This document shows positions 1 through 64,000 of a DNA stretch of 64,000 nucleotides, piece after piece. The stretch is taken from contig CM073328.1 of the NCBI GenBank assembly GCA_037043015.1, positions 11,071,495-11,135,494 on the forward strand, in the 5' to 3' direction. The stretch's first letter is position 1. Every line of letters begins with the position of its first letter. A program made the position numbers and the translations under genes. The notes beneath the pieces are model-generated. The model ran no database searches and was not told where the DNA came from. It saw only the letters and a list, made by a program, of their open reading frames with translations. The DNA is from Bryum argenteum. Its lineage: Eukaryota > Streptophyta > Bryopsida > Bryales > Bryaceae.

Positions 1-2199
1 AAAAAAAAAAACATTATATAGTCAATTTTGATTATGGGCTTACTCCTTTGTAAAATATTATGTTTCAAAATATACAAAGAAGTATATGAAATATAATTTC
101 TACTTATAAAAGAGGTAAAAAGAGTAATTTAAATGTAACGTAAATTTTTTTCCAAAGACATGTCAAAATCATGTTGCAAAATCATGTATGGTCTCAATGG
201 GAAATGTACAAATAGGACAAAAGCCTTTGAAGGAATGTGACATTTAAATAGTTACTTGATTAGCACATCCGATGCCTGAGCCTATCAATTGTTGTCCCAC
301 CATTAACATCAACACATTCTTAGGGCCACAATCTAAATTGGCAACAAAAATCAAAACATCCTAGCAACATAGTAAGAACTGAGCAACATAGTAAGACTCC
401 ACCCATACTCAATCTGCACCTACAAAGAAAGAAACGTTGAATTCAAGGAGGCAAGATATAACATGGAAGTTATCGTTTGCAACTATATTTTATTGTAGTT
501 TTTATCAATTTTTTTCACCTATCAATTCTTTTTTTCATGTAATATTAGTGGAAACCTTGCCCGAAAATTCTCCCATTGCATCCACATCCCTATGTTGCAT
601 GGACAAACTATAAGTGTATGGATACTTTTTTGTCACATATCACTATCACATCTTTTGCTTATCCTACAAGATTATGTTGTATCCTAATAGATTAGATTGT
701 TGTTGTCAAGTATTATGTTCATAAAGTGAATCAAGCTCTTCTTGCATAACCGTTTTCCAATGCTTGATTGAAGAGGAGTAAAGCACTTCGTGAACTGTTT
801 TTAATCGGGAGTAGTGGATTGATTTTTATTATGAATTGAGGCTAATCAAGTGACAATACAAGATCATAGTAAACAACCTCATCATCGCCTTTTAGCAGTC
901 TTTCCATCCTTGCTTTTGGTATTGTCCTTTGTTTTTAATGACATTCTTTTTCTTTATTTTATTATTATTAAATTGCACTGAAAGTGCTAAGAAATTTCTC
1001 CTAGTCTTTAATAATGACCATTATAACCTTGCATGTCAGTAGTTGTTTCTTCATTCAACTTATAGTATTCATTACAATCTCTTTATATATGTAAATCCGC
1101 CGCACTATCAATTTGATCATAATAATTACTTGGAGAAACTGAAGAAAACACCACCATGTTGTTCAAAACATCATATTTCATGAGATTTGCATTCGTTGCA
1201 AGAATTGACACAGAGTTGGTACTTGAAAAAGTATTTTTGCACTCATCATCTCGAGTCCAAATGCCTTTCTCCCCGCAAGATTTGCACTTGCTTTGGCAGA
1301 TCTTTTCAATCATTTAATTTTTTAGATAATTAAACATACTTCAAAGAAAATATTTGTTGGATAAATCATCTTCTTCATTCATGGTAAAAAAGTTAAATGA
1401 TTTATTTGGTTTTTATTAAAATGGTGTACGGAAAATGTTTTTATACTCAAACCCAGCACGGAAAATTCTTGGGTTAATCGATATAGAATTTAATTTAATA
1501 TAAAATTACTTCATATAAAAGTTTTCATTGAAAATAGTTATTTGGCCGTCAAAAAACTAGTTACTTGTTTCACAAGGAAAAAAAATTCTTTCTCGAACTT
1601 TGAACAATCCGATTCCACAATTGATAAAGAATTTGAATGTGAGATTTGAAAAACACATACACATATAAGTTAGGTACTAGATCCCATGATTACATACCTA
1701 GAAATACGTCAAAAGCTGAAAACCTTCACCTTATATTGACTCTTGGTAGTTTTTGGCAATTTTGAGACTTTCTCGCTATTTTGGGGCAGGTCAACTATAG
1801 GGTTAAAGTAACCATGCACGTAGAAGCTTTAAATTTGACAAAAACTCAAACGTGCTTCTTGACATGCATTATCGAACTTAGGTAGGAGATATCTAGCACT
1901 AGGCCCTTTCTTTCTAGATTAATAAAGACATACTACAATTTATGTACTTAGTAGTGGATCTTGCATTATCCACATTGCTTGAAGCAAAACTTCACTCATC
2001 AGTCATGTCAATTGAGAAACTCACTTTTCTAACATTCAACTCAATTAAAACGGTGTCCTAAATGGAGAAGTATGATACAAATATGAAGTAGAAGAAGCTA
2101 GAAGTGCCTATTTTTCCCTAACACACTAACTAACAACACAATGTATAATAAAATGAAATAAAAAAAGTTAGAGTGTAAGAAGGGTCAAACCCTTGAATA
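1..2199. other. AT-rich intergenic region
   Basis: No open frame with recognisable protein similarity and no structured RNA that I can recognise. The sequence is AT-rich with homopolymer runs, beginning with an A run at the window edge. Confidence 0.6.
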
Positions 2200-2634
2200 T
2201 TAACCCTTAAGCGCCCACAATGTCGTTTTTCGACATTCTGGATGTGAGGCTCCGTCTTTGGTGCACAACCCCGCTTTCATCCCATCGATTATTCATCCGC
2301 CGTTTTTTTTGCTCAACTCCTCGGTGGGTTTACTCTACTCCCTCCTTGGATAAATAGTAAAAACCTTGATTCTCAATTTGTGAGAGTGGGCAAAAGAGAT
2401 TTTTCATGAAAGTTTTGGTGGTGTGATCTTCACCCCTTTTTTGCATGGATCTTGAAATCCATACCTCCAAATGGCATGCAACTTGGCGGTCATACTAATT
2501 GCCATGCTCCAAAGAAGATCCCACGGTTGGATTTTCCATTTTCATCTTTTATTTGTTTTTACGCAGTTTTGAAAAAATCAGCATTATTACCAATTGTTAG
2601 GAGCTTTACCCCCCCTTGGGCGTTTAGGGGTTAA
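2200..2634 (+). mobile_element. Short piggyBac-like nonautonomous element (family 1 ends)
   Basis: A 435-bp element flanked by TTAA at 2200-2203 and TTAA at 2631-2634. The left end reads CCCTTAAGCGCCC and the right end, on the other strand, reads CCCCTAAACGCCC, so the ends are inverted repeats. Just inside the left end is a perfect hairpin (AATGTCG, five T, CGACATT) that recurs in the longer family-1 copies. The interior is largely unlike those copies, so this looks like a derivative sharing only the ends. It has no coding capacity. TTAA target duplications and CCC-starting ends are the established signature of piggyBac transposons. Confidence 0.8.
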
Positions 2635-2983
2635 GGGCCGTTTTACACGAGAAGCCAAGCCATTGAAGAGGCCAACTCATAGCCAAATTCTCTCTTGTTA
2701 TTGGTTCAATTCTTGAAATTGGGCTTTACATGAAGAGTCAAGGCCAATGTTCTCAAATTATATAATAATGGTTAGGGTACAAGTTATGACATGACATGCG
2801 CTCCAAAAGTTGTGAGATACAAGAATGGAAAGCCAATTCACCCATTTCTTGATTTCAATACACAATCATTATTTCATTAAAATACTTTAATGATAAGAAA
2901 TCAAAAGCATGGAATGTTACTTGTGCCTGGTTCTGCATCGGTGTATCTCTCTTCTTCATGCAATGGAAATCCACCACTTGTTC

Positions 2984-3021
<38 letters not shown>

Positions 3022-3234
3022 CATGGAATGTAGTTAATAATACGAATTGGCCCCATGGCCTTGTATTTCCCTCTACAAATCAACCCCAAGGGCTTTACAC
3101 ATGAGAGAATTGGCCCCAACTTTATTATATATTTAATGCGTTCTCCAAGTGGCCCATGGAGCCAACTGAGCTCAAAATATGAGTAAATTGACTTAAAGAT
3201 TGGTTGGCCCTTGACTCCCCATGTAAAGCGTCCC
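2635..3234. mobile_element. PIF/Harbinger-like MITE with TAA duplication
   Basis: A 600-bp element with imperfect inverted ends: left GGGCCGTTTTACACG, right (reverse strand) GGGACGCTTTACATG. It is flanked by TAA at 2632-2634 and TAA at 3235-3237, the 3-bp target duplication typical of PIF/Harbinger (Tourist-type) elements. Its left flank is shared with the TTAA of the preceding piggyBac-like element, so the two abut without a spacer. It carries a small poly(A) insertion at 2918-3020. Confidence 0.65.
2918..3020 (+). mobile_element. Small retroposed insert with 36-A tail
   Basis: About 67 bp of unique sequence followed by 36 A residues (2985-3020). It is flanked by direct repeats AAAAGCATGGAATGT (2903-2917) and the same string formed by the end of the A tail plus GCATGGAATGT (3021-3031). 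A target duplication of about 15 bp with a 3' poly(A) tail is the hallmark of LINE-mediated retroposition. I do not recognise the source RNA. Confidence 0.6.
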
Positions 3235-3639
3235 TAACCCACACAAACAAGGAAACTCCAAGTGGTAAGTTGCCATTAAAGGGGGCGGTGTTAAGGACAT
3301 TCCACCTTATTCCCGAGTATAAAAAGCATAACTGAACATAATCTCACCAAGATATGATATAAATGGATAGACTCAAATATTCAAAAATAGTAAGTTACTA
3401 ATCAAATCTCCGAAGTCACCGGGCAACAAACTCATCGATTCCCGATGCAGATGCAACTCCGATGCGATCGCTGCATTAGGGTTTCGATCCAACATTATCT
3501 TGCTCGCATTTATGGATTCCACGAAGGATTGATTGAAGTGGGCACGGCTTTTCGTTCTGATTCGATCGAGACCGAGATCGCCAGTTTTCATGCAGTATTG
3601 CAGTATTTGAATCAGTCAGTGGATTGTATACATTGCTAG

Positions 3640-4385
3640 CATTCGAGTGAGCAGGTCGATTGACAAGGATAGATTGGAGCAGGTATTGATCGATCTAGGA
3701 AGTTGACTGGGAGATTTGAATATTCGAAAGATCAGTGTTTGAATGAGGTTTTGGAGTTGACTGCGAGAGTACTGCAATTATGTGTGTGAGCATCAGTTTA
3801 TGATTCTTATGCTGTTTACGTTCGCAGGTTGGCTGCGAGATTTGAGTCAGTATACTCGCCATTTCAGTTGACTGCAAGATTTGAGTGATTACTGTGCAGT
3901 CATTGGAGTGACTAAGACTTGTGGCATTTGCGTTTGCGGGACTTGCGGGACCAGCATTGATGTCAGCAACATTTCGAGATTTGAAAGTATGCAACGAGAT
4001 AATAAAGTTGCAAGCACTTTAGTGCGCTAGCTGGTTGCAGGATCTGGAACTTTTTGAGTTTGGAACTTTTTGATTTGGAACTGGATCCGGATCTGGAACT
4101 TTTTGGATGAGCGACTTGGATGTGAGATCTTCCAGCATTCGAGCGAGGAGTTGATTGCAAGAATTTTAAGCATTTGAGCGAGCAAGTCGATTGCAAGATT
4201 CTTCAGCATTCGGGGTGAGAAAGTTGATTTTAAGATAGCCAGTATGCTAGTGAGGGAGTAGATTGCAGAAATTTCCAGCATTTGAGCGAGGAAGTCTATT
4301 GCAAGTCTGTTGCAGCATTCGAGCTGTCCAGTATTCGAGCGAGCAAGTCGACTGCAAGCTTATTCAGCATTCGAGTGATATAGTT
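3640..4385 (+). repeat. Degenerate ~35-bp tandem repeat upstream of the GRL gene
   Basis: Variants of AGCATTCGAGCGAGCAAGTC followed by GATTGCAAG recur about every 35 bp, clearest at 4133, 4169, 4205, 4240, 4274, 4312, 4329 and 4364. More diverged copies of TTGACTGCAAGATTTGAG run back to about 3640. The array reaches to within a few bases of the start codon at 4390, so it probably forms the promoter-proximal region or 5' leader of that gene. Several open frames across it are by-products of the repeat. Confidence 0.7.
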
Positions 4386-4389
4386 AGCT

Positions 4390-5832
4390 ATGGAAGATGA
4401 TCGGGGGCCATACGAATCTTACGGAGAGGACGCAACGAATCAGACACACGATCTGGAAGCGGCAATGATTCACAAGAACGTGAGTTTCAGCAGCGTAGTA
4501 CGAAGTGTGCAGTTCAGCAACGCAGTCCCGGACCTCGTAGAAGAAGAGATCGATCCCGACAAAGAAGAACAGAAATCGGAACTTCGTAAAGCACTTCTTA
4601 CTCGGACGCTATCAAATCCGAGAGACGAACTCCGGCAGTTTCGAACAGGCCTAGCATGGTTAGGGTTAGACCAATCCACAACACTGAAGGTCATCTGGTC
4701 ACGCATCCTCTTCGTCACCTTCACATTCCTCGTCCCCATCTTCAACTACACCTACGTATCATGTGAGAATTGCGCTTTAGGTTATCGACATCCGTTCGAA
4801 AAACTGGTGCAGATGTCGGAGAGCATCCTCGCAGCAGTCTCCTTCCTCTCCCTCTCCCACATCCTCCACACCTACGGCCTGCGCAGGACGCTTCTGCTTG
4901 ACAAAATCGTCCGAGAGTCTCCAGAGGTGCAAACCGGTTTCCAAACGAAGCTCAGAAGTGCGTTTCATATCCTGGCATGGATGCTGCTCCCGACCTTCAT
5001 AGTGGAAATCGGCCACCGAGCATGGTGGTACTACTACGTCACAGTCGCTGTGGATGTACCTCACATTAACGTCATTCTCTGTATCACTGCAGTCCTCTCA
5101 TGGCTGTACAGAACTTCGGTGTTCCTCTTCATGTGCGTCCTCTTCCGGCTCATGTGCTCGCTGCAAGTGCTTCGTCTCCGAGGATACTACAAGCTTCTGG
5201 AAGAGACTGGAGACGTCGCCACGATCTTGAAGGAGCACATGAAGATCCGGAACCAGCTGACAACGATCAGTCACCGGTTTCGAGTCTTCTTGCTGTTCGC
5301 GTTATTCTCCATCATTCTCAGCCAGCTCGCATCGTTGTTTCAGATTCTGCTGGAAGCGCGAACGATCAGTTTCTTCCGAGCTGGGGACCTAGCGCTCTGC
5401 TCAGTTGTGCACTTGACAGGCTTGGGGCTGTGCTTGCAAGGGGCGGCAAAGATCACCCACAAGGCTCAGCACATTGTGGCCAGTGTGAGCAAGTGGCATG
5501 CGTTGGCCACTTGCATCCCGTGCTCAGTTGTGGAGAATCAGGAAGGCAAAGTGTATGGCCCTGCTCACCCGCTGCTGCACAACACGAGCCAGTCTGATTT
5601 AGAAAACTGCGACAACATCAACAACAACGACAACGTGAGCATCTTCCAGAAGGAACTGGCACATGATCTGGAAGCTTTTCAGAAGCGGCAGGCTCTGGTT
5701 ACGTACTTGCAGCATACCAGGGCAGGGATCTCGTTGTACGGCTTCGTCTTGGACCGAGGCTTCCTGTACATGATCTTTGGCGTTGCCTTCTCGTCCACGC
5801 TCTTCATCCTCGGAAAAACCATCTTGGCTTAA
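4390..5832 (+). CDS. DUF3537 / gustatory receptor-like (GRL) seven-pass membrane protein
   Basis: A single uninterrupted frame of 480 residues. Residues 1-85 are hydrophilic and acidic. Seven hydrophobic segments follow at about 101-122, 142-163, 190-217, 226-256, 298-322, 332-352 and 457-476. The C-terminal part contains the conserved stretch around TYLQHTRAGISLYGFVLDR (438-456) before the last helix. Architecture and sequence fit the plant DUF3537 family (PF12056), which published structural comparisons place with the insect odorant/gustatory receptor fold. The plant biochemical role is not established, so a ligand-gated channel is an inference. The loop between helices 6 and 7 is Asn-rich (about 405-416). 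The ATG at 4390 is the first in frame and follows the repeat-rich leader. Coding GC is clearly above the flanks, which supports a real gene. No intron is needed. Confidence 0.9.
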   Translation: MEDDRGPYESYGEDATNQTHDLEAAMIHKNVSFSSVVRSVQFSNAVPDLVEEEIDPDKEEQKSELRKALLTRTLSNPRDELRQFRTGLAWLGLDQSTTLKVIWSRILFVTFTFLVPIFNYTYVSCENCALGYRHPFEKLVQMSESILAAVSFLSLSHILHTYGLRRTLLLDKIVRESPEVQTGFQTKLRSAFHILAWMLLPTFIVEIGHRAWWYYYVTVAVDVPHINVILCITAVLSWLYRTSVFLFMCVLFRLMCSLQVLRLRGYYKLLEETGDVATILKEHMKIRNQLTTISHRFRVFLLFALFSIILSQLASLFQILLEARTISFFRAGDLALCSVVHLTGLGLCLQGAAKITHKAQHIVASVSKWHALATCIPCSVVENQEGKVYGPAHPLLHNTSQSDLENCDNINNNDNVSIFQKELAHDLEAFQKRQALVTYLQHTRAGISLYGFVLDRGFLYMIFGVAFSSTLFILGKTILA

Positions 5833-6876
5833 TCAAAGGTATGTGTTATTATCGTCATACTGTAACAAGGAGAATCGTTCAAGGGGTATACAAGATTCTT
5901 TCATGTTCTAGAAAAGGCTCCTTCGTTTCTAGACAAGCGCACTGGCAGTGTCAGGAGGATCAACACTGGCCACTGCATGGCAGTGACGCGATTTTTTTTG
6001 TGTATAATTGTTTGATTGGGATTTGAGATTTAGGCAACTACGTCCAAAAAGGGAGAGAAAAAGCTTTCACATGCTTTGGAACCTTTTGCAGTTGGAAAAG
6101 AGACTGTCTTCGGTTTCGGGTTTGAGTTTGTGACAGATTCTTAAAAGCAGAGATTCTCATGTTTTATCTGGGGACTGTTGCAAACCGTGTCTTCATTCTG
6201 TTTTTGTGTTTGTCATCTGCCTTTTCAGTGTGCCTTGATTAATAATCAGGCAGAGGTGGGATTGCAGTGGTTTAGGTGCTGTCATGGAAGTAATTGCGGC
6301 AACCTTGAGTAGAAACAGTTCAGAATCTAGAAATGGAGCTTTACAACATAGATTTGGATGGAAGCGATTAGTTTTCTGGACTTCATAATTTGGAGCATAT
6401 GTATTCTAACAAATTGTATTTGGTTATGAAATTTCTGAACCTATCTAAATAGTAGTATTCATTTATGGGTACATAATAGTTTTTTCATACAGCGGTACCA
6501 TGTATTCTTTGTAAACATTATGTGGTATCACTTCAGGGCACCGTTTGAGGAACACCTATAATTCCAATTTCATAAATTCATAACTCATTGTAGAAAGTTC
6601 AAAAATGATGATTCCACTTGCTACAGCATTCTACTATTTCTCCCCACGCAAGAAAATTGCTTGCACTGGTAACATCCATGTAGATTTCTTGTGCTTAAAA
6701 TTGCTCGTACGTACTAGTAACATCCATATTGAACCCATCAAGAATCATGGGGTTGGATTTCACATGAAAAATAGCTCAAAAAGATGGCCAAATGGTAGTA
6801 TAGTAAGTATGTTTCTATGCTAGTGGCGTCCCAATTTTGAGCCTCATTATAGTACTCAAGATCATTCAATGAACTC
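5833..6876. other. 3' flank of GRL gene, no gene seen
   Basis: Presumed 3' UTR followed by AT-rich sequence. Small open frames here show no recognisable similarity. Confidence 0.55.
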
Positions 6877-7853
6877 TTAACCTCGGTTTGACACATCGGT
6901 AAAGAAAATAACACATTCTCAAAAAAGTTGTCATAAATGGAAATAATGGTAAGTTATTCAGATTTGAATTGTATAATCTTGTATTATACTAATTGTGCAT
7001 CATTCGGGTCAAATTGTGAGTCGTGAGGCCTCATAGATTGCAAGATCATAACATGTTAGTACTCAAAATACATCACTAAATCTTAACATTTTCTCTTTGA
7101 AGTGAAAATGCTACCAATTTACTTATTGCAATTAAAAAACCATCATCTACAAAGATGTCTACTTACATAAGAATAACACCCTAGAGCAAAAAAAATTCCA
7201 TGAGAAAAATTTCTATGTGCAAATAATAACCTTGCAATGATGAAAACTACCAAAACATTTCCAAAGGAAAAATAGTCCAAAATTCAACCCTTTGCCCTAA
7301 AATTTATGCCTCATCTTCAATATATCTTCGATTTTGTCAAGGCTTCCACCACAAGAACTAGACTCTAAATGGAATCCATCTCAAAAAATAAAGTCAAAAT
7401 CTAATGGTGGATGAAGGACATATAGCTCCTCAAAAATAATTTTAATCACTTCCTTTCAATATAGAAATATCATTGTAAATCCAATACCAAAATTATTTGG
7501 ATCCAAAATCTCTCTACAAGAAAATTTTTTCTCGTCATCTTAAGATCATGATTATGTAAAAAAAAATTATGATAGCAAAACATATTGATATCCAATAATT
7601 GCCTCCCAATGGCAAAACATGCCCCATGTTTGAAAACTCAAAAGCAAGAGTTGCCTTTACTAAAATGCATGTTATTTATTCATACTTCATTGTATAGGTC
7701 TACAATTTTTACTACACAAACAAGACTTGATGTGGTACACAACCCAAGTGATTTCATCCAGAACATATTCTAAAAGTAGAAGTTATGGCTCTTGAAAGCT
7801 GCTGCAATCATCCAAAATGTCGATTTTTGACTTTTGGCCTAGTCAAGGGTTAA
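6877..7853 (-). mobile_element. Old family-1 piggyBac-like element, inverted orientation
   Basis: A 977-bp segment bounded by TTAA at 6877-6880 and 7850-7853. Its interior matches, in reverse orientation, the family-1 copies at 21268 and 47386. For example, the block calling for a Lys/Cys-rich pseudo-ORF around 7590-7770 has a clear counterpart at 47386-47655. Ends are eroded (CCTCGG at the left), so it is probably an ancient immobile copy. It has no transposase. Confidence 0.65.
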
Positions 7854-8775
7854 TGACAAGTGAATAAAATTGTACATATGTATTGAAGAAACACTTGTTT
7901 AGTATCAACTTGCTACACTGTTTGTCTTCAAGAGTTTAGTTTAGTAAGTTCAATCTAAATTTTAAAAAAGAAGTTGGTTGTTCAATCTCATACACATGCT
8001 ATATATTCTATACAAATGTTGTATAATTAAAAATGTATATAGAACTATAGATAATCTTACATTCTTTGATGCATACACACTTTAAGAAGTACTCTCGATT
8101 GTGGGAGTCTTTACCTTAATTGGCTACCTCAGGGCAAGGGAACAGGTTCTGCCAATTTTCAAACCTCGGCCCTGGTTAAGAATCGATCAGGCACCACTTT
8201 GGAAGCTCTCAACTGTTCCCAATCTCTGGCACTTTGCTACCTCCACCATGGCAGCAAACATCGAAGCAAGCTACTTCAACTTCATCACTACACACACGCT
8301 TGATCGCAAGCTATGCCCAAATTATGCACATAGAACACGACTCATATCATGCACACCTGAGGCCGGTTCCCGCAATCGATCATCCACAAGTTAAGCGAGC
8401 TTCGACAGAAGAAAACCAGCAACTCAAAAATATGAATGAATCCCTTATCCAAGATAGGCCCCTGCTAATATGAACAAAGTTTCACTTGCTCTGTTTGTCA
8501 TGCACACCTAACAAATGACCAATGGTGGAAACTCTTCAACCCTACTCCGATAAACAAGTCATATGATCGAGAGTCGACTCCATGAAATTGAGCATTGCAA
8601 TTTTGATATAGCATTTACGGAGGAGAATTCTTTGATCATCGTCAAGTCGTAATCTTAAACATTCTCAAACATTGAATGTAATTGAGAATTTATCCTGCAC
8701 TAATGATCCAAGTTCAAATCCTCATTGAACATCGGTGTAAGGTAGTCATGATTTCAAACTTGTTATGTAAGATAG
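7854..8775. other. Intergenic, no gene supported
   Basis: An open frame of 97 codons at 8101-8394 has no recognisable domain and no supporting splice structure. I see nothing else here. Confidence 0.5.
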
Positions 8776-9325
8776 GAAAGCGTATCATCAAATCAAGGCC
8801 ATGTGCCCCTTACTTGTGACAAGGGTTAGCAATTATCAACCAATGTTACAGGTCGTAATTGTTAACCATTGTCAGAAGAAAGGTATGTGTCCTTATTTGC
8901 ATGACACAACATTCTCGAAAGAGGCGTATTAGCAAATCAAGGTCATGTACCCTTAACCAGACTTGTGACAAGGGTTACTCATTATATACCAATAATGATG
9001 GTTAACCATTGTCACAAGAAGGGTACATGTCCTTGTTTGCATGACACATTCTTGAATAAGTGTATTATCGAATCAAAGCCACCTACCCTAAATTGTGACA
9101 TAGGTTAGCAATTATTAACCAATGTTACATGTAATAATTGTTGACCTATGTCACAACAAGGGTAGGTGTCCTTGTTTGGAGAATACAACATTCAAAAAAG
9201 AGGCTTATCATCAAATCAAGGCCACATGCCCTACTTTGTGACAATTATGAACCAATATCGTAGGTTATAATTGTTGACCTTTGTCACAAACAAGCAGGGT
9301 ATGTGTCCTTGTTTGGATAATACAA
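8776..9325. repeat. Tandem array of four foldback units
   Basis: Four units of about 135-145 bp begin near 8776, 8921, 9056 and 9201. Each is itself an imperfect inverted repeat. The left arm resembles CAAGGCCACATGCCCT followed by TTGTGACA...GGTTAGCAATTA. The right arm is its complement, TAATTGTTGACC...TGTCACAA followed by GGGTA.GTGTCCTTG. Single-stranded copies would form long hairpins. No coding potential. Confidence 0.75.
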
Positions 9326-9606
9326 CACTCTGCGCCTCATTATCTCACATAACAAAGGTTAAACCATGATTACCTCACAAAGCAGATCACTACTACAAGA
9401 TAAACTCTTGCTTACGTACCAACATTGAGATAAAAGCTCAACATCTATCAGCCGGCTACTATGTCTATAGATTCAGGATTTCTGATCCTATACCACGAAT
9501 GGGCATCCTAACATCAAGGTAGGTCAAACATTCTATTTACACCAGGTTCGAAACTAGATGAAGTTGAATGTGTACAAATTTGATATTTATGAAGCGAAGT
9601 AATCAG

Positions 9607-12600
9607 TTACCAGTGACGGGGAGGAAGAACAACCTCTCTATCTTCAATGTTCCAACCTCGCAGGAGTACTTTGGGGCGGACGTTGTTGTGGCGCACCTTG
9701 AAGGAGATCGTAACATTGAGATCTTCATTGGGGACCAACGAGAACCAGTTGATGGAGTAGGCCACTGGCAAGATACGATTGTCATCAGAATCAGCAGCAG
9801 CATCAATCACTGAGAAGTACATTCCAAAGGCAACCGCTGTAGAGCTCGTATTATGAACTCGGATGCTGTACTTGTAAGAGCCGCTATTGTCCACTCTCAA
9901 ACTTGCAAATGAAGCGATGGGGATCTTGTGGGCTCGAAACTCCCCTGCCAGTTGCAAGTAGCTGCCTCCCACAGGATGCAACCAGTAGAAGTTTCGAGAG
10001 ATTGTGTTACCAGATGAGCTCCCACATTTCAATAGTAAGAAGTAAACTGATTGATCGTTGATGGACTTGAATAGAGGTATGTTACCAATCGTTGTTGTTG
10101 ATTTGGCAGCAGCAGTCAGTCCTTTGAATGTGTTGGTATATGGATTCTCACCATTAACGTCGAACACTGAAGCCTCCACCATGAGTGACAATGAATCTCT
10201 CGTTGTATTCACGATCTGCACGCAACGAGTAGAGGAAACAATGAATGAAAACCACGGTTATGTTGTTCTTTTTCTGGTAACGTGAAAGTTGAATAAGAAA
10301 GAACATGCTAGGTAGCTACGGATGTAGTTGCTTCGCTCATTGGAGACTTGATGGGAAAGATGCAATGAGCTATACTTTGACCGCAAAGGGTTGAGCTTTG
10401 ATATACCTCGATATTGTATGTGAGGAGGTTTAACTGGACGTGTACACTTTCGCAAGCACTCTGCAAGCCAAAGAAGGCTCCAGTCTGGTCAAGCAGGAAA
10501 TCATACATCTGACCTCGCAGTCCGGGCCAAGGGTTCTGTGTTTTCCATAGTATGACCCCCGTGTACTTTGTCCACATCCGGGAGTTCCAGGCCTCAATAA
10601 GTGCTCGATACTGTACATAGTTTACAAGCTGTGCCTGCAGGAAGTCAACTCACGATTAGGAGATGGAGAGAACTTAACTACACCAGTTTATTGAGAAGTT
10701 GAGATATGAACCTTCTCACAGAAGTCATCAAGGCTATTGTATGCACCAAACGCTTCAATTTGTCCAGGTACCAGCTTCTGCGCATCTGCATACGGGATAT
10801 ACTTGTGGTAGTCCCAAGTCGCATTAGGAAGCTCTCCGTTCATGCAAAAGGGGGGATCCCATGCTTCAGGAGGCATAGTGGCACGAATAGTCTCCGCCTT
10901 TGGAACCCCAACGTTGCCGATCTCTGGATTGAATGCGTAGTCGTAGTAATTTTCTTCGAAGAAACTCTCCGGCACTTGAATTCCGTATGGCCCATCCCGA
11001 AACAAGCCATTTCCTGCCGCTATTCCCTCCCACAACGAACCTTCACAGCAAGAAACCATGGTGTGGATCTTCAAACCAGTATAGATAATTCATTTACAGA
11101 ACATGCAGTGATACCTGTTGACTGAATGGGGAGATAACTATAAAAGACTTGTAAATATAGCTAGTCTGTGCTGATCGTGCACTGGAAATTAAAGGTTCGT
11201 TATTAGCAGTACTGGAAGAAATACAGCATCTTCACTCATCCAGAGGCAAAATAACGTACGAGAATTTGTAAGGAAACCTACCCTTGATGTAAAGTCGGGT
11301 GCCGTCTAAATAGATGCTAGGATTTTCGTTGCCAAAAACGATTTTCAAGTTCTTCTCAAGTGCTTCATTGATGTCGTCAGCTGGATGTTGCTCATTCCCT
11401 CCACACCAAAGGGCCAGACTGGCATGGTTACGCAAAAGCTTGACTGTGTCGAAAGCGCAAGTGAGAAAGAGGTCATGATCAAGTGGCCAATCTGGGTTCG
11501 ATGGTTCTACCCCTCGCCCATTGCAGTCACCTGTTATCCAGAACTCCTGCCATACCTGGACGAAACAAATGAAATTAAGCCTAAGATGTCAACAATGAAG
11601 ACAAATAACTTTCACAAAGAAGGAATTTCCTAGTACCAGGAGTCCACGCTTGTCACACGCACTGTAAAAGTCCGGTCGCTCAGCTAAGGCACCACCCCAT
11701 ACTCGTATCATGTTCAAGTTCATATCCGCATGGAAAGTTACTTCCGTCTCATACCGATCCTTTGAAAGGCGTAGTAAACCATCTGAGACTATCCAATTGC
11801 CTCCTCTGATATAGACAGGCTCTCCATTGACCATGAATTTCCGTCCGTTGGTCGCTGGGTCAATGTGTGACTCTATATGGCGGAAACCAAACAAGTGGCT
11901 CCAAGAGTCAGCTTCTCCATATCCTCGCACGTCTAGGGTGATATCCACTTTGTACAAAGGCTGGTCGCCCAGCCCATTAGGCCACCATAACGCTGGATTC
12001 TTGAATCGAAGCTGTGAAGATGCGTATATGCGTCAGACTCAAAATTGCAGAGCGACCCAATGAAAGTAAACGTTCAAATTTCTAGCTTCAATAGTGCTTC
12101 TCAGACAGTTTCGTCCAATGTAGAAGATTACCGGAGGCAAAGAGTACGGCATGCTTGTGTTACCCTCAACAATAACGTCCTGACTTATATGTACATGATC
12201 AACGATGCAAAATCCATCCACATCATCAAGTGAAACGTCCAGCTTAACAGACACAGTCATTTGTTTCGAGCTCGTGTTGACAAGCTCCGTGGTGACCCAT
12301 AGATCAGCTTCAGTGTAAGATTTGTGGAATGTTGCAACCAAGTGAGGATCCACAAGCCGCACTGGCTGCAATATCCACCAGAAACGTATTAATAGATGTA
12401 CTCTTCCAAAGTTCCAATCAAGGCAGCGTCCGAGCCCGCACATTTGCAGTTGAGATAGTATATGACAATTACGATAGATAAGATGAAGTTTAGCAATAAT
12501 GAAAGTCGGCATGTGATTGCAGTAGCACAAAAAGGCAGAAGAAATTACCCCTGTTTGAGATATAGAAACAGCATCCCAAATGCCAGTGTTCCGATCTCTG

Positions 12601-13926
12601 CAATGAGACGACATACCAAACTTAATATCAAGCCATGATCAATATGTTGACTACTGAAGATGTATAACAAGAGCTTTTGCATTACAAGCATCAGTCAAGA
12701 CTCGCCCTTCGTGGTAATGAATCTTAAATGAAGTGGGAACAAAAGCAAGTGCTACCTGATGGGGCAGATCCAATCCCAGCCTTCGACATATTGAGCAGCT
12801 ACATCTTTTGCAATCTATCAAGCAACACAACGAAACTGTTATTAATCCAACGCAACTTACCCTTTTAACTATCCGCAACTGGAAGACCTCGGAAAGCGAT
12901 TTCGGAGAGCGATCAACTCTTAAGTGAAACATGATGTAGCGAGTAGTGAAGTAAATCAGCCCGGGTTGTTCGTAGCTGCTCAATTCTACTTCAAGTTCAA
13001 CAGGTAGTAGGATATCCATACTCGTGAAGCTCACTAGAAGCGAAACCAAGAGAATTCCGAGAGGAAATTAGTAAAAATTCAGATAAGCAAGCTACCTCGT
13101 GATCTCCACCTTGACCACCTTCAGGAGGAATGCGCCCGGGATGGTCAGGCGGGTGAACTAAAGCAGCCAAGAGGTTTTCTCCATCAGTGTTCAGCCAATC
13201 AGTAATATCAATCGTGTGCCGCAAGAACATGCCCTTGGAGAGCGACTTGCTGAAACCATTAAGGAACACCTCAGCTTGATAATTGATTCCACGAAAGTTC
13301 AACCACAATTTTCCACCTTTAGGCTGCAGCCATGAGCAACGCTTTTAGCCTGGTTGAACTTGAAAACAATATCTTTCTTCAAGCTTTTGTAACATATAAT
13401 TTCAAGAGTTTACATCGGTCCTGCTCCCAACATAATGATGCATCTATATCTAAGATTAAGCACTCACCACCCGGGGCAGTTTAACTCGGTTGCAGAACCA
13501 GAAAGTGTAGTACTCCCGACCAACATCGGCTATGTCAGGAACTTCCAAATTGTTAAGACCATAGAATGGATCCGGTATGAACTTGTTCTCAAGTAGTGTG
13601 GTCAAAATTCTGCAGAATCACACCCTTAGCTCGTCAGTGACATTACGATACCAGAATATTAGAGACAGTCAAACAGCACATTACCTAAGACGAAAAACAA
13701 TCTCAAACCTTCCTTCGAAGTCAATGCCATAGATACTCATTCAGGATCACATGCCAGTAAAATTCAAAAGCATGGTCAAGATTACATACGTCCCAGGCAC
13801 AACTGCTGTCATCCACAAGTCCGAATCCGCAGAGGGAAAACGGGAAGTTGTAAGGTCTTCTCCACTCAATTGAATATCTGAAGCCCGCCCCGCTATCCAT
13901 CCTTCGTTCAAATTTAGCAGCTGCAT
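9607..13926 (-). CDS. EBM: Mannosylglycoprotein endo-beta-mannosidase (glycoside hydrolase family 2)
   Basis: I model eleven exons on the minus strand: 13926-13790, 13609-13468, 13323-13096, 12814-12756, 12597-12549, 12365-12132, 12011-11637, 11555-11282, 11040-10712, 10634-10407 and 10215-9607. All introns are GT-AG and all phases close, giving 887 residues; characterised plant EBM is somewhat longer, about 940-950. The enzyme cleaves the Man-beta-1,4-GlcNAc bond of high-mannose N-glycans during glycoprotein turnover, probably in the vacuole. GH2 features: beta-sandwich motif [15 protein letters not shown], then WCGGNE with the acid/base Glu at about 463, then FNPEIG with the nucleophile Glu at about 539, then [16 protein letters not shown]. 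The start ATG at 13926 is preceded by an in-frame stop and gives the family N-terminus (GWIAGRAS...VVPGT). There are no disruptions. Exon boundaries come from reading, not transcripts. Confidence 0.93.
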
Positions 13927-14344
13927 ACTTGTCGCTAATCTTCACATCAGTCTAAGTCCTTCTCCACAGAATCGTTGACTGCTCATCATCGATTCACATT
14001 TTTCTCAAGGTGAAATCCGACTCTTAGATTTACCGGCAAGGAACGGCTGAAATATTACGCCTTCCCCTGTTTTCGCAACACAACCTCTAGCAATCAGTTG
14101 ACAAAAAATTTGACAACCAGAAGCTGGAAGACGTATTAACTCCACTCGTCCTCTCAATTGAAATCAACCTACACTGAAATCAACACAAAAAAAATTGGAG
14201 TCTGGTATCGAGATCGGCATCTAATGCAAGAATGTGCGGTCTTACTCTCGCATCGATCTGACGCACTAGGCACTCAGACAGGAAGCTTCAGTGCTCGGTC
14301 CAAATTCCTATGGAGTTGAATACTGGATGTAGGCGTCTAAAGGA

Positions 14345-14870
14345 AGCTTCCTTTTCACAACCTCAGCAGATCGGAATGAAATTATCGCGCGGTTTGCCAA
14401 AGTTCAAGAACTAGTGCGCAAGTTATGCAATAGCGAGCTGCCTACAACATTGCAGAAGCTCGGGACTGTTAAGATCAAAAACAGGAAGGATTGAATAGCA
14501 AATTCTCCACAAAACAAGGATGTTCCGTGTGAGCGTTTCACGGAAACCGAAGCAGGACGTAAGGTGTAAGAATTGAGGATCCTACTCACTGTAACGTTAA
14601 CAAAAAGCTCCGATGCTGCTCATAACTTTGAGTTCCGCTTCACAACCTTGGCAGATCGAGATGAAATTCTTGCGCGCTTGGAGCACAAGAACTGGCGCAA
14701 CAGCGAGCTGCCTGTAGAATTGCAAAAGCTCGAGGCCGGTAACGATTAGACACACTTAAAGAGCATAATTTCCAAAAAACACTGAAACAAAACGATGATG
14801 CTCATCGAAGCAGGAAGTAAGGTGGAAGAATTGAGGATCGTACTCACTGTAACGCTCTGATGGAGCTCAT
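14345..14870 (-). repeat. Duplicated 5' leader module of EBM, each with a splice-donor-like site
   Basis: Two roughly 240-255 bp copies, about 14345-14600 and 14632-14865. They share TTCACAACC...GCAGATCG..ATGAAATT near one end and GAAGCAGG..GTAAGGTG, AAGAATTGAGGATC, TACTCACTGTAACG near the other. Read on the EBM strand, each copy contains TTACAGTGAGTA, a good 5' splice site. They lie 420-940 bp upstream of the EBM start codon, so they may be alternative non-coding first exons or duplicated donors. Transcription is inferred only. Confidence 0.6.
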
Positions 14871-15325
14871 AAGTTGGAGTAGCATTGAACCCTAGGGAGT
14901 TCAATGATTGGAGTTTCATGCGTAGAATGGAGGGCAAACGGCCTGCTGAAGTGAGAATTGCGCAAGAATTCAAGGTTCATCGACCATGACTTGGCTTGGC
15001 TTCTGCAGATGCTTCCAAAAGAATGCAAAATTATGAGTAGTGCAGATCGCATGCATGATTCCCACCGACAAGACGACGACGAGGAGGAAATGGTGTTACC
15101 CGTGTTTGATACCCGGACTCATGTACGGGATCAGATTGAGTCCTGACTAGACAGGATTTAGTTTTGACTTATTCTGAGTCATGCATGCTTTGTGGAAGTC
15201 TAGAAGGGCCAAAAGCCGGCCATTTTCTCCTTCAGCTTGGTATAACCATGTCTTGGCCAAGCATTCTTGAGTGACTAGAGGCCTTCTCCACCGTAGTGTG
15301 ACTAGAGGCCTTCTCCTCCAAGAAG

Positions 15326-15500
15326 CAATATTTTGGATGAAAGACAAAAACTTAGAAAAGTTGTAAGTTCTTTATCTCGGGTCCAAAATCACTTGGATTG
15401 AGTTCCAAAACGAGTCTAGTTCGTGTTGTAAAAATTGTAGACTCATGCAATAAAAAATAATTTATATACATTTTAGATTCTCATTTATGGCATTTGTTTA
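15326..15500 (+). mobile_element. Fragment of family-1 piggyBac-like element
   Basis: The text from ATTTTGGATGAAAGACA through CACTTGGATTGAGTTCC and TAAAAATTGTAGACTCATG matches the left quarter of the copies at 21268 and 47386 in the same order. Neither end survives. Confidence 0.55.
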
Positions 15501-16573
15501 TATAACAAAAATCTCATTTACGATTCTGCTAAAAATTAAATAACTAAGATATACCACCAATAAGTTACTACTACGCTATTCATTGTTGCCTCAATTTGTT
15601 CTCTACAAACTCTGCATTGTTCTTTGCATTGTTTTAAGTATGACATTTCAAAGCCCAACAATATTGAAAATGTCCTTATTTCTTACATCTAAAACTTGGA
15701 GTGAGCCATAAAACCCTACATTGGGTTTTGTATTGTGCACTCTTGAACCCAATCAAGAATTCATCTAGAATCAACAAGGTGGCAACAAACTACCGGCTCA
15801 GAGTCTGCTTCTAAAACCCCAGATTTCACCAAGTCTTGAGTCCCCAATTTCGCACTTTGCAAAAGTGCACTTCTATATCGATTATGTGATATTTTCATCG
15901 AAGGAAGTCAAGTCCTCAAGTATAGAAGGAAGTCAAGTCTCGAGTGTAGGAGTTAGTAGACTCTATAAGGTAATACTTAGAATTGTGTCAAACTGATTTG
16001 AAATATTTGATAGCAAGAGGCAACTCCGCATCATGTTGAAAATGTTCTTGAATGGGTCCAGTTCTATAAAGTTGTGAAGGTTTTATAGTGAATAATCAAA
16101 CCCACGGCAGTGTGCTTTTTTATAAAATTCTTGGGAACTTTTATATTATATGTGTACAATACAAGTGTGTCCTAACGACCATCAAAATGTCAATAAAATG
16201 ACCTTTTAAGTACTTCGTTGGGGCATATTCTAGGTCCATTAGTTGTTGAAAAAAATCTTAATAAGTCACAATCAACTTTTCTTTGGAAAAGTCTTATTTT
16301 GAGGTGCATACTAAGTGGATGCAAGGGTCTTCATTTTAATGAACTTTCACCAGAGCAATTTGGGAATAGTATATAGTTGATCATGAAATTATTTAGAAAC
16401 ATTTCATTTTCATTCTATTATGTTGTTTAAAACTCACGTTGTATTTTATTAAATGTAAAAACTAATTAAAATCTAAACTTACTTCTATAGGTGATATCTT
16501 ATGTTTAATCAGATATTGTCTTATCTTTTGTAATACAACTTTATCCAAATCACAAAGAAATAACAATATAGTA
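15501..16573. other. AT-rich intergenic region
   Basis: No gene or structured RNA recognised. Confidence 0.55.
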
Positions 16574-16576
16574 TAA

Positions 16577-17401
16577 GGGTTCCTTTACACTATGGATCAC
16601 AAAGATTGAGCATGGTCTTTTAAAATTTGTGATTGGAGAGTAAAGTGCTCTTGGTCCCATTTGGCTTTACACTACCTTGAAAAAAGGAGAATGACCACTA
16701 AATTTGAGGTCCCCAAAGTATGCTAAATTTTGCATAGTAGATAATGTTTTTGTGGTCTCTTTGAATATAGTTTAGTCGAAGCAAATACCTCGAGTCAACT
16801 ACAATCAAGGAGACATGAGGCTCAGAAATCATTGAATGGCTAAATTTCAATCATTAAAAAAGAAAGGAGAAAAAAGGGGAGGGAAAGGGTTCCTTTACAT
16901 TATAGACCAAGAGCCATGACAAAGAAAATTAAAATCATTATCATGGTCATGGCTCTTGGCCAAGAGCCGTGACCATGATAAATCAGAAATAGAATTTTGA
17001 GTGGCTTGATCACTCTTATAGTGAAAAGTGGATTTGGACCCGGACAAGTTCAAGCTCAATTTTCTAAAACAAATTCCCATGATTCTCTCACTTACCATTC
17101 CCTGTTCCCTCTTTCTTTTTAAATGATTGAACACTAGCCAATCAATGATTTATGAGCCTCATGGTATCCTTGATTGTAGTTGAGTCGAGGAATTTACTTC
17201 GACTCGACTATAATCAAAGAGACCACAAAAACATTATCTACTATGCAAAATTTAGCATACTTTGGGGACCTCAAATTTAGTGGTCATTCTCCTTTTTTCA
17301 AGGTAGTGTAAAGCCAAATGGGACCAAGAGCACTTTACTCTCCAATCACAAATTTTAAAAGACCATGGTCAATCTTCATGGTCCATAGTGTAAAGGGACC
17401 C
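16577..17401. mobile_element. Foldback / PIF-Harbinger-like MITE with TAA duplication
   Basis: Ends are GGGTTCCTTTACACTATGG (16577) and the complement of GGGTCCCTTTACACTATGG (ending 17401). They are flanked by TAA at 16574-16576 and 17402-17404. Inverted arms extend about 250 bp (16577-16830 against 17125-17401) with near-perfect pairing, including the TAGTGGTCATTCTCC block. GGG-starting ends with TAA/TTA duplication fit PIF/Harbinger. No transposase is present. It overlaps a second inverted pair that starts inside it and ends outside it. Confidence 0.7.
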
Positions 17402-17609
17402 TAAGAGAGGGAAGTAACGAGGATTCATATTAAAAAGTGAGCTTAAACTTTTCCCCGTCCAAATCCACTTTACACTACAAGAGTTACCAAGCCACTCAAA
17501 AATCCATTTCTGATTTATCATGGTCGCAGCTCTTGGCCAAGAGCCATGACCATAAAAATGATTTAAATTTTCTTGGTCATGGCTCTTGGTCCATAGTGTA
17601 AAGGGACCC
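16887..17609. repeat. Second inverted-repeat pair interleaved with the preceding MITE
   Basis: The left arm begins GGGTTCCTTTACATTATAGA at 16887 and the right arm ends with its complement at 17609. Arms of about 200 bp (16887-17110 and 17402-17609) share CCAAGAGCCATGACC, a near-perfect 40-bp palindrome centred near 16959, and AAAGTGGATTTGGAC. Flanking trinucleotides (AAA left, TTA right) do not match, so it is not a simple second insertion. With the first pair the order is A, B, A-inverted, B-inverted. Confidence 0.7.
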
Positions 17610-17611
17610 TT

Positions 17612-18158
17612 AGTATTAAAAATTAGAATATAAACATCGCTCTTACACACCTCACTCTTTAGAAATATAGAAACGACTATGTTTACTAGAAATTAAGACC
17701 ACTTCCTCTTTTTGGAAGTACATTCTCAAGCCGATTCTTAAATGCTCTCCAACTCCAACAAGGGCGAGGGCACGAGGCAACGAGGGGTCCAGCTCACCCG
17801 CCAAGTAGGACAAATGCCATTCGCCCCCACAAGGCCACAATCTACGTGGACTTGAACGCATCGTCTCTCTCACGCAGCATCGCAGCAAAAGCAAAATCAT
17901 AGCCCTCACGGAGCTCTCGGGCAATTTTGTTCTCACAAACGCCCCCGCGTTGACGATCTCTGTTTTCTCTTACCTGCGTCTGTTCTCGCACTTTGAAATT
18001 AGCCATTTTCGAGCTTTCTCTGTTAATGGTGAACGCAATTTCGCTTTTCCTCAATCCAAGCGCTCTTGTTTTGCTTTTGTTTTGAGCGAGCGGCATGCAT
18101 CGTGAGTGATGAGGGAGGTTCGGAAGGGCAATTATTGAGGGGGCTAGGGTTTGGAGCG
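17612..18158 (+). promoter_or_regulatory. Upstream region of the TLDc gene
   Basis: GC content rises and the sequence is CT-rich, as in a plant promoter and leader. I see no TATA element that I would defend. The first in-frame ATG of the gene is at 18159. Confidence 0.35.
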
Positions 18159-19232
18159 ATGAAGAAGGTGTTGTTGTCCAAGCCGGGTGAGTGGGCGGAT
18201 AAGCTGGGACGTTTCTTGCCGGAAAGGAAGAACAAGGACAAGGAGCCGTTACCGCGGAAGAACTCGGCGCCGAATTTGGTAAACTATGGCGCGGAAGAGG
18301 AAGAACCCGAGGCTTCTTCCGATGGATGGTCCGAGCATGACGACCACGACCGGGCGGCGTCGCCGGATCCGCCCGGGCCAGATACCTCGTCCCTTCCTGC
18401 GTTTCTGTTGAATCTCCTCTCGATTGATAGCAAGCCGGGCGACGGGGGAGAGAATTCGTCCATTCTAGGGTTTGGACGAGCAGCTCTAGGGTTTAGAAAT
18501 CAACCGCAACAAGCGCAACCACAGCCGGCCGAGGACGAAGGCAGCAATGCACAGAAGGGAGAGTTTTACGATGTGGATTGGTTACTCGTCGACGAGCACG
18601 TGAAAGTAACTCCGGCCGTGAACACTCCAAGAAAGCAGCTGTCAGCAATCACACCCGATCGCTTACCAAGGATGTCCGACACTTCCACCCTCCTAACAGA
18701 CGAGATTCGGTGTAACATTCACCCTGCGCTTCCGACGCTCGCGAAAGGTCGACGCTGGGTGCTCCTGTACAGTACCGAGAAGCATGGGATGTCGCTGCTC
18801 ACTCTCTACCGGAACAGTAACAGGATGACGGTACCGCTTCTATTAGTTGCAGGGGACAAAGAAGGGGCTGTGTTCGGGGGTCTCATCACGGCACCGTTAG
18901 TACCGTCCCCGAAGAAGAAGTACACAGGCACAAGCGACTCGTTCGTCTTCACCAATGTCAACGGCAACTCCACTATCTTCCATCCCAGTGGCATGAACAG
19001 GTACTACGTGCTTGCAACCACAGAAGCTCTTGCACTCGGCGGTGGAAGCCACTTCGCTCTCACACTCGATGCCGAATTGTTGAACGGCACCAGTGGCACC
19101 TCCGAGACTTTCACCAATCCCTGTCTTGCTCATTCCGAAGAGTTTACTTTCAAGCATGTGGAGCTTTGGGGATTCGATCATACGCAGCGCCACTCATCTT
19201 TCTCCGAGCCCTCATCTCTTCTCTCATGGTAG
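18159..19232 (+). CDS. TLDc-domain protein (OXR-like)
   Basis: A single-exon frame of 357 residues from the first in-frame ATG (MKKVLLSKPGEW). Residues 1-75 are basic and may be disordered or membrane-proximal. A short hydrophobic stretch, SLPAFLLNLLS (about 78-88), matches the linker seen in plant TLDc proteins. The TLDc domain fills about 179-355: LTDEIRCNIHPALP, WVLLYSTEKHGMSLLTLYR, LLLVAGDKEGAVFGGL, YTGTSDSFVF, NRYYVLATTEALALGGG and EFTFKHVELWGF. TLDc proteins are linked to oxidative-stress resistance and, in other eukaryotes, to V-ATPase regulation. A specific role here is inference. The frame is open upstream to 18066 but without ATG. Two tRNA genes follow on the same strand. Confidence 0.88.
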   Translation: MKKVLLSKPGEWADKLGRFLPERKNKDKEPLPRKNSAPNLVNYGAEEEEPEASSDGWSEHDDHDRAASPDPPGPDTSSLPAFLLNLLSIDSKPGDGGENSSILGFGRAALGFRNQPQQAQPQPAEDEGSNAQKGEFYDVDWLLVDEHVKVTPAVNTPRKQLSAITPDRLPRMSDTSTLLTDEIRCNIHPALPTLAKGRRWVLLYSTEKHGMSLLTLYRNSNRMTVPLLLVAGDKEGAVFGGLITAPLVPSPKKKYTGTSDSFVFTNVNGNSTIFHPSGMNRYYVLATTEALALGGGSHFALTLDAELLNGTSGTSETFTNPCLAHSEEFTFKHVELWGFDHTQRHSSFSEPSSLLSW

Positions 19233-19756
19233 TCACCTGCATCTCATTTTTGCAGTGACCCTTCCCTTTGGTGCATTACCAAAGCTTTGCCGTGACACTC
19301 TCTGAGCAGATTCATAGTAGAGCTTGCTCTTTTACGTATTATGTCGGTATAATTGTAATTAGTTGTGTATATTGCAAGACTACATGGTGCTCGAAGCATC
19401 ACTTTCAACTTCCTGTGAATGTGCAGAGTTTTTCGTGTTTGACATCTTGATGAAGTGGGTGTACCGCACCATGTCCTGTAGGCATTGCTGGTGCATGTGA
19501 AGAGTGAGGATACAATTGTAGTTCCTTTTGAGCTGAAGGTTTTTGGGTTTGAATGAGTGGCTCAGTGGTTCGAATAAGAGGCGTGAGAAGCACTCTGGAC
19601 ACTTGGCAAAAGGCAGAGAATGCGGAATAGTACGATACAGTTGCTAAATTAGGTTTTGAGCCATTATTGTGGGCCGCCTTTGCTGCGTAGTACGGATTTA
19701 TATGCGTTTTATTTGACAGTCTTCTCATCCGCCTTCTTCAATCATTTGGGGGTTCA

Positions 19757-19828
19757 TCCGTAATAGTCTAGTGGTTAGGATACCTGGCTTTCACCCAGGC
19801 GACCCGGGTTCGAGCCCCGGTTACGGAA
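19757..19828 (+). tRNA. tRNA-Glu-TTC: tRNA-Glu (anticodon TTC)
   Basis: 72 nt without CCA. The acceptor strands TCCGTAA and TTACGGA pair fully, discriminator A. The anticodon loop CTTTCAC carries TTC, with stem CCTGG/CCAGG. The T arm is GGGTTCGAGCCCC. There is no T run after it; the next tRNA begins 4 nt downstream. Confidence 0.95.
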
Positions 19829-19832
19829 TGGT

Positions 19833-19837
19833 GCGGG

Positions 19838-19880
<43 letters not shown>

Positions 19881-19905
19881 GCGTGTTCGATCCACGCTCA
19901 CCGCA
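19833..19905 (+). tRNA. tRNA-Phe-GAA: tRNA-Phe (anticodon GAA)
   Basis: 73 nt. The acceptor GCGGGGA pairs with TCACCGC (one G-T pair), discriminator A. D arm TAGCTCAGTTGGGAGAGC, anticodon loop CTGAAGA with stem CAGA/TCTG, T arm GCGTGTTCGATCCACGC. It has a typical plant cytosolic sequence. A T5 run at about 19911-19915 would terminate Pol III. Confidence 0.96.
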
Positions 19906-19909
19906 CACT

Positions 19910-19915
19910 ATTTTT
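19910..19915 (+). terminator. Pol III T-run terminator for the tRNA pair
   Basis: A TATTTTT run a few bases after tRNA-Phe. No equivalent run lies between the two tRNAs, so one transcript could carry both. Confidence 0.6.
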
Positions 19916-20042
19916 CACCCCCTCTATTTAAATATGTTTTGGAATTGACTGGTTTCTATTTTTTGTTGAGATAGAATTCGAGTTATATGGAAAGAGTTGA
20001 GGACTTTTTGAGAATTTAATCCTCACTTCATTATTCTCATTC

Positions 20043-20269
20043 AACTACACTAAATAGGTAGATTAGTGTTAGATTTTTATAAGATTTGAAAATGCTACAA
20101 GTTTTTACTTTTGGTACTAAAAATTTACCAAGGGTATTGATTCCGTTACTATGGAAGGATCCCCATCTTGACCAATGTAGAGGGTAAAAATAATTACCAA
20201 CAGTAAAAACTTATAACATGTTTATATAAATTAGTGTATCTAACACTAATCTACCTATTTAGTGTAGTT
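20043..20269. mobile_element. 227-bp MITE with 31-bp inverted ends
   Basis: The left end AACTACACTAAATAGGTAGA (continuing to 20073) is perfectly complementary to 20239-20269. Further in, AAGTTTTTACT.TTGGTA pairs with its complement near 20195-20213. No clear target duplication is visible, so the superfamily is unassigned. Confidence 0.7.
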
Positions 20270-20633
20270 TGTTGCATATTAATTAGATTGGGATTCCCCA
20301 ATCGGCCCATCTTAGGCATGGAGGAAGCTTTTGTATGAAGGTGGTGAAAAAACGATGGCTAGATTCTTGGGATGTGGAGTAATTGCTCACTGATTGCCTC
20401 ATACTTTGGTCTAGATTTATCTTGAGGGTGTGGAGAGTTTGATAGTTCATCTCCTCTTTGAGTATACAAATTAGAGGTTAGTTGAGATTTTATGTACAAC
20501 TCTATTATTTTGCATGAGCATGAGTATGAGATTAGGGGAACTTTGTGTACTCAATAAGGAAAATTGAGCTTGCTTATGGTTGACAATGTTTATATTAGTT
20601 CTAATTTGTTATAAAGTCGTACAATTCAATCAG

Positions 20634-21150
20634 CACTTTCTCGCGGAGTTGTTAAGCAATTTCTCCAAAGTTGCTATCTTCGACAACTCGACAAAGACAA
20701 CTCGAAGAAGTTGCTCGACCCTTGCTTGCCCCACACACTTGATCGAGGGTGTGGAACAACCGGAGGTAGGCAAAGGCGACCACCGATTGCCCTTCTTTGA
20801 GTACCCTTCTTTGAGTACGACAACAATGATTTCTCCTTGCATAACAAGTTTTTATCGAGTTGATTATAAATTTCAATTTGTTAAAGGCATAAAGATTATC
20901 CTAAAACACTTTCTCCCGGAGTTGTTATCTTCGACAACTTGACAAAGAGCGACCGGCGATCCCCCTTTGCTCGTCCCTTGTTTGCCCCACACACTCGATT
21001 GAGCGTGTGGAGCAACCGGAGGTAGGCAAAGGCGACCACCGATTGCACTTCTTCGAGTACGACAACAATGATTTCTCCCCGCATAACAAATTTTTATCAA
21101 GTTGGTTATAAACTTCATTTTGTTAAAGGCATAAAGATTATCCTAAAACA
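20634..21150. repeat. Tandem duplication, ~240-275 bp unit
   Basis: Unit 1 starts near 20634 (CACTTTCTCGCGGAGTTG) and unit 2 near 20907 (CACTTTCTCCCGGAGTTG). Both contain CCGGAGGTAGGCAAAGGCGA and CGACAACAATGATTTCTCC. A partial third start lies at 21149. Open frames here exist on both strands in similar form and look repeat-derived rather than genic. Confidence 0.7.
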
Positions 21151-21267
21151 CTTTGATGATAAGTAATCAATTAGAGCTTAAAACTTCATTCATATGATTG
21201 ACTAAACAAGGGTTCCTCTCAATCTTCTTTACAATACAAAAAGAATAAAATTTAGCAAGAAAAACTC

Positions 21268-22236
21268 TTAACCCTTAAACGCCCACGATGTCGAAAAACG
21301 GCATTGTGGATGTACATCCAGAAACTTTGAAGAGCCATATCTTTTTCATCCGAGGTCCGTTTTGGATGAAATCACTTGGGTTAGGTTCCAAATCAAGTCT
21401 AGTTTGTGTTGTAAAATTTGCAAGCCCATATAATTAAGTATGAATTAATGGAATGCACTTTAGTGAAAACAGCTCTTGTTTTTGGGATTCCAAGCATGGG
21501 GCATGTATTACCATTGCAAGCCAATTATGTGAAATTAAAAATAGTTTTTCATGAATTTTTTTTCATGGTCATGATCTTAAGGTGATTCTTAACAACTTTG
21601 TAGCGAGAAGTTTTTTGATCCAAATGATTTTGCTATTGGATTTGCAATGATGTTTTGTCAACGGAAAAAGTGAGAAAATGGATGATATTTGAGGAGCTAT
21701 ATCTCCCTCATTCACCGTTGGATTTCAACTTAATTTATTGGGATGGCCTCCAATTAGAGTCTAGTCTAAGTGGTAGAAACCTTAACAAGATCGAAGATGC
21801 TTTGAAGATAAGGCATGAAATTGAATGCAAAGTGTCTAGTTTTGGACTATTTTTCCTTTGTAAAATGTTCGGTAGTTTTTACCATTGCATGGCTTTTATT
21901 TGAGCCAAGAATTTTTTTTGATGAATTTTGTTGGGTAAAGGACTTATTAAGATGAAGGTGAACATCTTTCTAGTTGGTGATTTTTCCATTGCAATAGGTA
22001 TATTGGTAGCATTTCCACCTCAAAGTGAAAATGATGAAATTTTGCAGTTTGTTTTTAGTATAAATATGTTATGATCTCCCGATCTATAAGGCCTCATGAC
22101 TCAAATTTTGGTCCACATGATCTTGGATAAGTCTATTACAAGTTTGTACGGTTGAGATCTTAATAGCTTTCATATATGACAATTTCTATGGAAATGTGCT
22201 TTTCTGCTAAAATAGGCTTGGGCGTTTAGGGGTTAA
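21268..22236 (+). mobile_element. Family-1 piggyBac-like nonautonomous element
   Basis: A 969-bp element flanked by TTAA at 21268-21271 and 22233-22236. Ends are CCCTTAAACGCCC (left) and, on the other strand, CCCCTAAACGCCC (right). The subterminal ATGTCGAAAAACGGCAT hairpin is present. The interior aligns along its length with 25211-26168 and 47386-48367 (AAATCACTTGGGTT, GTCTAGTTTGTGT, GGCCTCATGACTCAAAT). The 82-codon frame inside is shared with other copies only as DNA similarity, and there is no transposase. It would need transposase supplied in trans, for which the element at 30165 is the local candidate (inference). Confidence 0.85.
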
Positions 22237-22247
22237 AGCAGTTAACA

Positions 22248-22365
22248 ATTTCTAGCAGGGACCGTACCAATAAGTACAAAAGAGGAATGTTCAAGAGTAC
22301 CCTCAATTTCTAGGAAGGACCATATGTCAAAAGTACAAAAGAAGAATGTCCAAGAGTACCCATCC
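22248..22365 (+). repeat. Short tandem duplication
   Basis: AGTACAAAAGAGGAATGTTC with AAGAGTACCC occurs twice, about 69 bp apart. Confidence 0.55.
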
Positions 22366-23375
22366 TTTTATGTAATGTGATTTTCCTTGACTTTCATCAA
22401 TTGACTTGACAATAGCAAGTATCGTCTGTCATGGGCTAGTTCCATGGAAATCAAATCAAGACCAAAATCACCAAAATTCCAAAATTTTCTATTTTATAGA
22501 AAAGTATTGGTACTCAACAAATCTGGAAATGGCATACAAAATAAATTGTCGAATTGAAAATCTTACACGATAGTAATTAACCTTCAAATTTCTTTGTCAT
22601 ATAATAGTATACTTCACATTTATCTTCGGCAAATGAAAGATGGTTGTACGAAGGAGAAACAAGAATACAAATTGCACATCATCCAAAATTTACACCCAAG
22701 CATGCAAGGTTCAACAAACATCCAACTCCAAAGAACTCATACATTCCGCTTAAGCTACCTTGGCGGTGACCTATCATTTCATGAATGCATTGTTTTCTGG
22801 TACCATGTATACATAAATTAAATCACAAAAATACTCTTCAAAACACTCCATTGCCGGTCCTTCAATCTTGCCAAGCTTGATGCAAGTTTGCATTCAGGAA
22901 CATCACCCTGCCATAGCTGATTGAGGATGCTCAATCTGTAAATACTCATCTTCACTCCGCTCTCTACCGCCCAACCACATCTCTACCGCCCAACCACAAC
23001 AAATCAGCCTCACAATAGAGACTACATCAAACAGCATGAGTATCTCTTCATCCTCGCCGTCCTCTACCTAAAACTAAAACATGCCAACCAGCCCTAAAAT
23101 GGGAGGTAAGGACAGTAACAGTGTCTCGAACTAGACTATTATAGATACAAAAGAATCAACACCCAGCAGCGACATCCAGATTGTATGGTGATGAAGCTCC
23201 ATGTACCTTTACAAGCTTCTTCGATGATAAAATCGTCCTCGCTTGAGAGAGCCAACGTGCTCCGATCGTTCATCAGCACGATCTTGGTACTTGGTAATTT
23301 GACAAAGTGATGCTGGTGCAGAGAGAAGTGACAAAAAGGAGAAAATCCTAAACCCTGAGAGGTTTAGGTCTGGGT
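22366..23375. other. Region 3' of RSM22
   Basis: No gene supported. The part next to 23375 is probably RSM22 3' UTR. A 75-codon frame at 22594-22821 has no recognisable similarity. Confidence 0.5.
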
Positions 23376-23593
23376 TTAGCAAGGCCAGAGGTCGCCCCAT
23401 CGTGATTTTCGAGCTTGTGGGTGCAAGGCAGCAGCCTGGCCTCTCCGAGAGCACACAAAACGAGTGATTTCACCCCGGGAGCCATCCTTCTCCGAAGCAG
23501 CACACAAATCGAGTATCGTCCTCCTTCCTCTTCGTATCGGAGTTCTCACGATTCTAGCCCAACCAGTACCAACATCCGCTACTGCTTCTTCAC

Positions 23594-23624
<31 letters not shown>

Positions 23625-24797
23625 CTCATCTTCATCATCATCGTCTTTATTGAGAGGATCCTCTATGAACTCGATACCATCGTCTTCCTCTGCTGGCTCA
23701 ATGGTGAGTCCTTCAAGAGGAGAAGGGACGAGAGGACGAGTACCACGTCGAAGCACCACGAAGGAGAATTTCTCATCCTCGTAAGCTCGAAGTGGCGTGG
23801 GCTTGCTATGTCGCTTGCTCACGCGCTGGGAGGTCGTTCGCTCCATTCGTTGAATAAAATGACACCAACTGCTGGTATTGTCCATGGGGCACCGTCCATC
23901 ATGTGGACATGGAGCCACAACAAAAGCGCCAGAAGAGTCACCCTCTCGGAGCTGCTTCTTCCTCTCCATGTGGAGTATGTGAGCTCGCATCTCCCGGACG
24001 ATGGCGGAGCCGTGTGGCGTCCCGGGCTCAATCAACACGAGCACGTCACTCGTGAGCGCCCACAGCTGACGAACGGCCGTCACTCGCTCCGCGCTCGTAA
24101 GTAGCTCGTTCAGGGCATACGAGGACACCACAAGGTCATGTAATCGGGTCGTTTTGCGTAGCCCACGAGAGAAGAGAGAGAGGCTTGGGTGCACTTTGAT
24201 CTGGGGAAGATCCTCTACGTCTTGTAAGAGCGTTCGACATGCTGTCGCCATGTCTCGTGACGGCTCAATGAGGTTGAGCTCCTCGATTTTTTTAGGGTAA
24301 AGCTCCCGAAGCGCCCAGAGAACTGTCCCCGGACCGGATCCGTAGTCGAGGACGCGAGAGGGGGTGAAATCGGGGAGGCGGGTGGAGAGCTCGCTGAGGA
24401 CGCGGTGGACAGCGCCGTAGACGGCAGGCATTCGAGCTGCTACATACGCGGCGACGTTCCTAGTGTCGTACTCATACTGGACGGGGAGTCTTTTGGCAGG
24501 GGCGAAAAGCTCCTTGGTTAGGCGTACCTGTTGAGTAGTTGTTGTTGAGGAGAGATAATCCTCCACTGCTGCGCGAGCGTCGTCTGACCCCTCGGCGACT
24601 TGGGTGTTCGCAAAGATTTGCTTCCGGGCTTTCATGTTGGATGTTAGCTTTGCTACACTCTGCTTCACCTCCCGCGTTGGTATGTCGCCGATGAAAGACG
24701 CGATCGCGGATTGGAGGGCGGTCGGGAGCCGTAATAAGCCTTGCGTTTGACATGATGCCGCTCGAAGAGCTGCTAATGTGTAACCCCGCTGCGCCAT
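23376..24797 (-). CDS. RSM22: Rsm22/METTL17-family mitochondrial ribosome assembly factor
   Basis: A single-exon frame of 473 residues. A Rossmann methyltransferase-like fold is marked by VLDYGSGPGT (about 149-158) and the acidic loop NLIEPS (175-180). Cysteines 297, 303 and 312 lie in CPHDGRCPMDNTSSWCHF, and the C-terminal ILDLC adds Cys432. This is the four-Cys pattern that binds an Fe-S cluster in METTL17/Rsm22. The tail WARIVRTP...RWGDLWPC is also family-typical. The protein acts in the mitochondrial matrix on the small-subunit rRNA. The N-terminal 20 residues are basic and hydroxylated with no acidic residues, as in a targeting peptide. An in-frame stop upstream with no intervening ATG supports the start. 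An acidic run (about 385-404) is encoded by a GAA/GAG/GAT microsatellite and separates the methyltransferase part from the tail. Confidence 0.93.
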
Positions 24798-25070
24798 CCC
24801 GGCGCCCGCTATCCAATCACTCGCATACCCTGGCTATTAAATCCCCTCCAATTCAAGCGCTGTCCTCGAAATTGAGCCCATCAAAATGCGGAAAGCTACA
24901 AAGTGGCCATTGCACTCTATTGCTACGTGCGCTGTTTCCAGAGCGCGACCTTGGTGACTAAAGTAGTCAAGCAGACGAGAACGAAAGCCTGGGAATCGAA
25001 CACACAATTAAGTCTTCACTGCAATTTTGAGAGCGGGACTAAGAGTATGCCATCGAAGCGAGCAAGGACA

Positions 25071-25217
25071 AAACCCTAATCATTGAACACTACCATGAGG
25101 AACCGCTGATGAAAGAATTCTTGTTTCGAATCAGATTCGTGGCAATTCAATCGATTTTCGAGTGCGGTGTGGTAAGCGGAAGCTTGAGCCCGGGGCTTAA
25201 ACCCTAAACCCTAACCC
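25071..25217 (-). promoter_or_regulatory. Telo-box motifs upstream of RSM22
   Basis: AAACCCTAA at 25071-25079 and a tandem telomere-like string AAACCCTAAACCCTAACCC at 25199-25217, about 275 and 400 bp upstream of the RSM22 start. Telo-boxes are known promoter elements of plant ribosomal-protein and translation genes, which suits RSM22. The second motif merges into the left end of a transposon. Confidence 0.45.
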
Positions 25218-26168
25218 ATGAACGTCCCCAATGTCGTTATTCTACCTTGAAGAAACTTCGTTATTCTACCTTGAAGAAACTTTGAAAGCCTTACCTTCTT
25301 CATCCATAATTCGTTCGGGACGAAATCACTTGGGTTGAATACTAGATCAAGTCTTATTTGTGTGGTAAAATTTGCAAACCCATATAATTAATTATAAATT
25401 GTAGACATACATTTTAGTCAAGGCAGCTTTTGTTTTTGAGTTTTCAAACATAAGGCATGTTCTGCCATTGCAACCAATTATGTGAAACCAAAAATAGTTC
25501 ATGAGGAATTATTTTACATGAACATGATCTTTAGATGATATTTAATAACTTCCTAGTTGGAAGATATTTGATCCAAGTACTTTTGTATTAGATTTGTAAT
25601 GATGTCTTCCCAATGAAAAAAGTGAAAAAACAGATGATATTTGAAGGGTTATATCTCCTACATCCATCGTTGGATTTCAACTTCACTTTCTGGGATGGAT
25701 TCCATGTAGTGTCTAGTCTTAGTAGTAGAAATTTAGACCAAATCGGTGATGTTTTGTAGAAAAGGCATACATTTGAGTGCAAAGGGTTTAGTTTTAGTTC
25801 ATTTCTCCCTTTGTAAAATTTTTGGGACTTTTCACCATTGCAGGCTAAATTCTGAACCATGATATTAATTTTGATGATTTTTTTTAGTACAAGGGTAATA
25901 TTGAAATGGATGTGTATGACTTTCTAGTTGAATCTTTTTAAACTAGAGTAGCTTTGTTGGTAGAATTTACACTCTCAAATTATAATGATAAAATTTTGTA
26001 GCTCGATCTCCCAATCAATGAGGCCTCATGACTCAAATCTTCGTCCACATAACCTAAAACAAGTCTATTAAAATTTTGTACAATTGAGATTCAAATGTCT
26101 TCCCTTTAATTTCATCTACGACACATTTTTTGAAAAAGTGTTTTTTGGTTGGAATGTTTAGGGGCTAA
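25211..26168 (+). mobile_element. Family-1 piggyBac-like element at a CTAA target
   Basis: A 958-bp copy flanked by CTAA at both 25211-25214 and 26165-26168 instead of TTAA. The left end CCCATGAACGTCC is eroded and the right end on the other strand reads CCCCTAAACATTCC. The interior aligns with the copies at 21268 and 47386. A 26-bp tandem duplication (GTTATTCTACCTTGAAGAAA) lies at 25235-25286. Confidence 0.75.
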
Positions 26169-28041
26169 TATGCAACATGTGGGGTGGAAGCATACAACCT
26201 GGTAGAAGAAATGGGAAAAAATTCAAGGCCGTAGTCTATATAAATTTACGAACTCACATTCACTATCAAAACATATCGTCAATGCTAGTGTACAAAAACA
26301 CAATCTCGCATATTGACATAAAAATGATACGTACAAAGTAAAAAAGAAAATGAGCCAAGGAAGAAGAACTATTATAGATTATGTAGCTTGCAACAAGAGT
26401 GAACAACTGCACACATACAACACATAAAAGCGCAATGGATCTCACTCATAGCATGGAAAGAAACTGATACCTCAGAGTTCCAGATACTTTTCACTATTGA
26501 AAATTATACTGTTTTGTTTCGCAACCAGCAAACGAAGACGATATTGTTCTCATTGAGCATTGCATCACGAGGATCACAATCAGAAGCCGAATAAGTATAA
26601 TATGCAATTCCGTAAATTTCAATTTACGTCTTCGAAGGTAGCGATTGATGAAGCCCTGGCCTTAGTACATGTCGGTATGCTTTGTAGTCGTCAATCACTG
26701 ATCTGATATTGCTGGTACAGTGATACTTCCAGTGCGCGATCTCGTTCGAAGTTTTGGAGGGTCATATTAGACCACTCATGCTACTCACAATAGAATGGAA
26801 GACAGTTGCAGCATTGTAATGCCCACAAAGATGGAGACAAATGGTTTAAAAGTGACCCTCGCAATCAACATGGAACCAAATTTTAGTGAGAGTTGCCGCT
26901 TAATGTATCCCTAAAAACTACATGATTAGCGAGTGGACAAAGATGACAGTCTCTACATGATCCACTGACTGATTTCGTTGCTGTAGCTGAACCTTCATGG
27001 TTGCGAACAAACGAAAATTGATCAATAGAAACAGTTCTAGTGTATCTCAAACCTTAAGAGTCACTAGTTCTCAAGCATACGTGACTGCTCACAGGACCCT
27101 CATTTTCCCAGAGGTACATCATATGCTTCATGTACCTGATTTTGTGTCTGATTCTCCATGTACTTTTTAGGGTGCCTGTTTTACATACACGTCCAAATTC
27201 AATTTCATATACAACTTGTAAGAGAGTCCACTTGGTCTAGTCTCTCAGACACTCTGCCCATGCACAGAAAGTGCAAGTGGAATACAGAAATAACTCGATC
27301 TGTAGTTTTTGAAAAAACGTTCGAGATGTGTGCTTGTGTACTCAAAAATGATCAGAATTGCAATCCATAAAAAGGCGTTAGAATCACATCAATGTGTTTT
27401 ATAGCAATTGCTTCTTTTTTGTAAAACTCTTCAAGAAACTAAAAATCTACATGCACCATTAACAGTTGGCCATTCTCACTTTTTTGCTTCCACGACAGAA
27501 GCTTCTGAGAGTGATAAGTCCCGATGAGAAACTGCTGAAGAAGTTATGTAGAGAAGCAATGTGCTCCGCTGAAGACTAGAAATAAACTCTACTTTCTCTC
27601 AACCGAAGTAGGCCGGTTCGTGGCAAGGCGATCTTCTTCCGAGATGAAAGATCTTCTCACCATCCTGTAAAACGTTCGATCCTGTTCCAAGAAAGTCTAC
27701 TCTTAGGTATACACATCATATACTTATACTACGGAAACATAAAACAGCACATTCTTAATAGCTTCGATACTTCGAAAGACTAGCAAACCAGATGGATCCA
27801 CCCAGACAGACAATATGCTTAATGAACCAGACAAGGGATTTCAACCTTACCAAATATCACTGTCGTAAGTAAAGTGGAAACACCAAGACGGCAAGCGAAG
27901 AGTAAAGAGTAAAATGTGATCTAAACCTACATCTCAAGATCAAGAACTAGCAATGCGCCTACCTGCACACCAACTGGCTCTCAAGAAAATCGCCAGAAGA
28001 TGACGGAGATATGACTCCGTTGAGCCATAGCGTGACTTTTA
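26169..28041. other. Intergenic, possible spliced minus-strand transcript
   Basis: No protein I recognise. On the minus strand there are good splice signals: donor CAG/GTAGGC near 27961 and acceptor TTTTACAG/GATGG near 27665. These could belong to 3' UTR exons of the small frame at 28042-28254. Unproven. Confidence 0.35.
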
Positions 28042-28254
28042 CTTCCGTGCGGACTCAACCTCCGACTTCTTCGACTCCGAAGATCGCTCATTGTAGGAAG
28101 CAAGCAGCAAACCTGCTGCAGAGCCGCCGCATCCTGCTGCCGTGGTCACCGCTGCTGCCACAGTCGGAGCCGTTCTAACAGACATAGTAGACCACATCGC
28201 AAACAACATTCGCCCCTTCCAGCACGTACAAAAATGTAAAGAGAACTGCTTCAA
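28042..28254 (-). CDS. Small hypothetical protein (71 aa)
   Basis: The frame ends in TAA and encodes an Ala/Thr-rich hydrophobic stretch (TAPTVAAAVTTAAGCGGSAAGLLLASY) followed by a charged tail rich in Ser, Lys and Glu. Local GC is raised compared with its flanks and plausible splice signals lie downstream. I do not recognise the protein. It could be a small single-pass membrane protein or a chance frame in a UTR. Confidence 0.25.
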
Positions 28255-30164
28255 AACATCATAGAAAAGCGCACTCGCTCAGGAGAAGAAAAGCAAAATG
28301 CTCGTGCGCAGCTGTCGATCTGACACCGTCCATTCTTCAGCAATGAACGGAGTGGGAAATGTTCTCGGAAGTTGTCCACCAACCGACGACGGCGATGGCG
28401 GACCCCTCGTCAGGGGCGCCTGTAAATGAGTGCTACCAGGGTTTCTCGGAGCCCCCATTTGGACTTTTTCTTCAGAATCCCTGGAATTTTCCATTTGGAA
28501 CCCCCCATGGCCGTTTTTAATAATTTTGAATTCTAATTTGAGGCCTGCAGCCCTAGGGTGCCCACTCGTAGACGTTTCAAGCCTATACATAAAAAAAAAA
28601 ATTAGGGGTTTTTTATCCATCCCCAAAAATGCTCATAGCACTGAAATACGGTGATCCGCTTGTTAGTACGTGACACTGACCTGAAGACCCGTAATCCGGG
28701 GTGATTAGAACGAGGCCAAAAATCGCAATTTTACATAGCCTCGCGCATTTAGGAAAGCACTAAGCTGCCCTTAAACCTGAGAAAGAAAAGTCTAAAAGAC
28801 TAAAGAAAGGGTGATTTCAAAACGTCTGACGGTCTTGACTTAAACAAGTCGTGTCTACCTATATGGGCTTACCAATCTCTAAGAACAGCTACTGCATGTT
28901 AGAAAGACTGGCCTAAGATATTATGAAACTAACTAGTCTAAAACCCTGAGGGAGAAACATACTCAGCCTAAACCCTGAGGAAAAAACATACCTAGTCTAA
29001 TGCTAGCAAAAGTTAAAGCAATTAATGCCCAATCTCAAATCATCATTAAGATCTCACCAACCATAAGATGATATTTGTGAGATGTGACCACTAAGGTCTA
29101 TTTCTAAATTAAATGTGCAAAGAGCCCCGTGCGACACGAGTGATGGGAAAACTTGCGAACTAGCCATGGCAAAACTAGCAAACAAGCAATAACGAGAAGC
29201 AGACCGACCGGCTGGAGCTACGACCTCACAAAAACGTAAGCTCCCTTGAGCTCCTCACATATTGCCGCAAGTCCGAGATGCCACCTTGCTCCCATCCGCT
29301 CCACTCCTCCAATACTTGAACTTGGCCCATACCTTTGTATTGAACACCTTGCGTCGCATGCATGGCTAAAGAAAAACCTTTTAACGAAGGCCTTATGCAG
29401 GACTCGAAGCATGTTTTGGAGTCAGTAGCTATTGAAGATCCCACGGCGGGACTAGCGCCTTCGGGATAGCCTGTAGGTTGGTGGAGAGCCGTCTGGAGGC
29501 TCGAATAAGCTGACTTCGCAGGAGCTCTGATGTTATTCGCGTGGACCGGGGTCTCGTCCACGCTATCGTTCATCTCCGCTTGAGGCGAGAACAATTGGTG
29601 TTGGCTATTAGTGTGGGTGTGAAATACGTGACACTGAGAAACGGATTGTGGTAGGGAAGATCTTAACCACAAGATATCTAAAGGCATCCTAGCCGTCGAT
29701 CACGATGAGGTACATAGAGAGGAGCGTGACATTACAATGTTCATGTTCACTCGCAAATTTGATATGAGTGTCTAAAGTTGTTTTTTACATACCTGAGCCC
29801 ATTGTTGGATGTTCAACAATAGCCTGAGATTGATTTAGCACTTATTCATCTACCTCAGTATTGCCAAATTCTTCCGCAAGACCATGAGGCTGCCACGCGT
29901 ATGATATTGGGACACAAAACTAGCACGATCGAGGCTCCAGTAGCGATCGATACAAATGGGGGGCCTTCATGAGAGGAGTGTCGATCATATTGTGGTAAAG
30001 AGTTTATTGCGACAAAGATAAATGCTTACGTAACACACGCGCACACGAATCTTGTTAAATACATTGCCTCCGTCTCAAAATATCGTGATCTGCTTAAAAA
30101 GTTTGTCGAAACACTTCATGTTGTTGTATGAGCCTCTTCGTGCCACATGGAACAACGAACAATA
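28255..30164. other. Intergenic, no supported gene
   Basis: About 28510-28560 (GCCGTTTTTAATAATTTTGA and following) resembles 44570-44615, a dispersed repeat. A 153-codon minus-strand frame at 29226-29687 has no recognisable domain. Confidence 0.5.
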
Positions 30165-30994
30165 TTAACCCCTAAAGCTCCTTGATGTTTTGAGACCTCC
30201 AAAACCAAAAACTGCGATTTTTTACCACCTTGTCCACTTTGAGATGTGGTTCAGTTTTTTGGGTTTTTTTTGGAACTCCAACCGTAAGATCTTGTAGGTA
30301 ACTACTATCAAAACATTCATGTCAAATTTCAACCGTTGGATCTTTACCATTTGTGAGATCATAACGTTCAAAGTTGACTGAAAAGTTTTTTTTGGCTTTG
30401 CCCGAAAGGCATACTCTAAATGGTGCGTAGGGGGACTTGGTGATTATTACCCCAAACATTTTGCTCATATTTTTTTCCATGTAGGTAACTAAGTTGGGCA
30501 CCTCCATGCGAAATTTTGAAGGTTGCATCACTTTTTAGAAGCTTCATCTAATTTTTTTAGTGAAACAGGGTCTATTTGACATGTACTTGTACAAATTGGG
30601 TGGAAACTCAAGAACCACATGGACATGGATTCTTCTTTCAAAAGTGAACGGTGAAATTGTGTGGTTGTACCAAAGAAAAATTTAGGAAAAAAAGAATTTC
30701 AAAAAATTCAAAATCTCAACTTCCTATGAATTTTTGAATGAAAACATTGTGAAATTGATATAAAAGGAGGAGGGGCACCAATGCAATGTTGGAGCCCTGT
30801 TTGACTACAATGGACCCATTACAAAAAGGGTGGCAGAGCCCTGCTGCCATTACTCCCATCATAAAACCAACACAAAACGGCTATATGTATTAGCTAACAA
30901 AATCAGTAGATCATGGTTCCCGAAGTGCCCCTCCCGGTTCACCTCAACTTTACTCTGACAAAAAAATAATTTGTTAGAGACAAAACTTGAAATA

Positions 30995-31525
30995 AAAAAT
31001 TGACATCGTACATGGAATCGATATTCAAAACATACTAACAAATTTAGTTTGGAATGACAAAAAAAAATTCCATTAGAGAGAAAGGGGTGAAATAAAAATT
31101 TGACATCATACATGTAATCTATATTCAAAACATACTAACAAATTTAGTTTGGAATGACAAAAAAAAAAATTCCATTAGAGAGAAAGGGGTGAAATAAAAA
31201 TTTGACATCTTACATGTAATCTATATTCAAAACATACTAACAAATTTAGTTTGGAATGACAAAAAAAAAATTCCATTAGAGAGAAAGGGGTGAAATAAAA
31301 ATTTGACATCTTACATGTAATCGATATTCAAAACATACTAACAAATTTAGTTTGGAATGACAAAAAAAAAATTCCATTAGAGAGAAAGGGGTGAAACAAA
31401 AATTTGACATCTTACATGTAATCTATATTCAAAACATACTAACAAATTTAGTTTGGAATGACAAAAAAAAAATTCCATTAGAAAGAAAGGATTCGAAAAA
31501 AAGAAAAATTGACATCTTACATGTA
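30995..31525. repeat. ~101-bp tandem repeat inside the piggyBac element
   Basis: Five to six copies at 31001, 31101, 31203, 31303, 31404 and 31510 (position of TGACATC). Each contains TACATGTAATCTATATTC, AACATACTAACAAATTTAG and TTCCATTAGAGAGAAAGG. The array lies between the left end and the transposase stop codon, and its last copy reaches it. Confidence 0.85.
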
Positions 31526-31526
31526 A

Positions 31527-34220
31527 TCAATTAGGGAGTTGGCGCCGTGTAGCAAGGGCGGTGTGCCATTGCTCAAAGCAACCTTGCTTTAGGCACATCC
31601 ACTTATTGCCACACTTGGAACAAAAGTAATGTGGTTCACGGATTTTGCACACCACACATTTCCGTCGGAATGTGCTATACCTTGGAACACAAATTACCGG
31701 TTGAGTCGGCAATGGCGCAAAGTCCTCCGGATCCGAACTTCTCATATTCCACCCCGCTAGTAAGGCTTCACACAACCCCTTCTTGAATTGTAAGTGAGTC
31801 ATAGGGGTCACCGCACGTCGGTGGGAATTGACATGTCTCACACACTCCAAGTAGTAAATGTACATGTTGCACACGGTGACATCCAATAAGAAGAAGAAGA
31901 TGCGGTGCCACCATTTGTGGCTCCGTACTTGGCAAGAATAAGATGCACGCAGTTGATCGGCGACATCAACTCCACGCATGTGAGTTGTATATTCCTTCAA
32001 AACCGGTGAAGTTTGGATCATTTCTCTAATTGCACCATTCCGGCGAGGAACACACATCACTTTTTCACATGGTGGTTGAATAGGCACCGCATGTGTGGAA
32101 AGAAGAAGCACGGGCTTCTTGTCTTTCCACATAACACAAGATAGTTTCCCATGGTCATGCATCTTCCAAATTGTTGTCCCTTGTGGCACATTTTTGAAGG
32201 CTTTGACATTTTTCAAACATGTAGGAATGCCCAAACGGTTTGCCCTTATAGTACCGGTGGCGTACATGCCACATTCTAAAAGTGTTGTAAAAAGTCCTAC
32301 ACTTGTGAAAAAATTGTCCATGGTCACTACATGCCCAACATCCCAAAGGCCTTCAAGCAATCTCATCACTACGTTGTGTGCTAGCCTTGCATCCCCAATT
32401 GTATTAGAAACTTCCACAACTTCTTCTCTAAGTGGTATTCCTCTATTTTGGCCTATGGCACCCGATTCTAAACCATTATTTGCATTAGAGGTAATGGGAT
32501 CGGTTCCAATAGGTGGAAGAGGAGGACCGGGAACTTGCTCCTTGCCACAATAAATTTCAAAATTGTACACAAACTTGGAAGTAGAACATGCCAAGCACCA
32601 TACTTTCAAGCCCCATTTTTGGGGCTTTTTGGGCATGTATTGCCGGATAGGGGAATAAGTTCCCTTGTACCGGATCATCATTTCGTCAATGGTAATATGC
32701 TTCCCAAGACACCAAGCCATTTTGCATCGCTCTCTAATGCTATTTATCAACCATCGTGTTTGTCCAATCTTATCATAGCCCGCGTCACCTCTATGAACCC
32801 CCTCTATATTTGTGAGATGCAAACATCTCCTCAAATCCCAAAATCGAGCCCGTGTGTATATGCTAGATATCACTTTGCATTGAAATAAATCATCTTTCAT
32901 CCAATAAGTTTTGTTGTTGGGTTGCACCTTCAATCCCATATAGAGAGTCAATGCCATAAATGCTTGGAGACCGGATATAGTCAAATCATACCATTGTGGC
33001 CCACCCTTAGTATGTCCATGGTCACCGGAAGGGGTATTAGCATACCTATTTGTCTCAAACACAATAGTGGACATGATTTGAGGAGTCCAAAATAAACCAA
33101 ACAACTCCATAAATGTCGGAAGTACACGATGGTTTCTTGAAGGGCCTCTTCTATTACCACAAAATGGAATTGGATGAGGATTATACAAAATACGGGGACT
33201 CTCCCAAGTCTCATCTCTATACTCCCACTTTAGTCCCGTTTGATTGTAGGTTGAACCCACATTTGGACCATCACCATCACTTTCTACATCACTTTCAAAC
33301 TCGGGAACATCCTCACTCAAGTCACCCCGTACACCACGTCTGCCTCTTCTTCTTATTACCGGTGATAAACCTCCATCATTCCCATTCATGTGAAAATCGT
33401 CCCCTTCGTTATAGAATCCAGGCCTATAATTATTTTCTTTGTTACCCTCACCCCCTCCATGCTGTGACTGAAGTTGCCTAACCTTGCATGTGGTGTGAAC
33501 ATGTGCCCTTGGTAAGTTCACTCCGCCCTGCCGTGAAAGTCGCTGGGGCCGAATTTGCTGCGGTGGCGCCTCACTGGTCAACTGCGGCAAGTTGGCTTGT
33601 AACTCGGCCTCGCTGGCCGCCATCTCAGCGTCAAAGGCAGCCGAATCGGCTGCTGTAGCCGGCATCTCCCCCGAATCTGCATCGCTGGCCGGCATCTCGG
33701 GCCCCACTACCTCGTTGGCCGGCATCTCTCCCCAATCTGCCTCGCTGGCCGGCGTTGGGGCCGAGAAGCCCAACGGCTGTCCTCCGCGGCGATAACAGGT
33801 CCTCCGGCTGCGTCGACTGCTGTCCGCCTCTCCATTTGCATGCTGCTCCGGCGCCTCGATCCATTCTTCTGTCTGCAGATCCCTGGTGCTTCGCCTCATG
33901 CGTGTTGGATTGCCGTAGCTTCGGGCCTGCAACAAAACCTCCGGTGGCCACAACAGATTTTCGAGACCTCCACCCCTTTCATTCTCGCTATCTGATTCAC
34001 TCCTGTTAATGAGATCTTCAGAGCTTGAGTAGAAAGTGCGTGTTTCTTGAGAAGTAAAGTAGTCCATGTTGAAATCAACTTCAGTGTCCGGAAGAGCAAT
34101 TGTTTCGACACCAGAACCAAGATCAGGCAGTTCATGTTCATGATATCGTGGAGGATCAGGTATGTCATCTCCACTAGATGGAGGGGTGGGGGGGGGTTGT
34201 GCTTGGCCCGGGTTCCACAT
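31527..34220 (-). CDS. piggyBac transposase (DDE_Tnp_1_7)
   Basis: 897 residues, uninterrupted. The N-terminal 330 residues are low-complexity, acidic and Ser-rich, with an imperfect ASEADxGEMPA repeat (about 158-206). They are longer than in the roughly 600-residue insect enzyme. The catalytic core (about 365-800) has the three Asp expected of piggyBac: D512 in ITIDEMMIRYKG, D635 in VVTMDNFFTS and D752 in RGVDVADQLR. The C-terminus is a Cys-rich zinc-binding domain (C844, C855, C858, C867, C870, C876, C881, H886) that binds the transposon ends in characterised piggyBac. The enzyme excises and inserts DNA at TTAA without footprint. It lies inside matching transposon ends, so it is an element gene rather than a domesticated one. 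All key residues are present, so it may be active. Confidence 0.96.
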   Translation of the reverse strand: MWNPGQAQPPPTPPSSGDDIPDPPRYHEHELPDLGSGVETIALPDTEVDFNMDYFTSQETRTFYSSSEDLINRSESDSENERGGGLENLLWPPEVLLQARSYGNPTRMRRSTRDLQTEEWIEAPEQHANGEADSSRRSRRTCYRRGGQPLGFSAPTPASEADWGEMPANEVVGPEMPASDADSGEMPATAADSAAFDAEMAASEAELQANLPQLTSEAPPQQIRPQRLSRQGGVNLPRAHVHTTCKVRQLQSQHGGGEGNKENNYRPGFYNEGDDFHMNGNDGGLSPVIRRRGRRGVRGDLSEDVPEFESDVESDGDGPNVGSTYNQTGLKWEYRDETWESPRILYNPHPIPFCGNRRGPSRNHRVLPTFMELFGLFWTPQIMSTIVFETNRYANTPSGDHGHTKGGPQWYDLTISGLQAFMALTLYMGLKVQPNNKTYWMKDDLFQCKVISSIYTRARFWDLRRCLHLTNIEGVHRGDAGYDKIGQTRWLINSIRERCKMAWCLGKHITIDEMMIRYKGTYSPIRQYMPKKPQKWGLKVWCLACSTSKFVYNFEIYCGKEQVPGPPLPPIGTDPITSNANNGLESGAIGQNRGIPLREEVVEVSNTIGDARLAHNVVMRLLEGLWDVGHVVTMDNFFTSVGLFTTLLECGMYATGTIRANRLGIPTCLKNVKAFKNVPQGTTIWKMHDHGKLSCVMWKDKKPVLLLSTHAVPIQPPCEKVMCVPRRNGAIREMIQTSPVLKEYTTHMRGVDVADQLRASYSCQVRSHKWWHRIFFFLLDVTVCNMYIYYLECVRHVNSHRRAVTPMTHLQFKKGLCEALLAGWNMRSSDPEDFAPLPTQPVICVPRYSTFRRKCVVCKIREPHYFCSKCGNKWMCLKQGCFEQWHTALATRRQLPN

Positions 34221-34757
34221 ACAATCTCGAACTTCTGCGTATGGGTATATTGTCCCACTCCATCTGCATGCAAATATTGAAGAAGTTAGTGTGTTCGTCG
34301 AAACTTGGAAGTCATCATGAATCTAGAATACTTGAAATATGCTTACAACAAGCAATTAAGCAATTATGCACTTGTACGTTTAAAAGTGCACTTATGTAAA
34401 TAACCTCCAATGTGCACTTGAAAACCCAAATATATGGCTTGGTGAATGGGTTCTTTGATAAAAAAGTTCACTAGTTGAAAACCATATAATTTTTGCACAA
34501 TAATACATATTAGAAAATAAGTAGTTTTACCCAATGTCCTCAATAATGATTTGTAATATTTGTCAATTGATATGGTAAAGTCCTACTTGCGACATAATAC
34601 ATAGTACCCGGAAAATAATAAACTTGATACATTTGTATAATACTGTAAGAAACATCCAATAAAATTCTAAGGATCAATTATTGATTTTAATCCCGTCATC
34701 TAGGCTGCCCAAAATAGCAAAAATCCACTTTGACTTTCTTGAATCTTGAGAGGTTAG

Positions 34758-35051
34758 TTCATCATCAATCCTCCAAGCTCCCGTCGAGGTTGGACTAGTT
34801 TCATAGCCAATCCCAGCAACAATGATTTCTTTTTTTTTCTTTTTTTTTTTTTTTTTTTTTCATTTTTTTTTTTTTTTCATTTTAAAAAAAAAAAATATTT
34901 CAGCATGGCAAGGGGTGTGCGGGCGCACACCCCTAGGTTTAGGGTTTTTAGACGTTGCAGCCGTCAATAATTAGGGTTTTTGCAAAATCTTCCTAATTTC
35001 TTCTATTTCTTCTCCCAAACCCTACTACCACCTCTCATATCTTATTCTCAT
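34758..35051. other. Homopolymer T/A tracts
   Basis: Long T runs (about 34828-34877) and an A run, then the first of the GC palindromes (34911). No gene. Confidence 0.6.
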
Positions 35052-35430
35052 TTCTCTCAAACCTCACAACCACTTCATCTCTCAAACCTCACAACCACTT
35101 CATCTCTCAAACCTCACAACCACTTCATCTCTCAAACCTCACAACCACTTCATCTCTCAAACCTCACAACCACTTCATCTCTCAAACCTCACAACCACTT
35201 CATCTCTCAAACCTCACAACCACTTCATCTCTCAAACCTCACAACCACTTCATCTCTCAAACCTCACAACCACTTCATCTTTCAAACCTCTCAACCACTT
35301 CATCTCTCAAACCTCACAACTACCACATACTAATCTCACCTTCTCCTTTTATTCTACACCTTAGTATGTTTGCTGGAATTAGGGTTTGAATGACGTCATC
35401 ACTCATCAGCCGCCACAACCGCCAAAAATT

Positions 35431-35468
<38 letters not shown>

Positions 35469-35598
35469 GATTTGAGCATTCAGGTCGAGCAAGGGGTGTG
35501 CGGCTGCACACCTCTCTTTTTTTTTTTTTTTTTTTCCAAAAAAATTTGGATTTGAGCGTTTAGGCCCAGCAAGAGGTGTGCGCTGCACACCTTCTTTT

Positions 35599-35635
<37 letters not shown>

Positions 35636-36260
35636 CCAAAAATTTATATTTGGATTTGAGCATTTAGGCCTAGCAAGAGGTGTGCGGCCGCACACCTCTT
35701 AATAATTTTAATATTATTATTATTATTGTTTTTTTTTTTTTTTTTTTTCCCAAAATTTTTTTTATATGGATTTGAGCGTTTAGGCCCAGCAAGGGGTGTG
35801 CGGCTGCACATCTCTTAATATATATATTTTTTTTCCAAAAAATTTAGATTTGGATTTGAGCATTTAGGCCCAGCAAGGGGTGTGCGGCCGCACACCTCTT
35901 AATAATTTTAATATTATTTTTTTTTTTTTTTTTTTTTTATTTTTTTCCCATTTTTTTTTTAATTTGGATTTGAGCGTTTAGGCCCAGCAAGGGGTGTGCG
36001 GGTGCACACCTCTTAATATATATATATTTTTTTCCAAAAAATTTAGATTTGGATTTGAGCATTTAGGCCCAGCAAGGGGTGTGCGGCCGCACACCTCTTA
36101 ATAATTTTTTTAATTTTTTATTATTATTATTTTTTTTTCTCCCAAAAAAATTTAGATTTGGACTTTAGTGTTTAGGCCCAGCAAGGAATGTGTGGCCGCA
36201 CACCTCTTCATTTTTTATTTTTGCCGGTTCTCATTTATAGGGTTTAGGCCTAGTAAGGGG
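34911..36260. repeat. Array of GC palindromes alternating with T tracts
   Basis: About ten copies of a block TTTGAGCGTTTAGGCCCAGC, AAGG, then the perfect palindrome GGTGTGCGGCCGCACACC or a variant. They occur near 34911, 35491, 35571, 35678, 35791, 35877, 35993, 36077, 36184 and 36249. Spacers of roughly 80-120 bp are dominated by long T runs and ATTATT. The 25-bp minisatellite interrupts the series. Each unit would form a stable hairpin followed by T residues. Lys-rich frames on the minus strand are translations of the T runs. Confidence 0.85.
35052..35328 (+). repeat. 25-bp minisatellite, 11 copies
   Basis: CTCAAACCTCACAACCACTT plus CATCT is repeated head to tail with almost no variation. 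The 117-codon frame across it is a product of the repeat, not a gene. Confidence 0.9.
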
Positions 36261-36811
36261 TGTGATTATGCATAGTTGTTATTGCAACTAAAGGTTTCTT
36301 TTCTCTGAATTCCACATCTACAATTACCCTTTTCAAATCCCATTCCCTCTCAAACCCCACCTTGTGCTACCACAAACTACTGCCACTATACCCCCTACGC
36401 ACTCTAAACCCTAATTTGAATTTTATCCTTTAATTTAAAACTAAAAAATTAAAAAATTGAAGGTTGTGTGCGTATACACCGCTTGAAGGTATTTAATTAC
36501 CTAACCCCCCTAAAGTTTGCTAAAGTGACCACAATGACGATTTGAATAATTTCTTCTGATTTCCTAGATTCTAGCTCTAGCTCCAAATCGAGATTGGAAT
36601 CATTAAAATAATATTGTTTGAACTTGATTCTAGCTAATTTTATGAAGCCTACTTTCTACTCCAATTTGAAAATATGATAAATATTTAAATTGAATGTGTG
36701 AGATTTTGAATTTAAAAAAAAAAAAAAAAAACAAAAAAAAAAACCCAATTCCAGGCAAATTCTTGTGGTTTAGTTGTTGAAATTAGTGCACTTAGCCAAG
36801 TGCATAAATGC

Positions 36812-37459
36812 TTAATTGTGTGTTTTACTTGTTTCCCCCTCTTGTGAGATCTCCGTGGTGGCATGTTGATAATCTGGCCAATTGCTTCTTACAATGTCCA
36901 CAATTTCGTGCTCAAAGACTTGTTGATCTACCCACCCCAACACATGTGCAGTCTGCCTGTAGAAGTGATGGCGAAAATTACGAGGTTCTGGTGACTGAGG
37001 CCACGCTCTACACTTCTTGCGTAAGCCTAGGCGACGTAAATGAGTTGGATCTAACAGAAGCAGTAGATCATGAATTTGTTGATGATGCAATTTTTTTCGC
37101 AGTGCCCAAGCGTGCAAACGAGTCCTGGGACTCCGACGATCCTCTGTAAGAACAGGCAGTACCGTAGGTGCACCAACGTTGATAGGATGCGCTGGCTCCA
37201 ACATGCGGCGACGACTTGATCGGTGCTGGTCGGGATCAACAGTCCCTGCTACCGAAGTTGCTGGTCGGCACCTCCGCCAACTGCTGGTCGGCACCTTCGC
37301 CAACTGAAGTTGCTGCCGCTGGTCTTGGGGATCGGCAGACCCTGCTGCCGAAGTTGCAGATACCGGCACCTCCGCCACCTGAAGTTGCTGGAACTGTTCC
37401 TCGGGATCGGCAAATCCTGCTGCCGCCGAAGTTACTGTAGCCGGCTCCTCCTCCGGCAA
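36812..37459 (-). CDS. Unidentified 215-codon open frame
   Basis: It starts with an imperfect Ala/Gln repeat (QVAEVP..ATSAAG..DPQDQRQQLQLAKVP, about residues 27-75) and ends in a basic region containing RRLGLRKKCRAWPQ and FEHEIVDIVRSNWPDYQ. I do not recognise it. GC is above the flanks at 37100-37600. It could be the 5' part of an unrecognised transposon gene, given the repeat-rich surroundings. Other frames on both strands are also open here because of the internal repeat, so coding status is doubtful. Confidence 0.25.
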   Translation of the reverse strand: MPEEEPATVTSAAAGFADPEEQFQQLQVAEVPVSATSAAGSADPQDQRQQLQLAKVPTSSWRRCRPATSVAGTVDPDQHRSSRRRMLEPAHPINVGAPTVLPVLTEDRRSPRTRLHAWALRKKLHHQQIHDLLLLLDPTHLRRLGLRKKCRAWPQSPEPRNFRHHFYRQTAHVLGWVDQQVFEHEIVDIVRSNWPDYQHATTEISQEGETSKTHN

Positions 37460-38089
37460 GTTGCAATCGCCTCCTCCAACAGCGATGAGCCCGGATGATG
37501 CCGGTACTGCTCGAGCTAGTATGCCCTCCTCTGCCTGCGATAAACCTGGTGCCGGGTATCTGCAGTTTCGGAAAACTCACTTTGGATCCAGCCGATCCAC
37601 AACCATCAGACCATTCCGATCTACCTCTCTTCTCGCGTTGTACTTGTATGAGAATGTCCAGTTCTGATAAACATGGAAGCTAGGGCAACGAAACGTAGTC
37701 CACTCCATTCACTGAACCCTCCATAGTGATGATTTTCAGAATTTGTACTGTTAGTATCATGACGTTTGAGTTTTGAAAGTATGAGGAAGACACTCCATGT
37801 AACGTTACATTTTTGATCGAATCCAAACTTTGAATTTCAAATGTTTTGATGTCGTATGCCGCCTCCTTGAAAACATTTACAACGGCGGCTACAAATCTTC
37901 AATAGGCGAAAGCGGTCATCGTCAAAGTCCCATATTAGCAAGCCCGGGTTGCCTTAGAGTCCCTCCTCAACCCTCTGCCCTCACCAAGTTCATGCTGCTA
38001 CCCGAGGTTGCTGCCCCCTTTATGAGCTCCATCCTCATTGGTGAGGCACCGAGCCCGTGCTACCCCATTTGGGATTCAAATAAAAAATA

Positions 38090-38265
38090 TGCATAATAAA
38101 ATTCTAAAATGTTCGTATGACCTTCAAAATTGTACCACACACACCTTGTAGTATAACACACATCCACACCAAATTGCAGCACCAAACACTCAAATTTACT
38201 CCTTCATCTAGGCTGACCAGAAACGCAAAAAGCCATTTCGGCTTTTAAGGAGCTTTAGGGGTTAA
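38090..38265 (+). mobile_element. Right end of a family-2 piggyBac element
   Basis: CATCTAGGCTGACC, AAGCCATTTCGGCTTTTAAG and GAGCTTTAGGGGTTAA (ending 38265) match the right end at 57267 and the inverted complement of the left end at 30165. It is the best-preserved family-2 right end in the window. No matching left end is convincing upstream. Confidence 0.75.
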
Positions 38266-39196
38266 CCTATCCTGATCGGACATACAATAACCTTCAATAT
38301 ACGTGTGCCATTCCTGTTGTATATAAATCTACAACACACGTTGCATATTGAGGCTCTGGAAATTGAATCTTATTTTCTTGTGCTATTGAAATCATGGTAT
38401 TTAGAAGGAGTACATATCATGGACCCATCTCAACTCCGACTCATCACGGTCATAGACCCGTCTCTACTCAAATTACATCTCGGTCACAGGCCCCGAACCA
38501 ACGAGCAAACTAGAAAGCGATGTCGACCCTTTTCGGCGCAAACCGGCGAAGAATAGGGTGATTGCATCCCTGAGTGAGCTTGCTCATTTCCCACACCATA
38601 TCGTCCTTGATCTGGGTAGCAATAGTCCACCCCAACAGCTTAATCACATTCGTGAACTTGCGAAAGGATCAGCCGCTCTTGACGTCGATGCTGAGGTTCA
38701 TGCAAGACATTCTTGAGTACTGTAATCTATTGATCTAGGGTTTGTTCACAATCAATAAACTTGCGGCTATCTTTCTTGCAGGGTTTAGGGTTTAAGCGGC
38801 AATGCGGAGAAATTTCAACTCTCTCGACGCATTCTGGTTCCATTTTGATTGAGATGATCATATGTAAACTAATTTCCTCCATATTTGTGGCATTAGAATG
38901 TTTTCATTTTCGTGCAAGTACTATGACTCTGATTAGAATCTTTCGTGATTAGTTCAAGAATGGGAACCTAGAAATCACGAGCATTCTGTACCCGCAAATT
39001 GATTGTGGACTAACTCACGAAGCATTAGCGATAGAGAAGGACCTTCCCTGTGAACATGTATGCAATTAGGTCATCAGGGCTTCATCAATCTCCACCTTCG
39101 AAGACATGGAATTGGAATTGTAGAGTTGCTTATCAATCTTTATCTTCATTGTGTGGGAGTTTGAAAAAAAAGGCTTCTTGATTATCATCCTCGTGC
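38266..39196. other. Intergenic, no gene supported
   Basis: Short open frames only, no recognisable similarity. Confidence 0.5.
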
Positions 39197-39424
39197 TTAA
39201 CCTCTAAAAGTCTCATATGCTAAATTGTTTAAATCATCAAATTAGACCTCACTCTATTTTAGGGTTAAATAAAGCCACCGTTGATACACCTTCCTCTATT
39301 TTAGGGTTAAATAAACTCATTGTTGATATTGTTGATTCTTCTTTGTCTGTGAGATTATAACAGTCAAAGTTCCTTCGAGAACTCCTAAAAGCCATTTCGG
39401 CTTTATTGGACCTTTGGAGGTTAA
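39197..39424 (+). mobile_element. Family-2 piggyBac deletion derivative (228 bp)
   Basis: TTAA at 39197-39200 and 39421-39424. Left end CCTCTAAAAGTC, right end (other strand) CCTCCAAAGGTCC. The subterminal AAAAGCCATTTCGGC block is shared with 38232-38244 and 57229-57258. Confidence 0.65.
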
Positions 39425-39944
39425 TGAGAAGTAGATAGATACCCTCATATGAAAATCTTTAGATTATTGCGTGAACATGAAGAGTCAAGCTAATTTTTGA
39501 TATTTCAATTTTTCACGTGTGAGATTGAGTGTACTTTAGTGTGCTACATCTTAACTTGATGACTTGCTCACTCTTGCTATTAGTCACGAGGAGTGAGATT
39601 GATTGTAGTTGTTTGTTCCAAATTTCAATTTCGTAGTGCCTCACTCTTATTATGAGCTACATGTATAATCTTATTTGATTATCTCTCGTTTCTCCTATTA
39701 TGAACCACATACATTAAGTTTGCGATTTCCTGTAGGGTAAGTTTACTCCGTTTCTTTTCGGCAAGAATGCAAGCTCCAATAGTGACATTATCATCTATCT
39801 CTAGAGAAGCTATGTCCTTAAGAAGTATAGTTTTGAGAATGATTAAATTTGATCACAAAATTGGATTGAAATATTTACTACAAACTAGCATTTATAGCAA
39901 CAAAGTTTCTCAAGAACAAACATAGAATAAACAAGGTGGGCTTC

Positions 39945-41640
39945 TTAACCCCAAAATGTCCTTAACAATTGAAAACAACAATTTGAATGAAAAGTTAAAA
40001 CTTTGAAAGCCATCTCTTCTTCATCTAATGTCCGTTTTCGTTGTAATCTGTTGAGTTGAATGTCAAACTAAGTCTAGTGTGTGATAAAAAACCCAAACCC
40101 ATTGAATGAACAAATCTTTATGGCAATTTAATGGCATGTAGAGGATATGTTAGGTTCTAAAATAGGCATGTTTTACCATTACTATTGTGTGAGATCAAGA
40201 ATAATTTGTCATGATTTCTTTTATTGGACTACTATGATTCTAAGTTGAATTTCAAGGACAATTTGGTTGGAATAGTTTTGATTTAAATAACTTTGGTGTT
40301 GGATTCGCGATGATTTCATATTGAACACCCAAAAATCCAAAAAGTTTTTGTAAAGTTGAGTCTCCTTTATCTATTGTATAATCTTCACGTATTTTGTGAT
40401 GGATTCTAAATAGAGTTTAGTTTTACTGATAGGAAACTTAACTTGATCCAAGTGAAGTCATGGATTTGAATCTAATTTGAAGATAAGGCATGGATTTGAA
40501 TCTTAACTTGATCCAAGGTTTTGAATCTTAAGTTAATCCAAAACTTGATTCTAATTTTGAATCAGTTCTCATTTGTAAATATTTTGGATGATTCTCAATT
40601 TTGCAAGGTCATTGAATGAATCATCTTCTATATTTACTTCTATAATAAAATATTGTTCAACAATACTTTTTAAAAAGTACTATGTAAAGACCTTTCCCGT
40701 AAGGACGACGGGAATCATCTACTTCTATAACATAATACTGTTCGGCGATCCTTTCTACCCACCACCGTACCGACCTACCAACATACAAACCTACTAACCT
40801 ACCAACCTACCAATATACAAACCTACCAACCTACGAACTTACCAACCTACCTACCTTCTTTTATGATTTTTGGATTATGTATCAAAAATTTAAAAACATG
40901 GACATATATAAAAATAATAAACATGATATTGTTTGAACAAATGGTAGACACGCGATACTTTTTTTAAAATACCATGTAAAGAGCTTCCTCGTCGAGACAA
41001 CGAGGACCTTACTAGTACTAGTATATAATAAAATAATGTTCAACGATCCTTTCTACCTACCAAACCTTCCTACCCACCAAACCTTCCTACTCACCAAACC
41101 TTCCTACCCAACGTTCCAGCCTACCATCTTACGAACTTACCAACCAACCTATCTACCTATCTTCTTTTTATGTTTTTTGGAATAATTAAAATTATTATGG
41201 AATGGAAAACAAAAAACACATGCATATATTAAATTATTATGGAATTGTAGACATGAGATACTTTTTTTAAATACCATATAAAGTGCTTCTTCGTTGGGAC
41301 AACGAGTACCTTACTATATAAAAATAATAAACATAATATGAGGAAATGGTAGAGACGGGATAGTTCTGTAAAAGTACCATATGAAGAGCTTTCTCGTCGG
41401 GACGACAGGTACATTGCTAGTTTTAATATATAAATAAATGAGTTTCTATGATACATAGGATTTTTTGACAACTCACAATCTATAAGGTTTTATGACTCAC
41501 GTTTTGGTCCACATGACCTACAATGGGTTTATTACAAAATCTTACAGTTGATAGTTTGAATTTCATCCATAACACTTTGTTTTAAAATCTCTTATTTAGC
41601 TAATAACGCATCGGAACATTTACAGCTTAAATTTTCAAGT
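39945..41640 (+). mobile_element. Degenerate family-1 element split by Helitron-like insertions
   Basis: TTAA at 39945-39948 is followed by CCCCAAAATGTCC. The interior to about 40610 and again from about 41470 (TTTTATGACTCACG.TTTGGTCCACATGACC) follows the family-1 order. The roughly 850 bp between is foreign. The right end is not well preserved. Confidence 0.55.
40618..41421 (+). mobile_element. Cluster of short Helitron-like elements
   Basis: Three 3'-type ends: CCTCGTCGAGACAACGAGGA then CCTTACTAG (ending about 41010), TTCGTTGGGACAACGAGTAC then CTTACTA (about 41317), and TCGTCGGGACGACAGG then TACATTGCTAG (41421). A hairpin about 10 nt before CTAG and a 5' TTCTATAATAAAATA start are typical of plant Helitrons. 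Each long unit also holds a CCTACCAA-type minisatellite (40755-40860, 41052-41160). No Rep/helicase is present. Confidence 0.6.
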
Positions 41641-41831
41641 TACCATCCAAAATGTGAATAACTTCAACATTTGGAGCATATAGGGATATACTCTAGAGTA
41701 ATAAAGAATAAAACGTCAATTCAAAGCTTTGGTAAACACCGCACTTGTACAACAATTATCTCCTTCATCACAATGAATCTAAGGTCCAATATTATACAAA
41801 ATATGCCTATCCATCCTACCTCATGTGGTTC

Positions 41832-42044
41832 AGATAGATAGATAGAAACTCCGGTCCCTTTCTAAGGGGCCGGCGTGAATGAAGTGTCCGTTCGTAGTGC
41901 TAATATCCCGATGGCCACCGGACAAGGGGAAATTGGAACAATACTACTTCCCCCTCTTGAGGGTGGACACTATAACTACGCTAGTTTCTAGCCTAGTTAC
42001 TAGTGCCTTGAGGATACTTGACATAGTATCCCCCCAAAGGACTT
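41832..42044 (+). repeat. Dispersed ~210-bp repeat (copy 1)
   Basis: From AGATAGATAGATAG and AAACTCCGGTC through GTGTCCGTTCGTA to CATAGTATCCCCCCAAAGGA. It is a close inverted match to 58054-58250. It contains the GGCGTGAATGAAGTGTCCG module also found near 42630, 46430 and 57940. Confidence 0.8.
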
Positions 42045-43574
42045 TGAGGTATCCAAACACATACTTACAAATGAATATGTTGGTTAAGCCATGAGGTCTT
42101 TAAGATTCCCAAGAGCAACTTCATAATCATATTGCACCATATTAAGAACTCCACGAGTAAAAAATACTTAAGTTTTTGAATACATCTTAAACAGAAAATT
42201 CTCAAAACAACTTGTTTTTGTAAACCCTTCAAATAGTGATGAAGAGATGGGTCCGACCAACACCTACTCAAAAAGTACAAACCTTCGAAAACATGAAAAG
42301 TTAAAATCCAAATCATTTTTAGGTGAAAGATTCGTGAGCCAAAGACACAATATTCCTCATAGAAACCATGATTATACAAAGGATTCTGAAAATGATGAGA
42401 AATGGGTGGGGGAATTTGGACACTTGGTGTATGAGAAAAGAGAAAAAGCGTGGGGGGGGTAGCCCCAGGCTGGATGAATGAGGCTTAAACCCTAAACCCC
42501 GGCGAAGAATGTGGAAAAACCCAATCCCCCATTCTCCTTACTTATTATATTATATTATTTTTGCTTATTTATTATATTCTATATCTATGCACTTTTTTTT
42601 GAAGAAGAAGAACACCGGACACTTGTGGGGTTGGCGTGAATATAGTGTCCGTTCAACCTACTCTTGATGATTTGCTCCCAGGACGCACTTTTTTGACGAC
42701 TTATGTTTTTGCGCGGAGAAAAAAAAACATCCTTGTGGAGCATGCCACTCTAATGAACCCCACTAAAGGAGAGTGAAGTCCAAAACTAGACTTTTGGATT
42801 ATGGTCACCCTTGCAGTTAGTGAATACAAAGAGTAAGAAGTTGGAACTTTATGAGGAGGATTGTAGAGTTTTTCAAAAGTTATATACACTCAAAGTTTGA
42901 AAACACTCTTTTGAGAAGTGCCCAAAATAAATTGCTTAAAGTGCAGTATATGCTCATTCATTCTCGAAATTTGCCTTACAATGCAGTGACTTTGAAAACT
43001 CACCAGAAATTGACACCTTACTTTTTTTTCAAGTTTTGTTTTTGAAGCATGTAGCATGAAAGCCACCACCATAGCCTACCCAATCATAGTCGGGGTTCTG
43101 GGATCTCATTGTATGGGTACCTCAAAGCCCTTTGTGCAGATACCATCTCTTAAACAATAGTGGCCACGTCGAAACGAGCATAGTGTTCACCCCGTGAGGG
43201 AGTAGCAGTCACGCCATGGGTGTGATGACCTCCCAACAGACATCCAAGTATAGGTCGAACGAACACTCTATCCACTCCCGCCTCTAAATAGATTGGATTT
43301 ATTCTTCTTAACCAATGTTTTTTTAAAAAAATTATTTGATAATCGACGGTTGCAAAAATTACAGCACCCTAAATTTCAGCCCAAATGAATGCACAATTGA
43401 AGGAAGTTTCAGTAGTGTGGCCGTTGTAGGGTCAATCCAATGATACAGTCGCCCACAAGATCACAACATTCTTGGAAGGGGCACCTTTTTTTTTTTTATT
43501 TCCAAAATCACGAAACTTGTGTGTTTCATTTCTTGTGTGATTTTCATGATTTCAATAAAAAATAATCAAATACG
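42045..43574. other. Repeat remnants, no gene
   Basis: Contains copies of a dispersed motif of the type GGCGTGAATATAGTGTCCG then TTCAACCTACTCTTGATGAT (about 42630-42690), and GTGTTCACCCCGTGAGGGAG (about 43177). Related motifs occur at 46345, 50470, 54490, 56310 and 57930. No coding sequence recognised. Confidence 0.5.
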
Positions 43575-43746
43575 TTAATCCCTAAAAATTGCCCTTTTTT
43601 TATACAAGATGGAAATTTTTGAATTTTGAGAAGTTTTGGAATATGTAACCCTGGGATCTAGTACCGAACTTGTACATGTACTTGTATATCGAATTTTAGA
43701 TTCAAATTCCTTATCATTTGTGAGATCATAACATTCAAAGTTGCAC

Positions 43747-43788
<42 letters not shown>

Positions 43789-43900
43789 AGAAGTTTTTTC
43801 CATGTTGTAAATTGACAAAGTAATGTTTTGGGGGCCTAAAACTATTTTGGGTAGAAATTTTGGTTGAGGCTCTTCACCCTCTTGTTCACAGGTGAGTTAG
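43575..43900 (+). mobile_element. Family-2 piggyBac left-end fragment with 39-A tract
   Basis: TTAA (43575-43578), TCCCTAAAAATTGCCC, then CATTTGTGAGATCATAACAT and CAAAGTTGCACC as in 30348-30380. A run of about 39 A (43748-43786) interrupts it. Confidence 0.6.
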
Positions 43901-44379
43901 GAACATGTCGATGCAGTTTTTACCCTCATAAAAACCTGTGAAAATACTTGATTATGCACATGGAGGTATGGTGAAATTCAAATACAAAGGCCTATTTTCA
44001 ACAATCAAAAAGGCATGTAAAAGTTATTGGGTTGGATATGGAAGAACTCTACAATACAAATATGGAAGAACTGTACAATACAGATATGGAAGAACTCGTT
44101 AAACTAATCTCCAAGTCACACTAATCAACAACCCATGTGTAGTGTAAAAAGGGCCTAAATGTGTTTCCCTTCACTTTTGTATGGAACTTCAGCCACACTA
44201 ATTAATGCTATTGATATTGAACCTTCACACACAAAAGACATGCACACATTTGAAATTCTCACATGCAAGGAACCAATCCAACGATACAAGGGCCATATTA
44301 TTTATAGTTTTGAGACCCACAACCCCAAAAGAATGGTGGAAACTACCTAGACATTCATTCATACTAAAAGCCTATCCAG

Positions 44380-44384
44380 ATTTG

Positions 44385-44423
<39 letters not shown>
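44380..44423. repeat. (AT)n microsatellite
   Basis: About 20 TA repeats. Confidence 0.95.
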
Positions 44424-44428
<5 letters not shown>

Positions 44429-44622
44429 CCGTACCCACTCCCCAACTCAGCGTCACATTCACTAGACGACAAACGTGTAAGGACAAACATAACAATGACA
44501 AGCTTCAAGTACGGTAAGACGGGGCAATGGTTCGTGGTAGCTACCCTAGGATCCGTGGGGACCTCCCTGAGGCCATTTTTGATGATTTTGAATTCAAAAA
44601 TGGGGTCTGCGGTCCCCAATTA

Positions 44623-45125
44623 GGGCCGATTTACACCTAGGGGACGGGCCAATTCAGCCCGTTTGAGGGCTGAAATCCTCACTCGTGATTGGCCGAAAGG
44701 CAAAAATTAGGCCCAACCCCCTTACACCTAGAGGCCGGGCCAATTTGGTGGCAGAATTTTTTTAATCAAGAAATGCAAGTTCTGACATGGCCCGAGCTCG
44801 GTGAATTGGGTGCACCGAGAATGGAAGGCCAATTCTTGGCCTCGGGGCCAATGTCAGATTTGTCTAAAAAAACCTTTTTTTTTTTAAACAATTTTTTTTC
44901 ACCAAATCAAATCCGTCCGTTTTTTGAGAAGTGCTGAATTTTTTTGGACTTTATTGAATTGGCCCGGCATCTTGGCCTGAAGGCCATTACATATGGGAAA
45001 ATCGGCCCCCATTCTAATCATATTATAATGAGGACTTGAGGCCGGCCCCAACCCAAAAACGGGCTAAAATTTCAAGCAATTGGCCCCAAGAAAACTTGGC
45101 CCGGCCCCTAGGTGTAAATCGGCCC
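44623..45125. mobile_element. 503-bp PIF/Harbinger-like MITE
   Basis: Ends GGGCCGATTTACACCTAGGG (left) and its complement (right), matching over about 30 bp with one mismatch. They are flanked by TTA at 44620-44622 and 45126-45128, the PIF/Harbinger duplication. The ends resemble the element at 2635-3234. No coding capacity. Confidence 0.85.
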
Positions 45126-45404
45126 TTACTCTAAAGGAGTACTCTTTGACGATTTGACCCAATACATTAAAAACTAGGGGGCTCCTTTACCCCTGCTCCA
45201 TCCTTCTTGGTAGCTGCTACAAATGCTTACCCTTGCATTTGAACACGACAAGATACAAAATATGGTCGGACAGAAATATGTGTTTTTGGTAAATTTTGTA
45301 CCTTGATTGTAGGGGTGAATTACCCTATGTTCTTGCGCATGACTTGGTGGTCATAGTTCATGGAGTTAGGGTCAATATCAATGTTGTACTTAAGTTGGTC
45401 TTAG

Positions 45405-45920
45405 TCTTTAAAGCTCCTTGTGTGTTTTTGGAGCCCGAAACTGCAGTACTGCAGCCTCCATGAATACTTGGGAGTGTGAACCAAGATTTCTTACTTTTTT
45501 AAGATTTACAATTGTGAGATCCCATGATTAAGACTATTTTCATATCACAATTCCAAAACTCGACCGTTGATTGTTTATCATTTGTAAGATTATAACTACC
45601 AAAGTTTGTCTTCCAACTTTGGAGATTTCTAAAAGGTTTTAAGCTTGCTCTTATAAGTTTTGAGGGTTTTCCTTGTAGAATTGGTATAATTTTTGACTTT
45701 GGGCATTTTAGAACTTAAGTGATGACTTGGTTAAGAACATATTTCCAAGAAAAAAAAAAAAAACAAAAAAAAACAAATAAATCTTTTTTTTTAAATGTTC
45801 TTTTCCTACTTGTATTAGGTGTGAAAACTAAAATTTGTTTAAATAAACTCTAAAAGTGGAATCTGACTTTACAATTTGTTCCACACACAAATTCGTGATT
45901 ATGTAGATGTTGAAAGTGTA
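45405..45920 (+). mobile_element. Family-2 piggyBac fragment
   Basis: AAAGCTCCTTGTGTGTTTTT, AACTCGACCGTTGATTG, TGTAAGATTATAACTACC and GGAATCTGACTTTACAA follow the order of 56682-57267. The left TTAA and the right end are missing. Confidence 0.6.
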
Positions 45921-46960
45921 CAATATTGAGATGGGTCATGTTCAAGGAACATAAGAATATTCTAGTAAACTAAGAACTTGCAATTCCTTTTTCACCAACA
46001 AACCATACTATTTACGCACCAATTCCACAAACTTCTCATGCTCCTATTTGAATACACATTTTGACACACTTCAACAAAAGAATTATTTTCAAAATAAAAA
46101 CTAAAAACATTTCCATATCACAAAACCCAAATAAAAGTGGTTGATTGTAAAAGGTGCTACTACATTAGAAGGTCAATTTACTCTTTTGGTATAGTAGTTG
46201 TTACGGTACCATTCCCGAATCAAATAATAAATCTAATTCTGATAATTTTTTTCATTGAAATGTATGCCAAAGAATTTATACAATAGAGTACACCCCAAAC
46301 AACCACTTTACAGTTTACTGGTTCTTGGTTTTGTTATACAATGTTCACCCTGAGAGGGATTAGTAATCCTATACCAATGTTTGTTATGAACTATTGGCAT
46401 ACCATCAAGGGTAGGTAGAACAGACACTTTATTCACGCTAACCCATAGGGGTCTGGTGTTCTTCTTCTTGTGCCATAGAATGTTGCGGTACACAAACGTT
46501 CAATATTTTTTTTAATTTTTAAATTCTTAATTTTCTTGTACGCCATGTAAAAGAGAAACTTTTGACTTGGTAACCCATCTTTTCTGCTGTCAAAGTCCTG
46601 TAGAGTCAAAAGGTATGGCAGCTCACAATATGGATAATAAACTTTCCAAAGAAAAAAAAATTAAATAAAAAAGGAATATTAATAATAATAAAAGCATAAT
46701 CCCTCGTTTTTATTGACACCTGGTGGTGGGTAGGACAAAACCCATACAAAATGAAATATGGTAGAATTGATTCCCTTTCAACCCGGAGTTTTAGCAAGCA
46801 ATCTTCATATTGGATTCTGAGGAGATATCGGTGGTGGTGGGGTGCTTGGTGTAAAGCATGGTGCTCATTTCCACAAAAATAAATAATATAATAAGAATAT
46901 TTGGTTTTTTTATTTATTTTTTATTTATTTTTATTTATAAATTTTAACCAATTATTGTAT
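45921..46960. other. AT-rich intergenic region with one dispersed-motif copy
   Basis: About 46340-46475 carries the GTTCACCCTGAGAGGGATTA ... GGTAGAACAGACACTTTATT motif. No gene. Confidence 0.5.
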
Positions 46961-46963
46961 CAA

Positions 46964-48490
46964 TCAATTGAGAGAATACAATCGTGAACCAAAGTAGCTA
47001 GCGCGTTGGCGAGGGTTTATGATTTCTTGTGACTTTTAGTGCTAAACCTCATTGCAACTACAAATAGTAGTGGGGGTCTCACTGATGTACAACAATTGAT
47101 GTAATAATCCATTGAGAGAGACATACAATCATGAACCAAAGGAGCTAGCGACTTGGCAAGGGTTTGTGTTTTTTATGACTTTTACAACTAAATCTCAGTG
47201 AAATTAAGAATGATAGTGGTTGTCCCACTGTTGTACAACAATCGATGTATTAATCAATTGAGAGAGATATACAATCATGAACCAAAGTAGTTATTTACTT
47301 GGTGAGGGTTTGTGTTTTTTTATTACTTTTGCTACTAAACCTGACTGCAACTAAGAATAATAGTAGGTGTACAACAATCGATGTATTAACCCCTAAACGT
47401 CCCTAGTGTCGAAAAACGACATTTTGGATGAAGGGCAGAAACTTTGAAGAGCCATAACTTCTTCATCCGGACTCCATTTTTGACGAAATCACTTGGGTTG
47501 GGTCCCAAATTAAGTCTAGTTTGTGTGGTACAAATTGCAGATCCATACAATGAAGTATGAATTAATGGCATGCATTTTAGTGACAGCAGCTTTTGGTTTT
47601 GAGATTTCAAACATTGGGCATGTTTCACCATTGCAAGCCAATTATGCAAAACCAAAAATAGTTTTTCATGAATTTTTTTTACATAAGTATGATCTTTAGA
47701 TGTATTCTAACAACTTTCTAGTTGCAAGTTTTTTGATCCAAATAACTTTGCTAGTGGATTTGCAATGATGTTTCTACAATGAAAAAAGCGAAAAAATGGA
47801 TGATTTTTGAGGAGCTAGATCTCCTTCATCCACCGTTAGATTTCGACTTTATTCTTTGGGATAGATTCCAATCATAGTCTATTTTAAGTGGTAGAAACCT
47901 TAACCTAATTGAAGATGTATTGAAGATAGGGCATGGATTTGAGTGCAAAGAGTCTAGTTTTGGACTATTTTTCCTTTGTAAATTTTGAGGCAGTTTTCAC
48001 CATTGGAAGGCTACTATTTGAGCCAAGATATTTTTTTGATGAATTTTTTTGGTACAGAAGTGTTTTTGAGATGAAGATGAACAACTTTCTAGTTGGTGAT
48101 TTTTTGATTGCAAATTTCATGTTGGTAGTATTTTCACTTCAAAGTGGAAATGATGGTATTTTGTAGCCTGTTTTGCGCACTAATACGTTACGATCTCCCA
48201 ATCTATGAGGTCCCATGAGTCAAGTTTTGGCCCACATGATCTACTACAAGTCTATTACAAGTTTGTACGGTTAAGATCGGAATAGCTTATCTTTATTTTC
48301 ATCTATATCACTTTTTTTAAAAATGAGTTTTTGGCTAAAAATACCCCAAGGACGTTTAGGGGTTAATCAATTGAGAATAGTATAATCATGAGCTAAAATA
48401 GCAAGCTACTTGGTGAAAATTTGTGCTTTCTTTTATAATTCTACTCCATGTTGACAAAAACTTGAAGGAGAAAATAATGTTGCTAAGGTA
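46964..48490. repeat. ~130-bp tandem repeat interrupted by a piggyBac-like element
   Basis: Units beginning ATCAATTGAGAGA occur at about 46962, 47110 (diverged), 47253 and 48367. Each continues with ACAATCATGAACCAAAG and a GGTTTGTG.TTTTTTATGACTTTT stretch and ends GTACAACAATCGATGTATTA. The junction between the last two units is split by the 982-bp element at 47386-48367. Confidence 0.8.
47386..48367 (+). mobile_element. Family-1 piggyBac-like element, best-preserved copy
   Basis: A 982-bp copy with TTAA at 47386-47389 and 48364-48367. Left end CCCCTAAACGTCCC, right end on the other strand CCCCTAAACGTCC, hairpin GTGTCGAAAAACGACAT. The flanks ATCGATGTA and TCAATTGAG join across a single TTAA in the neighbouring tandem unit (47241-47260), showing the pre-insertion site. 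There is no transposase, so it is nonautonomous. Confidence 0.93.
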
Positions 48491-48984
48491 GAGGTACTTA
48501 TGGCTAATTGTGTGAGATGACGATCAATTATACTTTGTGGAAATATAGAAAACACCTATGTTGGTTTGGTTTTTTATTTTTAGAAGAGATTTTAGGAAGG
48601 ATTTCAAACAAAATTTCTAAGAGGCCCAAGTTCTTGTTGAATTCACAACGGTGATAATAGGTTGAAGCACATGCAATTGTATTCAATACTTGCATCCTTG
48701 CACGTACATTGTAGTGGAAATCTTGCTTCTCGGCCCATTTCCTCATAATGAAAAGTATAATACTTCAATTTGATGTTATTAGGAGCACTTTAAAACATGC
48801 ACTATGTGTCATTACAGACATCACTTTTAGTGTCATTTTTCACAAGTGGAAGCTTGCATGTAGAGTAGGAAAAGTGGGGATTATAATAATTTATTCTGAT
48901 GTCATTTAAAGCACAAATCAAAATAAGCACTACACCTCACTAGAGACAAGTCACTATGGACGTCACTTTTAATGTCATTTTCTA

Positions 48985-49740
48985 TCGATGTTTTTTGACA
49001 GGATCACATGAGTTGAGTTCCAAATGAAATCTAGCTTGTTTTGTAGATATTGTAGACCTAAGCAATGAAGAGTGAACAAATGGCATGTATTTTATCAAAG
49101 GAAACATTTGTTTTTAGTATGTCTCATGTAATTTAGGCATGTTTCACCATTGCAAGCCTCTTATGTGATATCAGTTTTAAAGTTTTTTTTATTTTTTATT
49201 TTTATTTATTTATTTATTTATTTACATATTTATGTTTAAAAAATAAACTCCGACAAATTTCTAGCTTGAAGATTTAATTCAAAATATTTTTTGTTATTGG
49301 ATTTGTGATGATATCTTAGTAATGAATAAAGTGAAATAATGGATTTGTTTTTAGGAGCTATTTCTCCTTCATCCATAGTTGGATTCAAAAAATAGTTTGC
49401 TCTTAGTGGTAGAAACCTTGGTCAAAAATGTTAGGGTATATCAAGCATCATTCAGGCATGGATGCGAAGGGTCTAGATTTTTAGAGATTGAGTTGAACAA
49501 CTTTCGAGTTGGAGATAGTTTCATTGTAGTAGCTATTTTAATAGAATTCTCACTCCAAAGTGAAAATGATGAAATCTTGTGGTCTCTTTTGAGAACGAAT
49601 ACGTTATAATTTTGCAATCTACAAGGCTTCATGACTAAAATTGGTCCACGCAACCAAAAAATAAGATTGTTACAAGTTTGTATGTCTCAGATGTGAAAAA
49701 GTTACCTTCATTTACATTTATGATGCACTTTTTGAAAATA
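48985..49740 (+). mobile_element. Degenerate family-1 piggyBac-like copy
   Basis: The sequence from GGATCACATGAGTTGAGTTC through CATGTTTCACCATTGCAAGC and GTTGGATTTGTGATGATAT to CAAGGCTTCATGACTAAAAT keeps the family-1 order. A TTTATTTATTT microsatellite (about 49190-49225) lies inside. Ends are not recognisable. Confidence 0.55.
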
Positions 49741-51225
49741 TATCTGATACCTAGAGTCGTTACGAGGGTGAAAAATGTAATTATTCATTTTCTTGTATAA
49801 GATAATTGTTAGGCGCATGTAGGCACAACATTGTAGGGAGAAAATTTGATGGATCAAACATAGAAAAATAATGTAATAATAGCAAGGGTAGGTAATAATC
49901 ATGATGTAATAAGCAATATAATTAGAAGTCAACAATTTTATGAAAGTTGTAGTCAAATATGAACATTGCCATGATTTTATCCAACATGGAGTCTTCATAA
50001 TTTTATGATATCCTCGTACCAAAATCGGCATATCAAATTTTGTTAAGACCTCCAAGTTAGGAGTTCTTTAGATCTAGAATAGTAGTAGAAGGAAAAACTT
50101 TAAAAGAAATGCAATATAACAACTGCAATGTTCTGAAAAATCATTGTTAGATTCAGCCAATACAATGTAGGGCTCAAATGAAATATGAATAATCTCTATG
50201 AACATGTCCCTAAGTTTGAGGTCCTATGAGCCTATTTATTGTTTTAATTTGAGCCGACGATCTAAACATTACCCCCTCTTTCTCACTGCATACGCCTTGG
50301 AATTTGCAAACCAAGTGTAAAAAGGGACCACATGCCCTATCTTCAACATTAAAATTATTTGCTTACGAAACACCTACCCATCCAATCTCCATGGCACCAG
50401 ATTGTGCACTACAAACCACAAGCTAAATCATTTATCTCAAAAGCAGTAATGACCAGACAAGAACTAACATAACGTTCACCATGAGAGGAGTTAGTAGTCC
50501 CACCAATGGTTTTATACATCCAAAAACAAGTCAAATGAACAATCTATTCTGACCACTTTGGAATTGTTATTCTTCTTCTTCTCCCAAGCATGGTTACCAA
50601 GGTACAAAGAACATGCCGTACTTGTTCTGAGAATTTTTCACATACACACAAATCTCTAGTACTTATGATGATGGGTATTAACAAGTACAAAACATAGTTT
50701 GCAAGTAGCTAGAAGTACGTAGTTACAATTTGAAAATACATGAGTATTCTTGCAACCTTGTTCCGAAGCTCAAAATTCGATTCTAACAAAATAAATTGAG
50801 CATGCTCTTAGCACACTCTAGTGAAAAAACAAACAATTTTCAGACATTTAATAAATTTGGGGGGGGGGGTCCATTATCTACAAGTGTACAAGGGCAACCA
50901 ATGGACTAAAAATTGACTTTAAAAATGAAGTTGAAAGGTGATGTGGCATTGAGGAAGCCCTCTAATGGGAATAGACCAAGTGCACTAATGGGATTCCTCA
51001 CTCATTTTGGCGTCAAAGGCAACTCCAAAACCGTGTGAACGGTGTGAGCAATCACTCCACGAAATCCGGCGCTAGATTCCCTAATCCCGCGCGGGTATCA
51101 GTCCCACCGGATATCAATCCCCGGAGAGTGGAATTTTCCCCGCACTTCCCTCGCTCACCTACACCGAACACCGCTCCCTAGCAACGGAGCTTCATCACCA
51201 CCATCGCGCGCGCGACCGCTCGGGG
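49741..51225. other. Intergenic region and presumed RLK promoter
   Basis: No gene to about 51000. GC rises from about 51020. A G10 run lies near 50862 and a dispersed-motif copy near 50470-50575. CG repeats near 51205-51213. Confidence 0.5.
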
Positions 51226-51354
51226 ATGATGGAGTGCTCGATCATGGAGCGCAGGAGTGCTGTCGTCGTCGTCGTCGGATTCGAGCTTCCCTTGAAATTT
51301 GATGAAGAAAGAGTCCGAATTTGGACGACGACGACGGCGAATCAGTCAAGTTGA
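51226..51354 (+). promoter_or_regulatory. Upstream ORF cluster in the RLK leader
   Basis: If transcription starts upstream, the leader holds a 42-codon uORF (ATG 51226, TGA 51352) rich in Val and Thr from GTC and ACG repeats. A 5-codon uORF follows at 51369-51386, and an ATG at 51388 is out of frame and overlaps the main start. Such leaders usually reduce main-frame translation. The transcript start is not known. Confidence 0.4.
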
Positions 51355-51407
51355 TTTTGTTTGTTGCGATGGTGGTTAGGGGTTAGCATGGTGGTGAGAA
51401 CGGAGCC

Positions 51408-54400
51408 ATGGACAGGAGGCGATGGTGGTGGCTGTTTCTTCTCGTACTATTACATTCCGGGGTGCAGGGGTTGTCGCCCGACGGTGTTGCGCTGCTGGAG
51501 GTGAAAGAGAGTTTGGGGGACCCGGACGGGGCGTTGCGGGATTGGGACCCTTCTGCGGAGTTCCCGTGCGAATGGACGGGGGTGTACTGCGTGAACCCAC
51601 GGGGGCGCGTGTGGGACTTGTCTCTTGGCGACTTGAACCTCACGGGCTCGATCTCGCCCAGCATTGGCAAGCTCGCGGCCTTGCGTTACCTCAACATCTC
51701 CTACAACGCGCTTATTGGGGAGATTCCGCCCACCGTCGGCTCCCTCTCTCGGTTAGTCATTCTCGACTTGAGCAGTAACAGTCTCACCGGCGTTATCCCC
51801 CCGGAGATTGGAAAGCTCCGCGCTCTCCAACACCTCTTGCTTATGAATAATAACCTCCAGGGCGCCATTCCTGGCTCAATCGGCCGCTTGACTGAGCTTG
51901 TCGAGTTTCTGGGCTACACCAATAACATCTCCGGGATTTTGCCGCCGTCACTCGGTAATCTTAAGAAGCTGCAGTTTCTCCGTATCGGACAGAACGTTAT
52001 CAGCGGGCCCATTCCGGAGCAGATTGTAGGATGTGTGAACTTGCAGTTTCTGGGGTTGGCGCAGAACAAGCTTACTGGGCCGATCCCCGCCGTGCTCGGG
52101 CAGATGACGAACCTGACTGCGGTCGTTCTCTGGGACAATTTGTTGGTTGGTCCCATTCCGCCCGAGCTCGGGAATCTCAAGAACGTAACGTTGCTTGCGC
52201 TTTACCGGAACGTGCTGGGCGGTACTATTCCCCCGGAGCTCGGAGGGTTAAGCTCCATTGAGAAGCTTTATGTGTACGCGAACAACTTGACGGGGGGCAT
52301 ACCCGAAAGCCTCGGAAACCTAACGACGGCAGTCGAGATTGATCTCTCGGAGAATTATCTCACGGGCACCATCCCGGACCGTTTGTTCAAGTTGCCGAAT
52401 TTGGAGTTGTTGCATTTGTTTGAGAATGACCTCACGGGGACGATACCGTCGATCGCCGGATACGCGCCGAGCTTGCTGTACCTAGATCTGTCTTTGAACA
52501 TGCTGTCAGGCACCCTGCCGAGGTCGTTGCAAGAGTCGCCGAACTTGTCTCGCTTGCAGATGTTCAGCAACAACTTGACCGGGGACATTCCGCCGTTACT
52601 GGGAACGCTCGGCAATCTCACGATTCTTGAGCTTTCGCACAACGAGCTCACGGGGAGCATTCCGGCGCAAGTGTGTTCGCAGGGGTCACTCACGTTGCTG
52701 CATCTCTCCTTCAATCAGTTGACGGGAGAGATTCCGCCGGGGTTGTGGGCATGTCAGACGCTCCAGCAGCTGGACGTGGAGGGTAACTCCATGACTGGGG
52801 AGGTTCTCTCCGATGTGTGGGTGTTGAAGCAGCTGCGGCAGCTCGAGCTTCGTGGAAACGCGTTCAACGGCTCCATCCCGCCGCAGATTGGCGACCTCTC
52901 GCAGCTGCAGGTGCTCTCGATCGCGGACAATCACTTCGAAGGCCCCTTGCCGACGGAGATAGGGCAGCTGAACCAGCTCGTCTACTTGAACGTCTCTGGA
53001 AACAACCTCCAGGGCAACATTCCGCCGGAGATTGGCAACTGCACTCTGCTGCAACGGCTGGACTTGAGCTTCAACGACTTCACGGGCGGCTTCCCTCCAG
53101 AGTTCGGGAGGTTACAGGGAGTCTCAGAGATTCTCGTCGCGGAGAATCAGCTCGAAGGCTATCTGCCCAATAGTCTCACCACTTGCAGACGCTTGCAGTA
53201 CCTGCACGTCGGCGGAAACAGCTTCTCAGGCTACATCCCCTCGTCGCTGGGGAAGCTCACGACGCTCCAATACGGACTCAACCTGAGTAACAATGCGTTG
53301 ATTGGCCGCATTCCGGACGAGTTAGGGTCGCTCTCAATGCTGGAGATGCTAGACTTGTCGCACAACCGGCTCACGGGCGTGATACCATCCTCTCTGGTAA
53401 ACCTCAACAGCATTGTCTACTTCAACGTGTCAAACAATCAATTGTCCGGGCAGTTGCCGCAAGGGGGTTTGTTTTCTCGCTTGAACGCGAGCAGCTTCTT
53501 GAACACGTCCGTGTGCGGCGCGCCGCTCTTAAAAGCGTGTCCGCCCGCGGGGATGTTACCAGCGCCGGTGTCGCCGGCATGGCAAGACGGCAATGTCTCC
53601 CCCGGCGCGTTGGTGGGCATCATCTCGGTGGTGATCATCTGCGCGCTCATCATCATCTTCGTCGGCGCGTGCTGGTTCTGTCGCCGCCCGGCCGCGCCAG
53701 TGCACGTCGTGACGGAGAAAGAGATGGAGGACACAATCTTCCTGCCCCGGTCCGGCGTCACTCTAAACGACATCATCGCATCGACTGACAACTTCAGTGA
53801 GTCTGCGGAGATTGGGTTCGGCGCGTGCGGGCGCGTGTACAAAGCGCGCATGCCGTCCGGGCAGTTGATAGCCGTGAAGAAGATGACGACCCATCTTGAC
53901 TCCGGGATGGCCCTCTACGACAGCTTCACGGCTGAGATCAAGACGCTCGGCAAGATCCGGCACCGCAATATCGTGAAGCTCATGGGGTTCTGCTCGCACC
54001 AGGGCTACAATCTTCTTATGTATGATTATATGCCCAAGGGCAGCCTCGGCGAGCATCTTCTGAAAGAGGATTGCGAGCTCGACTGGGACCTCCGCTACAA
54101 GATCGCTGTTGGCGCCGCGGAAGGGCTTGAGTATTTGCACCACGATTGCAAACCGCTCATTATCCATCGTGACATCAAGGCGAATAACATTCTGCTCGAT
54201 GATCACTATGAAGCTCATGTCGGTGACTTCGGGCTCGCCAAGCTCTTCGACTTGGCCGACACCAAGTCCATGTCCGGCGTCGCTGGCTCCTACGGCTACA
54301 TCGCGCCTGGTACTCATCTATCACTCATCATTCCTGACCTTCGGTGCCATGTCTCTTGCGTATTCACTTCAAGAATAGGTCACATGAATACTCACAATGG

Positions 54401-55294
54401 AGAGGCTTGGTCTTAACCATTTCTTGAGAGTAGATAATCATGATTCTTTTTTAGTGCGCACAAGATCTAAGGACATCCAAGGATAGGTTGAACAAGTATC
54501 GTATTCATGCCAATCTTGAAAAGTGGGCCAAAATTGCTTCATTTACTAGATTCATGGTCGGGTATCTCGTGCAACAAGCTGCAATTCATAACTGTTATTG
54601 TCATGTTCCTTGGGCTTTTAAACATTTGAGAATAGGTTGAATAATCACTTTCTTCATACTAGTCTTGAGAAGATATTTAGTTTTTTCTTCTAAACCCTTC
54701 GTTCTCAGCACTCGGAGAATAGTTGGAATGAACACTCCCAACTTGGAGTTTTTCTCATCACTAACTTGAATGATCGTGACAGAGTACGCGTACACGATGA
54801 ACGTGACGGAGAAGTGCGACATCTACAGCTTCGGAGTGGTGCTGCTGGAGCTCCTGACGGGGAGGCGGCCGGTGCAACCCGTGGACGACGGGGGCGACTT
54901 GGTGACATGGGTGAAGGAGGCGATGCAGACACACAAGTCGGTGAGCGGGATCTTCGACACGCGCCTGGACTTATCCGACGTGGTGATCATCGAGGAGATG
55001 CTGCTGGTGCTGAAAGTGGCGCTTTTCTGCACGCACTTGGCGCCGAGCGAGCGGCCGTCGATGCGAGAGGTCGTGCGCATGCTCCTGGAGGCCAGCACTC
55101 GCAAATCCGCCCGCGATTCTACCGACGTGGACACGCAATCCGTGCGCAGCACCGAATCCGACGCCCCGAGCGCCACCTCCGAATCCACGAACATCACCAC
55201 CTCGGAGCAAGGAGCAACAACCCTTCTTGTGGAATCGATCATGGAGTCCCCGTCCTCGTCGCAGACACACTCATTTCGTGAGAGCAAGCCGTAA
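51408..55294 (+). CDS. Leucine-rich repeat receptor-like protein kinase (class XI type)
   Basis: Two exons, 51408-54309 and 54783-55294, joined by a GT-AG intron that splits the Glu codon of the kinase APE motif (IAP / [11 protein letters not shown]), give 1137 residues. Layout: signal peptide (1-22, [10 protein letters not shown]), LRR N-terminal cap with CEWTGVYC, a long run of about 24 LRRs (LxxLxxLxLSxNxLTGxIP) and a cap with SVCG. One transmembrane helix ([19 protein letters not shown]) precedes the cytosolic kinase: glycine loop [14 protein letters not shown] lysine, HRDIKANN (920-927) and DFG (940-942). It is therefore an RD kinase with all catalytic residues. The closest remembered relatives are the Arabidopsis At1g17230 group, which act as plasma-membrane peptide or developmental receptors. 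The ligand is unknown. The C-terminal tail (about 70 residues) is Ser/Thr-rich. Coding GC is far above the flanks. Confidence 0.95.
54310..54782 (+). other. RLK intron carrying dispersed-repeat motifs
   Basis: A 473-bp AT-rich intron. It contains three versions of the dispersed motif (GACATCCAAGGATAGGTTGA at 54472, TTTGAGAATAGGTTGAATAA near 54627, and CGGAGAATAGTTGGAATGAA near 54713), each followed by a TCATGCCAATCTTGA-like or ACTAGTCTTGAGAAG-like string. Confidence 0.6.
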
Positions 55295-55930
55295 GGCATT
55301 GCTCTCTCATGAAGGGTAGCCCGTTTCCTGCTGCAATTTTGTGCGGCTCCCTTCCTGTTGTTGTATTCTCCCTTTGGGCAGAAAGAGGTTCCACTCAATT
55401 TTTACGGGTGGGGGGAGGGGGGTGAGCTCAAATCGCCAAACCTTCTATACATTCAATCCTTCTGCTGCTGAGATGCGGGGTGCGCTATTATTCGACATTC
55501 TTTGGGTCAACCCCGAACTGGTGAGCCATACTCCCAATCAACGACTGCTGCTACTACTTCTTCAAGTGGAGGTGGGAGTGTCGGTGATAACACTCGTATG
55601 CAGTATGATTCACCTTTTTGTGTGTTGACTAGTTTTTCTATCTTCTGTACAAAGCTGTTCGGTTCATAATGACCCCATCTTTTCATGAGAAAAAATTTGA
55701 ATGCTGTGTATGTCTCTCTCGTAATGCTTGATTGTGACTCTCTTTTCGTTGTTTTCTTGTCCTGCCTCTTGATGGTTTGATTGTGCTGGTTGAGTATCTT
55801 TTGGGAAGTAGTCAAAGTGTGATCACAGTGACGAATCATTGGTTGAGAACATTTTTATTCATTCGATGTAGGGGAGTGCCTCCTCCCTCTCACACAAACA
55901 CATAAACACATAGAAAAAATAAATAAGAAC
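55295..55930 (+). other. 3' flank of the RLK gene
   Basis: Presumed 3' UTR, falling in GC after about 55600. No further gene recognised. Confidence 0.5.
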
Positions 55931-55933
55931 ACC

Positions 55934-56305
55934 AAACCCTTGTAGGCCTGACCAAACCCTTGTAGGCCTGGTGTGAATAAACCCTTGTAGGCCTGGTGTG
56001 AATAAACCCTTGTAGGCCTGGTGTGAATATACCCTTGTAGGCCTGGTGTGAATAAACCCTTGTAGGCCTGGTGTGAATAAACCCTTGTAGGCCTGGTGTG
56101 AATAAACCCTTGTAGGCGTGGTGTGAATAAACCCTTGTAGGCCTGGTGTGAATAAACCCTTGTAGGCCTGGTGTGAATAAACCCTTGTAGGCCTGGTGTG
56201 AATAAACCCTTGTAGGCCTGGTGTGAATAAACCCTTGTAGGCCTGGTGTGAATAAACCCTTGTAGGCCTGGTGTGAATAAACCCTTGTAGGCCTGGTGTG
56301 AATAA
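55934..56305. repeat. 24-bp minisatellite, 15 copies
   Basis: The unit is CCCTTGTAGGCCTGGTGTGA plus ATAA, nearly invariant (one GGCGTG variant and one ATAT variant). Because 24 is divisible by three, all frames stay open and give spurious repetitive peptides on the minus strand. The array runs directly into TGTTCGACCTACCCTTGATG, a dispersed motif. Confidence 0.95.
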
Positions 56306-56681
56306 AATGCCTGTTCGACCTACCCTTGATGATATGCCCACGGGACATAACAACAATGATGGAGGAGAAAAACACCTGGAAGGCATGATGAGTATTTCGA
56401 GTACATCTGCCATTTCAATGTTGCTGCCATTTGATGTTACTGTAAGCCAACGAGGACATGATTTATAACATCAGATCTTGGATTCTTCTTAGACAAACAA
56501 TTGGAACCTTACGCATCAAATCACTATAAAACACACCGAATTAACAACGTGTTAAACAAAACATAAGATAATAATGTCATGTCTTCACTCATATTTCCTA
56601 TGCATTAGAAAATCATTCCTACGATATGTTTTGTTTTTAAGTTCTATGCCTAAATTTGTTTTACTTGTAATTCTTACTATG
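56306..56681. other. Intergenic, no gene
   Basis: Starts with the dispersed motif, then AT-rich unique sequence. Confidence 0.5.
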
Positions 56682-57267
56682 TTAACCCCTAAATCTTCTT
56701 GGTGTGTTTTGGGAGCTTGAAACCTAAAAACTGCGATTCTCTACCTCTAAGCACTCGTGGGGGTGTGAACCAATTTCTTTTCCTGTTTTAAAACTTCCCA
56801 CCCTAAGATCTTGTACCCAAGAACATGCTTTATTACTGTTCAAAAATTTGACCGTTGGATGTTTACCATTTGAGAGATCATAACATCCAAAGTTTGTCTC
56901 CCAAGTTTTTTTGGGCATTGCGAAGATTGGTTTTGAAATTTTTGGAGGTTGCCCTTGTAAAATTGGTAAACTTTTTGACTTGAGTCACTTTGAAATTTCA
57001 GTAGTGATTTAGGAATGAACATGTTTCAAAAAACAAATTTTTAAAAAGTTACTTATTTCAGCTGCCCCATCTCGGCTCGCAACCCAAGGATCGTCCTAGA
57101 AGACTCAAAAATTGGAATTTGACTTTGCAAATTTTACCACATACACATTGCAGTATAAGGAGGACCCAATAAAAATCTTAGGCAAAAATATTACTTCTAA
57201 GCCCTTCATCTAGGCTGCCCGAAATTGCAAAAACCCATTTCGGGCTTCAAGGAGAGTTAAGGGTTAA
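56682..57267 (+). mobile_element. Family-2 piggyBac deletion derivative (586 bp)
   Basis: TTAA at 56682-56685 and 57264-57267. The left end CCCCTAAATCTTCTTGG and first 250 bp match the transposase element's left end (AAAAACTGCGATT, CCGTTGGATGTTTACCATTT, GAGATCATAACATCC). The right 100 bp match its right end (CCTTCATCTAGGCTGCCC). Subterminal hairpin GCCCGAAAT/ATTTCGGGC. The whole gene is missing, as in an internally deleted, trans-mobilised derivative. Confidence 0.85.
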
Positions 57268-58053
57268 TGTTTTTGTATGAATTGATTGAGATGAACTCAC
57301 AATTTGGGTTCTTATGACTTTTTGTGTTACTACCCTTCTCTTGAAAATGATTTTTTAACATGTTCCAAATCTCTGAAGAAGGTAAGATTGAGATAAATTA
57401 CTAGGCACTTCTTCTTGATTGGAGAAAGTATCATCTTATGTTGAAAGAAGAAGAAATAGAATTTTAAACGTACAGTGAAGGTGGACATGAATAATGTTCC
57501 TTGTATCTATTCTTGGATACGTATGTTTGGAGGTTATAACAGCAATAGTAAAACCTTCAATTCCTATGGAGTATCTTTACAATAAGGTTCAAGAACCTCC
57601 TACCATGGTTGGTTGAGAGTTTTGATAGTGACATAGAAAACACACATAACAATTGAAGTAGCAAATGATAAATAAGTTCCTAGTTTGTAGCTAACATTGT
57701 GACCTTGAGCAAGACTGCGGAGTAAAATTTGTATTCGGTTAGTTAGCACCATACTATGATATGTTCTAGCACCATATATTATGGTATTTGGAATACTATG
57801 GTATTTAGTATGCATCACGGTTGAGCAAAGCAGAACTAAAGAAATCTTGGTGTTGCTAAAAAAACCCCATATTATTAGGGTGGTTACTATTATTATGCAT
57901 GATTGATTGTTTATGTCATGTGGGCACATCATCAAGAGTAGGTCAAACGGACACTATGTTTATGCCAACCTCTAGGTGTAGGGGTTTGGTGTGGTACACC
58001 TTCTTCTATGATTGATTGCATATGTTGCTTGATCAAATATGTGTATGGATCAT
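57268..58053. other. Intergenic with dispersed-motif copy
   Basis: About 57930-58005 holds the CATCAAGAGTAGGTCAAACG and GGACACTATGTTTATGCC motif. No gene. Confidence 0.5.
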
Positions 58054-58250
58054 AAGTCCTTTGGGGGGATACTATGTCAAGTATCTTCAAGGCACTAGTA
58101 ACTAGCTAGAAACTAGCGTAGTTATAGTGTCCACTCCCGAGAGGGGAAAGTAGTATTGTTCCGGTGGCCATTGGGATATTAGCATTACGAACGGACACTT
58201 CATTCATGCCGGCTCCTTAGAAACTGACCGGAGTTTCTATCTATCTATCT
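58054..58250 (-). repeat. Dispersed ~200-bp repeat (copy 2, inverted)
   Basis: Close inverted match of 41832-42044, ending in CTATCTATCTATCT. One difference is a short deletion around GTTCCGGTGG. Confidence 0.8.
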
Positions 58251-59439
58251 TGTCTATGGATCATAAACCAAATTTCATGTTTTGTGTCTTTTCACAATTG
58301 TTGTGTACATTTAATTCCAAAGAGTTTAAGATTAACATAGTTACAAAAGTTATTACGTAGCACATAACTTGTAAAGTATTGCGCGATAAATAGTCAAATT
58401 GTTCTTTTCTCTTTTTTGATTAAAAAAGAAAAAAAAAAGAAAAAAAAAAGAAAAGAAAAGAAAAAAAGAAAAAAAGAAAAACACCTTACTCGGTTTGATC
58501 ATGCCCAAATATATATCATGATATTTTTTTATTACTACATTAAATTTTAAGATCTGTATAATTATCACCAAATACCATACTAAATGTTTAGGTACAATGT
58601 AACAAAGAAGGTACGGTTCATGAATCAAAATAATTTAACAAGACCTTTTATAAATATTATATATACTCAATTCGAAAGAGTTTTTCTGCGCAAGCTAAAA
58701 TCAACTGAAAGAATCAACTCTTTAAATAGAATAAACTCATCATGCCATGTAGAAACTTGTAAATCACACGATAAGTTTTCAACTCTTCTGAATGTGTGAA
58801 TTTTCATGGGGAAGGTGAGCCTACATTAGGCCACCTCGCTCGTGGGTTTTCTCATGGGTATATTAAATTTTCTATTTTGAAACCTCCAAAGCTTATTTCC
58901 TAAGTTAAAAAATGAGACCTCCAACCTCATTTTACCTAAGAGAAAATTTCTCTTTGAAATCTGAGAACTTAAAACTTTTAAAACAAGAAACAACCGTAAA
59001 CCTCCCTTGGTAATAACTTGAAAAAAATAATATACAACAAGGTGCTCTAACATGGCACAATACCAGCAATGAATAACAACTCCCAAGATTCAACTACCCA
59101 AGAGGTACATATAGCTTTCACGGCTGATTTTTTGATATACTCACTATGATTATTCGAAATTGCGTCATTTCAAAACACTTACAAGTCCAACTTCAAAAAT
59201 TCACAAGAAGTCTTGATATTAAAACTTCACCATTTACGATCTTCCAATTTCACAAATTTCTTGCATGGCTTACAAATTTCAACATTTGTACCTCATCGCC
59301 ATGGCCGGGCATGCCACGAAACTGCTGACGTGTTGATCCAACAGTGCACGCTCCACCAAATTCCGGATCGACGGCCGCGGTTGACTCCTCTTTCGCCTTC
59401 GTGTGTCCTTGTCGTAGTTTCCCCGCGCTTGCCCGCCTT
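58251..59439. other. AT-rich intergenic region
   Basis: A purine-rich A/G tract (about 58418-58480). No gene recognised. GC rises from about 59290 at the start of the C78 upstream region. Confidence 0.5.
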
Positions 59440-60480
59440 TCGCAATTGCCGATCGCATCGTCGCTTTCACATCAGCGTACTCACAGTCACCGGAGCTTCG
59501 AGCTTTCAAGGTATCAAACTCCCACCGCTTTATGAATGTACACTGCGATTCTAGAATTAACGCGTGTCTTAGAAAACGATCCTGTCCAGTTTGCTGACAT
59601 CTTTCATGCATGGTAGCCAGCTTTGAGCTATACTGAGTTTGTAACGGAGGTGGAGTTTGGAGATAGGGTTCGCTTACTGCGGTGGAGATAGGGAGCCGTG
59701 CCGGACATCATTGATGCATGCTGAGCAAGGTTGTGTTTGAGACAATTGTATTTGAGGTGGAGGCAAGGATCCGTGTCTGGAACAAGAGGTTTTGTTGATT
59801 GTAAGTTCCATAATCTTACTCTAATTGTTTGCCTGTAAGTAAGTGTATGTGGAGTTCGATTGGCTTGTTATTCTTTCGAATGGATGTAGTAGTCGTCTCT
59901 GCTTGCACAGTACAGGGAGGTTGCTCTTCTTTAGCTTTTATGGCATGTGAAGGTGGACTGACGTGAGCCTTGCTCGTTGTAGAGGGAGGTTGGAATATCA
60001 AGCACTTTGCTCTCCGACGTTTATGATCGGGAAATTGTCTCCCGCTCGAGCTAGTAATTGTCTTAGAGAGCGTTGCAGCTGGAGGATTGAAGAATCTGCG
60101 CTTGTGGCATCCTCGTGAAACAGGTACTTTTTTCTTGCTGCTATGAAATTGTGGAACTAGTATTAAGGTATTTTCATTATATAGTGGAACATCCATTATA
60201 TAGTGGAACATCCCTATGAAAAGTACACATTGTTTTAAGTACAAATTGTTTTGGTCATGGTTTCGGTTCGGTACCCCACTATTTGATACTTTTGGAGTAT
60301 TAGGCATCTTGCTGGCTGTGCTTGATGTCGTATGAGTGCCTGGAAACCAGCGGTTGTCCTTGACTGATAGACATTGGTGATTACAGATGACCTGTTTCTT
60401 GTATGTAAGTTTTTTGGTGGAACTGACCATGCCAGATATGGTTGCTTGTACCAACAGGTCCGGAAAGCTTCACTCATCCG
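59440..60480 (+). repeat. Upstream module of the C78 gene, copy 1
   Basis: Shares a colinear series of blocks with 62240-62990: GCTTCGAG.TTTCAAGGTA, GATCCTGTCCAG, TTGCTGACAT..T..ATGCATGGT, GGTTGCTCTTCTTTAGC, CATGTGAAGGTGGACTGACG, CCTCGTGAAACAGGTA, GTTTTGGTCAT and GGAAACCAGCGGTTGTC. Two of these end in good splice donors (CAAG/GTA and ACAG/GTA), suggesting duplicated first exons of a spliced leader. No convincing protein. Confidence 0.6.
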
Positions 60481-62239
60481 TTCAAGCTATTGAGAGCACG
60501 GCGTAAGGAGGATAAGGTGCTTGTGGTAATCTTTACCAACACAGTAATATAAACGTGTTGTAGGGTCATGTCGATTACTTTGCATCCAACAACAAGCCTG
60601 CTTTGCATGATAGCTTCAAATATCTTCACTTTGAGGCAGAGTGTTCGAGTTTTGTTGATTGCACAGGGGGTTTGTGCCAAATCACGATATAGATTTGAAA
60701 TGATGTAGAAGAGTAGAGCTCTCGATTGACGTGGACTGAAACTTGACGCTCCAAGCTTTGCATATCTTTTAGCTTTTGCATGTAAACCAACGCATCATGA
60801 TGGTCTGTTATTTAACAGCTGGAATGATGATGTGATTGTGGTCACCGGTGCATGTAGATGTGGATGGGCGTGTGTAGATTGACTACCATCTGTTTTAATC
60901 ATCTTTTGAGCAGTAAGTGCTCATTCAGTCCCGATGTTGCTGATTGCATTCAGGTTTATCTGGAGCACTCCTCCTCATTGATGTACTTGCATTGAAGGAG
61001 GACTTGTGTTGGTGATTTGGTGCGTGTGTAGTGGATGGTGGTAATCATAGCCAGGTATTACTTGAACCAGCTCTTCAGTAATGACTTCCTATGCTTGTAA
61101 CTAGTTTTTTGTTGACAGTTTTTGTGGTTATGTGGTGTGTTAGCGTAAGTCATCAGGTTGAGGAGCATACCCTTGAGGTATACAGCAGTTAGAGGATCGG
61201 AGGAATCTCTTACACACTGGAGATGTTTTTTTAAATAGGTATGTTCACCTGATCCTCGCACTTCATAATTATTTTGCGAAATTTGTATCAGAAACGCATA
61301 GTGTTGTTGGAGGCGGACAATGATCGTTTAATGAGCGTTATTCTACTGATGCGCAGTGTCTTTCAGTTTTGTCAGAGTGCCTGGATTGCGCGGAAATGCT
61401 AGTGATTAGTAGTTTCACTTCACTTCGTGATTTATTGCTGCATGTTTGAGTTTATTGTGTATTGTATATTTAGACAATATGATACTCAATGTGCCAATAT
61501 CCAGATCGGTTAGAATTCTAATATCTCTCGGAGCAGTGTACAAGGAATATACCGATATATGTACCCTTCGTGAAGAGTCAAATAAAAATGTATCAATTGA
61601 ACTGCACTCCGTGCGTCATGGTTCCTTGGGCTGCTTCTTCAAATTCTTCGAAGTTCGTGCGTTTATGATTTTGGGTTGTACGCTTGATGCAGTGGTGAAT
61701 TATTTTCTGAGGTTGTTTTTTTCGCAATGCTGTGAAAGGTCTTTACGTGTCTCGATTAGAGCATCTGTAAAATTTGTATACTCATGATTAGAGTGCATGT
61801 GGATTTTAGCACATGCACTTTTCATTGTGACTTAATTCTTCTTCGTCCACCTGGAGATATGAGTCGCTACTAGAGAAGTCTGGCTTATTACTCTACTGTT
61901 CTCACTGTACTTAAAAGTCCTAGCACGAGTGCTGGATATGGCGAAGTACGCATTAGAATCATGAATATACAGTTACTTACTCAGGTGCTGTATGGTTTAG
62001 TGGAATCTTGCTTAACTTTAGGTGCCAGCCTCGAATCATAATATTGTATGCAAAAAATTTGTATTCAAGTTTGCGACTGCATGAGGAGGATTCTTGGAGC
62101 TTTCGATCATCAACGTTTGTGTTTTGTGGTAATTGTAGCAACTTCGATCTGGATTTACAACGTCTTTTTGGAAAAATACTCGGTTTTGTGAGTAGCCTTT
62201 TCGCCTACTAGCTGCCAACGGAATTCCTTCACACCGTCT
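60481..62239 (+). other. Spacer between duplicated modules
   Basis: No coding sequence recognised. It could be intron or alternative leader sequence of the downstream gene. Confidence 0.4.
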
Positions 62240-62990
62240 TCCTTGCGTTCATCGGCTTCCTCATCTTTTCATAGTTGCTGGTGCTTCGAGTTGCAAGGTA
62301 CTAAGGGCTTACCACCGTTGTGGGTTGTACTCTAAGATACCAGAGTACATACTAGATACTAGATCGATCGCTTGCCTCAGATTGATCCTGTTCAGTGTAG
62401 TAACTTACCAGACTGATTTAAGCTCTACATAGCTTGCTGACATTTTGGATGCATGGTTCCATATCTGGTGTGTCTGGTGTACGTGGACGTAGATTGGCTT
62501 GTGAGAGTATCGAATGGATGTAGGGGTCCGTGCTTGTACAATGAGGTTGCTCTTCTTTAGCATTCATGACATGTGAAGGTGGACTGACGTGAGCCCCGCT
62601 TGTAGAGGGAGCCGCGCTCTTATGGCATGTGAAGGTGGACCAGCGTGACCATGCCGCACTTAGCTATTCAACACTTATGATTCATAGATTTACACACGTC
62701 TACCCGTAGTAACGGTCTGGCAGTGCACTGCAGTTGAGGGATCGAGAATTTGAGCTTCTGGCGACCCTCGTGAAACAGGTAGGTTTTGCTTGCCGTGATA
62801 TGTACACACTGTTTTGGTCATAGTTTTGATTCCTCACCCGCTTTTTGATGCTTTGGAAATGTTGAGCAATTTGCAGGCATTGGTGCTGCGTGATGTGGTA
62901 TGTGTGCTGGAAACCAGCGGTTGTCGTAGAGTGATGTTCATCGGTGATTTGAAACTGACTGTTTCTTGTATGTTTCTTATATTAGCAGAA
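62240..62990 (+). repeat. Upstream module of the C78 gene, copy 2
   Basis: Second copy of the module at 59440-60480, shorter, with the same block order and the same two donor-like sites (TTGCAAG/GTA near 62300, AAACAG/GTA near 62779). It lies closer to the coding exon. Confidence 0.6.
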
Positions 62991-63319
62991 GCGGCTTCGA
63001 GGCGAGGTATGCTGATTTGTCGTCGGGAGAATAATGTCTCCATTTCAGGAAGAGTCCCAGGACCGAGAGCGTCACATCTCATCAGATCACAAGGGGAAGG
63101 CTGCGCGTACCGAGTGTATTATGCACGGACCCGGAAAGCGTTCACAAGGAAAAGAGAAAAATACTGGTACCAATCTTATCAATAGTCAGTGTTTTGCCGA
63201 GAATATTTGTGCTGTTGTACTTTGCAGAATTAGCGTCGAGGTTTCACGTTTTTTTGTCCACAAGAGTCACTGCGGCATCCCAAGTACTTTGGTGAGCAAA
63301 CGACAGTTATACGGAATAG

Positions 63320-64000
63320 TATAAGTTTTATTCTGACAAGGAAGACCTGGGTGTGCCTGTGAGTCTAGGTTCACCGCCTAAGGAGAACAAAGCAGGAACG
63401 GAAGACGGTCATGGTACTGCAAAGGATACGAATGAGCAGGGAGAGGGTATATCTAACCGCAATAAGGAGGCATTGAAGAGGTTGAATCTGGAGGAGTTTA
63501 CGAGGAGCTTAATTCTGAGACAAATTCGGGAGTTCAATTATGTGGAGCCAGACGTGTCCTTGATGTCTTTACTGAAGAAGTGTTTGGAAGCAAATTCTCG
63601 GAGGGAATTCTCCGTTGTTGCACTCTCAGGCTACATCGAACACTTCGAAAGTAGGCAGGAGGAAGATCTTGGCTGGGGCTGCGGATGGCGTAATATACAG
63701 ATGTTGAGCTCCTATGTCCTTGCCCAGGATGCAGAGTGCAAGGATGCACTCTTCGGTGGAGCAGGATTTGTTCCGGACATTCCTGCGATGCAGCAATGGC
63801 TGGAAATCGCGTGGCTAAAAGGTTTTGACGTTTTGGGTGCAGACTATTTCGATTGGAAAATCTCGGGTACGCACAAATGGATTGGAACTACAGAGTGTGC
63901 CGCATTGCTCCGCTCCTTCGGCGTGCGGGCTCGCGTTGTAGATTTTCGCACAGCCGGTAGCAAGCGAGGAAGAGATCAGTTAATGAGCAAGGGCAGTGGC
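63320..64000 (+). CDS. C78 family cysteine peptidase, ZUFSP/ZUP1-like (partial, runs off window)
   Basis: The open frame runs to the window end: YKFYSDKEDLGV, then an acidic linker, LNLEEFTRSLILRQIREFNY, LMSLLKKCLEAN, SGYIEHFESRQEEDLGWGCG, WRNIQMLSSYVL, FGGAGFVPDIPAMQQWLEIA, KWIGTTECAALLRSFGVRAR and VVDFRTAG. GWGCGWRN contains the nucleophilic Cys of the C78 fold. The IGTTE and ARVVDF region is typical of the ZUFSP/ZUP1 branch (Lys63-linked ubiquitin peptidase) rather than UFM1-specific UFSP2, though I cannot exclude the latter. The catalytic Asp and His lie beyond the window. A stop precedes 63320, so the exon begins there or slightly downstream. Upstream zinc-finger exons, normal for ZUP1, were not recognised. 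Candidate small exons near 63049-63167 and 63229-63292 are unproven. Confidence 0.82.

Follow-up and report, generated by a model that had tools for sequence, protein, structure and literature searches.

The 64,000-nucleotide stretch of DNA analysed here (the window) raises the question of whether it holds an intact piggyBac transposon in a plant genome, where such an element ends and what it encodes. A first-pass annotation had placed an apparently intact element at 30165–34757, with a piggyBac frame, a left end at TTAA and an eroded right end; the frame, left end and TTAA stand, whereas the right boundary at 34757 and the intactness do not. Our results indicate that 30165–38265 is very probably one two-gene DNA transposon of the piggyBac superfamily that carries a nested foreign repeat and resides in a nuclear plant genome (Table 1). 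The host is a land plant and probably a moss, the latter judged from one LEAFY residue and the chromosome number. The element spans 8101 bp, the 2478-bp repeat included.

Table 1. Positions of the large element, its genes and the smaller elements within the window
Feature	Position	Strand	Basis or remark
TTAA target-site copy, left end	30165..30168	+	end scan of sequence
Left terminal inverted repeat CCCCTAAAGCTCCTT	30169..30183	+	end match; short TIR, begins CCC/CCY
Tandem array (5.7 copies of a 101-bp unit) directly adjoining transposase stop codon	30956..31528		also in copy L039
ORF2, 897-codon open frame, piggyBac transposase	31527..34220	-	PF13843; D512, D635, D752, D755; C-terminal Cys-rich pattern
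C9 run; conserved ORF2 start (MEWDNIP) and long frame out of phase across it	34188..34196	-	sequence compared with relatives
ATG of conserved ORF2 start (ATGGAGTGG, MEWDNIPIRRSSRL)	34261..34263	-	sequence and relatives
Possible splice acceptor CAG, directly before ORF2 ATG	34264-34266	-	sequence
Inserted repeat, 2478 bp, in predicted intron	34347..36824		4-bp flanking duplication (TTAC on +); multicopy in genome
Decayed piggyBac right-end fragment within inserted repeat (the "eroded right end")	34641..34757	-	similarity to ends at 38265 and 57267
Predicted donor GT of ORF1	36828-36827	-	by analogy with L039
ORF1, start MEGSVN at 37724	36829..37724	-	TAG at 37682-37680; frameshift relative to L039
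Conserved ORF1 domain (RLHAWALRKKL...FRHHFYRQTAHVLGWVDQ...)	36839..37120	-	alignment of relatives
Right terminal inverted repeat	38247..38261	-	15/15 identical to left TIR
TTAA target-site copy, right end	38262..38265	+	adjoins right TIR
435-bp small element, TTAACCCTTAAGCGCCCA / TTAACCCCTAAACGCCCA ends	2200..2634	+	end match
Relative of 981-bp element, 75%	6907..7853	-	similarity
Fragment akin to 981-bp element, 71%	15323..15476	+	similarity
969-bp element	21268..22236	+	81% to 47386 copy; TTAA both ends
Partial relative of 981-bp element	25275..26145	+	similarity
Interrupted relative of 981-bp element	39945..41631	+	matching parts 39945-40499, 41472-41630
Partial copy, small family of 56682 element	45409..45893	+	similarity
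981-bp non-autonomous piggyBac-type element, ends TTAACCCCTAAACGTCC	47386..48366	+	TTAA both ends
Partial relative of 981-bp element	48992..49741	+	similarity
586-bp non-autonomous element, same family as large element	56682..57267	+	TTAA both ends

Recognisable ends next to TTAA, as the annotation had described, do occur, the left one (TTAACCCCTAAAGCTCCTT) at 30165 and the right one at 38265. The latter emerged from a scan of all TTAA pairs near the gene, in which 38247–38265 matches the left terminal inverted repeat (TIR) at 15/15 positions and then continues into TTAA. Allowing up to three mismatches, the 19-bp end has seven matches within the window against 0.03 expected by chance, and TTAA with the exact TIR is found at 30 sites genome-wide (backward control, 0).

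The open frame of 897 codons holds up as annotated, running free of stops on the minus strand, and the proposed profile check returned PF13843 (DDE_Tnp_1_7) with E=3.1e-69 and 234 bits (cut-off 22.4), the only Pfam family to match this transposase. Matches in the PDB are to piggyBac (6x67) and piggyBat (9c0f), with residue-level agreement around the catalytic aspartates. D512, D635 and D752 are kept as reported, and this triad, along with D755, sits in motifs equivalent to those of piggyBac. Among 40 frames chosen beforehand for having the second and third motifs, several of them overlapping loci from a single copy, the first catalytic motif is present in 38, while L001 and L005 misfit the search pattern. 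The annotated C-terminal Cys-rich domain is likewise present, as the pattern CVVCKIREPHYFCSKCGNKWMCLKQGCFEQWH (C-x2-C-x8-C-x2-C-x5-C-x4-C-F-x3-H, residues 855–886); at pattern level this corresponds to the Cys-rich zinc-binding domain of the piggyBac superfamily and may bind zinc and DNA. It fits 20 of the 40 frames, the misses being mostly burst copies (members of a sister subfamily described below) with a broken C-terminal part.

Upstream of the transposase lies a second gene, ORF1, whose domain retains 24 invariant columns across ten sequences. ORF1 is under purifying selection, with dN/dS values of 0.11–0.47 in the 22 of 55 pairs that gave a finite ratio. Of 51 transposase loci, at least 44 have an ORF1 match upstream; the other seven have none among the matches listed. 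A single protein-coding gene is a usual, though not strictly defining, trait of piggyBac elements, and the conserved ORF1 departs from it. Searches with ORF1 gave no significant match in Pfam (Nqo15 at E=0.035, below its cut-off, was taken as chance) and nothing better than E=0.14 in the PDB. Its function is a guess, since ORF1 lacks a recognised homologue; it is probably a conserved companion encoded by the element, acting as a DNA-binding or as an assembly or regulatory factor. The resemblance in ATGGAGTGG between the starts of ORF1 and ORF2 was dismissed as coincidence.

The description of an intact copy fails on both genes. ORF1 is interrupted by a TAG and is frameshifted relative to L039. 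In the assembly, the C9 tract leaves the conserved start of the transposase out of phase with the long frame; an assembly error is possible there because the run is a homopolymer. The window copy is decayed and is probably unable to supply both proteins. Nor is the uninterrupted frame by itself proof of recent activity, as had been suggested; recent movement is supported instead by other copies. The window element may nevertheless have moved fairly recently, because the closest copy found, L039, is 98–99% identical to it.

The nature and limits of the element could be read differently. Were it a 4.6-kb unit ending at 34757, with unrelated neighbouring sequence from 34758 to 38265, the right-end-like character of 34641–34757 would be accounted for, this segment being 68% similar to the 38265 end across 116 bp and 78% similar, across 85 bp, to the right end of the small element that stops at 57267. 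However, the supposed eroded end at 34757 lies inside the inserted repeat, and 34347–36824 is recognised as an insert because all six relatives compared (L039–L044) join window positions 34314–34347 to 36824–36827, leaving no more than about 24 bases in the gap, and then run on to an end equivalent to that at 38265. The repeat is itself multicopy with the same two edges elsewhere, for example at C3:14833558–14836075 (96%). Along with the perfect TIR and TTAA at 38265, these observations make the shorter unit highly improbable; L039 already refutes it, having the 38265-type end and lacking the insert. A second, truncated piggyBac element at 34758–38265 is ruled out by the same six relatives, with 34347–36824 being the insert and 36825–38265 part of the same element. 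The long open frame and conserved catalytic residues would also suit a domesticated host gene of the PGBD or PiggyMac type, but such a gene is hard to reconcile with matching TIRs and TTAA flanks, many dispersed copies, and a window copy that carries an inserted repeat and whose partner gene is broken, and we consider domestication very improbable. Contamination from an animal or fungus might be suspected, as piggyBac is best documented in animals and is also known from fungi and protists (excerpt of PMC12732532). Against this, contig C8 is chromosome-scale (18.5 Mb), DUF3537, LRR receptor kinase and GH2 mannosidase genes flank the element, related elements sit between those plant-type genes, and matching ends or transposases occur on contigs C1–C11. 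Contamination is thus scarcely credible, and the annotated placement of piggyBac in a plant genome is borne out by the plant-type genes around it and the chromosome-scale contig.

A more serious question is whether ORF1 and ORF2 of the two-gene transposon are instead exons that together encode one longer transposase. They share one strand and a constant order, with a 77–94-bp intron-like stretch between them in eight members, and in L039 the ORF1 frame, past the predicted splice, continues in the transposase frame. In 8/14 members examined, though, a GT donor in phase 1 (donors were located with a simple pattern only) is paired with an AG just before ATGGAGTGG, and ORF1 would therefore enter exon 2 in a frame other than that of the MEWDxIPxRRSxRL start. 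L053 and L054, which have no intron at that place, show the same offset between ORF1 and ORF2. The ORF1 frame reaches an equivalent stop 28–29 codons into exon 2 in six of nine members read, while two stop earlier and L039 runs on; the transposase frame of L039 is itself broken near the C tract. On this evidence a single transposase is unlikely, yet it is the strongest of the competing readings.

For two proteins, the following scheme may be proposed. Transcription would begin on the minus strand close to the right end, at about 38.26 kb, and pass through ORF1, the short intron and ORF2. After splicing, ORF1 and ORF2 would overlap in different frames of the message, so that expression of ORF2 would depend on alternative splicing, reinitiation or frameshifting. 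The ORF2 transposase would bind both ends, with its core on the TIR and its Cys-rich domain on subterminal DNA, cleave by means of its DDD site and integrate at TTAA. Small elements bearing ends of this kind, several of which lie in the window, are probably mobilised in trans. Whether these elements represent a two-component piggyBac lineage, in which the transposase depends on an obligate partner with an undescribed domain encoded in an overlapping frame, and which has become a dominant DNA transposon of a moss genome and is still transposing, is in our judgement evenly balanced.

Recent movement in this genome is well supported by other copies. In the 259-Mb host genome all 116 PF13843 candidates scored (of 775 first-look candidates) exceeded the cut-off; 14 control genomes gave no transposase match. 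The genome-wide searches suggested in the first-pass annotation, for matching ends and for copies with two good ends, yielded 14,192 exact 12-bp TTAACCCCTAAA sites (172 in the backward control) and, for a sister subfamily, 61 pairs of ends spaced 5698–5716 bp apart. All 61 have TTAA on both sides, TTAA being part of the search pattern; L046, an additional copy, is flanked by TTAT at either end. Seven of these burst copies compared in full differ by only 1–8 substitutions over about 5.7 kb. When the ORF2 of eight burst copies was read, five had a stop before the Cys-rich end and three an altered Cys-rich end. One-base indels are commoner than substitutions in these frames, which indicates assembly error, although decay could also explain the excess.

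Insertion at TTAA is also consistent with a related element-free site. When its flanks are joined, the copy at C8:2392967 matches C8:2415131 at 81%, with nearby indels of 8 and 5 bases, and a single tetranucleotide, TTGA, stands there where the insertion has TTAA twice. This genome-wide search with one joined flank also found a second partial paralogue (75%, ATGA at the site). Comparison of 23 joined flanks, that one included, with the collected transposon loci only gave no clear element-free site. Viral contigs yielded no relatives.

About 14,000 exact 12-bp ends, 61 full-length pairs and a second conserved gene in a land-plant genome stand against a scant plant record. In an excerpt of PMC12732532, piggyBac is described as widespread in animals, fungi and protists and occasional in plants (e.g. 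red algae), with limited plant studies, and the portion seen of a paper on the moss Physcomitrium patens names the Mariner elements PpTc1 and PpTc2 and not piggyBac (PMC7466625). Literature searches of partial coverage, over titles and the starts of abstracts, named no piggyBac described as intact or active in mosses or any other land plants; one for two-gene piggyBac elements, also partial, returned mostly virus papers and named none. Both results are weak evidence of absence. If active, the element would give plants a natural piggyBac whose need for two proteins could be tested, could find use in plant gene transfer or marker removal, and would raise the question of how the piggyBac superfamily reached and spread in the plant lineage.

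The element shares with Trichoplusia ni piggyBac (6x67/6x68) and Myotis lucifugus piggyBat (9c0f) the transposase family, the three Asp motifs (TIDE, xxDNxFxS, GVDxxDQ), the C-terminal Cys-rich domain, TTAA duplication and a short TIR starting with CCC, as at the T. ni piggyBac ends. An accessory ORF beside the transposase is known from PIF/Harbinger, which has a transposase family of its own and targets 3 bp, and from other two-ORF DNA transposons; membership of PIF/Harbinger is rejected here, given that PF13843 is the sole Pfam family matched and the target is TTAA. ORF1 has no significant Pfam similarity. According to excerpts of the respective papers, T. ni piggyBac is 2472 bp long and encodes one 594-aa protein (PMC10140906) with the catalytic triad D268, D346 and D447 (PMC7351741). 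In contrast, nine full backbones from the present genome measure 5.5–6.4 kb, open ORF2 frames are about 820–940 codons with a long N-terminal region, and ORF1 lies upstream. Bee piggyBac elements resemble ours in their short TIRs and TTAA duplications, and measure 2.23–3.52 kb with transposases of about 580 aa (excerpt of PMC10140906). PiggyBac is likewise annotated in another land plant, the fern Ceratopteris, whose repeat table lists 1230 copies totalling 122,417 bp (PMC6890710). Each annotated copy there averages about 100 bp, with no intact element in the passage seen, whereas the present genome has elements of full length and a burst that is very recent. The system described is thus a member of a known superfamily in an unusual host, a two-gene variant with very recent transposition in its genome.

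By its TTAA, its type of terminal inverted repeat, its transposase and its Cys-rich end, the window element is, as judged from sequence, a member of piggyBac. The transposase frame (ORF2) matches PF13843 at E=3.1e-69, and two PDB sequences match it, piggyBac (6x67) and piggyBat (9c0f), with an alignment that spans all three catalytic motifs. The first-pass annotation had described an 897-codon open frame with D512, D635, D752 and a Cys-rich C-terminus; all of these are found in the frame, together with D755.

Positions of features in the window and, where a contig (C2, C3, C8) is named, elsewhere in the host assembly
Feature	Position	Observation
Left end	30165	TTAA + CCCCTAAAGCTCCTT
TTAA pair of the element	30165/38265	15/15 bases match
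Transposase frame	31527–34220, minus strand	897 codons, no stops
Tandem repeats	33641–33753	30-bp units (multiple of three), in N-terminal part of transposase frame
Nine-C run	34188–34196	
Conserved transposase start	34263	
Inserted repeat	34347–36824	Flanked by 4-bp duplication
ORF1 start	37724	
ORF1 stop codon	37682–37680	TAG; Gln in L039
Other TTAA-flanked repeat	16620–17358	Perfect 15-bp inverted repeat (AATTTGTGATTGGAG), unlike piggyBac ends
Minisatellite	35053–35320	25-bp unit, 98% matches, 10.7 copies
Minisatellite, different unit	55954–56306	25-bp unit, 98% matches, 14.1 copies
L039, closest copy found	C2:22656930–22663154	
Copy of inserted repeat	C3:14833558–14836075	Full-length, 96%
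Adjoining burst copies	C2:1912899–1912942	Single TTAA common to both
Element-free stretch	C8:2415131–2415277	81% match to joined flanks

The TTAA pair assigned to the element was the one fully matching pair around the transposase gene, and a single further pair of this kind was present in the whole window at spacings of 100–12,000 bases. L039, on a different chromosome, is 98–99% identical to the window over the left part and resumes at 36825–38268 with no sequence between, and in the relatives L040–L044 the sequence jumps from window 34314–34347 to 36824–36827, separated by no more than about 24 bases. Because all six relatives compared are without it, the intervening stretch is an insertion; it is a dispersed repeat and resembles a composite non-autonomous element, with TTAC as the 4-bp duplication. 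Many copies of this repeat have one or both of its edges in common, and some shorter copies stop near its position 291. The supposed eroded right end at 34757 falls within the insertion missing from L039–L044 and is rejected as an end of the element, being a piggyBac end fragment carried by the repeat.

The description of the window copy as intact does not hold either. ORF1 carries a TAG and its frame shifts further on, and the conserved transposase start and the 897-codon frame lie in different phases on either side of the nine-C run, a region where the L039 frame is likewise broken. Since homopolymers are error-prone, these breaks may partly be assembly error. The flanking genes (DUF3537, GH2 mannosidase, TLDc, Rsm22 and LRR receptor kinase domains) are, by our reading of their domains, plant-type. 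LEAFY is present in the genome; its DNA-binding part reads INKPKMRDYVHCYALH, with an aspartate at that position which, from published LEAFY work, we take to be the moss type. A set of eleven large contigs would suit a pleurocarpous moss, and we regard the host, with moderate confidence, as a moss.

By motif scan, 35 of 56 sequences (55 loci plus the window element, with overlapping loci counted separately) carry a conserved coding region, ORF1, upstream of the transposase. Most of the others cover too little of the locus or come from other clades; in L041 the motif was missed, yet an ORF1 search match lies inside (C5:2472253). The consensus is RLRSWAVRKHLRxxQIxxLLxLLDxxHLRSLxxRKKSRAWPxxPQxNNFRHHFYRQAAHILGWVxQxxFEEEFVDIVxSTxPD, with 24 invariant columns among ten aligned members. 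Pairwise dN/dS was finite in 22 of 55 comparisons (11 members), always 0.11–0.47, values that are rough where dS > 1; 32 of the remaining pairs have saturated synonymous sites and the window–L039 pair has zero synonymous differences. ORF1 had no significant match in Pfam (best E=0.035, under cut-off) and none in PDB (best E=0.14). In the genome, 150/150 scored candidates match (330 first-look candidates), and 44 of 51 clustered transposase loci, drawn from 57 of 113 transposase match rows, have a listed match on the same strand and within 4.5–6.5 kb upstream (chance expectation about 0.0015 per locus); the other seven have none among the matches listed, some perhaps a listing effect. In L001, L002, L003, L005, L007 and L008 the motif was not found in the 1.5 kb ahead of the domain match, perhaps too little sequence to tell. 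These loci represent other piggyBac transposase clades in this genome, whose N-terminal regions differ greatly.

At the ORF1–ORF2 junction, eight of 14 members have a predicted GT donor in phase 1, called by a simple pattern, 142–148 nt past the HHFYRQ motif, and AG immediately before the transposase start ATGGAGTGG, giving predicted introns of 77–94 nt. L016 has the spacing with no donor fitting the pattern, and the junction could not be evaluated in L006, L041 and the window. In L053 and L054, which represent a subfamily, no intron-like stretch lies between the predicted splice points, as if an RNA intermediate had been involved. With the donor in phase 1, spliced ORF1 would enter the second exon in a frame other than that of the conserved MEWDxIPxRRSxRL start. 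Traced across the junction in nine members (the eight predicted to be spliced and intronless L053), this frame ends at an equivalent stop 28–29 codons in, in six, stops earlier in L004 and L044, and in L039 continues in the transposase frame. Fusion of ORF1 and ORF2 into one protein is possible; we read them, from the predicted frames, as two overlapping genes.

In the assembly (258.8 Mb, 25 contigs, the eleven named in the results being 7–44 Mb), PF13843 gave 775 first-look candidates, with 116/116 scored exceeding the cut-off; the transposase had no match in any of 14 control genomes. The window itself holds eleven elements or fragments of piggyBac type, of which five have a TTAA at each end, and the 12-mer TTAACCCCTAAA occurs 14,192 times in the genome versus 172 for its backward control. 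Exact 24-mers locate 62 left and 61 right ends of a sister subfamily, the burst, with none in backward controls; these make 61 pairs 5698–5716 bp apart and one unpaired left end, and most of these copies are known from their ends only. All 61 pairs have TTAA on both sides because the search patterns include it. Seven fully read copies show 1–8 substitutions in pairwise comparison over about 5.7 kb (0.02–0.14%) and 6–15 gap columns; in an eighth copy, L046, TTAT flanks both ends. In the eight burst copies read for ORF2, the excess of one-base indels over substitutions suggests polishing error. L045–L052 differ from one another mostly by one-base indels and by changes affecting two adjacent bases; this odd pattern may reflect errors in assembling near-identical repeats. 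ORF2 is open from MEW beyond the third catalytic motif in 8/8 copies read; in three of them the frame extends to the Cys-rich end, which is altered in each. In the more distant L042 and L055 both frames are open, with catalytic motifs and Cys pattern. The element-free stretch matching the joined flanks of one copy has TTGA where the insertion has two TTAA, along with small indels (8 and 5 bases) close by. At a second match, partial and 75% identical, the tetranucleotide is ATGA. Sets of 13 and 10 joined flanks, compared only with collected loci, gave no clear element-free site. The largest contig, C1 (44.1 Mb), carries one of the 61 burst pairs, where its length would predict 10.4 (binomial P=1.5e-4), and 2 among the 150 ORF1 matches listed, a shortage possibly reflecting a sex chromosome or closed chromatin.

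In the literature consulted, piggyBac in plants appeared only as one line of a repeat table for the fern Ceratopteris (PMC6890710) and in general statements (PMC8086355, PMC10140906, PMC12732532). Published bee piggyBac elements measure 2.2–3.5 kb and encode a transposase of about 580 aa; the T. ni element is 2472 bp long, with a protein of 594 aa (PMC10140906). Compared with these, the elements described here are longer (5.5–6.4 kb in nine backbones measured), have a longer transposase frame (about 820–940 codons where open) and add a second gene.
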